From assembly GCF_031598375.1 (NCBI RefSeq), contig NZ_CP123872.1, positions 2,724,501 through 2,788,500 of the forward strand: a stretch of 64,000 bases of DNA, read 5' to 3'. This DNA comes from Temperatibacter marinus (GTDB taxonomy: Bacteria > Pseudomonadota > Alphaproteobacteria > Sphingomonadales > Kordiimonadaceae). The position numbers were made by a program, and so were the translations under genes. The notes beneath the pieces are model-generated. The model did no database searches and was not told the origin of the DNA. It saw nothing but the letters and a program-made list of their open reading frames with translations. This document shows, piece by piece, positions 1 to 64,000 of the stretch (the first letter of the stretch is position 1; every line of letters starts with the position of its first letter).

Positions 1-476
1 ACTGGAATAACCGACTTAAGAGTCCTGCCTATTGGTGGTCGACTTTCTTTGGTATTGGGATGATCAAATGGGCCCCGGGAACTTGGGGGTCTTTATTTGG
101 CGCTATGGCAGGATATGGATTGATTCTTCTAGGATTTGATTGGGTAATGTTACTGGCAGCATCTCTCGTCGTAACCCTACTTTCAGTGAGGGCCATTGAT
201 CATATAGAAAAAGAGACTGGGATCCATGATAGCGGCGAAATAGTCATTGACGAAGTCGCTGGTCAGTGGATTGCAATGATACCTTTGACCTTTGCAGGGT
301 CTGAACTTACACTTGAAACAATTGCTTATAGTTTTGCTCTTTTCCGTCTCTTTGATATTCTTAAACCCTGGCCTATTGGCTGGCTTGACAAAAAAGTCTC
401 TGGCGGATTTGGTGTTATGGTTGATGATATTGTGGCAGGTTTAATGGCAGCCTTCTGCCTCTATTATATTCTTTAA
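1..476 (+). CDS. pgpA: Phosphatidylglycerophosphatase A, 5'-truncated by window edge
   Basis: Dephosphorylates phosphatidylglycerol phosphate to phosphatidylglycerol at the inner membrane. The reading frame is open to the left edge from base 3, and the residues before the first ATG at 60 (SPAYWWSTFFGIG) match the conserved PgpA N-terminus, so the gene starts outside the window and the ATG at 60 is internal. Visible family marks are PGTWGSL near the start, DEVAGQW in the middle and the acidic VDDIVAG near the C-terminus, with about three membrane segments between. It is followed after 9 bp by yeiH and then cinA; pgpA-cinA proximity is common in alphaproteobacteria. Identity is secure, the true start is not visible. 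Confidence 0.93.
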   Translation, partial: WNNRLKSPAYWWSTFFGIGMIKWAPGTWGSLFGAMAGYGLILLGFDWVMLLAASLVVTLLSVRAIDHIEKETGIHDSGEIVIDEVAGQWIAMIPLTFAGSELTLETIAYSFALFRLFDILKPWPIGWLDKKVSGGFGVMVDDIVAGLMAAFCLYYIL

Positions 477-485
477 GGAAATGCA

Positions 486-1478
486 GTGATACATTCTATT
501 AGACAGACAATGCCAGGATTTACAATTGCTTTGATCGTTGCTCTGGCTGCAATGTTTTTAAATGGTCATTACGGTGCCCCGACGATGCTCTTTGCTCTAC
601 TTCTTGGCCTCGCAATTGGTTTTCTTAATGACAGCCCTAAAATTCAGCCCGGTATCGCCTTCACTGCCAAAAAACTCTTAAGAATTGGCGTTGCACTCCT
701 TGGTTTGCGCATTGCCCTAAGCGATGTGACAGCCCTCGGGCTTAAACCTGTTCTCTTAATCATTGTTGGCGTTTTTTCAACAATCGCTGTTGGGCTTGTC
801 CTTGCAAAACTTCTTGGCTTTAGGAAAAGATTTGGGGTCTTAACGGGGGGTGCTGTTGCCATTTGCGGCGCTTCTGCGGCTATGGCCATTTCCAGTGTTA
901 TGCCCAAAGAAAAAGGATTAGAGCGCGATACAATATTTGCCGTCGTTGGTGTTACAACACTTTCGACCCTTGCTATGATTGTTTATCCGATTATCACCAA
1001 TTATCTTGGATATTCAGACAGCCAAGCTGGACTATTTATGGGCGGAACAATTCATGATGTGGCCCAAGTTATTGGGGCTGGTTTTTCAGTCTCTCAAGAA
1101 ACTGGTGAGCTTTCAACCTTAACAAAAATGATGCGGGTCGCAATGCTGGTTCCTGTTGTCATGATGATTGCCTTTGCCTTTCAAGCCAGGGCGAAGGCTT
1201 CAGGGTCAGCCCATTCAGGCACAGCGCCGACATTTCCTTTCTTTTTATTGGCCTTCATCGGTCTTGTCCTTTTAAACAGTTTCGTAGATATTCCTACGAC
1301 GGTTAAAGACCCATTGATCAATCTTTCTAAGTTTTGTCTGGTCATTTCCATTGTTGCAATTGGGATAAAAACACGTCTCCAAGAAATTTTTGAACTGGGC
1401 ATTAAACCAATCATTCTAATTGTCTTAGAAACTCTTTGGATAGCCATTCTTTTCTTGGTTGCTATTCCTTATCTTTAG
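486..1478 (+). CDS. yeiH: YeiH/UPF0324 family membrane transporter (putative sulfate exporter)
   Basis: A 330-residue, strongly hydrophobic protein with about ten predicted membrane segments. The glycine-rich GGTIHDVAQVIGAG stretch near residue 185 and GGAVAICGASAAMA near residue 120 are hallmarks of the YeiH/UPF0324 (PSE) family. The family is annotated as a putative sulfate exporter; its substrate here is unknown. The start is GTG at 486, preceded by AAGGAA at 475-480, 9 bp after pgpA. It sits between pgpA and cinA, reads in the same direction and probably shares their transcript. Family assignment is confident, function is not. Confidence 0.88.
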   Translation: MIHSIRQTMPGFTIALIVALAAMFLNGHYGAPTMLFALLLGLAIGFLNDSPKIQPGIAFTAKKLLRIGVALLGLRIALSDVTALGLKPVLLIIVGVFSTIAVGLVLAKLLGFRKRFGVLTGGAVAICGASAAMAISSVMPKEKGLERDTIFAVVGVTTLSTLAMIVYPIITNYLGYSDSQAGLFMGGTIHDVAQVIGAGFSVSQETGELSTLTKMMRVAMLVPVVMMIAFAFQARAKASGSAHSGTAPTFPFFLLAFIGLVLLNSFVDIPTTVKDPLINLSKFCLVISIVAIGIKTRLQEIFELGIKPIILIVLETLWIAILFLVAIPYL

Positions 1479-1491
1479 GAGAAAAGTGTCG

Positions 1492-1968
1492 ATGAAAACC
1501 CTGGCTGAACAAGTCATTGAAAAAGCATCTGAAAAATCTGTCATGATTGCAACAGTCGAAAGCTGTACAGGAGGCCTAATCATCGGAGCTCTCACCAATG
1601 TAGCTGGGTCCTCTGCTGTCGTGGACCGTGGTTTTATTACTTATAGTAACGAGTCTAAGCAAGACATGGTCAATGTGTCGATTAAGAGTTTAGAAAAATT
1701 CGGGGCAGTCAGTGAGGCTGTTGCCGGAGAAATGGCCTTTGGAGGACTAACCCATTCTAAAGCTGACCTTTCTATCTCTGTGACAGGCATTGCTGGACCA
1801 GGAGGTGGAACCGATGAAAAACCAGTCGGCATGGTATGTTTCGGTAGAGCAGAACTCGGACAACCACCCCATACAGAAACAATGATTTTTGAAGATAATG
1901 GACGAGAAAGTATACGGAAAGCTACGATAGAACATGCTCTTAAGCTCTTACTAGAGGCTTTATCTTAA
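1492..1968 (+). CDS. cinA: CinA C-terminal domain protein (nicotinamide-nucleotide amidohydrolase type)
   Basis: A 158-residue stand-alone CinA C-terminal domain, the form usual in alphaproteobacteria. Family members with this domain deamidate nicotinamide mononucleotide (PncC activity) in pyridine nucleotide salvage. Visible motifs are TVESCTGG near the N-terminus, carrying the catalytic serine region, and VTGIAGPGGG in the middle. ATG 1492 (MKTLAEQ) is chosen, with AGGAG at 1477-1481 upstream; GTG 1486 is an alternative with tighter spacing. The longer frame from 1459 would overlap yeiH. The stop codon overlaps the convergent ratA gene by 9 bp. Confidence 0.88.
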   Translation: MKTLAEQVIEKASEKSVMIATVESCTGGLIIGALTNVAGSSAVVDRGFITYSNESKQDMVNVSIKSLEKFGAVSEAVAGEMAFGGLTHSKADLSISVTGIAGPGGGTDEKPVGMVCFGRAELGQPPHTETMIFEDNGRESIRKATIEHALKLLLEALS

Positions 1969-2397
1969 GCCATACAATTCTTCGGCGCGAGATTCAAAAG
2001 CGTCAATCATTTTCTTGCTGGCTTCAGTAAAGACCGTCCCGATTAGGTTTTCTAATATTCGGGACTTAAACTCAAGATCAACTTCAAAGTCTACATGACA
2101 TCCGCCGCCTGCATTCTCCGAAAATTGCCAGTGATTATATAATCTTTTTAGCGGCCCTTTAATATAATCAACATTTACAGATTTAGGCGCCGTATAAGTC
2201 ACACGAGAGGTGAATGTTTCCCGAAAATTTTTAAATCCTATAATCAAATCCGCATCAAATTGCCCTTGTTTTTGAGCATAGACCCGAACTTTTTGACACC
2301 ATGGTAAAAATTGATCATAGCTATTCACATCAGAGACGAGATCAAACATCTGTTCAACTGAATAAGGCAAATCTTTCTTCATGGTCAGTTTAGGCAT
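1960..2397 (-). CDS. ratA: RatA/Coq10-type START-domain protein
   Basis: A 145-residue polyketide cyclase/START-like protein of the RatA/COQ10 family. Eukaryotic Coq10 binds coenzyme Q and supports respiration; bacterial RatA was described as a ribosome-associated toxin, so the role in alphaproteobacteria is not settled. Visible features are the N-terminal PYSVEQMFDLVSDV and the YDQFLPWC segment typical of the family. The start is ATG 2397 (MPKLTMKK), with GAGGG just upstream on the minus strand, 13 bp after lipA. The longer start at 2424 would overlap lipA. The lipA-ratA pairing is widely conserved in alphaproteobacteria. Confidence 0.88.
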   Translation of the reverse strand: MPKLTMKKDLPYSVEQMFDLVSDVNSYDQFLPWCQKVRVYAQKQGQFDADLIIGFKNFRETFTSRVTYTAPKSVNVDYIKGPLKRLYNHWQFSENAGGGCHVDFEVDLEFKSRILENLIGTVFTEASKKMIDAFESRAEELYGLR

Positions 2398-2410
2398 CAA
2401 GCACCCTCGA

Positions 2411-3334
2411 TTATTCAGCTGCACTCAATAGCTTTTTCTCACGGGCAGCTCTGAGCTTAGCAAAATCATCGCCAGCGAGATAACTAGAACGCGTTAATGG
2501 CGTCGATGAGATCATCAGAAAGCCTTTCCCTTTTGCCATCCTCTCATAGGATTTAAAGACATCAGGGTGAACGAATTCATGAACTTTCGCATGACGTTTT
2601 GTGGGCTGAAGATACTGACCTATAGTCATAAAATCAATATCAGCCGTCCGCATATCGTCCATAACCTGCGAAACTTCCATTCGTTCTTCTGACAGTCCCA
2701 CCATAATACCCGACTTTGTAAAAATAGTCGGATCAAGACGCTTTACAGTTTCAAGCAAGCGCAATGAATTATAATAGCGTGCGCCCGGTCTGATCCGCGG
2801 GTAAAGCCGTGGTACCGTTTCTAAATTATGATTAAAAACATCGGGGCGTCCTTCAGCGATGATACGCTCAACTGTAATATCGTCTGCTTTATTTCTAAAA
2901 TCAGGAGTCAAGATCTCTATTGTCGTATCTGGGCACATTTTCCTGATTTCTTGAACCACTTTTACGAACTGGTCTGCCCCCCCATCCTTAAGGTCATCTC
3001 GATCGACCGAGGTAATCACAATATGATTAAGCCCCATAGCTGCGCATGCTTCGGCTGTTTTCAGGGGTTCTTGGGGATCAACCGCCATTGGGCGCCCTGT
3101 TTTGACGTTACAAAAAGCACAAGCCCGTGTACAGGTATCACCAAGGATCATAACTGTGGCATGTTTTTCTTTCCAGCAGGTACCGATATTCGGACACGCT
3201 GCTTCTTCACAGACCGTATGAAGATTTTTACTCCGCATCATTTTGCGTGTTTCATTAGCCATCTGAGAAGTGGGGGCCTTGACACGCAACCATTTTGGTT
3301 TGCGCATATAGCCATCTTTTGTCACATCAGTCAT
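2411..3334 (-). CDS. lipA: Lipoyl synthase
   Basis: Radical-SAM enzyme that inserts two sulfurs into octanoyl groups on lipoyl domains, here the E2 and E1-beta domains of the PDH complex encoded just upstream. It has 307 residues, normal for LipA. Cys42, Cys47 and Cys53 form the auxiliary cluster motif, and Cys68, Cys72 and Cys75 form the CxxxCxxC SAM cluster. The C-terminal RSSY motif, whose serine ligates the auxiliary cluster, is present. It lies 89 bp downstream of lpdA; a GC-rich hairpin in that gap could reduce read-through from the PDH operon. The start at 3334 (MTDVTKD) is the usual one. Confidence 0.97.
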
Positions 3335-3370
3335 ACTCTATCACCTATTATCAGCGCTCATATAAACAAT

Positions 3371-3396
3371 GAGCAGGGAGATAGCACCCCCTGCTC
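3371..3396 (-). terminator. Hairpin between lpdA and lipA, possible attenuator or terminator
   Basis: On the minus strand an 8-bp GC-rich stem (GAGCAGGG/CCCTGCTC, loop of 10) lies 27 bp past the lpdA stop. It is followed by ATTGTTTATA rather than a clean U-run. It could weaken transcription from lpdA into lipA. Confidence 0.45.
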
Positions 3397-3423
3397 TGAT
3401 CTCAAAGCAAATTCGGCGCTCTC

Positions 3424-4818
3424 TTAGAAATGGATCATTTTCCCATAAGCATCAAGAACACTTTCGTGCATCATCTCAGAGAGTGTCGGATGCGGGAAGA
3501 CAGTATGCATTAATTCTTGTTCTGTCGTCTCTAGGGTTCGCCCTACAACATAGCCTTGGATCATCTCTGTGACTTCAGCACCAATCATATGGGCCCCAAG
3601 AAGTTCGCCTGTCTTCTTATCGAATACAGTTTTCACGAACCCTTCAGGCTCACCCAGTGCTATTGCCTTCCCATTCCCTTGGAAAGGAAATTTACCCACA
3701 TTAATATCGTAGCCTGCTTCTTTGGCTTTGGCTTCAGTCATTCCAACCGAAGCAACTTGTGGTCGACAATAAGTACAACCAGGAATATTAGATTTATCTA
3801 TAGGATGAACATCAGGCTGGCCCGTCATTTTCTCCACAGCAATAATGCCTTCATGAGAGGCTTTGTGAGCAAGCCAAGGTGCCCCTGTGACATCCCCAAT
3901 AGCCCAAAATCCTTTTTGGCCTGTATAGCCGTAGCCATCCGTGACAATGTGACCACGATCCATCTTAATGCCAACTTCATCAAGGCCTAGGCCTTCTGTA
4001 TTTGCCTGAATACCAATAGCAATGATCACTCGATCATAGGTTTCTTGCGTTTTCTTACCTTTTGCATCAATGGTCGCCGTAACTTGACCGTTAGCGACTT
4101 TCAAGTCAGTAACCCCGGCTTCCATTTTCAAGGTCATACCTTGTTTCTTGAATGATTTGGCAGCGAAATTAGAGACATCAGCATCTTCCACAGGAAGAAT
4201 ACGATCCATCATTTCAACCACTGTCACATCAGACCCAAGCTCGTTAAAAAAGCTAGCAAATTCAATTCCAATAGCCCCAGACCCAATAACCAAAAGTTTA
4301 CCTGGCACTGTATCTGGTTCTAAAGCATGTTTATATGTCCAAATATGCTTTCCATCAGCCTTAAGGTGCGGTAATTCACGAGCCCGTGCCCCTGTGGCGA
4401 TGACAATATCCTTGCCTTTAACATCTGTGCTTTTGCCGTCTTTAGCCTTAACAGTCAACACACCGGGCCCTTTGATCGTTGCTTGCCCTTCAATATGTGT
4501 CACTTTATTTTTTTTCAGCAAATGTGCGATACCCCCAGAAAGTTGTCCCGCAACACCCCGAGATCGTTTCACAACAGCGGCCAAATCATAATTCACTGTT
4601 GGGATTTCAAGCCCAAATTCTTTGGCATTTTTTGCAAGATGAAAGACTTCAGCCGATCGAAGCAGAGCCTTTGTTGGAATACAGCCCCAATTAAGACATA
4701 TCCCCCCTAAATGTTCTCGCTCAACACAAGCAACCTTCAGCCCAAGCTGAGCTCCACGAATAGCCGCGACATACCCACCAGGGCCACCACCAACAACAAC
4801 TAGATCATATTCAGACAT
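3424..4818 (-). CDS. lpdA: Dihydrolipoyl dehydrogenase (E3)
   Basis: FAD-dependent E3 subunit that reoxidises dihydrolipoamide in the pyruvate (and possibly 2-oxoglutarate) dehydrogenase complex, reducing NAD. It has 464 residues. The N-terminal GGGPGGYVAA binds FAD, the redox-active pair is Cys41/Cys46 in GGICLNWGC, an NAD-binding GSGAIGIEFA lies centrally, and the C-terminal FPHPTLSE holds the catalytic His. It is the last PDH-complex gene here, 24 bp after the cupin gene, and the start at 4818 (MSEYDLVVVG) is preceded by AAGG. Confidence 0.97.
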   Translation of the reverse strand: MSEYDLVVVGGGPGGYVAAIRGAQLGLKVACVEREHLGGICLNWGCIPTKALLRSAEVFHLAKNAKEFGLEIPTVNYDLAAVVKRSRGVAGQLSGGIAHLLKKNKVTHIEGQATIKGPGVLTVKAKDGKSTDVKGKDIVIATGARARELPHLKADGKHIWTYKHALEPDTVPGKLLVIGSGAIGIEFASFFNELGSDVTVVEMMDRILPVEDADVSNFAAKSFKKQGMTLKMEAGVTDLKVANGQVTATIDAKGKKTQETYDRVIIAIGIQANTEGLGLDEVGIKMDRGHIVTDGYGYTGQKGFWAIGDVTGAPWLAHKASHEGIIAVEKMTGQPDVHPIDKSNIPGCTYCRPQVASVGMTEAKAKEAGYDINVGKFPFQGNGKAIALGEPEGFVKTVFDKKTGELLGAHMIGAEVTEMIQGYVVGRTLETTEQELMHTVFPHPTLSEMMHESVLDAYGKMIHF

Positions 4819-4842
4819 GCTATAACCTTTTCAATAACCTGT

Positions 4843-5202
4843 TTATATTTTATCAGGATTTTCTACGCGTCTAGGATCCTCAACACCGCCTGTATGGTCT
4901 ACAGAGGCTTTTTCAATCAATAGAACGCTACATTCTTTTTCCGCAAAGGGCTTGTGCTCAACACCCTTTGGTACGATGACCATTTCTCCTGTCTCAACCC
5001 ATTCTGAGCGATCTCTATAATCCATCCGAAATCGGCCAGACAGAACAAGAAAGAGCTCATCTTCTTCCTTATGGGCATGAAAGACAAAATCACCTTCAAT
5101 CTTTGCAAGCTTCACATGGTAATCATCCATCTCACCCACCAGTTTAGGTGTCCACTGTTCTGTGAAGAGGGCAAGCTTTGAAGAAAGATTGATGACATCC
5201 AT
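4843..5202 (-). CDS. Small single-domain cupin protein inside the PDH operon
   Basis: A 119-residue single cupin domain. HAHKEEDELF around residues 43-52 and the later PKGVEHKP give the usual two cupin motifs with metal-binding His and Glu candidates. No signal peptide is visible. It lies between pdhC (26 bp upstream) and lpdA (24 bp downstream) on the same strand, so it is almost certainly cotranscribed with PDH. AAGGAAG precedes the ATG. No enzymatic role can be named. It could be a small-molecule isomerase, a dioxygenase-like enzyme or a sensor linked to pyruvate metabolism. Confidence 0.85.
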   Translation of the reverse strand: MDVINLSSKLALFTEQWTPKLVGEMDDYHVKLAKIEGDFVFHAHKEEDELFLVLSGRFRMDYRDRSEWVETGEMVIVPKGVEHKPFAEKECSVLLIEKASVDHTGGVEDPRRVENPDKI

Positions 5203-5228
5203 AAAAAGTCTTCCTTAGATGAGAGACA

Positions 5229-6536
5229 TTACAGAAGCATGGTCAGTGGATTTTCAATAAAGCCTTTATAAGCTTTAAGGAATTCCGCACCAACAGCCCC
5301 GTCAATGGCTCTGTGATCACAAGACAATGTACAGTTCATCACTGTGGCAACGGCTAGAGCGCCGTCTTTTACAACAGGACGCTGTTCACCTGATCCGACG
5401 GCAAGAATAGCCCCTTGTGGAGGATTAATAACCGCAGAGAATTCTTTAATCCCAAACATGCCAAGATTAGAGATTGAGAAAGTTCCACCAGACATCTCTT
5501 CTGGCATCAGCTTACCATCGCGGGCTCGTGTCGCCATGTCTTTCACTTCAGAAGCGATAGAGCCAAGCCCTTTTCCGCAGGCTCCTTTTACCACAGGCGT
5601 TACTAATCCACCGTCAACAGCAACAGCCACAGAGATATCTGCGCGGTCATACCAGTACATTTTATCACCGCCGAATTGAACATTGGCAGCAGGCACTGCT
5701 TTCAAGGCAAGGGCCACGGCTTTGATGATAAAGTCATTCACAGAAACCTTCACCCCTTCAGGCGCATTGGCATTCACTTCCTTACGCATTGCAAGAAGCT
5801 TATCAAGCTCACACTCCACAGTCAGGTAGAAATGAGGAACGGTTGATTTGGATTCAGTCAGACGTTTAGCGATAACCTTCCGCATGCCAGAAAGTTTAAT
5901 CTCTTCATGTGGATTATCGTCAATTGGGCCGTATTCTGTAGCATCAACGGGCGCTGCTGATGGAGTACCTACTGATTGCGGCGCTTTGACAGTTGCAGGA
6001 GCAGAAAGAGCAGCCTCAATATCACGCTTTACAATACGACCATTTGGACCAGTCCCTGTAACTGTAGAAATATCAATCCCTTCATTCCCAGCGATACGTT
6101 TAGCAAGGGGGGATGCCTTTACACGGCCCCCTTCAGACCCTTGAACTGTTTGAGAAGCTAGAGGAGCAGCTGCTGTTTGGGCAACTTGAGGGGCAGCTTG
6201 CGGGGATGGACTTTCCTCGGCAGGTGCTTCATTACTTGATCCAGCTTGGGGTTTCGCAGATCCTGCAGAGGCAATTGCATCCGCAGCGTCCTCGCCCTCT
6301 TCTGCCATGATCGCAATTAACTCACCCACAGCAACATCTTCAGATCCTTCTGCAATAAAAATCTTAGCGATGATCCCTTCATCAATACTTTCGACTTCCA
6401 TTGTGGCCTTGTCGGTTTCAATTTCAGCAATGACATCACCGCTTTCTACTGAATCACCCTCTTTAACAAGCCAGTTTGCAAGAGTACCCTTTTCCATAGT
6501 TGGGCTTAGTGCCGGCATAAAAATTTCAATAGCCAT
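5229..6536 (-). CDS. pdhC: Pyruvate dehydrogenase E2, dihydrolipoyllysine acetyltransferase
   Basis: Core subunit of the PDH complex that transfers acetyl from lipoyl to CoA. The 435-residue chain has one N-terminal lipoyl domain with modified Lys43 (ETDKATME), an Ala/Pro/Gln-rich linker at about 85-135, a peripheral subunit-binding domain around 136-175 ([11 protein letters not shown]) and a catalytic acetyltransferase domain ending in CDHRAIDG with His408 and Asp412. AAAGGAC precedes the ATG. It is separated from pdhB by 120 bp with no obvious terminator. Its lipoyl domain is very similar to that on PdhB. Confidence 0.97.
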
Positions 6537-6655
6537 AGTTTTTGTCCTTTATTCAGACTTAACTTAAATTTGGTTTATATAGGAGAATAATGAGGCACTT
6601 GAAGTTTCATCCTAAACTAGATGATTTTGCCTTTCCTATGCATTCTCCAATCTCA

Positions 6656-8035
6656 TTAATCCTTATAGCAAACCGCCTTGACCGCTGGAGTGATGCGTGC
6701 GGCACTCACGACAGCTGCTTTTTCTAGATTATTTGCATAAGGGAGCGGCACATCAACACTATTCACTCGTGTCACAGGAGCATCTAACCAATCAAAGGCT
6801 TGCTCCATCAGACGTGCCGATAAATCTGAGGCGACAGAACACTGCGGCCAGCCTTCTTCAGCGACAACACACCGGTTTGTTTTCTTAACAGAGGAAATGA
6901 TTGTATCCATGTCGAGAGGTCGAATGGTTCTTAAATCGATCACTTCTGCACTGATGCCCTCTTGTGCAAGGTCATCGGCAGCTTTCAACGCTTCACCAAC
7001 CGTGATAGAATAAGATACGATGGTTACATCTGTTCCTTCGCGCATTATCCGTGCTTTCCCAATAGGAAGCGTATAGTCTGCAAGGTCAGGAACATCAAAG
7101 CTTTCACCGTACATCAGTTCATTTTCAAGGAAGACCACAGGATTTGGATCTTGAATTGCTGCTTTTAACAAGCCTTTAGCGTCAGCGGCATCGTAAGGTG
7201 CAATAACTTTAAGGCCTGGAACATTTGCATACCAAGATGCGTAGTTCTGACTGTGCTGAGCACCAACACGACTGGCAGCACCGTTTGGTCCGCGGAAGAC
7301 AATCGGACTTTCAACCAACCCGCCTGACATATAGCGCGTTTTTGCGCTTGAGTTAATTATATGATCAATGGCCTGCATTGCGAAGTTAAAGGTCATAAAT
7401 TCCACGACCGGCTTCAGGCCCGCCATGGCAGCCCCGGCGCCCAGACCGGCAAAACCATGCTCTGTAATCGGTGTATCTATAACTCTATCAGCGCCGAATT
7501 CATCAAGAAGTCCCTGTGTGACTTTATAGGCGCCTTGATATTCAGCGACTTCTTCCCCCATTACGAAGACTGTATTGTCTTTGCGCATTTCTTCAGCCAT
7601 CGCATCGCGTAAAGCTTCACGGACTGTAATTGTTTTATATTCTGTTCCTTCGGGCACCTCTGGATCTGAAGCAACACCAACTGATTGAATATCTGTTTGT
7701 GATGGTTCTTGCTCTGGGGCGCTAGAAACTGTCTCAGCAGAGGAAACAGAAACATCTGCTGAGGGCTTTGCTTCTATAGAAGAGGCATCTTCCCCCTCTT
7801 CAGCAACAAGTGCAATTAGCTGCCCAACAGGGACGTCCTCTGACCCCTCTTCAACCAGAATTTGAGCGACAACGCCCTCATCCACAGCTTCAACTTCCAT
7901 TGTTGCTTTATCTGTTTCAATTTCAGCAATCACATCGCCGCTTTCAATTGAATCCCCTTCTTTCACTAGCCATTTAGCAAGTGTGCCCTTTTCCATTGTT
8001 GGGCTGAGGGCTGGCATGGTAATTTCAATCGCCAT
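6656..8035 (-). CDS. pdhB: Pyruvate dehydrogenase E1 beta with N-terminal lipoyl domain
   Basis: E1-beta subunit of the pyruvate dehydrogenase. The 459-residue protein begins with a complete lipoyl domain (lipoyl Lys43 in ETDKATME) and an acidic Ser/Glu/Ala linker, followed from about residue 135 by the transketolase central and C-terminal domains. Lipoylated E1-beta is a known alphaproteobacterial arrangement. The start is ATG 8035, one base after the pdhA stop; its Shine-Dalgarno GGAGAG lies in the last codons of pdhA, so the two are translationally coupled. An open extension to 8119 lies inside pdhA and is not used. Confidence 0.96.
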
Positions 8036-8036
8036 C

Positions 8037-9071
8037 TTAATACTCTCCATTCGCAAGAACGTCTGTGTAGAGCTCAGACAGATCTGGCTCTGGACTTTGT
8101 TGTGCAAATTCTGCGGCATCCGCTACTATTTGTTTTGTCGCTTTATCAAGATCTTTCAACTGAGCTTCATCAGCGGCACCAGCCTTAAGAATCTTCTCTT
8201 TTAACTGTTCGATCGCATCCCGTTCAGACCGCATCTTTTTGACTTCGTCTTTGCTGCGATATTTAGCCGGGTCAGACATTGAATGACCGCGATATCTGTA
8301 GGTTTTCATCTCAAGGATGTACGGACCTTTTCCTTCTCGGCAGTGCTTCACAGCGCGGTCAGTCGCTTCGCGCACTGCAAGAACATTCATTCCATCAACC
8401 TGCTCACCAGGGATGCCGAAACCCTCGCCTCTTCTAAACAGCTCTGTCTCCTTAGACGCTCTCGCAACTGAGGTGCCCATCGCATACTGATTATTTTCAA
8501 TAATATAAATAACAGGAAGCTGCCAGAGAGCTGCCATATTATAGCTTTCGTAGACCTGTCCCTGATGTGCAGCCCCATCTCCGTAATAGGCAACAGATAC
8601 ACGATCTGTCTTCTTATACTTGTGCGCAAAAGCAAGCCCAGTTCCCAGAGAAACCTGTGCACCGACAATCCCGTGTCCACCGTAAAACCCATTCTCAGGA
8701 TCAAACATGTGCATCGAACCGCCCTTTCCTTTAGAACAACCGCCAATGCGACCGGTCAATTCTGACATGACAGCGCGAGGTTCTGTTCCAGCAAGAATAG
8801 CGTGACCATGAGCCCGGTAGGACGTAATAACATCATCGCCTTTGTCTAGACCGGATTGAATGCCTGTTAACACGGCCTCTTGACCGATATAGAGATGACA
8901 AAAACCACCGATCAAGCCCATGCCATACATCTGCCCAGCTTTTTCTTCAAAGCGGCGGATAAGAAGCATATCTTTATAAAATTGAAGCAATTCCTCATTT
9001 GAGGCTTTATACTCTGCCGTTTTTGCAGAGCGTTTCGCGGAAGTGCGTTTAGAAGCAGTTTTAGCAACCAT
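8037..9071 (-). CDS. pdhA: Pyruvate dehydrogenase E1 alpha
   Basis: Thiamine-diphosphate-dependent E1-alpha subunit that decarboxylates pyruvate. The 344-residue form starts at ATG 9071 (MVAKTASK) with AGGG upstream; a longer frame to 9146 has no support. Residues 164-166 GDG to 193-194 NN form the ThDP-binding motif, and the phosphorylation-loop-like [13 protein letters not shown] is present near the C-terminus. The first 20 residues are a basic Lys/Ser/Thr tail. It is the first gene of the PDH operon; the 220-bp upstream region carries a tandem repeat and a palindrome. Confidence 0.96.
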
Positions 9072-9146
9072 TAATAAGACCCTATTCACTATTATCTCTG
9101 GAATACTCTCCCACAGATGGGAAGATGCATCACAAAAATCACGCAC

Positions 9147-9163
9147 GCGATCATCACGATCGC
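9147..9163. promoter_or_regulatory. Palindrome in pdhA leader
   Basis: Perfect inverted repeat GCGATC-ATCAC-GATCGC, about 76-92 bp upstream of the pdhA ATG. It could be an operator for a PDH regulator or an RNA hairpin in the leader. No known binding consensus is matched. Confidence 0.4.
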
Positions 9164-9184
9164 CTGCGCACTATGATTCCATAA

Positions 9185-9202
9185 GTGATACTAGTGATAC
9201 TA
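9185..9202. repeat. Exact 9-bp tandem repeat upstream of pdhA
   Basis: GTGATACTA occurs twice in a row. On the minus strand each copy gives a TATCAC hexamer, and the copy nearer ftsB lies 17 bp after TTGCAA, so the repeat overlaps a plausible -10 region for the PDH operon. The rest of the 9072-9291 gap is AT-rich with nothing else recognised. Confidence 0.5.
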
Positions 9203-9291
9203 GGAAATTTGATAAATTGCAATAGACTTTAAGTTATTGTAATATAGTGATAATATATAATTAACCTACTTTTAGTTAATGGCAAATATCT

Positions 9292-9600
9292 CTAATTCAA
9301 AACGACAACTTCATCGACAGCAACAAAACCAAGTTTCTGCCTAACCTGTTCTTCAAGCAAATCCGGATCAACACGCTTCTCATCCATTAACGCAACTTGT
9401 CGTTTCAATCTTTGCTTATGCGTATTAATTGTATCCAGTTGCTGTTGATAGCGTGCTTGTTGCGCTTCCAACTTATCTAAAGCTGGCAGGCCATTTTCGG
9501 CTTGAAAGGCCTCAAGAGATAACCAGGTGACGCAAACAAGCGCCAACCCGATTAACCAAACCCGTCCCAAATGAAATTTTATATTTCTTAATTGTTCCAT
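9292..9600 (-). CDS. ftsB: FtsB/DivIC family septum formation initiator
   Basis: Small bitopic divisome protein expected to pair with FtsL and FtsQ. It has 102 residues: a short cytoplasmic N-terminus, one membrane segment at about 13-30, a periplasmic coiled coil at about 36-75 rich in Gln/Leu/Lys, and the C-terminal segment DLLEEQVRQKLGFV typical of the family. In related alphaproteobacteria ftsB lies between eno and pdhA; here it still precedes pdhA but eno is 25 kb away. No Shine-Dalgarno precedes the ATG, and a possible TTGATT/TCTATA promoter would put the transcript start at or near the ATG, suggesting a leaderless mRNA. Its promoter carries six GANTC sites. Confidence 0.9.
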   Translation of the reverse strand: MEQLRNIKFHLGRVWLIGLALVCVTWLSLEAFQAENGLPALDKLEAQQARYQQQLDTINTHKQRLKRQVALMDEKRVDPDLLEEQVRQKLGFVAVDEVVVLN

Positions 9601-9658
9601 GATTCGTATAGAATCATATTTGATTCATCGAATCAAGTTAATAATTTTGATTCGACTC
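9601..9658. promoter_or_regulatory. Cluster of six GANTC (CcrM-type methylation) sites on ftsB promoter
   Basis: GANTC occurs at 9601, 9611, 9622, 9630, 9649 and 9654, directly upstream of the ftsB start codon. Chance expectation for this palindrome is about one per 256 bp. In alphaproteobacteria GANTC is methylated by CcrM and can recruit GcrA to cell-division promoters. The sites overlap the only plausible -35 and -10 hexamers. Confidence 0.6.
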
Positions 9659-9674
9659 ATAATTTTTTTAAAAT

Positions 9675-10490
9675 TTAATTTAAATGCCAGCGGCTATGTA
9701 TATCTGACAGGACTTCAGTATGCCAAGGTATATCTAAGTGATTTTCACCTTCGATCGTTTTGAAAGAAACCGAGTTTTGATTTGACGACTCGTATAATGC
9801 CTTTCCACTCGCATAGGGCACAATTTTATCTTTCGTCCCGTGATAGATTATATAAGACTTGTCTTTGATTCGTGAAAGACGCAAGTCACTTCTCAGGGGA
9901 AATCTAGAAAACCATTCATGGACAAAATATGGATGACGTCGATATCCCATATCCACAACAGATTTGAACGGTGCAAAAACAATAAAATCTTTTATTCCTG
10001 TTTCAAGGGCAAGATGCGCTGCAAATGCACCGCCCATGGACCACGCCGCAACTTTGATATTCTCGGTGCCGTATTTCGTGGCAGCATGTTGGGACCAGTC
10101 TAGAGCATCTTCAAGCAGTCCCTCCTCTGTAAAAGCCCCTCTACTCTTTCCAAAGTTACGATAATCCATTGAAAGAACATCATATCCCAGCGCTAGAAAA
10201 GTTTTTGCCATTCTTTCTGAGTGCCCAATATTTCCAGCGTTTCCTTTAAAATAAAGCACTAGCTTTCTAGATTTTGATTTTTCTTTTACTTTAAATAACA
10301 CTCCATGAAGACTTACACCCTCCTTGTCTAGAGTTATAAATTCATGCGGCGTATCATAAGCATAAACATGGTCCATTTCGACAGGTGCAAAATTAAAAAT
10401 CAAATGGTGCTGAGCAAAATACACTCCTAGACAAAGAAGCAGGTAAGCCCCGGTCAATAGTTTGAGTAGTGTCTTAATAAGTTTTGGCAT
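9675..10490 (-). CDS. Membrane-anchored alpha/beta hydrolase (ABHD13/YfhR-like)
   Basis: A 271-residue serine hydrolase with one N-terminal membrane anchor (about 8-26). The fold is shown by FKGNAGNIGH (oxyanion region), the nucleophile elbow AWSMGG with Ser151, Asp221 in HGTKDKIVP and His251 in GENHLDI, all correctly ordered. The nucleophile motif has Ala in place of the first Gly of GxSxG. It resembles the ABHD13/BEM46/YfhR group, whose substrates are unknown. ATG 10490 is preferred because GGAAA precedes it; in-frame ATGs at 10502 and 10544 extend it. It follows holC by 98 bp on the same strand. Confidence 0.85.
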   Translation of the reverse strand: MPKLIKTLLKLLTGAYLLLCLGVYFAQHHLIFNFAPVEMDHVYAYDTPHEFITLDKEGVSLHGVLFKVKEKSKSRKLVLYFKGNAGNIGHSERMAKTFLALGYDVLSMDYRNFGKSRGAFTEEGLLEDALDWSQHAATKYGTENIKVAAWSMGGAFAAHLALETGIKDFIVFAPFKSVVDMGYRRHPYFVHEWFSRFPLRSDLRLSRIKDKSYIIYHGTKDKIVPYASGKALYESSNQNSVSFKTIEGENHLDIPWHTEVLSDIHSRWHLN

Positions 10491-10588
10491 GAGCTTTTCC
10501 ATGAAGATATGAACAGTGAATTTCTGCAGGGCTGTCGGAGACATCCCCTTACTAGCAGAGGTCTATTGATCTTTAGTTTTTTTGATCT

Positions 10589-11038
10589 TTAGGCTTTTTG
10601 ATCCCAACCACCCCCTGGCATCTGTTGCCAGTAGGACATTTCAAACCCTTTTTCTTTAAAGGCTTTCCAGTCAAGACGAGCGGCTGTCACAACCTCTTCA
10701 TTTTTCCCATCAAACATATATAGAATTCGTTTAAAAGGGTCAAAATCATCCCAATTATCTGCATCCAAAAGGATCAAACATTCGGCCTCATTTAGCCGAT
10801 GTTGTTGAGTTGTAATAAGAATTGGCTGAAGACTTACCTGAGGGCTGTCTTCTGTATCATGAGGCAGAAAAGCATCTGGTTTATAGGACCAGAGAAGCTC
10901 GTCAATTAGCGCACTCTGGTCAGTATCTTTTACTTTTACAACAGCTCTTAAACCAGCACTGATCACACGTTCCATCAATTTTGGAAGAGCTCCTTCAAGT
11001 CCTTCATTCTCCAAATGATAGAATCGTATATCAGGCAT
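10589..11038 (-). CDS. holC: DNA polymerase III chi subunit
   Basis: HolC links the clamp loader to SSB at the replication fork. The 149-residue protein shows the family N-terminus (DIRFYHLE), the DELLWSY segment, FLPHD and an LLDADNW-like strand. It lies 5 bp after pepA on the same strand, an arrangement conserved across proteobacteria, and its translation probably depends on pepA. The C-terminal PGGGWDQKA matches other alphaproteobacterial HolC proteins. Confidence 0.93.
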   Translation of the reverse strand: MPDIRFYHLENEGLEGALPKLMERVISAGLRAVVKVKDTDQSALIDELLWSYKPDAFLPHDTEDSPQVSLQPILITTQQHRLNEAECLILLDADNWDDFDPFKRILYMFDGKNEEVVTAARLDWKAFKEKGFEMSYWQQMPGGGWDQKA

Positions 11039-11043
11039 CAGAC

Positions 11044-12516
11044 CTAGCTTTCATGATTGTCTGCTACAAATCGATCTAAAAGACGCACACCAAAGCCCGT
11101 GCCGCCCTTTTCACTAAGAGGCAACCCCTTATCTGACCAGACTGTCCCAGCAATATCGATATGACACCACGGCACACCGTTCGTATATCTTTTCAAAAAC
11201 TGAGCAGCCGTGATTGACCCAGCCCCTTTACCGCCAATATTTTTCATATCGGCTGTATGGGTATTGATAAGTTTATCATAATCATCATGAACAGGCATGC
11301 GCCATACTTTATCACCAGTCACTGTCCCCGCCGCATATAGGTCATCAGCGAGTTCATCGCTATCTGAGAAAATCCCAGCATATTCATGTCCTAGAGCAAC
11401 AATCATGGCCCCTGTTAGCGTAGCAAGATCAATCATAAATTTCGGCTTAAATCGATCCTGTGTATACCACATAGCATCACAGAGTACTAAGCGCCCTTCA
11501 GCATCAGTATTAAGAACGTCAATAGTCTGGCCAGACATAGAGGTCACTATATCGCCTGGACGCTGTGCGTTCCCGGCAGGCATATTCTCTACAAGGCCAA
11601 CGACCCCGATCACGTTCACACGTGCTTTGCGAGCTGCTAAAGCTTTCATCAATCCAACGACCGTTCCAGCACCGCCCATATCCCATTTCATGGCATCCAT
11701 GCCAGCTCCAGGCTTCAGGGAAATCCCTCCTGTATCAAAAGTGACACCTTTTCCGACAAAGGCAATGGGTTGCTCGTCGCTTTTGTTCGCCCCATTCCAG
11801 CGCATAATGGCAAGTTTGGATTCTCGAACTGACCCCATACCCACAGCCAAGAGCGCTTCCATTCCCAGTTTAGTCATTTCTTCTTCACCAAGAATTTCGA
11901 TATCCACCCCAAAATCTGTAAGTTTTGCGACTTCATCGGCAAAACTCTCTGGGTGAAGTTTGTTACCCGGCTCAGAAACAAGATCGCGAGTCAAGAAGAC
12001 ACCTTCAGCAACAGCTTCTCTTACTTTAAAGGCTCCCCCTGCTTTCTTGGTATCTTCTGCAGCTATAGAAATAGTTTTTAAAATTGGAATCTTTTTCTTG
12101 GGCTCTTTGGTTCTATATTTATCAAAGCGATAGGATCTCAGCAACGCCCCTTCACCTACCCATGCAGCCTCTTCAGCAGAAAGGCCTTCAATAAAAACAG
12201 CCGCTTCTTTGCCCGATAATTGTTGTGAAGATGTGATTGTCGCACCAAGAGTGACATAATCAATCTCTTTCATCTTAGCCTTTTTTCCTAGGCCCATAAT
12301 CACTAGTTTATCAAAGCTACACCCATGAGGGGCTGGAATGGTAAAATCTGTTCCTTTTTTGCCCTGAAAGTCATGGATTTTTACAGCACGTTCCAGAGCC
12401 CCTTCCATGGTATCGTTAAGGCTTTTAACCAGTGCATTCTCTGGACAGTCTTGAGCAATTCCTACGATGACAATACCATTTTTAGGCAATGACGACGAAA
12501 TAAACTTAATGTTCAT
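11044..12516 (-). CDS. pepA: Leucyl aminopeptidase (M17)
   Basis: Dinuclear-metal cytosolic aminopeptidase that removes N-terminal residues from peptides. It has 490 residues. The N-terminal macro-like domain covers about 1-170, and the catalytic domain carries GKGVTFDTGGISLKP (metal-binding Lys and Asp), DMGGAG and the signature NTDAEGRL. It is cotranscribed with holC. Upstream it is divergent from lptD with only 182 bp between; lptF-lptG, usually found there in related bacteria, are absent. Confidence 0.97.
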   Translation of the reverse strand: MNIKFISSSLPKNGIVIVGIAQDCPENALVKSLNDTMEGALERAVKIHDFQGKKGTDFTIPAPHGCSFDKLVIMGLGKKAKMKEIDYVTLGATITSSQQLSGKEAAVFIEGLSAEEAAWVGEGALLRSYRFDKYRTKEPKKKIPILKTISIAAEDTKKAGGAFKVREAVAEGVFLTRDLVSEPGNKLHPESFADEVAKLTDFGVDIEILGEEEMTKLGMEALLAVGMGSVRESKLAIMRWNGANKSDEQPIAFVGKGVTFDTGGISLKPGAGMDAMKWDMGGAGTVVGLMKALAARKARVNVIGVVGLVENMPAGNAQRPGDIVTSMSGQTIDVLNTDAEGRLVLCDAMWYTQDRFKPKFMIDLATLTGAMIVALGHEYAGIFSDSDELADDLYAAGTVTGDKVWRMPVHDDYDKLINTHTADMKNIGGKGAGSITAAQFLKRYTNGVPWCHIDIAGTVWSDKGLPLSEKGGTGFGVRLLDRFVADNHES

Positions 12517-12698
12517 GATGGTCCCTCTCGGATAGTATTATTTTTATAATGATTGAGTGTCTTTGCCCTTTTATGGGCGTATTTGCAAATTAGATCAAGA
12601 TGAATAGGAATAAATTAGCTTTTTTTGGAGAAACTTCCATTGCCCTCTCTGCATGAAGACTGTATCAAAGGCAAAATTACATTTTTAAGGATCATTCC

Positions 12699-14870
12699 GT
12701 GTCTTGTGTATCAATGAAAAAACTGTTGCTTAAAGGGACAATACTCTCCTCACTTTGTGTGATGAGTGGTCTTGCATCAACGCCGATTTCAGCACAAGAA
12801 ACAAAGGTAGTCGAATTTGAAGCAGATCAGCTCTCCCATGATGACAAAACAGGAGAAGTCCTGGCTTTGGGACGCGTCAAATTGAACCGCAAGGGGTATA
12901 CGCTGGAAGCAGGTCAGATTCGGTATAATCCTAAAACAGGTAAGGCGGTTGCGACTGGTGCCGTAAAAATGACGGATCCAGATGGAAATGTCATTTGGTC
13001 TGATCGCATTGAGTTAGAAAACGACCTCCGGGATGCCTTTGTTAAAGATATTCGATTACTTTTAAAAGATGGTGCACAAGTCGCAGCCAATTCTGCCGTC
13101 CGTGATGAAGACACTGGAAAAATTACACTGAACAGAGCAGTCTATAGCCCCTGTGAAGTCTGTGAGCAGTCTGGGGAAGAACCATTATGGCAATTAAAGG
13201 CTGTCAAGGTAGTTCATGATAAAGGTAAGAGAAGGCTATATTATGATAATGCCTACTTAGAAGTTTTAGGACTTCCTCTCATGTGGCTTCCCAAATTTTC
13301 TCATCCAGATCCTACAGTTGACAGAGCGAATGGCTTCCTTCCCATTGAATTCAGCTCTAATAAACAACTCGGCTTGATCGTTGGTCTGCCCTATTACCAT
13401 AGCTTCAGTAAAAGCCGTGATGCAACCATCACACCTCTTCTCACGACAAAAGAAGGCTTAGTTCTCAAAGGAGAATATCGTCAGCACGTGGGCTATGGGC
13501 GGTATGAGGTCGTCGGGTCTTTGACCTATACGGACAAGCGCGATGAATTTAATGTGGATACAGGGGCGAATGAGTTTAGGGGGCATCTTTTCTCTCATGG
13601 TTATCTCGACCATAATAAAAATTGGCGTTCAAGTTATGAAATAAACTGGGCTTCTGATGACACTTACTTAAGACGCTATGATTTCTCGGATGATGATACT
13701 TTGATGAGTGATTTCACAGTTGAAGGTTTTTATGATCAATCCTATTTAACAGCAAGGACAATTGCTTTCCAAGGCTTAAGGATTGAAGATAATTCAGGCC
13801 TTACTGGGCATGCACTGCCCCTCATTCAGGGCGAATATGTGACCAATAATACACCTCTCGGCGGCACGCTATCTCTGTCGGCAGATGGCTTAATTCTGCA
13901 TCAACCTGATTGGGTGGACACAAAGCGGCTTTCTGCTCAGGCAGAATGGAAAAATAAAGAAATATTCAATAGCGGCCTTGTCTTAGAGACCACCCTATTA
14001 CTACGCGGGGATCTTTATGAGTATAGGTATGAGAATAATGCCGACTTGAATTTCTTTCCTGAGCCGGAAGAAGATACTTCCTTCTCTAGAGGATTATTCT
14101 TAGCTTCAAACACACTGAGCTTTCCTCTTATTAAGGTCACTGCAGACGCACAGCATAGACTGGAGCCTCTCGTTGATATCACCTATACACCGCAAAGAGA
14201 GCAAAGCCAGAGCCAGTTCAACTTCGATAGCCAAGCTTTCGAGTTGGATCAATATACGCTTTTTTCTCCTGACCGATTTGCAGGTTATGATTTATGGGAT
14301 GACACGAGTCGCTTTACGTATGGTCTCTCTTATGCCTTTCATAGTGACTCCCTGACCTTTGAAACTTTAATCGGCCAGAGTTACGCCATCAATAACCCTA
14401 GCGCAGACTTAACAGTTAACACAGGTTTGGAAGATAATTTTTCTGACTGGGTAACGGCACAGACTTTATCTTATAAAAATCATTTTACTCTTCATCAGCA
14501 ACTGCGATTGGATTCTGATGATTTGTCCATTAAGCGTCATCTTGTTGATGTGGGCTATGAGGATACAAAAACAGCGATCAATGTAAGTTACTTCAAATCA
14601 AAAGAAGAACGTTGGCAGCTCTACAGGGAAAATCGTGAAGAACTGAGAGTTTCAGGACGGGTTCAGTTGAAGAACAAACTCTGGCTTTCTAGCTCTCTAG
14701 TGCAAGACCTTACGAAGGGATGGGACGGAGTCGAATATGGTGCCGGCATAGAGTTTTTAGACGACTGTTTATCCATTAGTCTTCAATATCGTAAAAATTA
14801 CACACGAGACAGAGACATTGAGCCAGGAAATAGCATAATTTTTCGTATAAAATTGCTAAATTTGGGTTAG
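12699..14870 (+). CDS. lptD: LPS-assembly protein LptD
   Basis: Outer-membrane beta-barrel that, with LptE, inserts lipopolysaccharide into the outer leaflet. It has 723 residues: a signal peptide of about 33 (cleavage near ISA-QET), an OstA/LptA-like beta-jellyroll at about 38-145, then the barrel. Cys152/Cys155 (PCEVC) and Cys690 (LDDC) are typical of alphaproteobacterial LptD, and the C-terminus TRDRDIEPGNS to the last LNLG is canonical. GTG 12699 is chosen because AAGGA (12687-12691) is well spaced; ATG 12714 has none. Followed after 76 bp by surA, as usual. Nothing looks degenerate, which matters because other LPS genes are missing from their usual places. Confidence 0.95.
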   Translation: MSCVSMKKLLLKGTILSSLCVMSGLASTPISAQETKVVEFEADQLSHDDKTGEVLALGRVKLNRKGYTLEAGQIRYNPKTGKAVATGAVKMTDPDGNVIWSDRIELENDLRDAFVKDIRLLLKDGAQVAANSAVRDEDTGKITLNRAVYSPCEVCEQSGEEPLWQLKAVKVVHDKGKRRLYYDNAYLEVLGLPLMWLPKFSHPDPTVDRANGFLPIEFSSNKQLGLIVGLPYYHSFSKSRDATITPLLTTKEGLVLKGEYRQHVGYGRYEVVGSLTYTDKRDEFNVDTGANEFRGHLFSHGYLDHNKNWRSSYEINWASDDTYLRRYDFSDDDTLMSDFTVEGFYDQSYLTARTIAFQGLRIEDNSGLTGHALPLIQGEYVTNNTPLGGTLSLSADGLILHQPDWVDTKRLSAQAEWKNKEIFNSGLVLETTLLLRGDLYEYRYENNADLNFFPEPEEDTSFSRGLFLASNTLSFPLIKVTADAQHRLEPLVDITYTPQREQSQSQFNFDSQAFELDQYTLFSPDRFAGYDLWDDTSRFTYGLSYAFHSDSLTFETLIGQSYAINNPSADLTVNTGLEDNFSDWVTAQTLSYKNHFTLHQQLRLDSDDLSIKRHLVDVGYEDTKTAINVSYFKSKEERWQLYRENREELRVSGRVQLKNKLWLSSSLVQDLTKGWDGVEYGAGIEFLDDCLSISLQYRKNYTRDRDIEPGNSIIFRIKLLNLG

Positions 14871-14946
14871 AGTAAAATTTGACTGGAAATGTGTTGAACT
14901 TTCGGGTTAAAAGCGAGCACAGATAGAAAAAGAAAAGGGTTATCAC

Positions 14947-16269
14947 GTGATTAACAGGCCTAAAAAGGACAAACAACTTTCTGACCTTTTAAAATCATTT
15001 GCAGCAGTTATGACATTTGCTGTTCTTGTTACTGCTATTTTGCCAAACTCAGTTGCCGCTCAACAGGATCGTCAAACATTCAACGCGGTTGAAGTTTTAG
15101 TGAATGATCAGCCCTTAACAAGTTTTGACATCAATCAGCGTTTGGCCCTTGTCGTCGCAGTTTCTGGTGGCGTGAAAACTCAAGAAGAGTTTGAAAAATT
15201 GCGCACTCAAGTTATTGAGAGCATGATTGATGAAATCCTTCAACTTCAAGAAGCTCAAGAATATAAAATTAATATCCCCCAAGCCCAACTGGATGATTAT
15301 TTTGCCCAGCGTGCTAGTCAAATCAACATGACCGCAGAGCAATATGAGCAAGCGCTTGTATCTATTCGATCCAGCAAGGCGACAATGATGCGCCAAATGG
15401 AAGCTGAAATTGCTTGGAGCCAAATCGTGAATGGCCTTCTTGGCCAATCTGTTGCTGTCTCAGATGAAGAAGTTGATGCGACAATTGAGCGGATTAAAGC
15501 CAACAAAGGCAAATACGAATACCGCCTTGGTGAAATAGTGCTCTTGGTCAGGAACACCGCCCAAGAAGAAAATGTTAAAACCAATGCCATGCAGATTGTG
15601 AGCCAGTTGCGCTCTTCTAAGGAAGTGCGCTTTCCAGATGTAGCGCGAAACATCTCAGCGTCTTCTACTGCAGCCGTCGGCGGGGACTTAGGCTGGATTA
15701 TTGAAAGTGAACTTGCTCCAGAAATTTTTGACGCCATTAAAGATCTTGACCTTGGACAATATAGCGATCCTGTACGTACTGCAGGCAGCTATAAAGTTTT
15801 CATGCTTTCTAATCGCCGCCGTGTTCTAAGTGCTGACCCGATGGACGTGCAAGTTTCACTAAAACAAATTTATATGACAACTGAAGATTTGACAGACCCT
15901 GAAAAAGAAAAAAAATTCAGAGACATCCTTCCTATTCTTAAGGCAGAGCAACCAGGATGTGGTCAGGTTGAAAAATATGCTGAGCGTGCTGGTAGCACCA
16001 ATAAAACAGAGGTCGGTATTGTTGCGTTTAAACAGATGACATCAGACTTACTCAATGGCTTGAGACATTTGAAAGACGGTGAAGCAAGTAACTTTATTAA
16101 GCTCGATGACGGCGAACGGATTATGTTTATATGTGGACGGACAGTCCCTGAGATTGCAGATCCTGACTTTGATGCCATCTTTGCTCAGATTGAAAATCAG
16201 CGTCTCAGTATGCGTGCTCGTCGTCACTTACGTGATCTTCGCCGTGAAGCTATTGTTGATGAACGTTAG
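14947..16269 (+). CDS. surA: Periplasmic chaperone / peptidyl-prolyl isomerase SurA
   Basis: Escorts outer-membrane proteins such as LptD and BamA through the periplasm. The 440-residue chain has a long N-terminus with a hydrophobic signal segment at about 15-38, a SurA N-terminal helical domain (LVNDQPLTSFDINQR onwards), a parvulin domain at about 180-290 starting RLGEIVLLV, and a second, more diverged parvulin-like domain. GTG 14947 is the start, with AAGGG upstream. It lies between lptD and pdxA in the conserved order. Confidence 0.92.
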   Translation: MINRPKKDKQLSDLLKSFAAVMTFAVLVTAILPNSVAAQQDRQTFNAVEVLVNDQPLTSFDINQRLALVVAVSGGVKTQEEFEKLRTQVIESMIDEILQLQEAQEYKINIPQAQLDDYFAQRASQINMTAEQYEQALVSIRSSKATMMRQMEAEIAWSQIVNGLLGQSVAVSDEEVDATIERIKANKGKYEYRLGEIVLLVRNTAQEENVKTNAMQIVSQLRSSKEVRFPDVARNISASSTAAVGGDLGWIIESELAPEIFDAIKDLDLGQYSDPVRTAGSYKVFMLSNRRRVLSADPMDVQVSLKQIYMTTEDLTDPEKEKKFRDILPILKAEQPGCGQVEKYAERAGSTNKTEVGIVAFKQMTSDLLNGLRHLKDGEASNFIKLDDGERIMFICGRTVPEIADPDFDAIFAQIENQRLSMRARRHLRDLRREAIVDER

Positions 16270-16292
16270 ACTATTGAGATTATACAGTTAAA

Positions 16293-17309
16293 ATGACCCC
16301 TCATTCAACACTTCCTCCAATCGTCATCACCATGGGTGATCCGGGAGGTGTTGGTCCTGAGATCCTATTAAAACTATGGGCCGCGCGCACTGAATTAAAA
16401 CTTCCTCCTTTTGCAGTTATTGGCACCTTGGAAGCTTTTTCAATTCTTGGAACTGACACCTCTATCGAACAAATCCAAGATTTAAAGCAAACATCAAAAA
16501 TTTTCTCTAAAAGTTTGCCACTTCTGTCCATCAAAGCAGTTACAAAAACTACTCTCGGTGAAGCAGACCCTCGTAACGGCGCTGCCGTAATCGAGGCCAT
16601 CGATGTGGCTATCCAAGCCTGCCTTCAGAAGGAAGCCTCTGGCATGGTGACCATGCCTATCAACAAATCCAGCCTTTATAAAGCCGGTTTTGATGCTCCT
16701 GGTCATACAGAATACCTTGCACGGCAGTGCGGATTAGAAGACGATTCTTCTGTCATGATGCTGGCCAATACGGCGTTACGTACAGTGCCCGTTACTGTGC
16801 ATCAACCCTTAGAAACTGTGCCGCGTTCCTTGACAGATCAGCTGATAATCGATCGCGCCGTTAAAACCGCAACAGATTTAAGAGATTTTTTTGGCATTCG
16901 GGAACCCCGACTGGCGATAGCCGGACTAAACCCCCATGCTGGTGAAGATGGTATGATGGGGTTAGAAGATGGTGTAAAAATCGTACCTGCTGTTCGGGCC
17001 CTTCAGGAAATGGGCATCAACGCATTTGGACCTCTTCCTGCTGATACGCTTTTTCATGAAGAGGCGCGAGCCACCTATGATGCGGCTTTGTGTATGTATC
17101 ACGATCAAGCATTGATCCCCGTAAAAACTCTTGATTTCCATGGTTCCGTTAATGTGACCCTAGGATTACCTATAATCCGTACAAGTCCAGACCATGGCAC
17201 AGCTCTTGATATTGCGGGCCAAGATAAAGCAACAATTAAAAGCAGCCTAAACGCCGTACGCATGGCGGCTGAAATGGCAACATATGCTCTGGGAGTAAAA
17301 GATGACTGA
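16293..17309 (+). CDS. pdxA: 4-hydroxythreonine-4-phosphate dehydrogenase
   Basis: NAD-dependent enzyme of pyridoxal 5'-phosphate synthesis by the DXP-dependent route; dxr and other DXP-using genes are also in the window. It has 338 residues. Visible are [10 protein letters not shown] at the N-terminus, metal-binding histidines in [19 protein letters not shown] and [10 protein letters not shown], and TSPDHGTA. It ends inside rsmA with an 8-bp overlap (17302-17309), so the two are translationally coupled. Confidence 0.97.
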
Positions 17310-18162
17310 ATCAGAACTCCCGCCGCTCAGAGAGGTTATTAATAGCTTTGAACTCAGAGCAAAAAAATCTTTCGGCCAAAACTTTCTCTTAGATTTGAAT
17401 TTAACCCGTCGTATCGCCCGCATCCCAGGTGACCTATCAAAGGCAGTTGTTTATGAGGTGGGCCCTGGTCCGGGCGGGTTAACGCGTGCATTATTGATGG
17501 AGGGGGCTGGCCGAGTTCAAGCCTGTGAAATGGACAAACGCTGTATTCCTGCACTGGCTGAAGTCTCTAAAGCTTTTGATGGTCGCTTAAGCGTCTATGA
17601 AGGAGATGCTTTAAAGATTGATGAGCATGAATTACTTCAAGCAAAACCAGATGAAGGCATCCATATTGTGAGCAACCTTCCCTACAATGTAGGCACAATG
17701 TTGCTTATACGTTGGCTCACCCTCAAAACATGGACCCCGTGGTGGCAAAGCTTGACTTTAATGTTTCAAAAAGAGGTTGCTGAGCGTATTGTCGCAGCAC
17801 CCGGAACCAAAGAATATGGCCGCCTAAGCATCTTAGCTCAGTGGCGCTCAACCGCCAAAATCGCTATGCGTGTGCCAGCCGCTGCATTCACCCCGCCCCC
17901 AAAAGTGAACAGTGCTATCATTCACCTGAAGCCGACGCAGCCTCTTGATGACTCTATTCAGCTAAAATCCTTAGAACTGGTTGTTGAAAAAGCATTTCAA
18001 CAACGACGTAAAATGCTACGGTCGAGCTTAAAAGGTCTCTCTGTAGATCCGAAAGAATTATTGAAGATGGCTGAGATCGAGGAAACTGAACGTGCTGAAA
18101 ATGTATCGGTTGCTGACTTTGTAAAGTTAGCGAAGTGTTATGAACAGCTAAAAACTCACTAA
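17302..18162 (+). CDS. rsmA: 16S rRNA (adenine1518/1519-N6) dimethyltransferase
   Basis: KsgA-type enzyme that dimethylates two adjacent adenosines in 16S helix 45 late in 30S assembly. It has 286 residues. [11 protein letters not shown], the SAM motif [10 protein letters not shown] and the catalytic NLPYNVGT are all present, with the C-terminal helical domain [11 protein letters not shown]. Its stop codon directly abuts the stop codon of the convergent gmk, with no spacer, so the two transcripts must overlap at their 3' ends. Confidence 0.97.
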
Positions 18163-18822
18163 TTACCCTTCAGCTTTCTCTTTTCTTTCATTCATGAGTT
18201 TACGAACAAAAGGCATCAGTTTTGGCTGTCTAAAGCGTTTAGCCCGTTCAACATGTAAAATGTTTCGTAACTGCTTATATGTATCCTGAAGGTCATCATT
18301 CACCAAAACATAATCATATTCAGCCCAATGACTAATTTCACTTTCAGCTTCTGCCATACGCTTTTGAATAATTTCTTCGCTGTCTTGAGCCCTATTCCGC
18401 AATCTATTCTCTAGCTCCAGAACACTAGGCGGCAAAATAAAGACTGTTACAAGATCTGCATTCATCGGGCTTTGGGCCAGTTGCTGTGTGCCCTGCCAAT
18501 CAATATCAAAAATGATATCCAGACCATCTTCCAGCGCTTCTTCAACAGGCCGTCGAGGCGTTCCGTATGAATTCTCAAAGACGGTTGCATGTTCTAGAAA
18601 TCCTTGATTATCGATCATGTTATCAAAATCTTTGCGGGAGAGAAAATAGTAATCTTCTCCATCTTCTTCACCTGGGCGCGGTTCTCTTGTGGTTGCAGAG
18701 ACAGACATTTTCATCTGAACATCTTCAGAGAGAAGCATACGGGTCAGGGTTGATTTTCCTGCGCCAGATGGAGAGCTCATCACCAGCATTAGCCCCCGTC
18801 TAAAATTACTAATCTCTTTCAT
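18163..18822 (-). CDS. gmk: Guanylate kinase
   Basis: Phosphorylates GMP to GDP. It has 219 residues. The P-loop SPSGAGKS is at about 17-24, followed by the GMP-binding region TTREPRPGEEDGEDY and the lid. In many proteobacteria gmk directly follows yicC; here a beta-lactamase-like gene lies between them. An AT-rich gap of 222 bp (18823-19044) separates gmk from that gene, with nothing recognised in it except presumably a gmk promoter. Confidence 0.97.
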   Translation of the reverse strand: MKEISNFRRGLMLVMSSPSGAGKSTLTRMLLSEDVQMKMSVSATTREPRPGEEDGEDYYFLSRKDFDNMIDNQGFLEHATVFENSYGTPRRPVEEALEDGLDIIFDIDWQGTQQLAQSPMNADLVTVFILPPSVLELENRLRNRAQDSEEIIQKRMAEAESEISHWAEYDYVLVNDDLQDTYKQLRNILHVERAKRFRQPKLMPFVRKLMNERKEKAEG

Positions 18823-19044
18823 ATTGTCCTCTTCTATGTGAATATTTTCAAACTATTCTATATTTTGAATTTGCTTATGGATTGAAGAAATAGTTTCATT
18901 TAATAACAATGACTTATAAAATAATTTCAAATTATTTCGCAATCCATGTCACCACTTCTGTCACCATTTAGTTTTATTAAACACCAAAGTGTTTCAGCCA
19001 GCTCATTATAAACCGAATTGACATGCTTGATTACCCTATAAATA

Positions 19045-20151
19045 TTATTTATTTAAACTAGAGATAATAATCTTATCTAAATTTTCTACTCTAGACGTTG
19101 GACTATCATCTCTATTATTTGTAGCGTAAAATATCATCAAATCCAATTCTGGATAATAGTTAACGTTAGCTAGAGAATAACCGTTTGACCCATTATGCCA
19201 TATCTTTTTATAACCTTTATACCCATCAGATAGCCCCCATCCATAGCCATAAAATTCTGTTTCTTTCTTATTCATTGGTATATGCCGCGTTAGTATTTTC
19301 TCCCAAGACTTGTCGGTTAATAGAGACTTTCCCCGCATAACTTGGTACCACGCAAACATATCGCCTATTGTGCTAAGAAAGCTACCAGCCCCCTCCATAT
19401 TCCATCTTCCACCGGGATTATCATAGTAATGCTGCATAGAATGTCCTATTGACCTGCTTTTAGGCTTTAAATTCAGAAAGCGTTCAATTATATTTGGGTC
19501 TCTGCCATAACTAATTGCGAGATTCTTCTCATCCCTTTTGATTAATCGAAATCCAGTTTGACTTAAAGATGATGGTATCAAGATGTTTTTATGAATGTAT
19601 TCTTCCCATCCATTGTCTGTCACTCTTTCAATAATTAAAGCAAGAAAGCTGTAACCAATATTAGAATATAAAAAATCATTTCCAGGAAGAAATATCAAGT
19701 CAGCTTTAAATGCTTTATTGATTAAATCATTCTTCTCAAGTTCATCATATATAAAGCCGAAATTCTGCTGCCAACCAGATGAATGCGTCAATAAATGATG
19801 GATAGTGATGTTTCTTTTGTCTATTGGAACATTCTTAAAAAACTTATCAATTTTATCATCTAAAGATAATTTACCCTCTTCTGACAGCTTCAAAATAGCA
19901 ACGGATACAAATTGCTTAGTTATAGAGCCAATTTCATGAACGGTACTTTGATTAAAAGCTATATTTTCTTTCCTATTTGAAAGTCCAAAATGCCACTGAT
20001 GTTTAATTTTTCCAGCATGAGCAATTACAACACTTCCTGAAAAGTCAGATTTACTAAGCTCCCTTTCCCAGCCTTTTAAACTATCTATTTCATTAGCAAC
20101 GGAATTAAAATGAACTAATATGAAAGCTAAAACCAAAATACTGAATCTCAT
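19045..20151 (-). CDS. Exported serine beta-lactamase-fold hydrolase (PBP4*/EstB-like)
   Basis: A 368-residue penicillin-binding-fold serine hydrolase of the beta-lactamase family (Pfam Beta-lactamase type). It has a signal peptide (about 1-19), the catalytic SxxK as Ser76-Lys79 in GSITK, YSN at 162-164 and HNG at 319-321. Such proteins include class C beta-lactamases, D-amino-acid peptidases and esterases; the motifs alone do not tell which. AAAGG precedes the ATG. Codon use is visibly more AT-rich and Asn/Lys/Ile-rich than its neighbours. It separates gmk from yicC, which suggests acquisition by transfer. Confidence 0.9.
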   Translation of the reverse strand: MRFSILVLAFILVHFNSVANEIDSLKGWERELSKSDFSGSVVIAHAGKIKHQWHFGLSNRKENIAFNQSTVHEIGSITKQFVSVAILKLSEEGKLSLDDKIDKFFKNVPIDKRNITIHHLLTHSSGWQQNFGFIYDELEKNDLINKAFKADLIFLPGNDFLYSNIGYSFLALIIERVTDNGWEEYIHKNILIPSSLSQTGFRLIKRDEKNLAISYGRDPNIIERFLNLKPKSRSIGHSMQHYYDNPGGRWNMEGAGSFLSTIGDMFAWYQVMRGKSLLTDKSWEKILTRHIPMNKKETEFYGYGWGLSDGYKGYKKIWHNGSNGYSLANVNYYPELDLMIFYATNNRDDSPTSRVENLDKIIISSLNK

Positions 20152-20220
20152 ATAGCTTTACCTTTCTTTAAATTGTCAATTGTTTTAATTAACACATAGT
20201 TTCAATAACTTATACTGAGT

Positions 20221-21108
20221 TCACTGTATATTTTGAATCTGTTCTCTAAATTGATCTATTACTGTTTTCAAGTCAATCCCAATACGTGTCAATTTTGTAT
20301 CACCAGACTTTGAACATAAGGTGTTCGCTTCTCGATTAAATTCTTGTGTCAGGAAGTCTAATCGTCGTCCAACGGCCTTCTCTTCTTGTAGCAGTATCCG
20401 AGCATCTTCAATATGGCTATTAAGCCGATCAATCTCTTCTTGGATATCCGCCTTTACGGCTATAGTCGCAATTTCCTGTGCTAGACGTTCCTCTGATAAA
20501 CTTTCACTGCCCTCGTAGACTTTCTCTAACTGGCTTTGAAAACGATGTTTCATGGCATCTAAGCGGTCGCCGCTGACAACAACGGCTTGCTTTACCAAAT
20601 GCTCAACCTCATCGAGCTGTTTTGATAAAACAGCCTGCATTCTAGCACCTTCATCAAGGCGAGCCTCATTCAAACGCACCAGATTTTCTGACAAACTTTC
20701 CTTCAACTCTTCAAGAAGCTGTTTATTATCTTCTTCAGACCTCTCAGATGTCTTCAACTCTAGAACACCTTTTAGCCCAAGTAACCCATCAAGACTGGCA
20801 GGTGAAACTCCTTCAATTTCTGAATATTTTTTTGATATTTCAATAACTTGAGAAAGCCTTTCTTCATTGATCTGTAGACGTTCATTCATCTGTTCCATCT
20901 CAATAGAAAGACTTACAAAAACAGAACCTCTAGTCAGGGACTGCCCAACCATTTTTTTTACCTCATGCTCTAACCCTTCCAAAAAAGATGGAATTCGAGT
21001 TCGAATATCAAGTCCTTTGGCATTGACTGTTTTTATTTCCCAATACCAACTGGCAGAATCATTTAACCCCTTATGTCGGGCAAAGCCTGTCATACTCTTT
21101 AAACTCAT
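20221..21108 (-). CDS. yicC: YicC family protein (endoribonuclease-related)
   Basis: A 295-residue YicC/YloC protein. The N-terminus MSLKSMTGFAR is the family signature, and the C-terminal DUF1732 region contains RLDFLTQEFNREANTLCSKS. Escherichia coli YicC has been described as an endoribonuclease. ATG 21108 overlaps the mltG stop as ATGA, so the two genes are translationally coupled. A longer in-frame start at 21138 would lie inside mltG and lacks support. Confidence 0.95.
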   Translation of the reverse strand: MSLKSMTGFARHKGLNDSASWYWEIKTVNAKGLDIRTRIPSFLEGLEHEVKKMVGQSLTRGSVFVSLSIEMEQMNERLQINEERLSQVIEISKKYSEIEGVSPASLDGLLGLKGVLELKTSERSEEDNKQLLEELKESLSENLVRLNEARLDEGARMQAVLSKQLDEVEHLVKQAVVVSGDRLDAMKHRFQSQLEKVYEGSESLSEERLAQEIATIAVKADIQEEIDRLNSHIEDARILLQEEKAVGRRLDFLTQEFNREANTLCSKSGDTKLTRIGIDLKTVIDQFREQIQNIQ

Positions 21109-22103
21109 TTCTGGGTCTCCTTTTTGTAGGCACGCCATACTCTGACGTTAACCAAATGTTCTTCATACGTCTTAGCAAAGGCATGTCCCCCTTTGCCGTC
21201 GGCAACAAAATATAAATAGTCTACAGCACCTGGATAGAAAACTGATCGGATTGACTCCAGCCCTGGGTTTGCAATAGGCGTAGGTGGTAAGCCTTTGATT
21301 CTATATGTATTATAATCAGTTTTCGTGCGCACATCCTTGCGAGTTAGGGCACGTTTAAGTGGCAAGCCTTTGGTTATTCCATAAATAATAGTTGGGTCCG
21401 ACTGCAGCCGCATTTTTTTCTTGAGGCGATTGATAAACACCCCTGCAATTAAAGTACGCTCACCGGCAATAGCAGTCTCTTTTTCAATGATTGAGGCAAG
21501 GGTGAGAACTTCTTTCTTAGAAGAGAAGATAAAATCAACAGGTTTATTGCCCCAGAGAGTATCAAGAATTTCTTCTTGATTTTGCCGCATGATAGAGAGC
21601 AACGTGGACGCTTGAACCCCTCTAGGAAAATGATACGTATTAGGGGCATAAATTCCCTCTTCAGCCAAAGAAGAAACATCCATCTCTATGAAGGTGTTTT
21701 TTTCCAACAGTGACTGGATTTGCTTATTACTCAATCCTTCAGGAATAGTAATTGTTCGGTGATAGACTTTCCCCAGTTTCATCTTTTCTATCAGCGAGGC
21801 AAGCGTCTCTCCCTGCTTAGCTTTGTATTCGCCCGCTTGCAGAGATCGCGATGCCCCAAGATAAAGGGCTAAAAGTCTAAAATGCCACGCTCTTGAGACA
21901 TAACCAGCTTCCTTAGCAAGGTAAGACGCACGAAGAAGGCCATGACCTCGCTTCAAATAGAGTGTTGCATCTGAAGATGACGGCGCAGAAACCAGTATGG
22001 ATTTATGGGAGATATGAGCGAGAAAGCCGAACAGCCCGCCATAAAGAATACAACAGGCGGCGCATAATACCAAAAATATCACAAAAAAACGGCTCCGAAT
22101 CAT
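21105..22103 (-). CDS. mltG: Endolytic murein transglycosylase MltG
   Basis: Membrane-bound lytic transglycosylase that cuts nascent glycan strands. It has 332 residues: one N-terminal membrane segment (about 7-28), a LysM-like region near 90-115 and the YceG domain with catalytic Glu207 in SIIEKET and the LQSDPTIIYG motif. No Shine-Dalgarno precedes the ATG at 22103, which sits in a terminator-like hairpin. A GTG at 22082 (codon 8), preceded by GGAG, is an alternative start that would place the whole hairpin in the leader. It belongs to the usual fabF-mltG-yicC order. Confidence 0.95.
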   Translation of the reverse strand: MIRSRFFVIFLVLCAACCILYGGLFGFLAHISHKSILVSAPSSSDATLYLKRGHGLLRASYLAKEAGYVSRAWHFRLLALYLGASRSLQAGEYKAKQGETLASLIEKMKLGKVYHRTITIPEGLSNKQIQSLLEKNTFIEMDVSSLAEEGIYAPNTYHFPRGVQASTLLSIMRQNQEEILDTLWGNKPVDFIFSSKKEVLTLASIIEKETAIAGERTLIAGVFINRLKKKMRLQSDPTIIYGITKGLPLKRALTRKDVRTKTDYNTYRIKGLPPTPIANPGLESIRSVFYPGAVDYLYFVADGKGGHAFAKTYEEHLVNVRVWRAYKKETQK

Positions 22104-22135
22104 AAGGCTAGTTTAACCTGATTTCAGAGCCGTTT
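22083..22135 (-). terminator. Terminator-like hairpin overlapping the mltG start codon
   Basis: On the minus strand, 22135-22119 pairs with 22102-22087: nine bp (AAACGGCTC type arm), a G-U pair, three bp, one bulge, three bp, with a loop of about 16. Seven U residues follow at 22089-22083. The U-run encodes Phe-Phe of mltG. It lies 24 bp after the fabF stop. Confidence 0.65.
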
Positions 22136-22158
22136 AAAAGCTTTAGATGCAATCTTCT

Positions 22159-23421
22159 TTAGACGGATTTAAAGATCACTGATCCGTTTGTTCCTCCAAA
22201 GCCAAAGCTATTAGAGAGAACCACATCAACTTTTTTCTGTTGAGCTTCGTGCGGCACCAAATTCATACCAGTACAGCTTTCAGAAGGATTATCCAGATTT
22301 AACGTTGGTGGCACTACATTATCGCGCATCGCTAGAAGCGAGAAGATAGCCTCTACGGCCCCTGCAGCGCCTAATAAGTGCCCAACAGCCGATTTTGTTG
22401 AAGACATAGCAACTTGCCCCGCAGCATCGCCTAAAAGACGCTTAACAGAGCCAAACTCAAGCTCATCACCTAATGGCGTAGAAGTTCCGTGAGCGTTAAT
22501 ATAATCGATCTTATCAACATCAAATCCTGTCCGCTTCATCGCGGCTTGCATTGCTCTAAATCCACCATTTCCGTCTGGCGCAGGTGCTGTCACATGGTAA
22601 GCGTCGCCAGAAAGGCCATAGCCAACAACTTCGCCGTAGATTTTAGCTCCGCGGGCTTTGGCATGCTCATATTCTTCAAGAACAAGAATACCGCTTCCCT
22701 CACCCATAACAAACCCATCGCGGCCCTGATCCCAAGGACGAGACGCTTTTTCAGGCGTATCATTATATTTAGTCGACAACGCTTTTGCTTGTGAGAAGCC
22801 AGCAATTGAAACAGGACAAATGGTTCCTTCAGACCCCCCCGCAAGCATAATATCTGCATCATCCAGCATAATCATACGCGCTGCGTCACCAATACAATGT
22901 GTTCCAGTGGCACAGGCTGTTACAACACAACTATTTGGTCCTTTAAAACCATGCTTAATAGAAACATTACCCGAGACCAAATTCGCTATTGATCCTGCAA
23001 TGAAATGCGGGCTTACGCGGCGGGGCCCTCTGCTTTCTAGTGTCAAAACATTGTCTGCAATCCACTGAAGGCCGCCAATACCGGCGCCAATCACACAGCC
23101 AGTACGCAGTTTCTCTTCTTCCGAGAGATCATCAATACCGGCATCTTTGATCGCCATTTCTGCACCAATGAGGCCATATGTAATATGCTTATCAAAACGA
23201 CGACGGTCCTTTGCCGGCACCCAATCATCAATATTGATTGTACCGTTTGTGCCATCCCCTTCGTTCACTTCACAAGCAATGTTGCAAGCAAACCCAGTGG
23301 TATCAAATTGTTTGATTTTTCCAGCGCCCGATTGACCTGCAATCAGATTTTTCCAGCTGTCTTCAAGATTATTTCCTACTGGGGTGAGCGCACCCATACC
23401 AGTAACAACAACGCGTCTCAT
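22159..23421 (-). CDS. fabF: Beta-ketoacyl-ACP synthase II
   Basis: Condensing enzyme of fatty-acid elongation. It has 420 residues. Cys170 in TACATGTH is the nucleophile, with the two catalytic His in NAHGTSTPLGD and VGHLLGAAG. ATG 23421 (MRRVVVTG) is preceded by GGAGG at good spacing; the longer frame to 23448 is not used. It lies downstream of acpP across an intrinsic terminator, which should make FabF less abundant than ACP. Confidence 0.97.
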   Translation of the reverse strand: MRRVVVTGMGALTPVGNNLEDSWKNLIAGQSGAGKIKQFDTTGFACNIACEVNEGDGTNGTINIDDWVPAKDRRRFDKHITYGLIGAEMAIKDAGIDDLSEEEKLRTGCVIGAGIGGLQWIADNVLTLESRGPRRVSPHFIAGSIANLVSGNVSIKHGFKGPNSCVVTACATGTHCIGDAARMIMLDDADIMLAGGSEGTICPVSIAGFSQAKALSTKYNDTPEKASRPWDQGRDGFVMGEGSGILVLEEYEHAKARGAKIYGEVVGYGLSGDAYHVTAPAPDGNGGFRAMQAAMKRTGFDVDKIDYINAHGTSTPLGDELEFGSVKRLLGDAAGQVAMSSTKSAVGHLLGAAGAVEAIFSLLAMRDNVVPPTLNLDNPSESCTGMNLVPHEAQQKKVDVVLSNSFGFGGTNGSVIFKSV

Positions 23422-23535
23422 ACCATATCCTCCGTAGTCGGGACCCATAAGATGGATGATTGAAAACTATTATATTATGTCGCTTATATAAGACAAAAGA
23501 GAACAACTGTCTTCTACTATTTCAACCTTCGACAT

Positions 23536-23571
23536 AAAAAAAGCAGCTATCGACCAATAATCGACAGCTGC
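23536..23571 (-). terminator. Intrinsic terminator between acpP and fabF
   Basis: On the minus strand an 11-bp stem (23571-23561 with 23553-23543, one G-U pair) with a 7-nt loop is followed by seven U residues. It ends or attenuates the acpP transcript before fabF. Confidence 0.88.
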
Positions 23572-23598
23572 CCCTTTATACATATTATCAACGCAGTA

Positions 23599-23829
23599 TT
23601 AAGCAGCGCTGATAAAATCGATCGCATCCTTAACGGTCTGAATTTTTTCAGCAGAGTCGTCAGGAATTTCGATTTCAAATTCTTCTTCAAAAGCCATTAC
23701 AAGTTCAACTGTATCTAGGCTATCTGCACCAAGATCATCAATGAAGCTTGATGTTTCAGTTACTTTATCTTCGTCCACACCGAGATGTTCAACAACGATT
23801 TTTTTTACTTTGTCAGCGATATCGCTCAT
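23599..23829 (-). CDS. acpP: Acyl carrier protein
   Basis: Carries growing acyl chains on 4'-phosphopantetheine attached to Ser37 in [10 protein letters not shown]. It has 76 acidic residues. ATG 23829 (MSDIADKV) is preceded by AAGGG; the open frame extends further upstream to 23916 but that extension, with several Cys and basic residues, is unlike ACP and is rejected. It is separated by 221 bp from fabG, room for its own promoter. Confidence 0.97.
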
Positions 23830-24050
23830 CTTTAATATCCCTTTTTTATCGGAGAAAGAAACAGTCTTTCCCGCTAAAGGTTGCAATTTAACTTGGCGGC
23901 AAACTTGCCGACACAAGCAGTTGAAGGCTTCCTAACATAGTTTATAGCGCCTGTGAAGCCCCTAGGCAACATTTCTGAAATATTCATAATTTATATATAT
24001 ATTTCAATATGTTAGAAATAAAGAAACATCCTCATTCAAGGACACCTCCC

Positions 24051-24791
24051 TTAAATCATTGCCAAACCACCATTCACATGGAGTGTCTGACCAGTCACAT
24101 AACTTGCTTCATCAGATGCCAGATACAAGACAGCCGATGCAATATCCTCAGGAGAACCGAGGGTTCCTGTTGGAATATTTGTTGTGATTGCAGATTTTTG
24201 TTCGTCAGTAAGAGCATCTGTCATCGGCGTAGCAATAAATCCAGGAGCGACACAGTTGACAGTAATACCGCGAGCAGCAACTTCTTGAGCCAATGACTTT
24301 GACATGCCGATCATTCCAGCTTTAGCTGCACAATAATTGGCCTGTCCAGGGTTCCCTGTCACTCCGACGATTGAGGTGATATTAATCACACGGCCCGTGC
24401 GTTTCTTCATCATGCCACGCATGGTAGATTTGATTAAACGAAAGGCACTTTCCAAATTAACTTGGAGAACACTATCCCACTCATCATCTTTCATTCTCAT
24501 CGCAAGGTTATCTTTTGTTATCCCTGCATTATTAACAAGAATATCTAGGCCGCCCATTACTGCTGTTGCATCTTTTGCCAACTGATCAACACTGCTTCGA
24601 TCAGAAAGATTGGCCGTTACAACATGAACATTTTCCCCGCCTAACTCTAAGGCCAACTCCTGAAGAACAGCCTCCCTTGTGCCAGACAAAGTTATTTCAG
24701 CACCTGCGGCATGCAGTGCTTTGGCGATAGAAGCACCAATGCCGCCTGTCGCGCCTGTAATTAATGCTTTTTTACCTGTTAGATTAAACAT
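24051..24791 (-). CDS. fabG: 3-oxoacyl-ACP reductase
   Basis: NADPH-dependent ketoreductase of the fatty-acid cycle. It has 246 residues of the short-chain dehydrogenase fold. The cofactor motif TGATGGIG is at 12-19, NNAG at 87-90, and the catalytic set is Ser140, Tyr153 and Lys157. AAGGAG precedes the ATG; the spacing to fabD is 12 bp. Confidence 0.97.
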   Translation of the reverse strand: MFNLTGKKALITGATGGIGASIAKALHAAGAEITLSGTREAVLQELALELGGENVHVVTANLSDRSSVDQLAKDATAVMGGLDILVNNAGITKDNLAMRMKDDEWDSVLQVNLESAFRLIKSTMRGMMKKRTGRVINITSIVGVTGNPGQANYCAAKAGMIGMSKSLAQEVAARGITVNCVAPGFIATPMTDALTDEQKSAITTNIPTGTLGSPEDIASAVLYLASDEASYVTGQTLHVNGGLAMI

Positions 24792-24803
24792 AATTCTCTC
24801 TCC

Positions 24804-25745
24804 TTAAAGAGTATTTAAAAAGGCGTCCAACTGCTCTGGGTCTTGTATATTGTGTCCAGAGAGTGACTTATCAATACGGCGGGTCATGCCCGATAAAACT
24901 TTACCAGCCCCCACTTCTACAAGAGTGTCAATACCAAGGTCGGCCATAGAACCCACAGATTCACGCCATCTGACTGAACCGCAAACTTGTTCAACAAGAA
25001 GGCCTCTGATCTGATCGACATCGCTTGTTGGAGCTGCAATGACATTTGCAATTACAGGAACAGATGGACTTGTCAGAGTGACACTGGAAAGCGCTTCTTC
25101 CATTTCGTCAGCGGCTGGTTTCATCAAGGGACAATGGAAAGGCGCTGAAACAGGCAGCATAACTGCTCGTCTTGCGCCAAGCTCCTTTGCAACTTCTGCC
25201 GCTTTTTCCACGGCAGGTTTCGATCCTGAGATAACCACTTGGCCGCCACCATTATCATTTGCAGGGACCACGACACCTTCCTCTTCGCCGGCGGTACAGG
25301 CCTGTTTTACTGCATCCATTTCTAGGCCAAGGATTGCCGCCATAGCACCCTCGCCCACTGGAACAGCTCGTTGCATAGCTTGTCCACGCAATTTCAGCAG
25401 CTTTGCAGTATCGCTGAGAGAAAAGGTACCGGCCGCACAAAGAGCTGAATATTCACCAAGACTATGGCCAGCCACATGACTTGCAAGGTCCGCTATAGAC
25501 TGTCCGTTTGCTTCGAGAATTTTCACGATTGCAAGCGAATGCGCCATTAAAGCCGGTTGTGTATTTTCAGTCATCCGAAGAGCATCTTCCTGTCCCTCTT
25601 CCCACATGATAGCAGAAAGATTTTGTCCAAGAGCGTCGTTGACTTCTTCAAAGACCAATCGGGCAGGTTCAAAAGCATCCGCAAGTGCTTTGCCCATCCC
25701 TGTATATTGACTACCTTGACCAGGAAAAATAAATGCACGTGTCAT
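24804..25745 (-). CDS. fabD: Malonyl-CoA:ACP transacylase
   Basis: Loads malonyl groups onto ACP. It has 313 residues. FPGQGSQ is at 7-13, the nucleophile Ser95 is in GHSLGEYS, and the catalytic His is in APFHCPLM. ATG 25745 (MTRAFIF) is favoured over an in-frame start at 25763; AAGGAG and AGGAC both lie upstream. It is first in the fab operon and divergent from rpsF. Confidence 0.97.
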   Translation of the reverse strand: MTRAFIFPGQGSQYTGMGKALADAFEPARLVFEEVNDALGQNLSAIMWEEGQEDALRMTENTQPALMAHSLAIVKILEANGQSIADLASHVAGHSLGEYSALCAAGTFSLSDTAKLLKLRGQAMQRAVPVGEGAMAAILGLEMDAVKQACTAGEEEGVVVPANDNGGGQVVISGSKPAVEKAAEVAKELGARRAVMLPVSAPFHCPLMKPAADEMEEALSSVTLTSPSVPVIANVIAAPTSDVDQIRGLLVEQVCGSVRWRESVGSMADLGIDTLVEVGAGKVLSGMTRRIDKSLSGHNIQDPEQLDAFLNTL

Positions 25746-25941
25746 ATGTCCTACTCCTTCCATACGAACTGTGGTTTATCAAAGATTATGCTACGGCATA
25801 CTGGGTTTATGCAAGAAGATCAAATAAAGATTGAAAATGTTTTAATTTCTTCGCCTTTTCCCTTGCCTTCCCTACCTTTCACGCGTATATGGAGCCATCC
25901 TTGATTCTATTCTGTTTTATTAAGAATGAAGGACTAAGAAA

Positions 25942-25980
25942 GCTGGAGGCTTATGCGATGGGCGTATAAGAGCGATCAGC
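25942..25980 (+). promoter_or_regulatory. Structured rpsF 5' leader, candidate ribosomal-protein autoregulatory element
   Basis: Just before rpsF, GCTGG/TCAGC forms an outer helix (one G-U) around an asymmetric internal loop and an 8-bp inner helix (25950-25957 with 25963-25970) with the loop ATGGG. Position and shape suggest an S6:S18-type leader, but the conserved CCG bulge of the described motif is not evident. Confidence 0.4.
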
Positions 25981-26002
25981 ATTATAATTTGGAGTTTATC
26001 TC

Positions 26003-26377
26003 ATGGCATATTATGAGCATATCTTTATTGCTCGCCAGGATGTCAGCGCTGCTCAAGTTGAGAGCATCACCGCTGAATTTACTAAGATCCTGGAAGACAA
26101 TGGCGCCAAAGTCGCAAAGAGCGAATACTGGGGCCTTAAGAATTTAGCATACCGCATCAAGAAAAACCGTAAAGGGCACTATGTTCTTATGAACATCGAC
26201 GGTCCTCATACTGCTGTTGCGGAAATGGAGCGCATCGAAGGTCTGAACGAAGATATCATCCGTTCAATGACAATCCGCGCTGAAGAGCTTGAAGAAGGTG
26301 AAAGCATCGTTCTTCGCACAAAAGCTGACAAAGACCGCCGCAAAGGTGGTGACAAAAGAGAAAGAGGAGCAAGATAA
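26003..26377 (+). CDS. rpsF: 30S ribosomal protein bS6
   Basis: Platform protein of the small subunit, binding 16S rRNA together with bS18, which is encoded next. It has 124 residues, starting [11 protein letters not shown] with the [17 protein letters not shown] core and a basic C-terminal tail ([14 protein letters not shown]). GGAG precedes the ATG. Its stop codon shares one base with the rpsR start (TAATG). Confidence 0.98.
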
Positions 26378-26607
26378 TGTCTGCACGTCGTCCTTTTTTC
26401 CGTCGTCGTAAAACTTGTCCATTCACAGGCGATAATGCACAAGTCATCGATTATAAAGATGTAAAACTTCTTTCACGCTACGTTTCTGAGCGCGGTAAGA
26501 TTGTTCCTTCTCGTATCACAGCAGTATCTGCGAAAAAACAGCGTGAGCTTGCAAAAGCAATTAAACGTGCTCGTAACATCGCTCTGCTTCCATTTATTGT
26601 TAAGTAA
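26377..26607 (+). CDS. rpsR: 30S ribosomal protein bS18
   Basis: Partner of bS6 on the platform. It has 76 residues with the N-terminal [13 protein letters not shown] and the conserved [18 protein letters not shown]. It starts on the last base of the rpsF stop and is translationally coupled. It is followed after 14 bp by rplI. Confidence 0.98.
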
Positions 26608-26621
26608 GCAGGAGATTTGAC

Positions 26622-27242
26622 ATGCAAGTAATTCTGCTAGAACGTGTTGAGAAACTAGGCCAAATGGGTGATGAAGTATCAGTGAAGAACGGCTATGCTC
26701 GTAACTTCCTACTTCCACAAGGCAAAGCTCTTCGCGCAACTGAAACTAATAAAAAATTCTTTGAAACTCAAAAAGCTCAGCTTGAAGCTGATAACTTGAA
26801 GCGCAAAGAAGAAGCCGAAGCAGTCGCTGCTAAAGCTGAAGGTGCAAAAGTAATCATGATCCGTGCTGCTGGTGAATCTGGTCAGCTTTATGGTTCTGTG
26901 ACTTCACGTGATATCGCTGAAGCTCTTGCTGATGCAGGCATCACAATTTCAAGAAGTCAGGTTTCTCTTGATCGTGCGATCAAAACAATTGGTCTTCACG
27001 AGATTAAAATTGTTCTTCACCCTGAAGTGGCAATCACAGTTACCGTGAATATTGCTCGTTCTTCTGAAGAAGCTGATGTTCAGTTTGAAACAGGTGGCGC
27101 AGTTGTTAAAGAAGACGACTTCGAATCTGATTTTGAAAGCTCTTTCGGTGATGAAGATGAAGACGAAGCTGCTGAAGACGCATCTGATGAAGAAGCATCT
27201 GAAGAAGAAGCTGAAGAAGAAGCTGAAGAAGCAAAAGAATAA
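26622..27242 (+). CDS. rplI: 50S ribosomal protein bL9 with acidic C-terminal tail
   Basis: Large-subunit stalk-base protein. The first 150 or so residues are an ordinary bL9 ([22 protein letters not shown]). Beyond that it carries a tail of about 50 residues, mostly Glu, Asp, Ala and Ser, giving 206 residues in total. Acidic bL9 tails occur in other alphaproteobacteria. The tail is encoded by repetitive GAAGAA-type codons. AGGAG precedes the start, and a strong terminator follows. Confidence 0.97.
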
Positions 27243-27262
27243 GTTATTCTTTAAACGATATG

Positions 27263-27297
27263 AAAAAGGCCGCTCTACTATAGAGCGGCCTTTTTTT
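27263..27297. terminator. Bidirectional intrinsic terminator between rplI and ssb
   Basis: Perfect 10-bp stem GGCCGCTCTA/TAGAGCGGCC with a 3-nt loop. Seven T residues follow on the plus strand (27291-27297) and five on the minus strand, so it can serve both rplI and the convergent ssb. Confidence 0.93.
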
Positions 27298-27315
27298 GTT
27301 CTAACTCTCAGAGAC

Positions 27316-27846
27316 CTAGAACGGGATTTCATCATCCAAATCGCCACCAGACTGATCCCCACCAAAGCCACCGCCCTGGTTTCCACCCTGGTTTCCACCC
27401 TGATTTCCGCCGAAGTCACCGCCACCTTGGCCGCCACCGAATCCGCCATCATCATAGCCGCCGCCGAAGTCACCGCCGCCTTGACCGCTGCCACTGCGAC
27501 TGCCTAACATTGTCAATTCACCGCGGTAGCGTTGCAATACGATTTCAGTTGTATATTTTTCTTGCCCACTATTGTCTGTCCATTTACGTGTTTGAAGTTG
27601 ACCTTCAACATATACTGTAGAGCCCTTACGTAAATATTGTTCTGCAACACGGGCAAGATTTTCATTAAAAATCACAACTCTATGCCACTCTGTTTTATCT
27701 TTTCTCTCGCCTGTATTGCGATCTTTCCAGCTTTCACTTGTAGCAATATTCAATTGCACAACTTTACCGCCGTTGCCCATAGTTCTTACTTCTGGATCTC
27801 GCCCAAGATTCCCAACGATAATGACCTTATTGACAGAACCTGCCAT
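27316..27846 (-). CDS. ssb: Single-stranded DNA-binding protein
   Basis: Binds single-stranded DNA and recruits partners, including HolC encoded in this window, through its C-terminal tip. It has 176 residues: OB fold at 1-110 ([16 protein letters not shown]), a Gly/Asn/Gln-rich disordered linker with repeated NQGG units, and the acidic tip DLDDEIPF. No LexA box was found upstream, unlike uvrA. Confidence 0.97.
27371..27406. repeat. Three 12-bp tandem units in the ssb linker
   Basis: Three near-identical copies of CCACCCTGGTTT (one substitution in the first, one in the third) encode the NQGG repeats of the SSB linker. Copy number may vary by slippage. Confidence 0.8.
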
Positions 27847-28031
27847 AGTTAATCCCCTGTATTTTTTTGAATTACTTATAGGTCAGAAACACTAACCCAA
27901 TGCCTGACTCCACATTAGCGCCGCAGTCTCAGAATGTCTAATCTAAAAGCTGTGTTACTCAATTTCTTTTTCTATGGTATGTTTATCCTCTGATACTAAG
28001 ATCCATGTAGATGAGATTAAGGGGGAAATTA

Positions 28032-29210
28032 ATGTCTCAAGAAAAAACCACTGGACCGATGCGCTTAGACTCCATTGATTTTATGCGCGGCTTCGTCATG
28101 ATCATCATGGCTCTAGACCATGTTCGTGATTATGTCTTTCTGGGCTCGATTGACCCGCAAAACCTAGATGAAACGACCCCTGCACTCTTTTTCAGCCGTT
28201 GGATTACAAATTTATGTGCCCCTGTATTTATCGTGTTGGCCGGGCTTTCTGTTGGTATCATGGCCAAAAGGATGGAGAAGCCAGCCTTAACCCGATTTCT
28301 CTTAACCCGTGGGCTTTGGCTTGTTTTTATCGAAATGACAGTGATTAGCCTTGGATGGAACTTTACAAACTTCCAAAGTTGGTTCATTGGCCTTCAAGTC
28401 ATATGTGCTATTGGGGTCAGCATGATAGCCCTTGCAGGTCTCATTTGGCTTCCCCGAACCGCAATTATAGGCGTCTGCGCCGTTATTCTTCTTGGACATG
28501 GTCTCATAGATGACGTTTGGCCGTCTAGTTTTAGTTTTTACACCAACCCTGTACCATTTTATCAGGTCCTGACAGATACAGGCCTTGTCATGGTAGCTGG
28601 CATCCCAATGTTTGTACTCTATCCTATTGGTATGTGGGTCGGCGTTATTGCTTTTGGCTATTTAATTGCGCCTCTCTTTGACAAAGAGGAAGGTGATCTA
28701 CGCCGTACGCTTATTCGCTCAGGACTAGCAATGCTCGCCCTCTTTTTGGTTCTTCGCGGCTTCAACCTCTACGGAGATCCTTTCCCATGGACGGACCAAA
28801 ACACACTAGCAAAAGATATCATGGCTTTCTTAACCATAAATAAGTATCCGCCCTCACTGAGTTTTTTACTGGTCACACTCGGTATCAGTGCTGTTTTGAT
28901 GGGTTTAATTAAATCCTACTCATCTCCTTTGAAACAAGCCATTATTACCTTAGGGCGCGTTCCTTTCTTCTACTATATACTTCACATTTACCTCATTCAC
29001 CTGATCGCTCTGATCATGGCAGAAATTCAAGGATTTGGATACGCGACTGCGATGCCAGGATGGTGGCTTTTACCGCCTGAACTAGGCGTAAACCTATACT
29101 GGACATGGGTCATCTGGATTGCAGTGGTTATTGGACTTTATCCTGCCTGTAAGTGGTTTGCAGGCGTTAAGAAACGGAATAAACATATTACCATTCTGAA
29201 ATATCTATAA
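28032..29210 (+). CDS. DUF1624/HGSNAT-like multi-pass membrane protein
   Basis: A 392-residue integral membrane protein with about ten hydrophobic segments. The N-terminal RLDSIDFMRGFVMIIMALDHVRD is the signature of the DUF1624/heparan-alpha-glucosaminide acetyltransferase-like and acyltransferase-3-related families; the His in ALDHVRD is the likely functional residue. These proteins are thought to move acyl groups across membranes, but the substrate here is unknown. ATG 28032 has AAGGGGG upstream; the ORF's earlier start at 28011 is not needed. A signal-peptide protein follows after 15 bp, probably in the same transcript. Confidence 0.85.
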   Translation: MSQEKTTGPMRLDSIDFMRGFVMIIMALDHVRDYVFLGSIDPQNLDETTPALFFSRWITNLCAPVFIVLAGLSVGIMAKRMEKPALTRFLLTRGLWLVFIEMTVISLGWNFTNFQSWFIGLQVICAIGVSMIALAGLIWLPRTAIIGVCAVILLGHGLIDDVWPSSFSFYTNPVPFYQVLTDTGLVMVAGIPMFVLYPIGMWVGVIAFGYLIAPLFDKEEGDLRRTLIRSGLAMLALFLVLRGFNLYGDPFPWTDQNTLAKDIMAFLTINKYPPSLSFLLVTLGISAVLMGLIKSYSSPLKQAIITLGRVPFFYYILHIYLIHLIALIMAEIQGFGYATAMPGWWLLPPELGVNLYWTWVIWIAVVIGLYPACKWFAGVKKRNKHITILKYL

Positions 29211-29225
29211 GGACAGGAAGATCTA

Positions 29226-29744
29226 ATGAAAAATTTTATCTTGATGCTCGTGCTTACACTCTCTTTTCCTGTTCTCTCGCAACAACAACCCGTCAATGTA
29301 TGCAGGCAGGACCCTCATTTTAAAGATTGGGATTTTTGGATAGGAAATTGGGACGTCTATGATAACACTTCTGGTAAAAAGGCGGGGACAAACCTCATAA
29401 TAAAAACAGAGGATGGCTGCACTATAAAAGAACATTGGACCAATGGCATTGGGGGCAAAGGCTTCTCTATGAACTATTATAACCCCTTGTCTCAGAAATG
29501 GCGTCAAATATGGGTGTCTGGCCCAGGATATTTAATAGACTATCAAGGCGGTCTCAATGCCTCTGGCGCAATGGTTTTAGAAGGGCACATTGAATATTAC
29601 GGGACGGGTGTAAAACAACCCTTTCGCGGGACTTGGAGCCAATATAAAAATGGTGATGTCCGTCAATTTTTCGAAGTAAAAACCAAAGAAGGTGTCTGGA
29701 CAGTGTGGTTTGATGGCCGCTACACACGTCGCTCGACACCTTAA
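29226..29744 (+). CDS. Exported lipocalin-like protein (DUF1579-type)
   Basis: A 172-residue protein with a signal peptide (about 1-18, cleavage near LSQ-QQP). The mature part starts with a Cys-containing segment and then FWIGNWDVYD, a motif common in DUF1579 and related small beta-barrel proteins, with repeated Trp/Tyr-rich strands and a closing GVWTVWFDGRYTR. No catalytic residues can be assigned. It follows the DUF1624-like gene after 15 bp with AGGAAG as ribosome site, so the pair probably acts together in the envelope. Confidence 0.75.
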   Translation: MKNFILMLVLTLSFPVLSQQQPVNVCRQDPHFKDWDFWIGNWDVYDNTSGKKAGTNLIIKTEDGCTIKEHWTNGIGGKGFSMNYYNPLSQKWRQIWVSGPGYLIDYQGGLNASGAMVLEGHIEYYGTGVKQPFRGTWSQYKNGDVRQFFEVKTKEGVWTVWFDGRYTRRSTP

Positions 29745-29805
29745 AAGATGAGTGCCTAGGAAGAAACCATCGAAAACATAAAAAATTACGCATAAATGGA
29801 GTTTT

Positions 29806-29820
29806 GTTCTTTATTTGTTC
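29806..29820. promoter_or_regulatory. LexA box upstream of uvrA
   Basis: GTTC-TTTATTT-GTTC exactly fits the alphaproteobacterial SOS operator GTTC-N7-GTTC. It lies 87 bp before the uvrA start. lexA itself is in this window with a matching box. Confidence 0.88.
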
Positions 29821-29907
29821 TTAAATAACAGCTATTGTGCTGTGTGACTAATCTAGATAGATAGATATCGTGTAAAACCATAATGATTAATCAATTGGAA
29901 TTTATTT

Positions 29908-32769
29908 ATGCTCACTGAAATTACAGTCAAAGGTGCCCGCGAACATAACCTTAAAAATGTGAATGTGACCATTCCGCGGGATAAACTGATTGTTATTACA
30001 GGGCTTTCAGGCAGTGGTAAATCTTCCCTTGCTTTTGATACCATCTATGCTGAAGGACAAAGACGCTATGTCGAAAGTCTCTCAGCCTATGCCCGTCAAT
30101 TTCTTGAGATGATGCAAAAGCCTGATGTTGATCATATTGAGGGCCTCTCACCTGCTATTTCTATTGAGCAGAAAACCACAAGTAAAAACCCACGGTCTAC
30201 AGTCGGTACTGTGACAGAGATCTATGATTATATGCGACTGCTGTGGGCACGCATTGGTATTCCCTATTCCCCAGCGACCGGCCTTCCCATTGAAAGTCAA
30301 ACGGTTAGTCAGATGGTTGACCGCGTAATGGCGATGGGTGAAGGCACCCGCCTTTATGTAATGGCCCCGATCGTTCGAGGCAGAAAAGGTGAATATAGAA
30401 AAGAAATAAATGAGTTACAGAAACGTGGCTTCCAAAGACTTAAAGTGAATGATGAATTTTATTTAATCGAAGATTTTCCTGCCCTCGATAAAAAATACAA
30501 GCATCATATAGATGTAGTTGTCGATCGCCTTGTCATTAAAGAAGATACACAAGGGCGCTTAGCAGAATCCATAGAAACAGCATTGGATCTTGCAGACGGC
30601 TTACTAGTTATAGAGACAGCCCCAAGAGACGGTGAGCCAGAACGCACCCTTCTTAGTGCAAAATTTGCCTGTCCAGAGAGCGGATTTACTATAGAAGAAA
30701 TAGAACCCAGACTATTTTCTTTCAATAATCCTTTTGGTGCTTGCCCAACATGCGATGGCTTAGGCAAGCAGCTTTATTTTGACCCACTTCTATGTGTGCC
30801 AGATGTCACAAAATCAGTAAAAGGAGGTGCCCTGGCCCCTTGGTCAAATAAATCGAAAAGCCCATCGCCTTTCTACTTTCAAGCGCTGGCTGCAGTCTGT
30901 GATCATTACGGTGTCTCCTTAGACACGCCCTGGAATAAAATCCCAGAAAAGGCACAACAAGCTATGCTTTATGGCACTGGCAAAGAAACAGTCCGAATTG
31001 TCTATAAAGACGGCAAAACAAAATTTGAGACAAATAAAGCTTTTGAAGGTGTTATTAACAATATTGAGCGCCGCTGGCGTGAAACTGATAGCAATTGGAT
31101 GCGCGAAGAATTGGCTAAATATCAATCGTCTTCGGCCTGTGGTTCCTGTCATGGCGATCGCTTAAAAAAAGAGGCTCTCGCTGTCAAAATTGACGGGGAA
31201 ACCATCAGTAACATCACAGGATTGTCCGTTGGGAATGCGCTGACATGGTTTACAGCCCTGCCCCATTTATTGACAGAAAAGCAAAGTCAAATTGCTGAAA
31301 AAGTCCTAAAAGAAATTCAAGATCGACTGGGCTTTCTAAATAATGTTGGTCTTGAATATCTCAGTCTTTCACGATCTTCAGGTACACTTTCAGGCGGTGA
31401 AAGTCAGCGAATTCGGTTAGCTTCTCAAATTGGATCAGGCCTCACAGGGGTCCTTTATGTCTTGGACGAGCCTTCAATCGGCCTTCACCAAAAAGATAAC
31501 GATCGTCTTCTTGAAACACTAAAAAATCTTCGCGATATTGGCAATACAGTCTTAGTTGTAGAACATGATGAAGATGCTATCTTACAAGCTGATTATGTCA
31601 TCGATATGGGTCCTGGTGCTGGAGAGCACGGCGGCACTGTTGTTGCTGAAGGCACCCCTGCTCAGATTATGAAGCATAAAAAGTCTCTGACTGGCGCCTA
31701 TCTAACCGGTAAAAAGTCTGTCCCCATCCCAAGTGAACGTCGCTCAGGGCATAAGGGTAAAGCCATCAAGGTGAACGGCGCCAAAGCCAATAACCTCAAA
31801 GATGTTACAGGCACAATACCGCTTGGAACTCTCACATGTATTACCGGTGTATCCGGTTCTGGTAAGTCGACTTTTACAATAGAGACCCTCTATAAAGCGG
31901 TTGCCAGAAAATTAAACAATAACCGTAACATCCCTGGAGAGCATACCTCTATTGAGGGCCTTGAATTTCTTGATAAAATTGTTGATATCGATCAAAGCCC
32001 CATCGGCCGAACACCACGTTCAAATCCAGCAACCTATACAGGGGCGTTTGGTCCTATACGTGATTGGTTTGCGGGCTTACCAGAAGCCAATGCAAGAGGC
32101 TACAAACCTGGGCGATTTAGCTTTAATGTTAAGGGTGGACGCTGTGAAGCCTGTAAAGGCGACGGCGTCATCAAAATTGAAATGCATTTCTTGCCCGATG
32201 TATATGTTGAGTGCGATCAATGTAAAGGCAAACGGTACAACCGTGAAACCCTGGAAGTTCGCTATAAAGACAAGTCCATTTCTGATGTGCTGGATATGAC
32301 TGTAGAGGACGGAGTTAAATTCTTTAAAGCAGTGCCCTCCATTCGTAACAAGCTTGAAATGTTAGACCGTGTAGGCCTTAGCTATATTCGCATCGGCCAA
32401 CAAGCGACAACGCTTTCAGGGGGAGAAGCTCAACGTGTCAAACTAGCGAAAGAACTATCGAAGCGCTCTACAGGCAAGACTCTCTACATCTTGGATGAGC
32501 CAACAACTGGCTTACATTTTGAAGACATTCGCAAACTTATGGAAGTTATCCAAGAGCTTGTCGATCAAGGGAATACTGTCATCATTATTGAACATAATCT
32601 TGAGGTAATTAAAACCGCAGACTGGATCTTGGATTTAGGACCGAATGGAGGCGACGGCGGGGGCGAAATCATTGCCTGCGGAACCCCAGAAGACATTGCC
32701 AAGGCAAAAGGCAGTTATACGGGCACTTATCTTAAAGATCTCCTTAAGAAAACCGTAGCCGCAGAATAA
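29908..32769 (+). CDS. uvrA: Excinuclease ABC subunit A
   Basis: Damage-recognition ATPase of nucleotide excision repair. It has 953 residues with two ABC modules: Walker A GLSGSGKS at 32-39 and a second GVSGSGKS in the C-terminal half, and signatures LSGGESQR and LSGGEAQR. Zinc-binding CxxC pairs are seen in the insertion domains (CPTC, CGSC, CEAC, CDQC). GGAA precedes the ATG. The LexA box upstream predicts SOS induction. It is complete and of normal length. Confidence 0.98.
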
Positions 32770-32788
32770 AGCTTGACGGTCAAGCTTT
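32768..32788 (+). terminator. Perfect hairpin at the uvrA stop codon
   Basis: AAAGCTTGA-CGG-TCAAGCTTT, a 9-bp inverted repeat with a 3-nt loop that begins inside the uvrA stop codon. There is no clear U-run, so it may be a transcript-end stabiliser or a weak terminator. Confidence 0.45.
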
Positions 32789-32827
32789 GTCTACACTCAT
32801 CTATACAGGTATATGGGAGGCTGGATA

Positions 32828-33211
32828 TTAGAGTAATGTCCAGCCAGACGCCCAATAGATGATCAAAAAGCCTGTAGGAACAAAGAAAAGCCCAACCCAT
32901 CTCATATAAGGCCCAATCAGCCCTGTGATCCACACGGCAAACTTTGAATGCCGTTCTCCGCCAAGGGCCATTAAGGCAAAAGAGACAGCCATTATAAGAT
33001 ATCCTAACGCCAAAAAGTCTCGTGGATGGTTCGTTTGGTCTGAAAAATAAACGAATACTGCGCCCATGAGAAATCGTGTTCCAACCTCTAAGCTCTGAAA
33101 ATAAGATTTCTGACTATAGCGCAGAATGCCTTGGACCATTTTCTGAGGCCAAAGGAAGGCGGCTAAGCAAAAAAATGACATTAAAACACCGCATGCAATT
33201 ATGATAATCAT
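32828..33211 (-). CDS. Small multi-pass membrane protein, unrecognised
   Basis: A 127-residue membrane protein with about four hydrophobic segments and few charged residues. I do not recognise the family. ATG 33211 (MIIIIACG) is chosen because GGAGG lies 7 bases upstream on the minus strand; an in-frame start at 33259 would overlap the region between the divergent genes. It is convergent with uvrA and divergent from an ICMT-like gene 93 bp away, so the two membrane protein genes may share regulation. Confidence 0.65.
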   Translation of the reverse strand: MIIIIACGVLMSFFCLAAFLWPQKMVQGILRYSQKSYFQSLEVGTRFLMGAVFVYFSDQTNHPRDFLALGYLIMAVSFALMALGGERHSKFAVWITGLIGPYMRWVGLFFVPTGFLIIYWASGWTLL

Positions 33212-33304
33212 ACCCCATCCTCCGATTGTGATTTTACCCCAAATCGCTTTTTGGGTCAAAATATGGTATGGACACTATTGCATGATTAGGAGGGGAGAAA
33301 CATT

Positions 33305-34003
33305 ATGATTGCATTTATCTATAGAATTGGAGCCTTAATGGGGCTCATGAGTGTCTTTGCTGCTTTAGCTTGGGGCTTTAGATATGAAGTGAACGCACCT
33401 ATTGAGAATATCTATTTTAACATCATGATTTATGTAGGCTGGATGATCATCCATCTGGTTTCAACACGGATGTGGTTTAAAAAAGGGCTCTTCGGTGACG
33501 GGGCTGGAAAATTATTCGAGCGCCAAATTTACATCATTCAATCCGTTGCAGGTTGGGGACTCATTTTATGGTTTCATAAGCCCATGCCAGGCCTCGGTAT
33601 CGAGCAACTCCTTTTACCATCCTACGTTGGGTTCGCTGGTTTATGCATTGTAATGATTGGACTTTTTGGATTTTTAGAAGAAAAATCTTTTGACTTTTTA
33701 GATCAATTTTTAGGTGTACCTGGCTCAGAAGTCAGTCATTCTCACGGCGAAGAAACACCACTTCTTACAGAAGGATCTTATGGTCGTATCCGTCACCCTA
33801 TGTACGCAGGGGCCTTCATTGCAGGGGTCGGGAGCTTGCTTATTCATCCTAACATGGCGCAAGTCATCTGGGTGGGCATGGTTGGCATGACTTTTCTTCT
33901 CTTTATTCCGATTGAAGAAGCGCAGCTTTTAAGAGAACGCGGCGATGCCTACAAAGACTATATGAAGAAAGTACCTCATCGCCTTTTCAAAGGTATCTGG
34001 TAA
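33305..34003 (+). CDS. Isoprenylcysteine carboxylmethyltransferase-like membrane protein
   Basis: A 232-residue membrane protein with about five or six hydrophobic segments. The C-terminal GRIRHPMYAG, followed by EEAQLLRERGDAYKDYMKKVP, is the SAM-binding signature of the ICMT/PEMT/NnrU-like methyltransferase group. The bacterial substrate is unknown; candidates are lipids or small molecules, since bacteria lack prenylated Cys targets. GGAGGGGAG precedes the ATG. Confidence 0.8.
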   Translation: MIAFIYRIGALMGLMSVFAALAWGFRYEVNAPIENIYFNIMIYVGWMIIHLVSTRMWFKKGLFGDGAGKLFERQIYIIQSVAGWGLILWFHKPMPGLGIEQLLLPSYVGFAGLCIVMIGLFGFLEEKSFDFLDQFLGVPGSEVSHSHGEETPLLTEGSYGRIRHPMYAGAFIAGVGSLLIHPNMAQVIWVGMVGMTFLLFIPIEEAQLLRERGDAYKDYMKKVPHRLFKGIW

Positions 34004-34010
34004 ATAATAA

Positions 34011-34039
34011 TGCCCTGCCCCCACCATGGGGACAGGGCA
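34011..34039 (-). terminator. Terminator downstream of eno
   Basis: On the minus strand a 13-bp stem with one G-U pair (34039-34027 with 34023-34011, 3-nt loop) is followed by UUAUUAUUU. On the plus strand the same position is a C-A mismatch, so the hairpin is best fitted to end eno transcripts. Confidence 0.75.
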
Positions 34040-34065
34040 AAAATATGTCGATAACGAGCGATAAA

Positions 34066-35352
<1,287 letters not shown>

Positions 35353-35423
35353 CTATTTGAGAATTAAAATCAACAGGGTTCCTATTACAGAAGGATTGTT
35401 ACAAAAACAAGAGTCTTCAAAGA

Positions 35424-36629
35424 TTATAGTTCATATGTTTCACGCACGGTTTGCATGAGGAGTTCGAATTTTTTCTTTTCCCTATATGAAAGACCTCGCT
35501 CGTGAATTCCATAGGCTAGTTTCAACTCAGAATATTTGCGTGAAAGAATGGGGCGTTTTTCTTTTATCTTCCCTGGTGCATAAGAGTGCCAAAACTGAAC
35601 ATCTGTGAATTTTGCCTCGAGTTTTTCTTTATCTCCTAAGCTGAAATCCTGATTGGTCACATAGAGATATTCATCAAGACTATCTTTTAAATCAGTCCAT
35701 GAAACGGCACCTGAGTCTGCAAGAGCTCTGATTTTGCGGGTTTGCATCATAAAGATCTCTTTATGCGCTTCCTCCGCATAGAGCGTCTTTGCATAGACTG
35801 AAGCCCTATCATTAAAGGTATCCGCTACATCTATCATCGCAAGTTCAGCTGCTCGGTCTGCTGCTTGTGTTAATAATTCATAATAACTCTCTTGGGGCAA
35901 CCTCATTCTCACCGCGGTTAAGCCTTCGTTCCAAAAGCTTTCATAATTCTTTCGATCCCCTGCAGCCCCTGCCGCACGAGCCCGATTCAAGACAAGATCC
36001 GGATAAAATGCATGGGCAGAATCAAAGTGAACAAGCAAGCTTTTTAAATTGCTTTTTATAGAACCATATTGTGATTTTAATGCTTTCTCACTTGGATCTT
36101 CATCCAGCTTTTTAAGGAGGGCTGCAACTTGAATTTGTGCTTTTTCTGCTGCTTCACGTTTTTTTGCTAAAGCTTTAGCCTTTTTTTCAGCCTCTTTCTT
36201 TGCTTTTTTTTCTGCTTTCATTGCTTTTTTAACCGCAGCAACTTCCTCTTTACTCAGGCCTGTCTGTTCAACAGCCGCAGTTTGGGGCAGTGAATTTTCA
36301 ACGGGTTCATGTCTTGGTTCACCATGAGGCGTTGGATTTTTCTTCTTATCGCCAAACCCAAAAAAACCCATAACACGACCAAAGAATCCTTTGCGTTTTG
36401 CCGTCTCTGCTTTTGGCCGTTCTTCCGTCGTTTGTTTAGGCTTTTTTTCAGATGATTTTTCAGTCTTAGATTGCTGTGTCTTTTCTTCTGAAGCTGACGA
36501 TGATTTCTTCTCTATTTTTTTAGCAGTCTCGCTTTTCTTGGGCGCAGGTTTATAATTTAAATCGTCATCAGCAAATCCTGCGAACGAAACAGACGCAAAA
36601 AAAGATAATAATACCAAACACTTAATCAT
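35424..36629 (-). CDS. Exported Lys/Glu-rich protein with coiled-coil region, unrecognised
   Basis: A 401-residue protein of unknown family. It has a signal peptide (about 1-18), a low-complexity segment of Lys, Ser, Glu, Thr and Pro at about 22-75, a short Phe/Gly patch (GFFGRVMGFFGFGDKKK), a very Lys/Ala/Glu-rich probable coiled coil at about 125-175, and a helical C-terminal half with tetratricopeptide-like Ala/Leu/Tyr spacing but no clear repeat. The start at 36629 has GGGAG upstream; the longer frame to 36680 is not needed. It occupies the position between pyrG and eno. It could be a periplasmic scaffold or envelope protein; no function is claimed. Confidence 0.7.
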   Translation of the reverse strand: MIKCLVLLSFFASVSFAGFADDDLNYKPAPKKSETAKKIEKKSSSASEEKTQQSKTEKSSEKKPKQTTEERPKAETAKRKGFFGRVMGFFGFGDKKKNPTPHGEPRHEPVENSLPQTAAVEQTGLSKEEVAAVKKAMKAEKKAKKEAEKKAKALAKKREAAEKAQIQVAALLKKLDEDPSEKALKSQYGSIKSNLKSLLVHFDSAHAFYPDLVLNRARAAGAAGDRKNYESFWNEGLTAVRMRLPQESYYELLTQAADRAAELAMIDVADTFNDRASVYAKTLYAEEAHKEIFMMQTRKIRALADSGAVSWTDLKDSLDEYLYVTNQDFSLGDKEKLEAKFTDVQFWHSYAPGKIKEKRPILSRKYSELKLAYGIHERGLSYREKKKFELLMQTVRETYEL

Positions 36630-36696
36630 CGGGGCCGCTCCCTGCAAAATTTTCCATATTTCATTACTTATACTAAGCAAGGATCACGCCAATCAC

Positions 36697-36721
36697 AAAA
36701 AAAGGGGCCAAAAAGCCCCTT
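36697..36721 (-). terminator. Intrinsic terminator after pyrG
   Basis: On the minus strand the 7-bp stem AAGGGGC/GCCCCTT with a 6-nt loop leads into a run of U residues. It lies 23-47 bp past the pyrG stop and should separate pyrG from the exported-protein gene. Confidence 0.85.
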
Positions 36722-36743
36722 ACTATCCCTTGAGATGGTTTTA

Positions 36744-38384
<1,641 letters not shown>

Positions 38385-38472
38385 TCATTCAATATCATTA
38401 CTTCACTCGTCAAACGTATTGACGAGCATAAAAGCAATACTCAAAAATTCAAATTATTTTAGACTTACAGAG

Positions 38473-38494
38473 AAACGGGAGCCGAAGCCCCCGT
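38473..38494 (-). terminator. Intrinsic terminator after secG
   Basis: On the minus strand ACGGGGGC-TTCG-GCTCCCGT forms an 8-bp stem (one G-U) capped by a UUCG tetraloop, followed by UUUCUCU. It lies 18 bp past secG. Confidence 0.75.
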
Positions 38495-38511
38495 GTCTAA
38501 TACCCGTTATT

Positions 38512-38841
38512 CTAATTATCTTTATCTTTGGTTGGAAGGGTTGGAAGTTCCTTATCCTTCTCTGGCTTGGGTAGCGTATCTGCTTGCTCTGCAAGGTCTG
38601 CAGCTGTTTCCCCTTTATCTCGGTTCGCAGCGATATACCCAAGGGCTAAGGAATTAACAATAAAAATGACTGCCAGCCATTTTGTTGATTTTGTTAAAAG
38701 GTTCGCTGCACCGCGTGCTGTCATCATTCCAGAAGAATTTCCTCCGATACCAAGACCGCCGCCTTCTGATCGTTGAAGAAGTACCAAAACGACAATAGCA
38801 ATTGCCACGATTAGATGAATTGCAAGCAATACGCTTTCCAT
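38512..38841 (-). CDS. secG: Preprotein translocase subunit SecG
   Basis: Small auxiliary subunit of the SecYEG channel. It has 109 residues with two membrane segments (about 4-22 and 52-72) flanking the conserved QRSEGGGLGIGG cytosolic loop, and a charged Pro/Lys/Asp-rich C-terminal tail. The order tpiA-secG-pyrG is conserved in alphaproteobacteria. A 172-bp gap to tpiA holds only a short CTGATA/TATCAG hairpin (38864-38879). Confidence 0.94.
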   Translation of the reverse strand: MESVLLAIHLIVAIAIVVLVLLQRSEGGGLGIGGNSSGMMTARGAANLLTKSTKWLAVIFIVNSLALGYIAANRDKGETAADLAEQADTLPKPEKDKELPTLPTKDKDN

Positions 38842-39013
38842 AACTCTTAGCCTTATAAAGTAACTGATATTTCTATCAGATTATTTCTCACCGCACTCTC
38901 TATCCATATAGAACCAGCGGCAAACATATTCAAAGCGGGACTATTAGACGAAATACCCCGTCTTTGCCAAGTAAAATTTTCTCTTTTGCCTATAATTTTA
39001 TTATAGACCTATC

Positions 39014-39772
39014 TTATGGTCGATAAGCATCGATAATTCCGTTGAAATCATCAGCTTTCAAACTAGCGCCCCCGACGAGGGCTCCATTAACATTTTCAGC
39101 GCCCATCAATTCTTTTGCATTTGATGGTTTGACTGAGCCGCCGTAAAGAATACTAAAGCCCGCCCCATCAGACGAAAAGCGATCAATCAGAGAATTTCTA
39201 ATAGCCGTATGAATTTCTTCAACATCTGCGACGGTTGGAGTTCTCCCAGTTCCGATCGCCCATACAGGTTCATAAGCAATAATCACTGTTTCAGAGGTAG
39301 CCGTCGAAGGAACAGATTGAGAAATCTGGTCCAAAACAATTTTAACTGCATCCCCTGCATCACGTTCTGCTTCAGTCTCTCCCACACAGATAATAGCTTT
39401 CATGCCATTTTCAACCACCGAGACAGCTTTATCATGCACAAGTGCGCTCGTTTCTTGGTGATCTGCCCGTCGCTCAGAATGTCCGACGATAATATGTGAC
39501 CCACCACAATCAGCAATCATCGAGGCAGAAACATCCCCCGTATGCGCACCTTTATTGTTTTGGTGACAGTCCTGCGCACCAATTTGTACTTTGCTCTGAC
39601 TGGCATCGACGGCAAAAAGCGCCATCAAAGTTAAGGGAGGACAAATCAGCACCTCACAGTCAGCCGGTGCTTCCTTATCAATTTTAGTGATGAGACTATC
39701 GATCTCTTTCCAACTACCCCGTTGGCCATTCATTTTCCAATTACCGGCGACAAGTGAGACTGGTTTTGACAT
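39014..39772 (-). CDS. tpiA: Triosephosphate isomerase
   Basis: Interconverts dihydroxyacetone phosphate and glyceraldehyde 3-phosphate. It has 252 residues. The substrate-binding Lys is in GNWKMNG, the catalytic His in VGHSERR, the catalytic Glu in AYEPVWAIGTG, and the phosphate-binding loop is YGGSVKP. ATG 39772 (MSKPVSLV) has AGGGGG upstream; the longer frame to 39826 lies in the divergent leader and is rejected. Its leader carries a long-range inverted repeat. Confidence 0.97.
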   Translation of the reverse strand: MSKPVSLVAGNWKMNGQRGSWKEIDSLITKIDKEAPADCEVLICPPLTLMALFAVDASQSKVQIGAQDCHQNNKGAHTGDVSASMIADCGGSHIIVGHSERRADHQETSALVHDKAVSVVENGMKAIICVGETEAERDAGDAVKIVLDQISQSVPSTATSETVIIAYEPVWAIGTGRTPTVADVEEIHTAIRNSLIDRFSSDGAGFSILYGGSVKPSNAKELMGAENVNGALVGGASLKADDFNGIIDAYRP

Positions 39773-40119
39773 ATATACCCCCTGTAGAGCTATCCAAGAG
39801 CATTTATTCTCTGAAGATAGACTCAAAATAGATTACGATTCTCAGATAGCTCTCTTTTTATTTGGGACCAGACAGCTATTCCGTCTAACTCTCATGTATC
39901 AAAGCCTTCTTAAAAAGGCCAGTTGAATCAACCTAATGGGCTACTTTTTTTTGACAAAAACCTTATAAAAAGCGAGAAAAGCAGAAATGCGGTTGCAGGC
40001 AAGCAAACTCTTGCTATGATGCGCCGCATTTACGCCTTGAAATATAATAAAAGGCGCTTATCTGTCTCTATATGAAGACAATAAGTATATAATCAATAAC
40101 TGATTTGGGAGTTTGGGTC
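39773..40119. other. Divergent tpiA/ppiD intergenic region
   Basis: A 347-bp stretch without a gene. It contains an inverted repeat AGAGCTATC (39786-39794) / GATAGCTCT (39845-39853) close to the tpiA ribosome site, three scattered GANTC sites, a short GCCTT/AAGGC hairpin near 39905 and a plausible ppiD promoter at 39993-40020. No coding sequence or RNA gene is evident. Confidence 0.6.
39993..40020 (+). promoter_or_regulatory. Putative sigma70 promoter of the ppiD-trpE transcript
   Basis: TTGCAG and TATGAT separated by 16 bp, about 100 bp before ppiD. ppiD and trpE are 11 bp apart, so this promoter may also drive trpE. Confidence 0.5.
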
Positions 40120-42042
40120 ATGTTGGCCAATGTGCGCAGTAATTTAGATAGCTTTTTTGTAAAGCTCCTTTTGGGCCTTTTAGTTGCAGCTTTTGCCGTA
40201 TGGGGCGTTGGACCAACGATGTTCGCTGGTAATACTAATATTGTTGCAAAAGTTGGCAACGAGGAAATTGACCGAGTAAAATATGAACTTGCTGTCAGAA
40301 GGCAGGCCAGAAACCTTCAGGCTCAAGCGCAACTTGCCATGTCAGAATCAGATGTGATTAAAAACTATCGCATTGATCAACGTGTCCTTGCGGAAATGAT
40401 GGTTCAAGCTGCATATCGTGCCAATGCTGCTGACTTAGGCATGCGTCCTTCAAAAGAGGTTATCTCCGATGAACTTAGAAATATTGAATCTTTCCAGATG
40501 GGGGGACAATTCTCTAAGCAAGCAATGGATAACTATTTAAACTCTCTCAGAATTACCTATTCTGAGCTTGAAGATGATATTTCCGATACGGTACTGCGTA
40601 ATCAAATCTCGGACGTACTTTTTGCTTATCAACCCAAAGCAACTAAACTCGCTGAGACGTTATATTCGTATGATAACGAATTACGCGATGCGACAATCAT
40701 TACAATCACTCGTAGTGATATTCTTGATTTTGAGCCCGTAACAGAGGAAGATGTTGCAACCGCTTATGAAAAAGGTAAGGCTGGTTATAAGACTGACGAA
40801 TTACGCACATATCAATATGTACTCCTTTCCCCAGAAGCCTTCAAAACAGGCCTTGAGGCGTCAGACGAGGAAATCAAAAGTCTCTACGATACAAAGGCTG
40901 GCGAATATATCATACCAGAAATTCGTACGTTCAATCATATTAGTTTCTCAACGGAAGAAGATGCACTTGCCTTCATTACGAGTGTTACAAGCGGCGCAGA
41001 CTTTGTCACTGCTGCGACACAAGCAACCGAGTTTTCTGCTGATGAAATCTCTATTGGTGAGTTCAGCAAAGAAGCCTTAGGGCAAAGTTATTCTGAAGCC
41101 GCTGCTGAGGCGGCTTTCGCCGTTTCAGAAAATGCCCTCTCTGCCCCTGTGGCGAGCCTTGCTGGCTTTGATGTCTTCCAAGCAACGTCTATAACAGCTG
41201 GCAGCACAACCACATTGGACAGCGTTAGCGAGACTTTAAAAGCTGAGATCATTCAGGATAAAGCTGTAAGAGCCATGTATGATCGCACTAATGAGTTAGA
41301 AGATGAAATTGCCACGGGCCTATCCTTTGATGAACTCGTAGAGAAATTTAGTTTAACTGTTGCTAGCATTGAAAATACAAACCGTTTTGGCCGCGACTCC
41401 GCTGATCAACCAGCTGTGGCAACGATGGAAGGCTATGTCATTCTTAGAGATGCGTTTGAACTTGAGACGGATGAAGATCCAGAGTTAAGAGATCTTCGTC
41501 CGGGTGATGCCGAGCAAGGGATGTATATTGTTCGGGTTACCGACATCCAACCCGAACGCGAAAAAACCCTTGAAGAAATGACAGAAACACTAACAGCGAC
41601 ACTAACAGATGATCGGAAAATGGAAAAAGCCGGTGAGCTGATTGAGCAAGCGATGGAGCGCCTACAGAAGAATGAAGACCCTCAGGATATCATCAATGAA
41701 ACTGGCGGAACGTCATTTAAGACACGATTTATTCAGCGAACTGCCGATGAAAAATCTAATCTTGCGCAAAATATAAGAGATCTTCTCTTTAGCCTACCTG
41801 TTGGCGAAATTAATGTTGAACGGACAGCCGATAATACTGGCTATGTGGTCGTCAAAAATGAAATGATTAGAACCGCGGATCTCTCAAAGCGCACTGAAAA
41901 ATTTGATGAATACAGAAAACAGCTGGCTGAAGCGATTACCTTGGATATTGCAACCCAGTATCAGACAAATCTCTTTAAGCGTTTTCCTGAAACTATTAAC
42001 AATGCACTGATCCAGCAAATCTTCTCTGATCAAAATCAGTAA
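40120..42042 (+). CDS. ppiD: SurA N-domain/parvulin membrane-anchored chaperone (PpiD)
   Basis: Inner-membrane-anchored periplasmic foldase. It has 640 residues: a short cytoplasmic start, one membrane segment (about 14-35, ending VWGVGP), a SurA-like helical domain, a parvulin region in the middle (YIIPEIRTFNHISF) and a long C-terminal region. ATG 40120 has GGGAG upstream; a TTG at 40105 is an unlikely alternative. It precedes trpE by 11 bp, a pairing known from other alphaproteobacteria. Confidence 0.88.
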   Translation: MLANVRSNLDSFFVKLLLGLLVAAFAVWGVGPTMFAGNTNIVAKVGNEEIDRVKYELAVRRQARNLQAQAQLAMSESDVIKNYRIDQRVLAEMMVQAAYRANAADLGMRPSKEVISDELRNIESFQMGGQFSKQAMDNYLNSLRITYSELEDDISDTVLRNQISDVLFAYQPKATKLAETLYSYDNELRDATIITITRSDILDFEPVTEEDVATAYEKGKAGYKTDELRTYQYVLLSPEAFKTGLEASDEEIKSLYDTKAGEYIIPEIRTFNHISFSTEEDALAFITSVTSGADFVTAATQATEFSADEISIGEFSKEALGQSYSEAAAEAAFAVSENALSAPVASLAGFDVFQATSITAGSTTTLDSVSETLKAEIIQDKAVRAMYDRTNELEDEIATGLSFDELVEKFSLTVASIENTNRFGRDSADQPAVATMEGYVILRDAFELETDEDPELRDLRPGDAEQGMYIVRVTDIQPEREKTLEEMTETLTATLTDDRKMEKAGELIEQAMERLQKNEDPQDIINETGGTSFKTRFIQRTADEKSNLAQNIRDLLFSLPVGEINVERTADNTGYVVVKNEMIRTADLSKRTEKFDEYRKQLAEAITLDIATQYQTNLFKRFPETINNALIQQIFSDQNQ

Positions 42043-42053
42043 GTAGGACATGA

Positions 42054-43571
42054 ATGATGACTATCAACCCTGACTATTCTGTCTTTCAGGATGCTTATTC
42101 CCGACAGGAAAGTCAGGTTCTTTTCTGTCATATGGTGGCTGACCTAGACACGCCTGTCTCTGCTTATATGAAGCTGTCTGATCAAGAACGATATTCCTTC
42201 TTACTCGAATCTGTTGAAGGAGGAGAAACAAGAGGCCGTTATTCCATAATAGGAATGAAACCCGACCTTATTTGGCGATCAGACAAAGGAGTGAATCAAC
42301 TCTGTCAGAATCCAGAGGAAGAAACATTGATCTTCACGGATCTGGATACGCGCAACCCCATAGACAGCCTCAGGACTGTTCAACAAGATAGTCTGTTTGA
42401 CTTGCCAGACTCGCTTCCTCCAATGGCCTCGGGCCTAGTGGGATATATGGGGTATGACATGGTGCGTCATATGGAAGACATCTCTTTGATGGCAACCAAA
42501 GATGATCCCGTTGATGTCCCTGAATCTATTTTTATCCGTCCAAAAATCATGGCTATTTTTGATAGTGTAACAAATCTTATTACTCTTGTTGCCACTATTC
42601 GACCTAAGGCAGATCTCTCTGCCAAGGAAGCCTATGATCAAGCGGTTTCACTTATAAGACACACCCGCACTAAACTTCGCGGTCCCGTTTATGAGCCGAT
42701 TGCCTCTGTTGCAGTAACACGCACGCTTGATCCTACTCAGTCAAACACTGAAAAAGAGCACTACAAAGCGATGGTTGAAAAGGCGCAAGAATATATCCTT
42801 GCCGGTGACATTTTTCAGGTTGTACTTTCTCAACGATTTTCCGTTCCCTTCGAGCTGCAACCGTTCGAGCTCTATCGGGCGTTAAGAAGAACAAACCCTT
42901 CCCCCTTCCTCTTTCATCTCAATTTCGATGATTTTGCCCTGACAGGATCAAGCCCAGAAATTTTAGTACGTCTCCGCGATGAGACTGTCACCATCCGCCC
43001 CATAGCGGGCACCCGCAAACGCGGGAGAGATAAGCAAGAGGATCAACAGCTCATGGAAGACCTCCTGAGTGATCCCAAAGAGTTATCGGAACATCTCATG
43101 TTGCTTGATCTTGGGCGGAACGATGTGGGCCGCGTTACGAAGTCTGGCACGGTTGAAGTGACCGACAGTCATTCTGTTGAGCTCTACTCTCATGTAATGC
43201 ATATTGTCTCAAATGTAGAAGGTACAATTGAAGACGGTTTAGATTGTTTTGATGCACTAAAGGCTGGATTTCCAGCAGGTACTGTTTCAGGAGCCCCAAA
43301 AGTAAGAGCTATGGAAATCATTGACGAGTTAGAAATTGATAAACGAGGCCCATATGCAGGCAGCGTTGGATATTTCTCAGTAAACGGTACCATGGACAGC
43401 TGTATTGTTTTGAGAACAGCCATCGTAAAAGATCGGACAATGTATATTCAAGCAGGGGCTGGAGTTGTAGCTGATAGTGACCCAGAAAGTGAATATCAAG
43501 AGTGCGTCAATAAAGCGCGAGCTCTCGTGAATGCAGCCGAAGAAGCCGTTCGCTTTTCTAGTCGTTCTTAG
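42054..43571 (+). CDS. trpE: Anthranilate synthase component I
   Basis: Makes anthranilate from chorismate with TrpG supplying ammonia. It has 505 residues. ESVEGGETRGRYSIIG near the N-terminus fits the Trp feedback site region, and the catalytic domain shows FQVVLSQRF, PIAGTRKRG, HLMLLDLGRNDVGRV, GAPKVRAME and GAGVVADSDPE. Two adjacent ATG codons (42054 and 42057) could both serve, with AGGA upstream. The last 14 bp overlap the convergent deacetylase gene. trpG lies 1.1 kb further on rather than adjacent. Confidence 0.97.
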   Translation: MMTINPDYSVFQDAYSRQESQVLFCHMVADLDTPVSAYMKLSDQERYSFLLESVEGGETRGRYSIIGMKPDLIWRSDKGVNQLCQNPEEETLIFTDLDTRNPIDSLRTVQQDSLFDLPDSLPPMASGLVGYMGYDMVRHMEDISLMATKDDPVDVPESIFIRPKIMAIFDSVTNLITLVATIRPKADLSAKEAYDQAVSLIRHTRTKLRGPVYEPIASVAVTRTLDPTQSNTEKEHYKAMVEKAQEYILAGDIFQVVLSQRFSVPFELQPFELYRALRRTNPSPFLFHLNFDDFALTGSSPEILVRLRDETVTIRPIAGTRKRGRDKQEDQQLMEDLLSDPKELSEHLMLLDLGRNDVGRVTKSGTVEVTDSHSVELYSHVMHIVSNVEGTIEDGLDCFDALKAGFPAGTVSGAPKVRAMEIIDELEIDKRGPYAGSVGYFSVNGTMDSCIVLRTAIVKDRTMYIQAGAGVVADSDPESEYQECVNKARALVNAAEEAVRFSSRS

Positions 43572-44559
43572 ATTTTGATAGGATAACAGCGCTTAGTGGC
43601 GCTAATTCATAGGGCAATCGATCTCGCCTCGCTGCTAAGTCTTCTAAGACATCAAGTGTTTCATCATAAGGGTGGCCTATGGCAATGGCATAGCCACGCG
43701 ACATTGCGATCTTGGCGGCCTGAGTCAACTGTTTTTCGATGGCAGCCCGCGTGCGCACATTATCTAAGAAAATATCACGCGCTATGAAGGGCACATCCAA
43801 TTCCTTCGCTAACGCAGGACCAAATGTTTTATTCGTGGTCAGGCTATCGAGAAATAAATAACCTTCTTTCTTTAGTTTGGCCATCACCAACGCCATTTTA
43901 GGGCCGTCAGCAGTATAGTGGCTACCCATATGGTTATTGACCCCGACATAGCCCTCAAATCGAGTTAAATTCCAATCAAGGCGGCGTTTTAATTCAGCTT
44001 GGTCGAGGGTTGTGAGCAATGCGTTGGTGCCCGGATCTACATCTTGATTTTGCGGCTCCATAGGCAAGTGAACCATCAGCTCATGTCCTGCATCTTTCAC
44101 AAGGCCTGTTTGATAAGGTAAATCTAAGGCGTAAGGAAGATAAGCAAGTGTAAATGGACCTTGCATAGTCGCCAATCTATATGTGGCCTCTGTTTTCAGC
44201 CCCAAGTCATCAATTACGATCACAAGCTTTGGTTTTTGGGTCTTTGGTTGAAGAACTGAGGCATTGTCTTGCCAGGCAGGAAGAGGCTTAGCAAGCTTTG
44301 AATTTTTCTTGATTGCTGGCAAAGGAATGACCACGGGTTTCATGGCATTCAAAATATCTCTCGTTTCTTGGGATAGTTCTCTGGGTGTTTCCTTCAAACT
44401 TACAAAATCATTTTTTCCGGAAGTTATTTCTGTAGCTTTTTCTGTAGCTTTTTCTGTGGGCTTGCTAGATGTTGTCTGCCCCTCCATGAGGTGATATGCT
44501 AAAAAAACAGCTAACGCTAAGATAAGGCTAACATATCCAATGATTAAATAGCGTTTCAT
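43558..44559 (-). CDS. Divergent polysaccharide deacetylase family protein
   Basis: A 333-residue protein with an N-terminal membrane anchor (about 5-22), a Thr/Lys/Glu-rich linker containing a short ATEK repeat and a divergent polysaccharide deacetylase domain (DUF610-type) with VIVIDDLGL, MVHLPMEPQ, NNHMGSHYT and IGHPYDET. The two His and Asp motifs fit a metal-dependent NodB-like fold. The family is often linked with murein hydrolase activators in envelope and division, but none is next to it. It is transcribed against trpE and trpG and overlaps the trpE end by 14 bp. Confidence 0.88.
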   Translation of the reverse strand: MKRYLIIGYVSLILALAVFLAYHLMEGQTTSSKPTEKATEKATEITSGKNDFVSLKETPRELSQETRDILNAMKPVVIPLPAIKKNSKLAKPLPAWQDNASVLQPKTQKPKLVIVIDDLGLKTEATYRLATMQGPFTLAYLPYALDLPYQTGLVKDAGHELMVHLPMEPQNQDVDPGTNALLTTLDQAELKRRLDWNLTRFEGYVGVNNHMGSHYTADGPKMALVMAKLKKEGYLFLDSLTTNKTFGPALAKELDVPFIARDIFLDNVRTRAAIEKQLTQAAKIAMSRGYAIAIGHPYDETLDVLEDLAARRDRLPYELAPLSAVILSKSKND

Positions 44560-44652
44560 TTGTAACCTTTGACCCTCAAAATAGTCTCTGATAAAGAGAT
44601 TGCACTATAGCTATAACTGATACAGAGAATAAGTATAGAGTTAGATAAAATT

Positions 44653-45240
44653 ATGTTCCTTTTAATCGATAACTATGACAGCTTTACTTATAATATTTAC
44701 CATTATTTAAGGGAGCTCGGTGCTGAATTAACCGTCGTCAGAAATGATCAAATTTCTGTTGAAGAAGCTTTGGCATTAAACCCGGAGGGAATCATTTTGT
44801 CTCCAGGGCCCTGCACGCCCAATGAAGCAGGTATTTGCCTCGACCTAATAGACGCTGCAAAAGGCAACATCCCAATTCTTGGAATTTGCTTAGGCCATCA
44901 ATCTATTGGGCAGATATACGGCGGTGATGTGATCAGAGCCCCCTATGTGATGCATGGTAAAACGAGCGAGATTCATCACTCAACAACGGGTTTATTTGAC
45001 GATATACCTTCTCCTTATAACGCGACAAGATATCATTCGCTTATTATTGATGATAAGACCTTTCCCGACTGCTTAAAGGTTACAGCCCAAACCAGTGACG
45101 GTTTAATTATGGCTGTAGAACATCAAGACTATCCTCTCTATGGCGTCCAATATCATCCCGAAAGTATCGCATCAGAACATGGTCATAAGCTATTGAAAAA
45201 TTTTATAAATATTGCAAAAGGATTTGCATGCCATGGTTGA
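44653..45240 (+). CDS. trpG: Anthranilate synthase component II (glutamine amidotransferase)
   Basis: Supplies ammonia from glutamine to TrpE. It has 195 residues: DNYDSFTYN at the start, SPGPCTPNEAG, the nucleophile Cys in GICLGHQSIG, and the His-Glu pair in QYHPES. No strong Shine-Dalgarno precedes the ATG. The 93-bp upstream gap has a TCTCT/AGAGA mini-hairpin and probably its own promoter, because trpE is cut off by the opposing gene. It overlaps trpD by 8 bp. Confidence 0.97.
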   Translation: MFLLIDNYDSFTYNIYHYLRELGAELTVVRNDQISVEEALALNPEGIILSPGPCTPNEAGICLDLIDAAKGNIPILGICLGHQSIGQIYGGDVIRAPYVMHGKTSEIHHSTTGLFDDIPSPYNATRYHSLIIDDKTFPDCLKVTAQTSDGLIMAVEHQDYPLYGVQYHPESIASEHGHKLLKNFINIAKGFACHG

Positions 45241-46264
45241 TTTAAAACCTGCACTCTCCAAAGTTGCTGACGGAGAAATCCTGACTCAAGCAGAAGCTGA
45301 ACTTGCTTTTTCAATGATTATGTCAGGGGCGGCAGATGTGCCCCAGGTGGCCGCGCTCTTAATGGGTATGCGTCTGCGCGGCGAACGCGTTGATGAAATT
45401 GTTGGCGGGGCGCGGGTCCTGCGCAGTAAAGCAGATCTCATTGATGCTCCTGAAAATAGTATCGACACATGCGGTACTGGCGGGGACAGCCTCGGTACTT
45501 ATAATATCTCAACAACGGCTGCTATCCTTGCTGCGGCCTGTGGTGCTACAATTGCCAAGCATGGCAACCGTTCGGTATCAAGTAAATCTGGATCGGCTGA
45601 TGTCTTGAATGCTCTAGGAATTAATCTAGAAATTTCACAAGCCGATAATGAAACGTGTCTCAAGCAGCACGGCATTGCTTTTATGTTTGCCCCCAGTCAC
45701 CACCGTGCGATGCGCCATGTGGGCCCAATCCGGGCAAGTATGGGTCTAAGAACAATCTTTAATCTTCTTGGCCCTTTAGCCAATCCAGCGATGACAAAAC
45801 GCCAATTGCTCGGAGTTTTTGATAAAAAATGGCTTCTACCCATGGCAGAAACTCTTAGAGAACTGGGCAGTGATCATGTCTGGGTGGTTCATGGCTCAGA
45901 CGGTTTGGATGAACTCACGATTACTGGTGACAGTTATGTGGTAGAATTGAAGGATGGAAAAATCAGGGAATTTACAATTTCACCTAAGGACTATGGTTTA
46001 GACATTGCACCTCTTGAAGAAATTCAAGGCGGTCTTGCAGAAGAGAATGCAGAAGCCATGCTCACTCTAATGAAAGGGAAAAAGTCTGGCTATAGAGATA
46101 TTGTTCTTTTGAATGCCGCAGCAACGCTCTTAGTCGCTGGCGTGGTGGATGACTTACGTGCCGGTGTAGAAATTGCCGCAAAAGCCATTGACCAAGGGAC
46201 TATGTTTAAAAAATACAGAGAATGGGCTGACTTCACTCAGGCCCACAAACTTCCTGAGGAATAG
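45233..46264 (+). CDS. trpD: Anthranilate phosphoribosyltransferase
   Basis: Second step of tryptophan synthesis, joining anthranilate to PRPP. It has 343 residues. The PRPP-binding CGTGGDSLGTYNIST, KHGNRSVSSKSGSAD and MRHVGPIRASMGLRTIFN motifs are intact. ATG 45233 lies within the trpG end, with AAGGA upstream; an earlier TTG frame is not needed. Confidence 0.97.
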   Translation: MVDLKPALSKVADGEILTQAEAELAFSMIMSGAADVPQVAALLMGMRLRGERVDEIVGGARVLRSKADLIDAPENSIDTCGTGGDSLGTYNISTTAAILAAACGATIAKHGNRSVSSKSGSADVLNALGINLEISQADNETCLKQHGIAFMFAPSHHRAMRHVGPIRASMGLRTIFNLLGPLANPAMTKRQLLGVFDKKWLLPMAETLRELGSDHVWVVHGSDGLDELTITGDSYVVELKDGKIREFTISPKDYGLDIAPLEEIQGGLAEENAEAMLTLMKGKKSGYRDIVLLNAAATLLVAGVVDDLRAGVEIAAKAIDQGTMFKKYREWADFTQAHKLPEE

Positions 46265-46267
46265 AAT

Positions 46268-47059
46268 ATGCCAGCTGTTTTAGAAGAAATTTGCGCTGCA
46301 AAACGTGCGCATGTGGCTCAATCCAAAACAAAACTTTCTATCCAGGATCTTGAAGAAGGCATCAAGCAAGCATCTGCACCAAGAGGCTTTTTCAGTGCCC
46401 TAGAAAAGAAAAAAACTTCCAAGGACTACGGTCTAATCTGTGAGATTAAGAAAGCCAGCCCTTCAAAAGGACTTATTCGGCCTGATTTCAATCCAGTTGC
46501 CCACGCTAAAGACTATGAAGCCGCAGGTGCTGCCTGCCTTTCTATCTTAACTGATAAACCCTATTTTCAAGGCGATGATCAGTTTCTAATCGATGCTCGA
46601 CGCACTGTATCGCTGCCCTGTCTCAGGAAAGATTTCATGATAGATCCTTATCAAATTTACGAATCTCGGGCACTGGGGGCAGATTGTATCCTCCTAATTC
46701 TTGCCGCGCTCGATAAGAGTTTAGCCACAGAGCTAGAATCGGTTGCGCTCGAGCTTGGTATGGATGTTTTAATCGAAGTGCATGATGCAGAAGAAATGAA
46801 GCGCGCCTTAACCATGAAAAGCCCCCTCCTCGGCGTCAACAATCGCAACTTAAAGACCATGGAAGTATCCACTCAGAATACTCTTGATCTAGCACCGATG
46901 GCAGGCAGTGATCGCTTATGTGTTGGTGAAAGTGGACTAGCCACGCATCAGGATCTTATTGACTGCGAGAAAGCGAATGTGTCAACATTCCTTATAGGAG
47001 AGACATTTATGCGGCAGGACAATATCATTCAAGCCGTTCACACCATGGTAGGGAAATAA
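46268..47059 (+). CDS. trpC: Indole-3-glycerol-phosphate synthase
   Basis: Closes the indole ring in tryptophan synthesis. It has 263 residues as a single TIM-barrel without a fused Trp[14 protein letters not shown], the catalytic Lys in [26 protein letters not shown] and GESGL are present. It is 3 bp after trpD and 5 bp before moaC, in one operon. Confidence 0.97.
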
Positions 47060-47064
47060 ACCAT

Positions 47065-47544
47065 ATGACTGAAGAGCTAACACACCTGAACAATAAAGGT
47101 GAAGCCAGAATGGTGGACATTTCTGATAAAGACTATACGAAGCGCTTAGCCGTGGCCCAGTCTCTTCTTAATATGCGTCAAGAAACACTAGACAAAATTC
47201 TATCTGGCGATCTCCCAAAGGGCGATGTTCTGGCTACAGCTCGTATTGCAGGAATTATGGCTGCCAAAAAATGTTACGAGCTGATTCCCATGTGTCACCC
47301 AATTTCTCTTACTGGTGTTGAGCTAGAGATTGAAAAAATCAGCCCTTCAAATTTGCGTATTACAGCAACTGTTAAGACCACGGGAAAAACTGGCGTAGAA
47401 ATGGAAGCTCTAACTGCAGCGTCTGTTGCGGCTCTGACTATTTATGATATGGCAAAGGCAGTAGACAAAGCCATCGTTATCGCAGAAACCAAACTCATTT
47501 CTAAATCCGGCGGTAAATCTGGCGATTTCAAAGTAACGGCCTAA
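47065..47544 (+). CDS. moaC: Cyclic pyranopterin monophosphate synthase
   Basis: Second enzyme of molybdenum cofactor synthesis. It has 159 residues. [27 protein letters not shown] and the [18 protein letters not shown] segments are the conserved active-site regions. It follows trpC by 5 bp. In many alphaproteobacteria moeA follows; here lexA comes next. Confidence 0.97.
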
Positions 47545-47563
47545 CCTCACACGAGATGTGCCC

Positions 47564-47597
47564 TTGACATTCTCTGCAAAGGGAACTAAAAGAGAAC
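47564..47597 (+). promoter_or_regulatory. lexA promoter with overlapping LexA box
   Basis: TTGACA (47564-47569), 17-bp spacer, TAAAAG (47587-47592). GAAC-TAAAAGA-GAAC at 47583-47597, the complement of GTTC-N7-GTTC, covers the -10 and fits negative autoregulation. Confidence 0.85.
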
Positions 47598-47632
47598 ATA
47601 GTATAAACAAAACGGGGTTAAAGGGGGCTTTT

Positions 47633-48334
47633 ATGCTGACCAAAAAGCAAAATTTACTTTTGATGTTTATTCATGAAAAAGTACAAGAGAACGGTGTGGC
47701 ACCTTCCTTTGATGAAATGAAGGATGCTTTAGGCTTAAAGTCTAAATCAGGTATTCATCGCCTTGTCGGCGCCCTTGAAGAAAGGGGCTTCCTGAGAAGA
47801 CTTGCAAACCGTGCTCGTGCCCTTGAAGTTGTTAAGCTGCCAGATAATATGACCGCAACAGCCCAGACCCCCGTTGATAAATCTAATATTGTTACAGGAA
47901 ACTTTGGCGCCCCACACCCAAGAGCAACTCAAGCCCCTTCCGCCGTTGATGTTGCAGAAGTGCCTCTCCATGGGCGTATTGCTGCAGGAACACCTATAGA
48001 GGCTCTTGAAAATGCAGACAACAACATAGCTGTTCCAATGGATATGGTTGGGCGTGGTCAAACATACGCCCTAACCGTTGATGGGGATAGTATGGAAGAA
48101 ATGGGAATTATGGACGGTGATACGGTCTTGATTGAAAGTTGTACAACAGCTCGTGAGGGCGATGTTGTGGTCGCACTCCTTGACGGGGAAGAAGCAACGC
48201 TGAAAACATTTAAGAAACAAAATAATCATATTGCTCTTGTGCCTGCAAATCGTCGCTATGACACACAATTTTATGAACCAAGAAGAGTACAAATCCAAGG
48301 AAAACTTGTAGGATTAATGCGTACTTATCACTAA
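47633..48334 (+). CDS. lexA: SOS repressor LexA
   Basis: Represses DNA-damage genes until RecA triggers its self-cleavage. It has 233 residues: N-terminal winged helix (PSFDEMKDALGLKSKSGIHR), a linker, and the peptidase domain with cleavage site Ala118-Gly119, Ser153 in GDSMEE and Lys191. ATG 47633 has AAAGGGGG upstream; the open frame back to 47558 covers its own promoter and is rejected. Boxes at lexA and uvrA match its expected alphaproteobacterial operator. Confidence 0.97.
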   Translation: MLTKKQNLLLMFIHEKVQENGVAPSFDEMKDALGLKSKSGIHRLVGALEERGFLRRLANRARALEVVKLPDNMTATAQTPVDKSNIVTGNFGAPHPRATQAPSAVDVAEVPLHGRIAAGTPIEALENADNNIAVPMDMVGRGQTYALTVDGDSMEEMGIMDGDTVLIESCTTAREGDVVVALLDGEEATLKTFKKQNNHIALVPANRRYDTQFYEPRRVQIQGKLVGLMRTYH

Positions 48335-48347
48335 ATATTCCCTTTAT

Positions 48348-50471
48348 TTATTGCCAAGGCCTGCTGGAATGCGGGCCTTTTGCTTTTATAATGGTTGTCT
48401 TCCCCATCCCGGTAAAATAGACGGCGTGTGTCCCATAACGGTTCAAAGCATTCAGCGTTATTGATTGACTTATTTTACACAGCCATGGGGGATAATTATG
48501 AATGATAAGATCCACCTGCCCGCAAACCTCTAAGAGCATCTCGCGCTCCTTTACTAAAGCGATTTTCTTTTGGTTGACTGTGAGCATGCAGCCTCCAAGT
48601 CCGCAGGATCCTTTGATTTTCTTTACTTTGCTAACGTCTTTTAATCCTCCCCTCATCACGGCTTGTTCATAAACATAACTTGAGTGCCTTATATTCTTAA
48701 AGGCCACAGATTTTATGCGCCCATCAATAGTATTCTTTTCGAATGCAATCAGGGCTTTGCCAGATTTTAGAACATAAAGATCTGGTTCTTGCTGAGCTGG
48801 CAGTATAAGCATGCCACTAAGACAAAGCATGAATAGATTCAGGCCTAAAAGCTTGGGTCTGATAAAAATCATACACCCCGTACCAATCAAACCGAGTGAA
48901 AAAGCGACTGGTGTTAATACGCCGCTTCTATAATCCGTCAAAGGAGCGACAGAGAGCCTTTCACCTGTCTCAATCATCAGAGATATCGATTCTCTAAGAA
49001 TAAAATTTAAACTATTCCATTCAATATCTATCAAGTGGCCGAAAAGGATGAGAAGCCCAATGGGCATAATAAGAACAGTCACAAGTGGCATCACTAAGAG
49101 ATTCGCAACAATTGCTATGATAGAAATCGTATGAAAATGATAGAGGGAAAATGGCGTGATAGCCAATTGCGAGACAATTGTTGTCAAACATATCATCAAG
49201 AACCCCATACAAGTTTTCTCAACAAGCAAGACTGCTCTGCTTTTAGTAGCAAATGCCTTTTTGCTGAATCGAAGGAAACGATACTCAGCATACCAAGTAT
49301 AAAATAGGATTAATCCAGCAGTTGCAGAAAATGATAATTGAAATCCAATCGTCATCAAAGCATAGGGATTTACGAGGAGAATCATGAGACCTGCGATAGC
49401 TAAAGTCCTGAGCGAAAAAGCGCGTCTATTCATGAGCAGAGCTAATAAGGCAACAAGCACCATGATATAGGCACGCTGAGTAGACACCGCAAAGCCTGAT
49501 AAAATCAAATACCCTGTTGCAGTCAAGGCAACAAAGGGAACAGCCAACTTCCGCGGAGCAATTCTAAGAGCTATCATAGGGATTAACGAGAAAATGCCCT
49601 CAAAAAATAGAAAGACCAAGCCGCTGATAAGGCCCATATGCAACCCAGAGATTGCAAGGACATGACTAAGGCCGACCACCCTCATATCCTCATTAATTTG
49701 CCTCTCAATATAATCTTTTCGACCGACAAGAAGCGCAGCTGCAACACCCCCTGCCCGACGGCCCAGACTTTCAACGAGGCGATCTGCAATTACCTTTCGC
49801 CTCAAGTGAACCCACTCAAAAAGGGAGGCAAGCTGTTCTGATTTCCTAAGTAAAACAGGGGATGAAACGGCATAGCCTGTTGCGCTGAGCTTTTCAAAAA
49901 ATGCTTTTCGTTGGAAATCATAACTCTGTGGGAAAACAGGGGGCGATGGATGAGACACCATCGCGGCAAACGACACGACATCGCCGACAGTGATGGCCGG
50001 GTCCATGCCTGTCTTTACTGTTGTTTTAATCGTTGCACCCCGGTGAGATTTTGGCGCCAGCACTTTAGAAATTAGCCGGTAGTGGTCCCCACCTCTTGGT
50101 TCGATTTTTTTAAGTTCTACTGTTAATTTATAATAACGGGGTGTTTGATCAAAAGAAATGGTATGAATTTTTTGTGTTTGTCCCCAGGCCAAAAGGCACC
50201 CAATAGCCATATAGACCAATCCTTTGATTAGAAAAACATACATACTGCATCTGAAAGAATTATACAAAGCAAGGGAGACAAGAAGGAATATACCGATAAA
50301 AAGCGGAGGCGGTTCTATAGGAAGGAGAAAATAAAAAATACATCCAGCTGACAAAAAAGAAAATTGAGATAGAATTTTTCTCTCATGGGATATTGTCACT
50401 TTCCCACAAGTTTTCTTAATATCCCCCCATAAGATTTGCGGAGAAATTGGCTTAATGAAGGCCTCATACAC
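48348..50471 (-). CDS. comEC: ComEC/Rec2 family DNA-uptake channel protein
   Basis: A 707-residue membrane protein related to the natural-transformation channel. It has an N-terminal DUF4131/OB-like region, a competence domain with HVLAISGLHMGLISG and many membrane segments, and a C-terminal part without the HxHxDH metal site of full ComEC. This shortened form is usual in alphaproteobacteria. It is convergent with lexA, 13 bp from its stop. Confidence 0.9.
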   Translation of the reverse strand: MYEAFIKPISPQILWGDIKKTCGKVTISHERKILSQFSFLSAGCIFYFLLPIEPPPLFIGIFLLVSLALYNSFRCSMYVFLIKGLVYMAIGCLLAWGQTQKIHTISFDQTPRYYKLTVELKKIEPRGGDHYRLISKVLAPKSHRGATIKTTVKTGMDPAITVGDVVSFAAMVSHPSPPVFPQSYDFQRKAFFEKLSATGYAVSSPVLLRKSEQLASLFEWVHLRRKVIADRLVESLGRRAGGVAAALLVGRKDYIERQINEDMRVVGLSHVLAISGLHMGLISGLVFLFFEGIFSLIPMIALRIAPRKLAVPFVALTATGYLILSGFAVSTQRAYIMVLVALLALLMNRRAFSLRTLAIAGLMILLVNPYALMTIGFQLSFSATAGLILFYTWYAEYRFLRFSKKAFATKSRAVLLVEKTCMGFLMICLTTIVSQLAITPFSLYHFHTISIIAIVANLLVMPLVTVLIMPIGLLILFGHLIDIEWNSLNFILRESISLMIETGERLSVAPLTDYRSGVLTPVAFSLGLIGTGCMIFIRPKLLGLNLFMLCLSGMLILPAQQEPDLYVLKSGKALIAFEKNTIDGRIKSVAFKNIRHSSYVYEQAVMRGGLKDVSKVKKIKGSCGLGGCMLTVNQKKIALVKEREMLLEVCGQVDLIIHNYPPWLCKISQSITLNALNRYGTHAVYFTGMGKTTIIKAKGPHSSRPWQ

Positions 50472-50735
50472 GTATAGAATACTCTTTACAAATTTATGCG
50501 TGTATTAAGCCATAAAAGACAAAGAAAAGCGAGAATTATTGCGCTCATTCATTTTAATGTGCATTTTATGTGCAGTGCAATAATATTTGTCAAACTGGTT
50601 AGTCTATGATAAAAGGCCTCAACCGTTAAACAGGTCCCTGTCCTTGGACGCTTCAAAATGTTCAAATATCATTCAAACAGAATGACTAAGGTTGTTTAAC
50701 TCGGCAGGTTTTAAACTAGTAAAGAGCAGGTATTT

Positions 50736-52163
50736 ATGCCCACTGACATGCCCACTGACATGCCAAAGGTCGTCACACGTTTTGCGCCAAGCCCTACAGG
50801 CTTTTTGCATATTGGAGGCGCACGCACTGCCCTCTATAATTGGCTATTCGCGAAACGCAACGGGGGAGATTTTCTTCTCCGTATCGAAGATACAGACCGT
50901 AAAAGATCATCAGATGAAGCTGTTGACGCCATTTTATCCGGGATGAATTGGTTAGGACTTGATCACACCGGAGATGTGATCAGTCAATTTGCAAGAGCTG
51001 ACAGACATAGACAAGTGGCTGAAGACCTTCTTTCTGCAGGCAAAGCTTACAAATGTTATGCCACCCAAGAGGAACTGGCTGCTCTGCGCGAAGAAAGCCG
51101 TGAAAAAGGCCTTCCAATGCGAGGCGATATCTGGCGTGAGAGAGATCCTTCACAAGCCCCTGAAGGAGTAGCCCCAGCCATTCGCCTAAAAATGAATAGA
51201 GAGGGTGCGACAACAATATGCGATCAAGTTCAGGGTGATGTCACTGTACAGAATGACCAACTGGACGATATGATTATTCTGCGTGCTGATGGGAGCCCTA
51301 CATACATGCTCTCAGTTGTTGTGGACGATCACGATATGGGTATCACTCATATTATTCGCGGAGATGACCATTTAAATAATGCCTTCAGGCAGATGCAACT
51401 CTTTGAAGCAATGGGTTGGGATGCTCCAATTTTTGCTCACATTCCCCTTATTCATGGCCCAGACGGAAAGAAGCTATCCAAACGTCACGGTGCTCTTGGC
51501 GTAGATGGCTATGATGAAATGGGATATCTTCCAGAAGCGATGCGAAATTACTTGCTACGCTTAGGGTGGAGCCATGGGGACGACGAACTTATTACAACAG
51601 ATCAAGCAATTGCATGGTTTAACATGGAAAATTTAGGCAAGAGCCCATCCCGCCTGGACTTTGACAAGCTTGATTCTGTAAACGCTCATTATATTCAAAC
51701 AGCAGATTCGGATGTCCTAATCGACTGGTTTAAAGCTGACTTGGCGACAGAGATTGAGCATGCTCCAACGGCTGAAGAGTTGGCACAAGTTAAACTTGCC
51801 CTATCTTCTGCAAGAGAAAGAGCAAAGAAGCGCGCAGATTTAGCTGAGGTTACAGCAATTTTTTGTAATATTCGTCCATTAACATTAACGGAAAAAGCAG
51901 CAAAAGCTGTAGCAGGCGAAATTGCTGAAATTCTCAGCGAGTTGGCCTCAACACTAGAGAATTTATCGTCTTGGGAACAAGGGGATGTTAAACAATCCAT
52001 TTTTGATTTTGCTGAAAGCAAGGGGATGAAAATGGGGAAAGTCATGCAGCCCATAAGAGCCGCCTTAACTGGCGGACGTCCATCGGGTGATTTGATGGAG
52101 ATTATGGAGATTTTGGGTAAGGAGGAATGCATCCTTCGACTTCAGGATATCGCTGCACAATAA
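50736..52163 (+). CDS. gltX: Glutamyl-tRNA synthetase
   Basis: Charges tRNA-Glu (and in many alphaproteobacteria tRNA-Gln through a mischarged intermediate). It has 475 residues. The HIGH-like FLHIGGART and KMSKR-like KKLSKRHGA motifs are present. The start is odd: a 12-bp duplication (ATGCCCACTGAC twice, then ATGCCA) gives three in-frame ATGs at 50736, 50748 and 50760. GAGCAGG is best placed for the first. The 264-bp gap to comEC holds the divergent promoters, not resolved. Confidence 0.97.
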   Translation: MPTDMPTDMPKVVTRFAPSPTGFLHIGGARTALYNWLFAKRNGGDFLLRIEDTDRKRSSDEAVDAILSGMNWLGLDHTGDVISQFARADRHRQVAEDLLSAGKAYKCYATQEELAALREESREKGLPMRGDIWRERDPSQAPEGVAPAIRLKMNREGATTICDQVQGDVTVQNDQLDDMIILRADGSPTYMLSVVVDDHDMGITHIIRGDDHLNNAFRQMQLFEAMGWDAPIFAHIPLIHGPDGKKLSKRHGALGVDGYDEMGYLPEAMRNYLLRLGWSHGDDELITTDQAIAWFNMENLGKSPSRLDFDKLDSVNAHYIQTADSDVLIDWFKADLATEIEHAPTAEELAQVKLALSSARERAKKRADLAEVTAIFCNIRPLTLTEKAAKAVAGEIAEILSELASTLENLSSWEQGDVKQSIFDFAESKGMKMGKVMQPIRAALTGGRPSGDLMEIMEILGKEECILRLQDIAAQ

Positions 52164-52232
52164 ATTGATTACAAATGATAGAGGATCACACTTCTGTCTT
52201 TGGGGTCATCATAAAATAAGGAGAAGAGTAAC

Positions 52233-53519
52233 ATGTCAAACGACACTATGAAAATTTCAGGCAATGGCACTGAAACAGAGAGCCAAATTTTTGAAGGAAC
52301 AATTGGCCCTAAAGTCGTAGACATTCGCAAACTCTATGCAGAAACTGGGATGTTTACATTTGATCCTGGATTTACTTCTACAGCCAGTTGCGAATCTAAA
52401 ATTACTTATATCGATGGGGATAAGGGTGAACTATTATATCGTGGATATCCAATCGAGCAGCTTGCGGACAAGTCTGATTTCATGGAAGTCTGCTATGTAT
52501 TGCTCTACGGTGAACTTCCCTCTCCTGCAGAAAAAGAAAAATTCCTAAGCGATATTACCTACCATACAATGGTTCACGAACAAATGAGCCGTTTCTTTGC
52601 AGGCTTCCGTCGTGACGCTCACCCTATGGCCATTATGGTTGGTGTTGTTGGTGCTCTGGCATCATTTTATCATGACAGTACTGACATTAATGACCCCCAT
52701 CAGCGCATGGTTGCGTCCTACCGTCTTATTGCCAAGATCCCAACGATTGCTGCGATGGCTTATAAATATTCTGTGGGCCAGCCATTTGTGCACCCAAAGA
52801 ATAATCTTTCATATGCAGGGAACTTCTTGAATATGATGTTCTCTGTACCTGCTGAAGACTATAAAATTAGCCCTACACTTGAAAAAGCTATGGACCTTAT
52901 CTTTATTCTTCATGCGGATCATGAACAGAATGCTTCAACATCGACTGTGCGTCTCGCGGGCTCTTCTGGGGCGAACCCCTTTGCTTGTATCGCCGCAGGT
53001 ATTGCTTGTTTATGGGGGCCTGCGCACGGCGGTGCGAATGAAGCTTGTCTAAATATGCTTGAAGAAATTGGAACTGTTGATCGAATTCCTGAGTTTATTG
53101 CACGTGCGAAAGACAAATCTGATCCTTTCCGTCTTATGGGCTTTGGACACCGTGTTTATAAAAACTTTGATCCTCGTGCGACAGTAATGCGCGACACAGC
53201 TCATAAAGTACTTGATGAACTTCAGATTGATGATCCACTTCTTGATGTTGCGATGGAACTAGAAAAAATCGCCCTTGAGGACGAGTATTTCGTTGCAAAG
53301 AAACTCTACCCGAACGTAGATTTCTATTCAGGTATCATCCTGAAAGCAATGGGATTCCCAACTGAAATGTTTACGGTTCTGTTTGCTTTAGCAAGAACTT
53401 CAGGCTGGATTGCTCAGTGGAAGGAAATGATTGAAGACCCAACACAGAAAATTGGACGTCCGCGTCAGCTTTATACAGGCTCGCCTCGCCGGGAATATAT
53501 CGATCTCGACAAGCGTTAA
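52233..53519 (+). CDS. gltA: Citrate synthase
   Basis: Condenses acetyl-CoA from the PDH complex with oxaloacetate. It has 428 residues of the type II, NADH-sensitive-like length. Catalytic residues lie in [21 protein letters not shown] and [19 protein letters not shown] precedes the ATG, 69 bp after gltX. A strong terminator follows. Confidence 0.98.
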
Positions 53520-53545
53520 GTTAATAATAACCTAAAATTGTCTAC

Positions 53546-53575
53546 AACACGCCTCTTCGGAGGCGTGTTTTTTTT
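53546..53575 (+). terminator. Intrinsic terminator after gltA
   Basis: Perfect 10-bp stem AACACGCCTC/GAGGCGTGTT with a TTCG tetraloop, followed by a run of T residues. It lies 26 bp past the gltA stop. Confidence 0.95.
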
Positions 53576-53608
53576 GAGGGCTGCGTTTCAATGATAAAAT
53601 ACACTATC

Positions 53609-53821
53609 TTAGTCATCATGCTGTTTTTTTCTCCGCCTTCCGGAGAGTCTATCAATGAGATATGATGATGAAGATTGATTAACATCTTTATACTTACCTC
53701 CATTAATATAATCACTATCTCCTATGCCAATGATAGCTTCTTCTTCGCTGCTGCTGTCAAAGTCTTCTTCAATCCAGTCGTCGCGATCCGAATAGTTATT
53801 TTCCCCAGACATATCTGCCAT
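53609..53821 (-). CDS. Small acidic orphan protein with basic C-terminus
   Basis: A 70-residue protein I do not recognise. The first 45 residues are rich in Asp, Glu, Ser and Tyr (DDWIEEDFDSSSEEE), the C-terminus has a basic patch (GRRRKKQ). No signal peptide or membrane segment. It looks real because a strong site, AAAGGAG, lies 7 bases before the ATG and it sits alone between two terminators. It occupies the place between skp and gltA where related bacteria carry lpxD-fabZ-lpxA-lpxI-lpxB. The 226-bp gap upstream (53822-54047) is AT-rich and otherwise holds only the skp terminator. Confidence 0.6.
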   Translation of the reverse strand: MADMSGENNYSDRDDWIEEDFDSSSEEEAIIGIGDSDYINGGKYKDVNQSSSSYLIDRLSGRRRKKQHDD

Positions 53822-53993
53822 AACTTACTCCTTTACTAATACTGAGCAATATAATCACACACTTTTTTAGGGTGAATATACTACTATAAGTTAGTATAAT
53901 GGGTAATATCCTAAGATAGTCTTAAGAGAAGCAAGAAGGCCTGCATAGAGATAGGAACAATTTTCATTGAATGCTACATAGCAGTAAGACAAG

Positions 53994-54022
53994 AAAAAAG
54001 GGCCGACAAAAAGTCAGCCCTT
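53994..54022 (-). terminator. Intrinsic terminator after skp
   Basis: On the minus strand AAGGGCTGAC/GTCGGCCCTT (10 bp, one G-U) with a 5-nt loop is followed by a U-run, 26 bp past the skp stop. It marks the end of the rseP-bamA-skp transcript. Confidence 0.9.
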
Positions 54023-54047
54023 AACATATAATAGTTATGAGAAACGA

Positions 54048-54656
54048 TTATTTTTTCTCAGCATCTTTCTTAGCATCCGCTGCAGGCGCGTTGTTGTTTG
54101 CTGCAGGGCGTGTCATAGATATACTAACAGCTGGTAAGCTATTATTCAGATCTTCAATCATTTCAGTGGTTTTATCAATACCAGCTGCATGACGGATAAC
54201 AGTGCCTTTATAAAGAATGATTTGAGCTTTATATTTTTTCAGCAGAGCTGTTGTAATCGGCTTAATTGCACGATCGATCTCGCGGTTAGCTTCTGTCAAA
54301 ATTGACTCATACCGAGATCTTAAGATCATAAGATTACGTGCTGCTGTTTTCACTTTTGTGTCCAAAGCTTTCATGTCTTCTTCGTATTTCTTCTGGCCTG
54401 TGATCGCTTTTTTGCTTTCAATCTCTTTGGCTTCATTAATCCAACCACCCTGACGCTGATCCACATAATTATTTAGTGTGGTAATCTGGTCTCGCATGGC
54501 GGCTGTCTTAGAGAGAAGGTCTTTATATGCTTCAGCTTCGTTCTGAATACGCTGACCATCCAAAATAAGAATTTGTGCATGAGAGGCACCTGCTAGAAGT
54601 AGAGCAGAAATTAAGGCTGCAAATGACAGCTTCAGTGTCTTCATAATTTTATTCAT
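54048..54656 (-). CDS. skp: Periplasmic chaperone Skp/OmpH
   Basis: Holds unfolded outer-membrane proteins for BamA, encoded just upstream. It has 202 residues: signal peptide (about 1-27, ending SHA-QIL), long helical arms rich in Lys, Glu and Gln, and a C-terminal Ala/Asn/Lys-rich tail. AGGA precedes ATG 54656; ATG 54644 is a possible shorter start. It is the last gene of the operon because the usual lpx genes do not follow. Confidence 0.88.
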   Translation of the reverse strand: MNKIMKTLKLSFAALISALLLAGASHAQILILDGQRIQNEAEAYKDLLSKTAAMRDQITTLNNYVDQRQGGWINEAKEIESKKAITGQKKYEEDMKALDTKVKTAARNLMILRSRYESILTEANREIDRAIKPITTALLKKYKAQIILYKGTVIRHAAGIDKTTEMIEDLNNSLPAVSISMTRPAANNNAPAADAKKDAEKK

Positions 54657-54707
54657 TTTTAATCCTATAATCCTTTAAGAGATTTGTTATTCGTTTTCAT
54701 ACACCAA

Positions 54708-57353
54708 TTAGAAGGATGTACCAATATTAAATTGTAGCGTTTGTGTACGATCACCAAACTGCCTGCGAAGATTTTTAGTTAAGTCGATACGGAATGGTCC
54801 GAATGGCGACTGCCAGCTAAACCCAATACCAATTGCTGCCCGTGGTTTCCAATTATCCCCTATGATACAATCTGTTTCAAAGGCAGCCCCTGTAATGTCT
54901 TCTCCAAAAGCACCATTTTGACGCCCTTCTGCGACCCGGTTAAGATAATTTTCAACTTGGCTATAGCCAAATGCACATTGATCAAGACGCACATCAGTTC
55001 CCCATAATGAGCCAACATCAAGGAAAGCACTTGCGTTAATGCCCATTTCAAGAGCCGCATCGCCAAGAGGGAAGAACAGTTCCGCTCGACCAACATATTG
55101 CTTGGTACCCCCAACAGAGTTACCTAGGTTCAACTTGCCTGCACCAAGGTCATCAAGATTAACTCCCGAAGCTGTTCCAGAGACAATCGTGCCATAAAAA
55201 CGGCGCGGTCCAACAGCATTCACATCAAAACCCCGCAGTTGAGGTCCACCAAGGAAAAGACTGTCATTCAATCGAACACGTTGTCCAATCCCTTTGATCC
55301 AGCTTCCTTGAGCAGAAAGACGCAAAGTCCACCCATTGATGGGCGTCCAATAATTATCAAAATTAACACTAGATTTTAGATATTTAACATCGCCGCCTAA
55401 ACCTGCATAATTTTGTGAGAAGTAAAAGGCGCGACCCGCTGTAGGACGGAGGTAGTTATTCCGAGAATCAAAGCCCAGAGTATACCCAATAATTGATTGA
55501 TTATAGGTTCCAAGAGAAGAGCCATAAACAGGGTCAGTTATATTGAAATTCACAGAACCGTTAATTTGGCTACAGGCTTCTAGACGCATATCACGATCAA
55601 GCTCTAGATATCCAATTTGCTCGTCTGTCAGTTGGTCTGTATCCACATCAATATAGCGCCCCGTAGTAATATCATAACGAATAAGCCCTAGGCAGCTGTC
55701 AATCTGCGATGTAGATAGACGAACATTATCAAATCGGAATGTATAATTCCCTTGATAGGTCCAAAACTCACCAAGAGCAGCTCCCATCCTCAGGCTAAAG
55801 CCTTTACTATCACTCTCGTAAGGTGAGGCATATCTATCACTATTGGTTGTTCTGCGGTAGAATATATCTGCTCCGGCAGCAATATTTCTGTCTAAGAAAT
55901 AAGGTTCCGTAAAGCTCACATTTGCAGACTGCTGATAGCCAGACAAATTCATAGAGAAGCCAAGCCTTTGGCCTTTACCCATAAAGTTTTTCTCATTAAT
56001 TGAGAAATTAAAGATGAAGTTTTCAATACTAGAGAAACCAATTCCAAAGTTCAAATCACCTGTGGATTGCTCTTCAACACGTACATCTACTTCCATGCGA
56101 TCAATGGCAGAGCCTTGTTTGCGCTCAACTTCAATACCCTCTGGGCGGAAGAAACCCAGACGTTTCAAACGATCTTCAGAACGCTTAATATTAAAGGAGT
56201 TAAAGGCATCCCCTTCTTGGAGACGAAACTCACGACGTATTACTTTATCAAGTGTGCGAACATTTCCATGAATATTGATCCGCTCAACATAGACACGCGG
56301 CGCTTCAAGAATCGTAAAGTTATATTCAATTGTACGCTCTTCTTTATTTCTTTTTGGCTTCGGCAAAATGTCTATGAAAGCATAACCCTGTGCACCAGCC
56401 AAATCTGTCAAAGTTTCTTGAGAATTCTCAATCGCTTCCTGGCTATAAACTTCCCCTTCTCTAACTCGAAGGAAAACTTTAAAGAGGTCAGCATTCACAT
56501 CGCGAATTTGACTTTCAACAGTCACTTTACCAAATCGATAGATCTCACCCTCATCAACAGTATAGTTGATAATAAAGCTACTACGGTCTGGCACCAATTC
56601 TGCTACAGCAGAAATAATTCTAAAATCTGCATACCCTTCATTGAGATAAAAATTACGCAGCTGTTGCTGGTCATACAAAATTTTATCGGGGTCATACGTG
56701 TCGCCACTAGAGAAAATCTTCCACCAACGTGATTCTTTTGTAACGAGTACATCTCTAAGGTCGCCGTCAGAAAAAATCTTATTCCCAAGGAAGTTAATTT
56801 TTGACACTTTCGTCTTAGGACCTTCTTGAATTTCAAAGACCACATCCACACGGTTTTGAGATTGTTGGACAACTTTTGGCTCAACAATTGCGGCAAATCG
56901 ACCTTTAGAGCGATAAAGTTCAAGAATGCGATTCACTTCTGCCTTCACTTTTGCACGGGTAAAGACACTTCTTGGGCGAATGCGAATTTCTTCTGTTAGC
57001 GCCTCATTATCAAGTTTCTTATTACCTTCAAAAATGATCCGGTTAATAATCGGGCTTTCTTGAACGACAACAACAAGTACCGTCCCTTGGATATCGAATT
57101 TCAAATCCGCAAAAAGACCTGTACTAAACAGGCGTTTAAAACTGTTGTTTAGTTCCGCTTGGTCAAAAGCATCACCGGCGCGCACGGTCATATACTGAAG
57201 GATGGTTGCCCCTTCGACACGCACGTTACCCTGCACTTGAATTTCAGTAATAACTGGCATCTGCTGCTGCTGAGGTGCTTGCGCAGAAACCGACAGTGAA
57301 ACTGACGTAACAACTGTCAAAAGAACAAATGAGAGTGCCCAAATATTTTTCAT
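54708..57353 (-). CDS. bamA: Outer-membrane protein assembly factor BamA
   Basis: Core of the BAM complex that inserts beta-barrels. It has 881 residues: signal peptide (about 1-24), five POTRA domains to about residue 420 and a C-terminal barrel ending in the aromatic NIGTSF. It is longer than a typical BamA because of extra barrel-loop sequence, which carries two Cys pairs (SCLG and EACSQ; DQCAF and DCIIG). ATG 57353 is chosen over an in-frame TTG at 57362; neither has a strong ribosome site. It follows rseP by 60 bp. Confidence 0.96.
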   Translation of the reverse strand: MKNIWALSFVLLTVVTSVSLSVSAQAPQQQQMPVITEIQVQGNVRVEGATILQYMTVRAGDAFDQAELNNSFKRLFSTGLFADLKFDIQGTVLVVVVQESPIINRIIFEGNKKLDNEALTEEIRIRPRSVFTRAKVKAEVNRILELYRSKGRFAAIVEPKVVQQSQNRVDVVFEIQEGPKTKVSKINFLGNKIFSDGDLRDVLVTKESRWWKIFSSGDTYDPDKILYDQQQLRNFYLNEGYADFRIISAVAELVPDRSSFIINYTVDEGEIYRFGKVTVESQIRDVNADLFKVFLRVREGEVYSQEAIENSQETLTDLAGAQGYAFIDILPKPKRNKEERTIEYNFTILEAPRVYVERINIHGNVRTLDKVIRREFRLQEGDAFNSFNIKRSEDRLKRLGFFRPEGIEVERKQGSAIDRMEVDVRVEEQSTGDLNFGIGFSSIENFIFNFSINEKNFMGKGQRLGFSMNLSGYQQSANVSFTEPYFLDRNIAAGADIFYRRTTNSDRYASPYESDSKGFSLRMGAALGEFWTYQGNYTFRFDNVRLSTSQIDSCLGLIRYDITTGRYIDVDTDQLTDEQIGYLELDRDMRLEACSQINGSVNFNITDPVYGSSLGTYNQSIIGYTLGFDSRNNYLRPTAGRAFYFSQNYAGLGGDVKYLKSSVNFDNYWTPINGWTLRLSAQGSWIKGIGQRVRLNDSLFLGGPQLRGFDVNAVGPRRFYGTIVSGTASGVNLDDLGAGKLNLGNSVGGTKQYVGRAELFFPLGDAALEMGINASAFLDVGSLWGTDVRLDQCAFGYSQVENYLNRVAEGRQNGAFGEDITGAAFETDCIIGDNWKPRAAIGIGFSWQSPFGPFRIDLTKNLRRQFGDRTQTLQFNIGTSF

Positions 57354-57413
57354 AAAACCCAACTTATAATCCAGCCCGTATTTGTTATTGCATTCTTGGC
57401 GCCTGAAAATGGC

Positions 57414-58526
57414 CTAAGACACCAAGGATTGCAAGTCATTCAATGTTACAACAACCATTAAAAGTATGATCAAACCAAATCCTATAATAAAACCAGCCTC
57501 TTGAGCCTTTTTATTGATTGGTCCGCCCTTGATAGCCTCTAGTCCATAATAGAGCAGATGTCCACCATCTAGTACGGGAATCGGTAATAAATTCATAATT
57601 CCCAGACTTAAGGATAAAACGGTGACGATTGATAACCAGTCCAAAAAGCTTCTGCTCGCGGCATCACCCATAATTTGGACCATTCCTACAGGTCCTTTAA
57701 CTTCTTTTATAGACCTTAAACCTAAGATCAGTTGACCAATATTTCTAACCATTAGTCCGATCTGATCCCCAGTTGATCGAGCTCCTTCTGCAAGCGCACC
57801 AAAGAGACCATACTGCACGACCTTATATGTACCCGAAGGTCTCACCCCAAGATAGCCTTTTGCATATTGGTTCCCAAAACGATCTTCCATAAAACGCTTG
57901 TCCACAATTGCTTTGAGTAAGATTGTTTGTGTGCCTCGTTGAACCGTAAAGTCCATCGGTCCACCAGGTTGCATCAATATTTCAGTTCTAACCTGAGTGA
58001 AATTCGATATCTCCCGGTCATTCACTGCTATGATCACATCGCCAACTTGGAAGCCCGCTCGATCTGCAGCAGACTTTTCTTCGACAAAAGAGACATCTGC
58101 ATCAACAAATACTTTACCATTCGCATAGGTAAACCCTGCAAAGATTAAGACTGGCAGCAGTAAATTCACTGCAGGTCCAGCTGCGACAACCAAAGCTCTT
58201 TGCCATAAAGGTTTATAGTGAAGACAATCTTTCTTCTCTTCATCTGTTAACCCTTCGACATGCTCACCAGGATTAGAAGCGGCCGAAGCATCCCCAAAGA
58301 ATTTCACATAGCCACCAAGAGGAATCGCGGAAAGACGCCAACGGGTACCTGATTTCGCTGTATAGCCGTATATTTCTTTTCCAAAGCCTATTGAAAAAAC
58401 TTCAACGCGCACGCCGAAAAGACGGCCCACGCTATAGTGACCCCATTCGTGAACAAAAACCAGCAAACTAAAGCCCCCAATAAAGGCTAAAAGAGAGAGG
58501 GCTATAAATCCGAAATCAAACTCCAT
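57414..58526 (-). CDS. rseP: Site-2 protease RseP/MmpA
   Basis: Intramembrane zinc protease used in envelope stress and cell-cycle proteolysis. It has 370 residues. The zinc motif HEWGH is at 26-30, a single PDZ domain (GFQVGDVIIAVNDREI) sits in the middle, and the third zinc ligand is in NLLPIPVLDGGH. About four membrane segments. In Caulobacter the homologue MmpA is part of cell-cycle control. It lies 5 bp after dxr. Confidence 0.96.
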   Translation of the reverse strand: MEFDFGFIALSLLAFIGGFSLLVFVHEWGHYSVGRLFGVRVEVFSIGFGKEIYGYTAKSGTRWRLSAIPLGGYVKFFGDASAASNPGEHVEGLTDEEKKDCLHYKPLWQRALVVAAGPAVNLLLPVLIFAGFTYANGKVFVDADVSFVEEKSAADRAGFQVGDVIIAVNDREISNFTQVRTEILMQPGGPMDFTVQRGTQTILLKAIVDKRFMEDRFGNQYAKGYLGVRPSGTYKVVQYGLFGALAEGARSTGDQIGLMVRNIGQLILGLRSIKEVKGPVGMVQIMGDAASRSFLDWLSIVTVLSLSLGIMNLLPIPVLDGGHLLYYGLEAIKGGPINKKAQEAGFIIGFGLIILLMVVVTLNDLQSLVS

Positions 58527-58531
58527 AGGTA

Positions 58532-59704
58532 TTAATCCATTCTTAACTCAGTCAACAGAGAGCTTGTTGTTATTCTCGCCTTTTCATCAATTTCCAATAG
58601 ATTTGCGATGGATTGTGGCGCTTTCATGTCGGATCGCTCTAAACATTTTTCTACCACCTTGGAAATATCTGTAAATTTAATCTTTTTGTGCAGAAAAGCT
58701 TCCACTGCCACTTCGTTTGCAGCATTCAAAACTGTCGGAGCAGCGCCCCCTATTTTGAGGGCATCCATTGCAAGTTTCAGACAAGGAAAGCGATCGTAAC
58801 AAGGTTTAATGAATGTCATCTGAACGATCTCTGCCAAATCGAGCTTTTTAGCGCCGGTTTCAATTCTATTGGGATAATCAAGGCAGTATGAAATCGGAAT
58901 TTTCATGTCAGGAGACCCGAGTTGGGCCAAGACAGAACCATCTCTATATTCTACCGTCGAATGAATCACAGATTGTGGGTGAATGATCACATCCAACTGA
59001 TCCACTTCAATAGGAAAAAGGTGATACGCTTCGATGAGCTCTAACCCCTTATTCATCATTGTAGCACTATCGACCGATATTTTAGAGCCCATATCCCAGT
59101 TGGGATGGGCAACAGCTTCCTCGGGTGTGATCGATGAAAAACTGTTAAGATCACGTGTTAAAAATGGCCCGCCAGACGCTGTTAATGTTAGTTTGGATAC
59201 GCTTTCTGAACGTTCAAAATCAAATACTTGATAAATGGCATTATGTTCGCTGTCTACGGGTAACAGAGTTGCTCCGTACGCTTTAACTTCATCCATAATT
59301 AAATCGCCAGCACAGACCAAAGCTTCCTTATTGGCTAGAGCTATAACTTTTCCTGCTCTTACAGCTTCCAGTACGGGTTCTAGTCCAGCGGCGCCGACAA
59401 TTGCAGCTACGATCAAGTCCCCTTCTGCAGCCACTTTCTTTATCGCTTCTTTTCCAGACAGACATTCGCCTTTGTACCGCGTGAATAAAGCCTGATTTTC
59501 CTGAAACAGGGTTTCGTCTGCAATCACAATCTTTTCTGGTTGGAATTCTTCCGCAAGAGCTGCAAGTTTTCGGACATTTTTGTGCGCAGTTAAAGCATGC
59601 ACTTTAAACTTTTGAGGATGCTGACGAATTAAATTAAGAGTACTATCTCCAATTGATCCAGTCGCGCCAAGAATAGTTATAGATTTTAAAGGATCAGCCG
59701 GCAT
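58532..59704 (-). CDS. dxr: 1-deoxy-D-xylulose 5-phosphate reductoisomerase
   Basis: First committed step of the MEP isoprenoid route, giving precursors for undecaprenyl diphosphate made by UppS in the same operon. It has 390 residues. LGATGSIGDSTL binds NADPH; ALANKEALVCAG, PVDSEHNAIYQ and TLTASGGPF carry the metal and substrate residues. It is 3 bp after cdsA. Confidence 0.97.
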   Translation of the reverse strand: MPADPLKSITILGATGSIGDSTLNLIRQHPQKFKVHALTAHKNVRKLAALAEEFQPEKIVIADETLFQENQALFTRYKGECLSGKEAIKKVAAEGDLIVAAIVGAAGLEPVLEAVRAGKVIALANKEALVCAGDLIMDEVKAYGATLLPVDSEHNAIYQVFDFERSESVSKLTLTASGGPFLTRDLNSFSSITPEEAVAHPNWDMGSKISVDSATMMNKGLELIEAYHLFPIEVDQLDVIIHPQSVIHSTVEYRDGSVLAQLGSPDMKIPISYCLDYPNRIETGAKKLDLAEIVQMTFIKPCYDRFPCLKLAMDALKIGGAAPTVLNAANEVAVEAFLHKKIKFTDISKVVEKCLERSDMKAPQSIANLLEIDEKARITTSSLLTELRMD

Positions 59705-59707
59705 GCC

Positions 59708-60529
59708 TTAGTTCACCACGTATATATCAAGGATAACAGCCATGGCTGGTGCCGCAAAGACAAGCCCGTCTACTCTGTCCAATATGCCGCCGTGTCCAGG
59801 AATAATAGTTCCAGAATCTTTCACCTGAAAAGCACGCTTGATCGCACTTTCAAATAAATCTCCAATTTGAGACAGAATTGACAAGCAAAGTGCAACAAAT
59901 AAAGCCTCATAAAGCCTTTGATCACCTATAACAATAACTAAAACCCATGTTACGGCCACAGCTAAGAAACTGCCGCCTATAAAGCCGGCCCATGTTTTCT
60001 TGGGGCTTATGGTCGGCGCTAACTTTGCCCCCCCAATACCCTTTCCAAAAAAATATCCACCTACGTCTGCGGCCCAAACAATGAGAAATGTCCACAGCAC
60101 GAACAGAGCGCCATCATCAATCCCTCTGATCCAAGCCATCGACATCAAAGGCAGAGCTACATAAAGCGTCCCATTACCTGACCACCGCATAATATGAAGA
60201 ATAGGACTTTTATACTCATCCAAATCTTTTAAAGACGTAAGCACCAGAACTAGGGGAATTGCCATAGCTGCAATAAATGTAGAAATTGGCGTTAGCTGGT
60301 TTAGCAGATTTCCAAATAAGCAAGCAGCCAACACAAAGGCCATGGAAGAAAATCTAATCAGTAGAGGTCTTACACGTGTCATCTCGTGCCATTCAGTTGC
60401 CATAACAACCCCAGCAACCATCAAGAGGCCTGTGAACCAAAGACCTCCTTGATATAATAACCACAAGACAGGTGGCAACAAAATCAAAGCGCCAAAAATC
60501 CTCTTAAGCAGATTTTCTGAGAGTTTCAC
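59708..60529 (-). CDS. cdsA: Phosphatidate cytidylyltransferase
   Basis: Makes CDP-diacylglycerol for phospholipid synthesis, upstream of PgpA encoded at the window start. It has 273 residues and about seven membrane segments. The C-terminal signature begins SQIGDLFESAIKR and continues with KDSGTIIPGHGGILDRVDG. The AADVGGYFFGKGIGGAKLAP region and SPKKTWAG are also conserved. Confidence 0.97.
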   Translation of the reverse strand: MKLSENLLKRIFGALILLPPVLWLLYQGGLWFTGLLMVAGVVMATEWHEMTRVRPLLIRFSSMAFVLAACLFGNLLNQLTPISTFIAAMAIPLVLVLTSLKDLDEYKSPILHIMRWSGNGTLYVALPLMSMAWIRGIDDGALFVLWTFLIVWAADVGGYFFGKGIGGAKLAPTISPKKTWAGFIGGSFLAVAVTWVLVIVIGDQRLYEALFVALCLSILSQIGDLFESAIKRAFQVKDSGTIIPGHGGILDRVDGLVFAAPAMAVILDIYVVN

Positions 60530-60570
60530 GAAACTATATTCCCTTCCCTAAATCCTGAATGATAGCAACA

Positions 60571-61323
60571 CTACTTTCCAGGACGGCCTCCAAAGCGCCG
60601 ATTTCTCGACATATACTCATTCACAGCTTGCTGGATATGATCTTCAGAAAAATCAGGCCAAAATACATCTAAAAAGAGCAGTTCACTGTATGCAATTTGC
60701 CAGAGTAGAAAGTTGGACACTCTCTTTTCACCACTTGTCCTAATCACCATATCTGGATCAGGCAGGCGTGCTGTATACAGATGATCAGTGATCAGTTGTT
60801 CTGTGACATCAGAAGATTTCAACCTTCCCGCTTCTATTGATCCTGCGATTATTTTAAAAGCATTAACCAATTCGTCGCGAGCCCCATAATTGAGGGCAAT
60901 AATGAGTGTCATGCGCTCATTGTCAGCGGTTTTATCTTCAGCAGTTGTAATCATTTTCTGGATATCTGCATCTAAACGTGACCGATCCCCGATGATTTTC
61001 AATCGAATTTTCTCTTTATGGAGCGTCTTAATTTCGTTTTGAAGATAAAATCGAAGAAGCCCCATAAGGTCTGACACTTCAGCACTAGACCGATTCCAAT
61101 TCTCAGTAGAGAATGCATAAATCGTCAAATAGCCAACACCGCATTTCACTGCTCCCTCAATTGCATTGCGAACAGCTTTAGCGCCTCGTCTATGGCCTTC
61201 AACACGGGGCAAGCCACGTTCTTCAGCCCAGCGACCATTGCCATCCATAATGATAGCAATATGCTGAGGACCATTGCGCTCTTGGGCACAGTCAGTTGTT
61301 AGAGAGTCTGCAGATATATTCAT
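60571..61323 (-). CDS. uppS: Undecaprenyl diphosphate synthase
   Basis: Cis-prenyltransferase making the lipid carrier for peptidoglycan. It has 250 residues. Asp27 in IIMDGNGRWAEERG is the metal ligand, with GHRRGA, YAFSTENW and the C-terminal RTSGEKRVSNFLLWQ. It is 5 bp after frr and 41 bp before cdsA. Confidence 0.97.
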   Translation of the reverse strand: MNISADSLTTDCAQERNGPQHIAIIMDGNGRWAEERGLPRVEGHRRGAKAVRNAIEGAVKCGVGYLTIYAFSTENWNRSSAEVSDLMGLLRFYLQNEIKTLHKEKIRLKIIGDRSRLDADIQKMITTAEDKTADNERMTLIIALNYGARDELVNAFKIIAGSIEAGRLKSSDVTEQLITDHLYTARLPDPDMVIRTSGEKRVSNFLLWQIAYSELLFLDVFWPDFSEDHIQQAVNEYMSRNRRFGGRPGK

Positions 61324-61328
61324 GAAGA

Positions 61329-61892
61329 CTAAACCTGCATGATTTCCTGTTCTTTACTGGCAAGTGCAGCGTCAACTTCTTTGACAGATTTATTTGTCAA
61401 TTCCTGCACTTCATCAGCATAAACTTTATGATCGTCTTCACTGATTAACTTTTCTTTTTCCATTTTCTTCAGCGTATCCATACCATCACGGCGAACATTC
61501 CGAATAGCAATACGAGATTGTTCTGCATATTGTCCTGCAACCTTGGCAAGGTCGCGGCGGCGCTCCTCATTAAGCTCTGGAATTGGAATACGCAGCGTTT
61601 GACCGTCAATCATTGGATTCAAGCCGAGATTTGAATTTCGGATAGCTTTTTCAACAGAACTAACATTGCTTGAATCCCAAACATTCACAGAAAGCATACG
61701 CGCTTCTGGCACTGTAACTGTGCCTACTTGATTAATCGGCATCTGAGACCCGTAAACTTCACAGACAACTGTATCAAGTAAACTGGCACTGGCACGCCCT
61801 GTTCTCAGCCCTGAGAACTCGTGCTTCAAAGAATCTAATGCGCCTTTCATGCGGCGTTCGATCTCATTTAAATCTATATCTAAATCACTCAT
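61329..61892 (-). CDS. frr: Ribosome recycling factor
   Basis: Splits post-termination ribosomes with EF-G. It has 187 residues with [24 protein letters not shown] at the N-terminus and the [19 protein letters not shown] helix. It lies 2 bp after pyrH, in the conserved pyrH-frr pair. Confidence 0.98.
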
Positions 61893-61894
61893 AT

Positions 61895-62620
61895 TTATTC
61901 CTCCTCACCCACTACGGTACATACACCTTTGCCTTGAAGCATATCCACAAGGGCATTTTCATTATGAATTGAAAAGACAACAATAGGAATATTATTCTCT
62001 CGGCTTAATGAAATTGCTGATGCATCCATTACTTTTAAGTCTTGTTTCAAAACATCCATATAACCTAATTTGTCATATCGGGTGGCTTCAGGGTTAGTTT
62101 TTGGATCATCCGTATAAACACCGTCAACCTGTGTCCCTTTAAGTAGGGCGTTACAATTCATCTCTGCAGCCCTAAGCGCAGCCGCAGTATCCGTGGTGAA
62201 GAATGGATTTCCTGTTCCCGCGGCAAAGATAACCACGCGCCCCTTCTCTAGATGACGAACTGCGCGTCGGCGGATGTAAGGTTCACTGACACTTGCCATC
62301 GGAATAGCCGACAAGACACGTGTGTCCACACCGATACTCTCTAATCCATTTTGCATGGCAAGAGCGTTCATTACAGTCGCAAGCATTCCCATATAATCAG
62401 CTGTAGAGCGATCCATCCCCTGAGCAGCGCCCTTCATGCCGCGGAAAATATTTCCACCACCAACGACCACGCAAACTTCTACGCCCGCATCCCGTGCTAG
62501 ACTAATTTCTTTAGCAACTCTGCTGACCGTATTAGGATCAATACCAAAGGCCCCATCCCCCATCAGGGCCTCACCAGAAAGTTTTAACAAAACGCGCTTA
62601 TACTTTGGTCCTGCAGACAT
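61895..62620 (-). CDS. pyrH: Uridylate kinase
   Basis: Phosphorylates UMP to UDP, supplying PyrG further along the pathway. It has 241 residues. [21 protein letters not shown] and the [17 protein letters not shown] regions are conserved. A 197-bp gap with a terminator separates it from tsf, so it probably has its own promoter. Confidence 0.98.
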
Positions 62621-62761
62621 TGACGGTCCTTTATTATTACAACTTTAGTTCTTTGATAAATCTGAGTGACATTAGACATATTTCAGTCAAGAAGCCATAA
62701 AGATTTTACCTATTTGACGAGTTTTTTTTCAAGAGAGGTTTAAATCCCCTCTCCTAGACAT

Positions 62762-62795
62762 AAAAAAAGTCCAGCAACCCTAGAGCTACTGGACT
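62762..62795 (-). terminator. Intrinsic terminator after tsf
   Basis: On the minus strand AGTCCAG/CTGGACT extends by four weaker pairs to about 11 bp, followed by seven U residues, 23 bp past the tsf stop. Confidence 0.9.
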
Positions 62796-62817
62796 AAATA
62801 TAAGAGAATTTAGACGA

Positions 62818-63747
62818 TTAAGCGCCGGCCATTGTTGCAGCAACTTCAGCAGCAAAATCTTCTTCTTTTTTCTCAATACCTTCACCAAGCTCCATGCGAA
62901 CATAGTCCACAAGCTCAATCTCAGTGCCAGCATCTTTTGCCGCTTTCTTAATAACGTCTTCAACTTTTGTTTCGCCGTCAATTACGAAAGTCTGCTTTAC
63001 AAGGACGATTTCTTCCAAGAATTTACGCATACGACCAACAATCATCTTCTCGATGATTTCCATAGGCTTGCCAGATTCTTTAGCTTTTTCTATTTGAACT
63101 GCTTTCTCACGCTCAACGATTTCAGGATCAAGCGATTCTTCATTCATTGAAGCAGGGTTTGTCGCCGCAATGTGCATTGCAAGCTGCTTACCAAGCCCTT
63201 CAAGGACTGAAGCATCAGCAGAAGACTTAAGAGCAACAAGAACAATGATTTTCCCCATGCCATCAGCAACTGCGCCATGAACATAAGATGTTACAACACC
63301 CTGCTCTACATCAAGAACACGTGCACGACGGATTGATTGATTTTCACCGATTTTCGCAATGTTGTCTGTTAATGTTTCTTCAACTGACTTTTCACCGCCA
63401 GGGAAAGCAGCTGCTTTAATCGCGTCTACATCCTCGCCTACGTTAAACGAAACTTCAGCAACGCCGTTGACAAAAGCTTGAAACTGCTCGTTACGAGCAA
63501 CGAAATCTGTTTCAGAGTTTACTTCCGCAACAGCGCCTTTTGTCCCTGCAACATGTGCCGCTACAAGACCTTCAGCCGCAACACGTGATGCTTTTTTCGC
63601 AGCAGCAGCTAGACCTTTTGTGCGCAGCCAATCAACAGCAGCTTCAAGGTTACCATCATTTTCAGCAAGGGCCTTTTTACAGTCCATCATGCCAGCGCCA
63701 GATTTTTCGCGCAATTCTTTTACCAGTGCAGCAGTAATTTGTGCCAT
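62818..63747 (-). CDS. tsf: Translation elongation factor Ts
   Basis: Nucleotide exchange factor for EF-Tu. It has 309 residues. The UBA-like N-terminus [18 protein letters not shown] and the core [11 protein letters not shown] are diagnostic. The order rpsB-tsf-pyrH-frr is conserved. It is 79 bp after the rpsB stop. Confidence 0.98.
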
Positions 63748-63826
63748 TGGATTTCTCCATTTATAATAAGGTAAGTACAGTTAAGAAAAGTGGGAAAGTA
63801 ACCTCCCCACTCTTCTGTCAGAATTA

Positions 63827-64000
63827 TTACTCAGTCACAGCTTCTTCAGCAGGTGCTTCTTCAGCCACAACTTCTTCAGCCACAACTTCTTCAGCCGCAA
63901 CTTCTTCAACAGCAGCTTCTTCAGCAACAACAGCTTCAGCTGGAACTTCTGCAGCTTCACCAAGATCAACACCCTGTGCTGCTAGATCCGCTTGAATACC
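63827..64000 (-). CDS. rpsB: 30S ribosomal protein uS2, C-terminal end only
   Basis: The last 57 residues of uS2, open to the right window edge. It reads GIQADLAAQGVDLGEAAE, then an Ala/Glu/Val repeat with several VVAEE-type units, ending AVTE. Extended acidic uS2 tails are common in alphaproteobacteria, and position before tsf confirms identity. The rest of the gene is outside the window. Confidence 0.92.
   Translation of the reverse strand, partial: GIQADLAAQGVDLGEAAEVPAEAVVAEEAAVEEVAAEEVVAEEVVAEEAPAEEAVTE

Follow-up and report, generated by a model that had tools for sequence, protein, structure and literature searches.

The stretch of DNA analyzed here, 64 kb in length and referred to below as the window, carries a 528-bp gap between gltA and skp (53520..54047), the usual place of lpxD-fabZ-lpxA-lpxI-lpxB. 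The gap is bordered by gltA, encoding citrate synthase (52233..53519, plus strand; NF004126, 775.3 bits, cut-off 505), and by a skp/OmpH-like chaperone gene (54048..54656, minus strand), which matched its family weakly (PF03938, 20.9 bits, cut-off 32.4) and was named from its place after bamA. Beyond skp lie bamA (54708..57362, minus strand; TIGR03303, 713.8 bits, cut-off 297) and rseP (57414..58526, minus strand; TIGR00054, 278.9 bits, cut-off 147.6). Within the gap there is an acidic ORF of 70 amino acids without an assigned function (53609..53821, minus strand), with an AAGGAG motif 6 bases 5' of its ATG as judged by eye. This ORF had no match in Pfam or NCBIfam and no relative among the GltA loci listed (at least 80; E 1e-6). 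Terminator-like hairpins were found 3' of gltA (53546..53569, plus strand; 10 pairs followed by a T run) and 3' of skp (53998..54022, minus strand), and the bamA-skp block therefore seems to stop at skp. The initial annotation described this interval as holding a lone 70-residue ORF with the five lpx/fabZ genes missing, and both the ORF list and tblastn agree with it. Queries taken from a named Rhizobium locus, in which gene names were assigned from order and resemblance, gave zero matches for LpxB, LpxI, LpxA, FabZ, and LpxD in the 64-kb window (tblastn, E 1e-6), and no convincing remnant of fabZ was detected by tblastn in the gap.

We scanned named genomes for GltA and obtained at least 80 loci, a set from which the records closest to our genome may have been left out. 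Among the matches listed for these loci, BamA lay within reach of GltA in 37, and LpxA, FabZ, and LpxD were located between GltA and BamA in 35 of the 37, with all five genes present in 30, which bears out the earlier statement that an lpx-fabZ block normally occupies this place. The two exceptions among the matches listed, Kordiimonas gwangyangensis and an alphaproteobacterial MAG (L156), share the order GltA-FabZ-Skp-BamA, in which fabZ alone was kept. Kordiimonas gwangyangensis was also the most similar GltA locus among the matches listed (87%). The window goes further than both, with fabZ missing at the site too. A half-emptied lpx site was additionally observed in an LPS-less genome, G070 (L141, G070:C16:31001-51000, 8060-10235), where bamA-like, skp-like, and fabZ genes are followed by a divergent LpxB-like gene. 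This LpxB-like match is weak (93.7-105.4 bits, cut-off 190), and G070 is without LpxC, LpxA, and WaaA. Because our genome, Kordiimonas/L156, and G070 retain different genes, the lpx site has been emptied to a differing degree in each lineage.

Gram-negative cells are usually coated on the outside with lipopolysaccharide (LPS). Our genome (G000) is a single contig of 3,184,799 bases (3.18 Mb) rated 100% complete, and a genome-wide search for LpxC, LpxA, LpxB, and WaaA returned no match anywhere in it. LpxC was above the cut-off in 0/31 genomes (our own, 18 of the same family, and 12 of the same order), the sole sub-threshold match among them being one of 20.8 bits in G014. Across the order, LpxB and LpxA were each found in 0/32 genomes and WaaA in 2/32 (G025 and G027, not G000). 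As controls, the LpxA, LpxB, and WaaA searches were each positive in the 7/7 LpxC-positive genomes included, and all four proteins were detected in E. coli and Caulobacter. The two WaaA-like Kdo transferase matches (122-128 bits; G025:C4, L139, and G027:C39, L140) occur in genomes that have no match for LpxC, LpxA, LpxB, or KdsA. For LpxC, LpxA, LpxB, and WaaA, this is loss rather than relocation. With respect to the missing Kdo2-lipid A pathway, searched through these four proteins, G000 fits the LPS-less Sphingomonas-type group. The initial annotation had offered, as an alternative to relocation, the guess that Kdo2-lipid A is altered or absent as in sphingomonads with glycosphingolipids, and absence with a sphingolipid in its place is supported: the four proteins are missing from G000, and serine palmitoyltransferase (SPT) is present with companion genes. 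It had also pointed out that a full gene set elsewhere on the chromosome would speak for relocation; none was found for the lpx genes searched or for waaA.

The usual position of kdsA is between pyrG and eno. In the window, kdsA is missing between eno (34066..35340, minus strand) and pyrG (36744..38375, minus strand), and a 418-aa ORF without an NCBIfam match occupies the expected position (35424-36680, minus strand). The earlier report of a missing kdsA was correct for the interval between pyrG and eno, but the gene is not gone from the genome: a copy scoring 368.8 bits (cut-off 314) is present at G000:C1:181951-182715. This copy belongs to a run of kdsD-, kpsS-, kpsC-, kdsB-, kdsC-, and kdsA-type genes (L132, G000:C1:172001-192000, 4119-10778) in a genome without WaaA, and with KdsA, KdsB, KdsC, and KdsD all found in this capsule-type cluster, the claim that the Kdo genes had disappeared had to be dropped. 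KdsA was matched in 19/19 genomes of our own family, the match in G006 being split into two sub-threshold pieces, and was above the cut-off in 0/13 other genomes of the order, with one sub-threshold match in G023. Matches for KdsA, KdsC, KdsB, and KpsC were clustered in the 5/5 relatives examined. We considered whether the Kdo genes point to LPS that is still made and rejected this on account of their KpsC/KpsS-like neighbors; Kdo in G000 probably serves a capsule linker.

These results bear on the possibility that the LPS genes were simply relocated and that ordinary Kdo2-lipid A is still made. The occurrence of kdsA, kdsB, kdsC, and kdsD at another site, together with that of LptF and LptG away from lptD, would be in keeping with such relocation. 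However, LpxC, LpxA, LpxB, and WaaA were unmatched in a one-contig, 100% complete genome while the controls were positive, and the Kdo genes stand with KpsC/KpsS-like genes, an arrangement fitting capsule use. We consider relocation extremely improbable.

The window also retains lptD, encoding the outer-membrane translocon of the Lpt bridge (12699..14870, plus strand; PF04453, 175.1 bits, cut-off 22.4). Its left neighbor is pepA (11044..12516, minus strand; NF002077, 712.6 bits, cut-off 471) and its right neighbor a surA-like peptidylprolyl isomerase gene (14947..16269, plus strand; NF008038, 71.5 bits, below the cut-off of 394). The 182-bp gap between pepA and lptD (12517..12698) is the lptF1-lptG1 site in many LPS-bearing alphaproteobacteria. 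LptF and LptG were detected at G000:C1:2278395-2280661 (LptG, 275.5 bits, cut-off 240; LptF, 237.8 bits, cut-off 230), and their clade, F2/G2, is not that of the pair usually adjoining lptD. The initial annotation was right that no lptFG lies between pepA and lptD, but the sphingolipid region contains an LptF and an LptG of another type, and its broader claim that the export genes are gone fails with both proteins above the cut-off. Of what it had counted as three independent gaps, one is a loss, another is a loss in a genome that has a different paralogue, and the third is a relocation; its side remark that lptD is intact became the informative part.

The remaining bridge components, LptC, LptA, and LptB, are encoded in a row ahead of an rpoN-like gene (named by eye) at a separate site. 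LptB scored 372.2 bits (cut-off 240), LptA 66.1 bits in NCBIfam (cut-off 71.7) and 71.3 bits in Pfam (cut-off 20.4), and LptC a marginal 20.7 to 21.2 bits (cut-off 21). LptB, LptC, LptA, LptD, LptF, and LptG are all present in G000, LptC marginally so. SPT is encoded approximately 8 kb from lptF/lptG (NF047599, 604.8 bits, cut-off 500); with NF047603, the model for alphaproteobacteria, its score of 598.9 bits was below the cut-off of 670, and its best PDB matches were entries named serine palmitoyltransferase. Genes for a fatty acyl-AMP ligase and an acyl carrier protein are located near SPT together with an epimerase-like gene, and an acyltransferase-like gene lies near lptG, beyond a 507-aa ORF without a family match (Acetyltransf_1, 18.9 bits, below the cut-off of 20.7). 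As regards ceramide synthesis, SPT is above the cut-off in G000 and shares its region with AasR-, CerR-, AcpR-, and CerS-like genes, these four names being drawn from resemblance to the Caulobacter region and from general family matches, with SPT alone passing an enzyme-specific cut-off. Its gene content gives the G000 system the look of an Lpt machine, but with LpxC, LpxA, LpxB, and WaaA all missing from the genome, ordinary LPS cannot be what it carries.

We analyzed the co-occurrence of these genes in a class-wide sample of 193 genomes with completeness of at least 95%. LpxC was found in 166/193 and was missing in 27/193. Three of the latter (G071, G074, and G130) were rejected as LPS-less since LpxA, LpxB, and WaaA are present in them, which reduced the set from 27 to 24; G070 stays in the set of 24 despite its weak LpxB-like match. 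The three rejected genomes also have LptD and LptFG, and their missing LpxC match may reflect an assembly gap or an unrecognized deacetylase. SPT was present in 19/24 LPS-less genomes and absent from 5/24. LptD and LptFG were found in 18/19 LPS-less genomes with SPT versus 0/5 without it (Fisher p = 1.4e-4, kinship ignored). Counted by family, the same contrast (12 vs. 4) gave p = 5e-4, or 2.7e-3 when the mixed family f55 was scored as lost, again with kinship ignored. LptC, for which the model is marginal, was detected in 15/19 LPS-less genomes with SPT, in 0/5 without SPT, and in the 16/16 LpxC-positive genomes included; with this marginal model it also went undetected in G070, G127, and G201 and, among the relatives, in G001, G003, and G023. 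Two families contain both states, f26 (G048 with LPS, G145 LPS-less) and f75 (G179 with LPS, G097 LPS-less).

For comparison, 38 of the 166 LpxC-positive genomes were chosen mainly on assembly quality, ahead of the class searches for LptD, SPT, and LptFG. The LPS-bearing genomes with SPT (G099, G121, and G158) carry 4 LptF/G each (3/3), and exactly 2 LptF/G above the cut-off were found in 34/35 LPS-bearing genomes without SPT, three of which carry a third, sub-threshold match. The outlier is G044, an LPS-bearing genome without SPT that has a second, very divergent LptF/LptG pair.

One LPS-less genome, G077, departs from the pattern: SPT and its neighbors are present, and no match was obtained for LptD, LptF, LptG, or LptC. 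Its SPT locus is without an LptFG pair, and the same-family genome G166 has the pair between phosphoesterase-like and acyltransferase-like genes. This case contradicts a strict rule, so Lpt would not be strictly required for a sphingolipid envelope, or G077 may have another route. G077 is a one-contig genome of 5.4 Mb, and ORFs judged by eye to be transposase- or integrase-like lie near its SPT locus (L142-L143, G077:C1:1490001-1530000), as does a Cas9-like ORF, also recognized by eye (L143:7122-10580).

We built trees of LptF/LptG domains from fetched loci, with 120 rows and then with 156, and the domains resolved into F1, F2, G1, and G2. In the 156-row tree, all domains of 34 LPS-less genomes (33 LptF and 34 LptG, 67/67) fell in F2 or G2. 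These genomes comprise 18 of the class sample, our own included, and 16 further relatives; for G009, G017, and G027, which are among the LPS-less genomes of the tree, SPT status was taken from a match in the fetched loci. Seven additional copies from LPS-less relatives likewise fell in F2 or G2, and the tree leaves out some extra copies in relatives (e.g., those of G010, G014, and G029, and the third in G209). All regular-pair domains of 34 LPS-bearing genomes without SPT (34 LptF and 34 LptG, 68/68) were placed in F1 or G1, these genomes being 31/35 of the sample (without G091, G129, G148, and G186) together with G071, G074, and G130. Each of the LPS-bearing genomes with SPT has one F1G1 and one F2G2 pair (3/3), and the second pair of G044 fell outside F1, F2, G1, and G2. 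Support for the G2 clade in the larger FastTree was 83 (57 with one G044 row), and IQ-TREE without the G044 pair gave clean F1/F2 (37 vs. 41) and G1/G2 (37 vs. 39) splits with an SH-aLRT of 100. LptF2/LptG2 form a clade distinct from canonical LptF/LptG, and our own pair stands with sphingolipid genes.

The gene context of the pairs was assessed with six genes of our own sphingolipid region as tblastn queries (E 1e-8), a fetched stretch being counted when it held at least one match. A sphingolipid-region gene was found near LptF2G2 in 18/18 LPS-less class genomes, 14/16 further relatives, and 3/3 LPS-bearing genomes with SPT; the two relatives without one are represented by L123, a 3.5-kb contig, and L129. 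No such gene was found near regular LptFG in LPS-bearing genomes without SPT (0/17 loci), near the first pairs of LPS-bearing genomes with SPT (0/3), or at later loci (0/19); the one positive among the 20 later-fetched loci was the odd pair of G044 (L243). LptF2G2 lies far from SPT in G028, G209, and G201, and the two are on separate contigs in G087 and G174. Extra F2/G2-type copies in LPS-less relatives (L113, L121, L130, and L131) have no sphingolipid-region gene nearby (0/4 loci) and possibly serve further lipid classes.

A different cargo has to be weighed here, in which the Lpt bridge was kept not for a sphingolipid but for another glycolipid or for a substitute for lipid A that unrelated enzymes produce. 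Four loci of relatives contain F2/G2 copies lacking a nearby sphingolipid gene, and the capsule-type Kdo cluster indicates that other surface glycans are present. Against this, LptF2G2 accompanies sphingolipid-region genes in all 18 LPS-less class genomes, and copy number in LPS-bearing genomes tracks SPT, with 4 LptF/G in 3/3 genomes having SPT versus exactly 2 in 34/35 lacking it. We regard another cargo as unlikely and a sphingolipid as the preferred candidate.

The pairs also differ in their position relative to lptD, whose own neighbors are conserved. Among the matches listed, some of them from partial stretches, LptG1 adjoins LptD at 13/13 LPS-bearing versus 0/35 LPS-less loci, and PepA stands directly beside LptD at 25/35 LPS-less loci among the matches listed. 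By coordinates, LptD has one or more LptF/G genes no farther than 5 kb away in 28/38 LpxC-positive genomes versus 0/18 LPS-less genomes; with 28/38 showing it, this adjacency is frequent, not universal, in LPS makers.

The odd pair of G044, an LPS maker, is part of a run that is a candidate for a third lipid (L243, G044:C2:491001-511000, 3996-14368). The run contains genes for an SPT/BioF-family enzyme (325 bits for BioF and 275 bits for SPT, neither of them reaching its cut-off), an inositol-3-phosphate synthase-like protein, a short-chain dehydrogenase, LptF- and LptG-like proteins, a glycosyltransferase, and a phosphatidylinositol-phosphate-synthase-like protein. In this one case, the run looks like a candidate inositol-lipid pathway in which a third lipid would be exported through a dedicated LptFG gate.

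We compared individual residues, with the LptF and LptG of E. coli K-12 serving as the numbering reference. The coupling arginine of LptF, R292, is conserved in 36/37 F1 and 41/41 F2 sequences, and that of LptG, R301, in 35/37 G1 and 39/39 G2 sequences. This conservation argues against the notion that LptD and its partners are functionless remnants disappearing after LPS loss. G077 shows that the Lpt set can indeed vanish in a sphingolipid maker, but LptD was found in 31/31 genomes of the order sample (our own and relatives), mostly as open frames of approximately 700 codons or longer, and LptA, LptB, and LptC persist in our own genome. Moreover, the five LPS-less genomes without SPT are without LptD or LptFG. 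We consider decaying remnants very unlikely and a working bridge the better reading.

Among 356 LptG columns, the two largest charge shifts from G1 to G2 occurred at E. coli K41 and K40. The K41 column is basic in 34/37 G1 and 3/39 G2 sequences, with D or E in 28/39 G2, and the K40 column is basic in 31/37 G1 and 1/39 G2 sequences, with D or E in 26/39 G2. In G158, an LPS-bearing genome with SPT, one G2 has ST at positions 40/41. According to the consulted parts of a report on a Shigella structure, LptG K41 and K40 touch the inner core and 4'-phosphate of LPS (PMC6744409); the consulted parts of another report describe K40 and K41 as not conserved and K40E/K41E as without effect on E. coli growth (PMC5548808). 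Of the other LPS-contact residues, LptG K34, K62, R133, and R136 were rejected as diagnostic markers, being mostly non-basic in alphaproteobacterial G1 too, and LptF R33 was rejected because it is basic in both types (F1 30/37, F2 39/41). The largest LptF charge shifts fell at positions other than the contacts named in the consulted parts of PMC6744409, and mean net charge hardly differs between F1 (7.2) and F2 (6.7).

LPS-less sphingomonads with sphingolipids in place of LPS are already known, as the consulted parts of three papers state (PMC11324152, PMC10964400, and PMC11165598). G000 resembles bacteria with this Sphingomonas-type envelope in that it is an alphaproteobacterium in which lipid A genes were not found and SPT is present. 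It differs in keeping a Kdo/KpsC/KpsS-like cluster and in having Kordiimonas as its nearest GltA locus among the matches listed (87%). In Caulobacter crescentus, the consulted parts of PMC11324152 place LptC2/LptF2/LptG2 in the sphingolipid region CC_1168-CC_1152, which includes aasR, cerR, acpR, spt, cerS, lptF2, and lptG2. That 2024 paper proposed, without a test, that LptF2/LptG2 help move phosphosphingolipids to the outer membrane, and it gives orthologues for Sphingomonas wittichii and Zymomonas (PMC11324152). The same parts state that the route of bacterial sphingolipids to the outer membrane is unknown and that transport was not investigated there, and they discuss neither first-pair loss nor what becomes of LptD when a genome lacks LPS (PMC11324152).

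G000 shares with Caulobacter a second-type LptF/LptG in a region of spt, cerR, aasR, acpR, and cerS. Caulobacter, however, has LPS too, and F2/G2 are second versions there according to the part of the source consulted, whereas in G000 F2/G2 are the only pair; our tree holds no named Caulobacter sequence, and the three LPS-bearing genomes with SPT and both pairs act as a stand-in. Compared with the E. coli Lpt system (LptB2FG-C-A-DE), G000 has LptB, LptC, LptA, LptD, and LptF/LptG family members with the coupling arginines kept, but it has no ordinary LPS to carry, its lptFG lies apart from lptD, and the LptG K40/K41 columns are mostly D or E in G2. No paper dealing with LPS loss in Kordiimonas-like bacteria, F1/F2 replacement, or a sphingolipid-translocon role of LptD turned up in a search of open-licence literature that excluded preprints and most of the subscription journals. 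Kordiimonas envelopes were likewise without a paper there, and PMC11324152 was the only one found for LptF2/LptG2.

Taken together, the gene content suggests that an old LPS machine may have been re-used for a different lipid. We propose, with a probability of roughly three in four (0.77), that this lineage lost LPS and now has an outer leaflet based on sphingolipid, the Lpt bridge being retained and re-fed via LptF2G2. A sphingolipid would have taken the place of LPS; the canonical LptF1/LptG1 pair is gone from beside lptD, and an LptF2/LptG2 pair is present in the sphingolipid region. LptB and LptF2G2 would pull the finished sphingolipid out of the inner membrane, it would then be pushed along LptC-LptA to LptD, and LptD would place it in the outer leaflet, as it does with LPS elsewhere. 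The gap at 53520-54047 would be one scar of this replacement, marking the loss of lpxD, lpxA, lpxI, and lpxB between bamA-skp and gltA; fabZ would have been left behind in Kordiimonas and have gone from the site as well in our own genome. For LPS-less alphaproteobacteria more broadly, we find it fairly probable that LptD acts as a sphingolipid translocon behind a swapped LptF/LptG gate, with two basic positions that face lipid A now acidic and with the lpx and lptFG sites bearing the scars of the takeover. Perhaps the bridge is common to several surface lipids and each of them enters it through a separate LptFG gate, as G044 may illustrate.

This natural replacement makes the proposed sphingolipid role of LptF2G2 testable. 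It amounts to nature's own subtraction, in which LPS-less lineages keep one LptFG type and the rest of the bridge, and the five without SPT lost LptD and LptFG. It predicts which LptF/LptG would carry which lipid, offers LptG 40/41 as positions to swap, and implies that LptD should matter in bacteria without LPS. These findings also bear on lipid A being dispensable in some Gram-negative bacteria.
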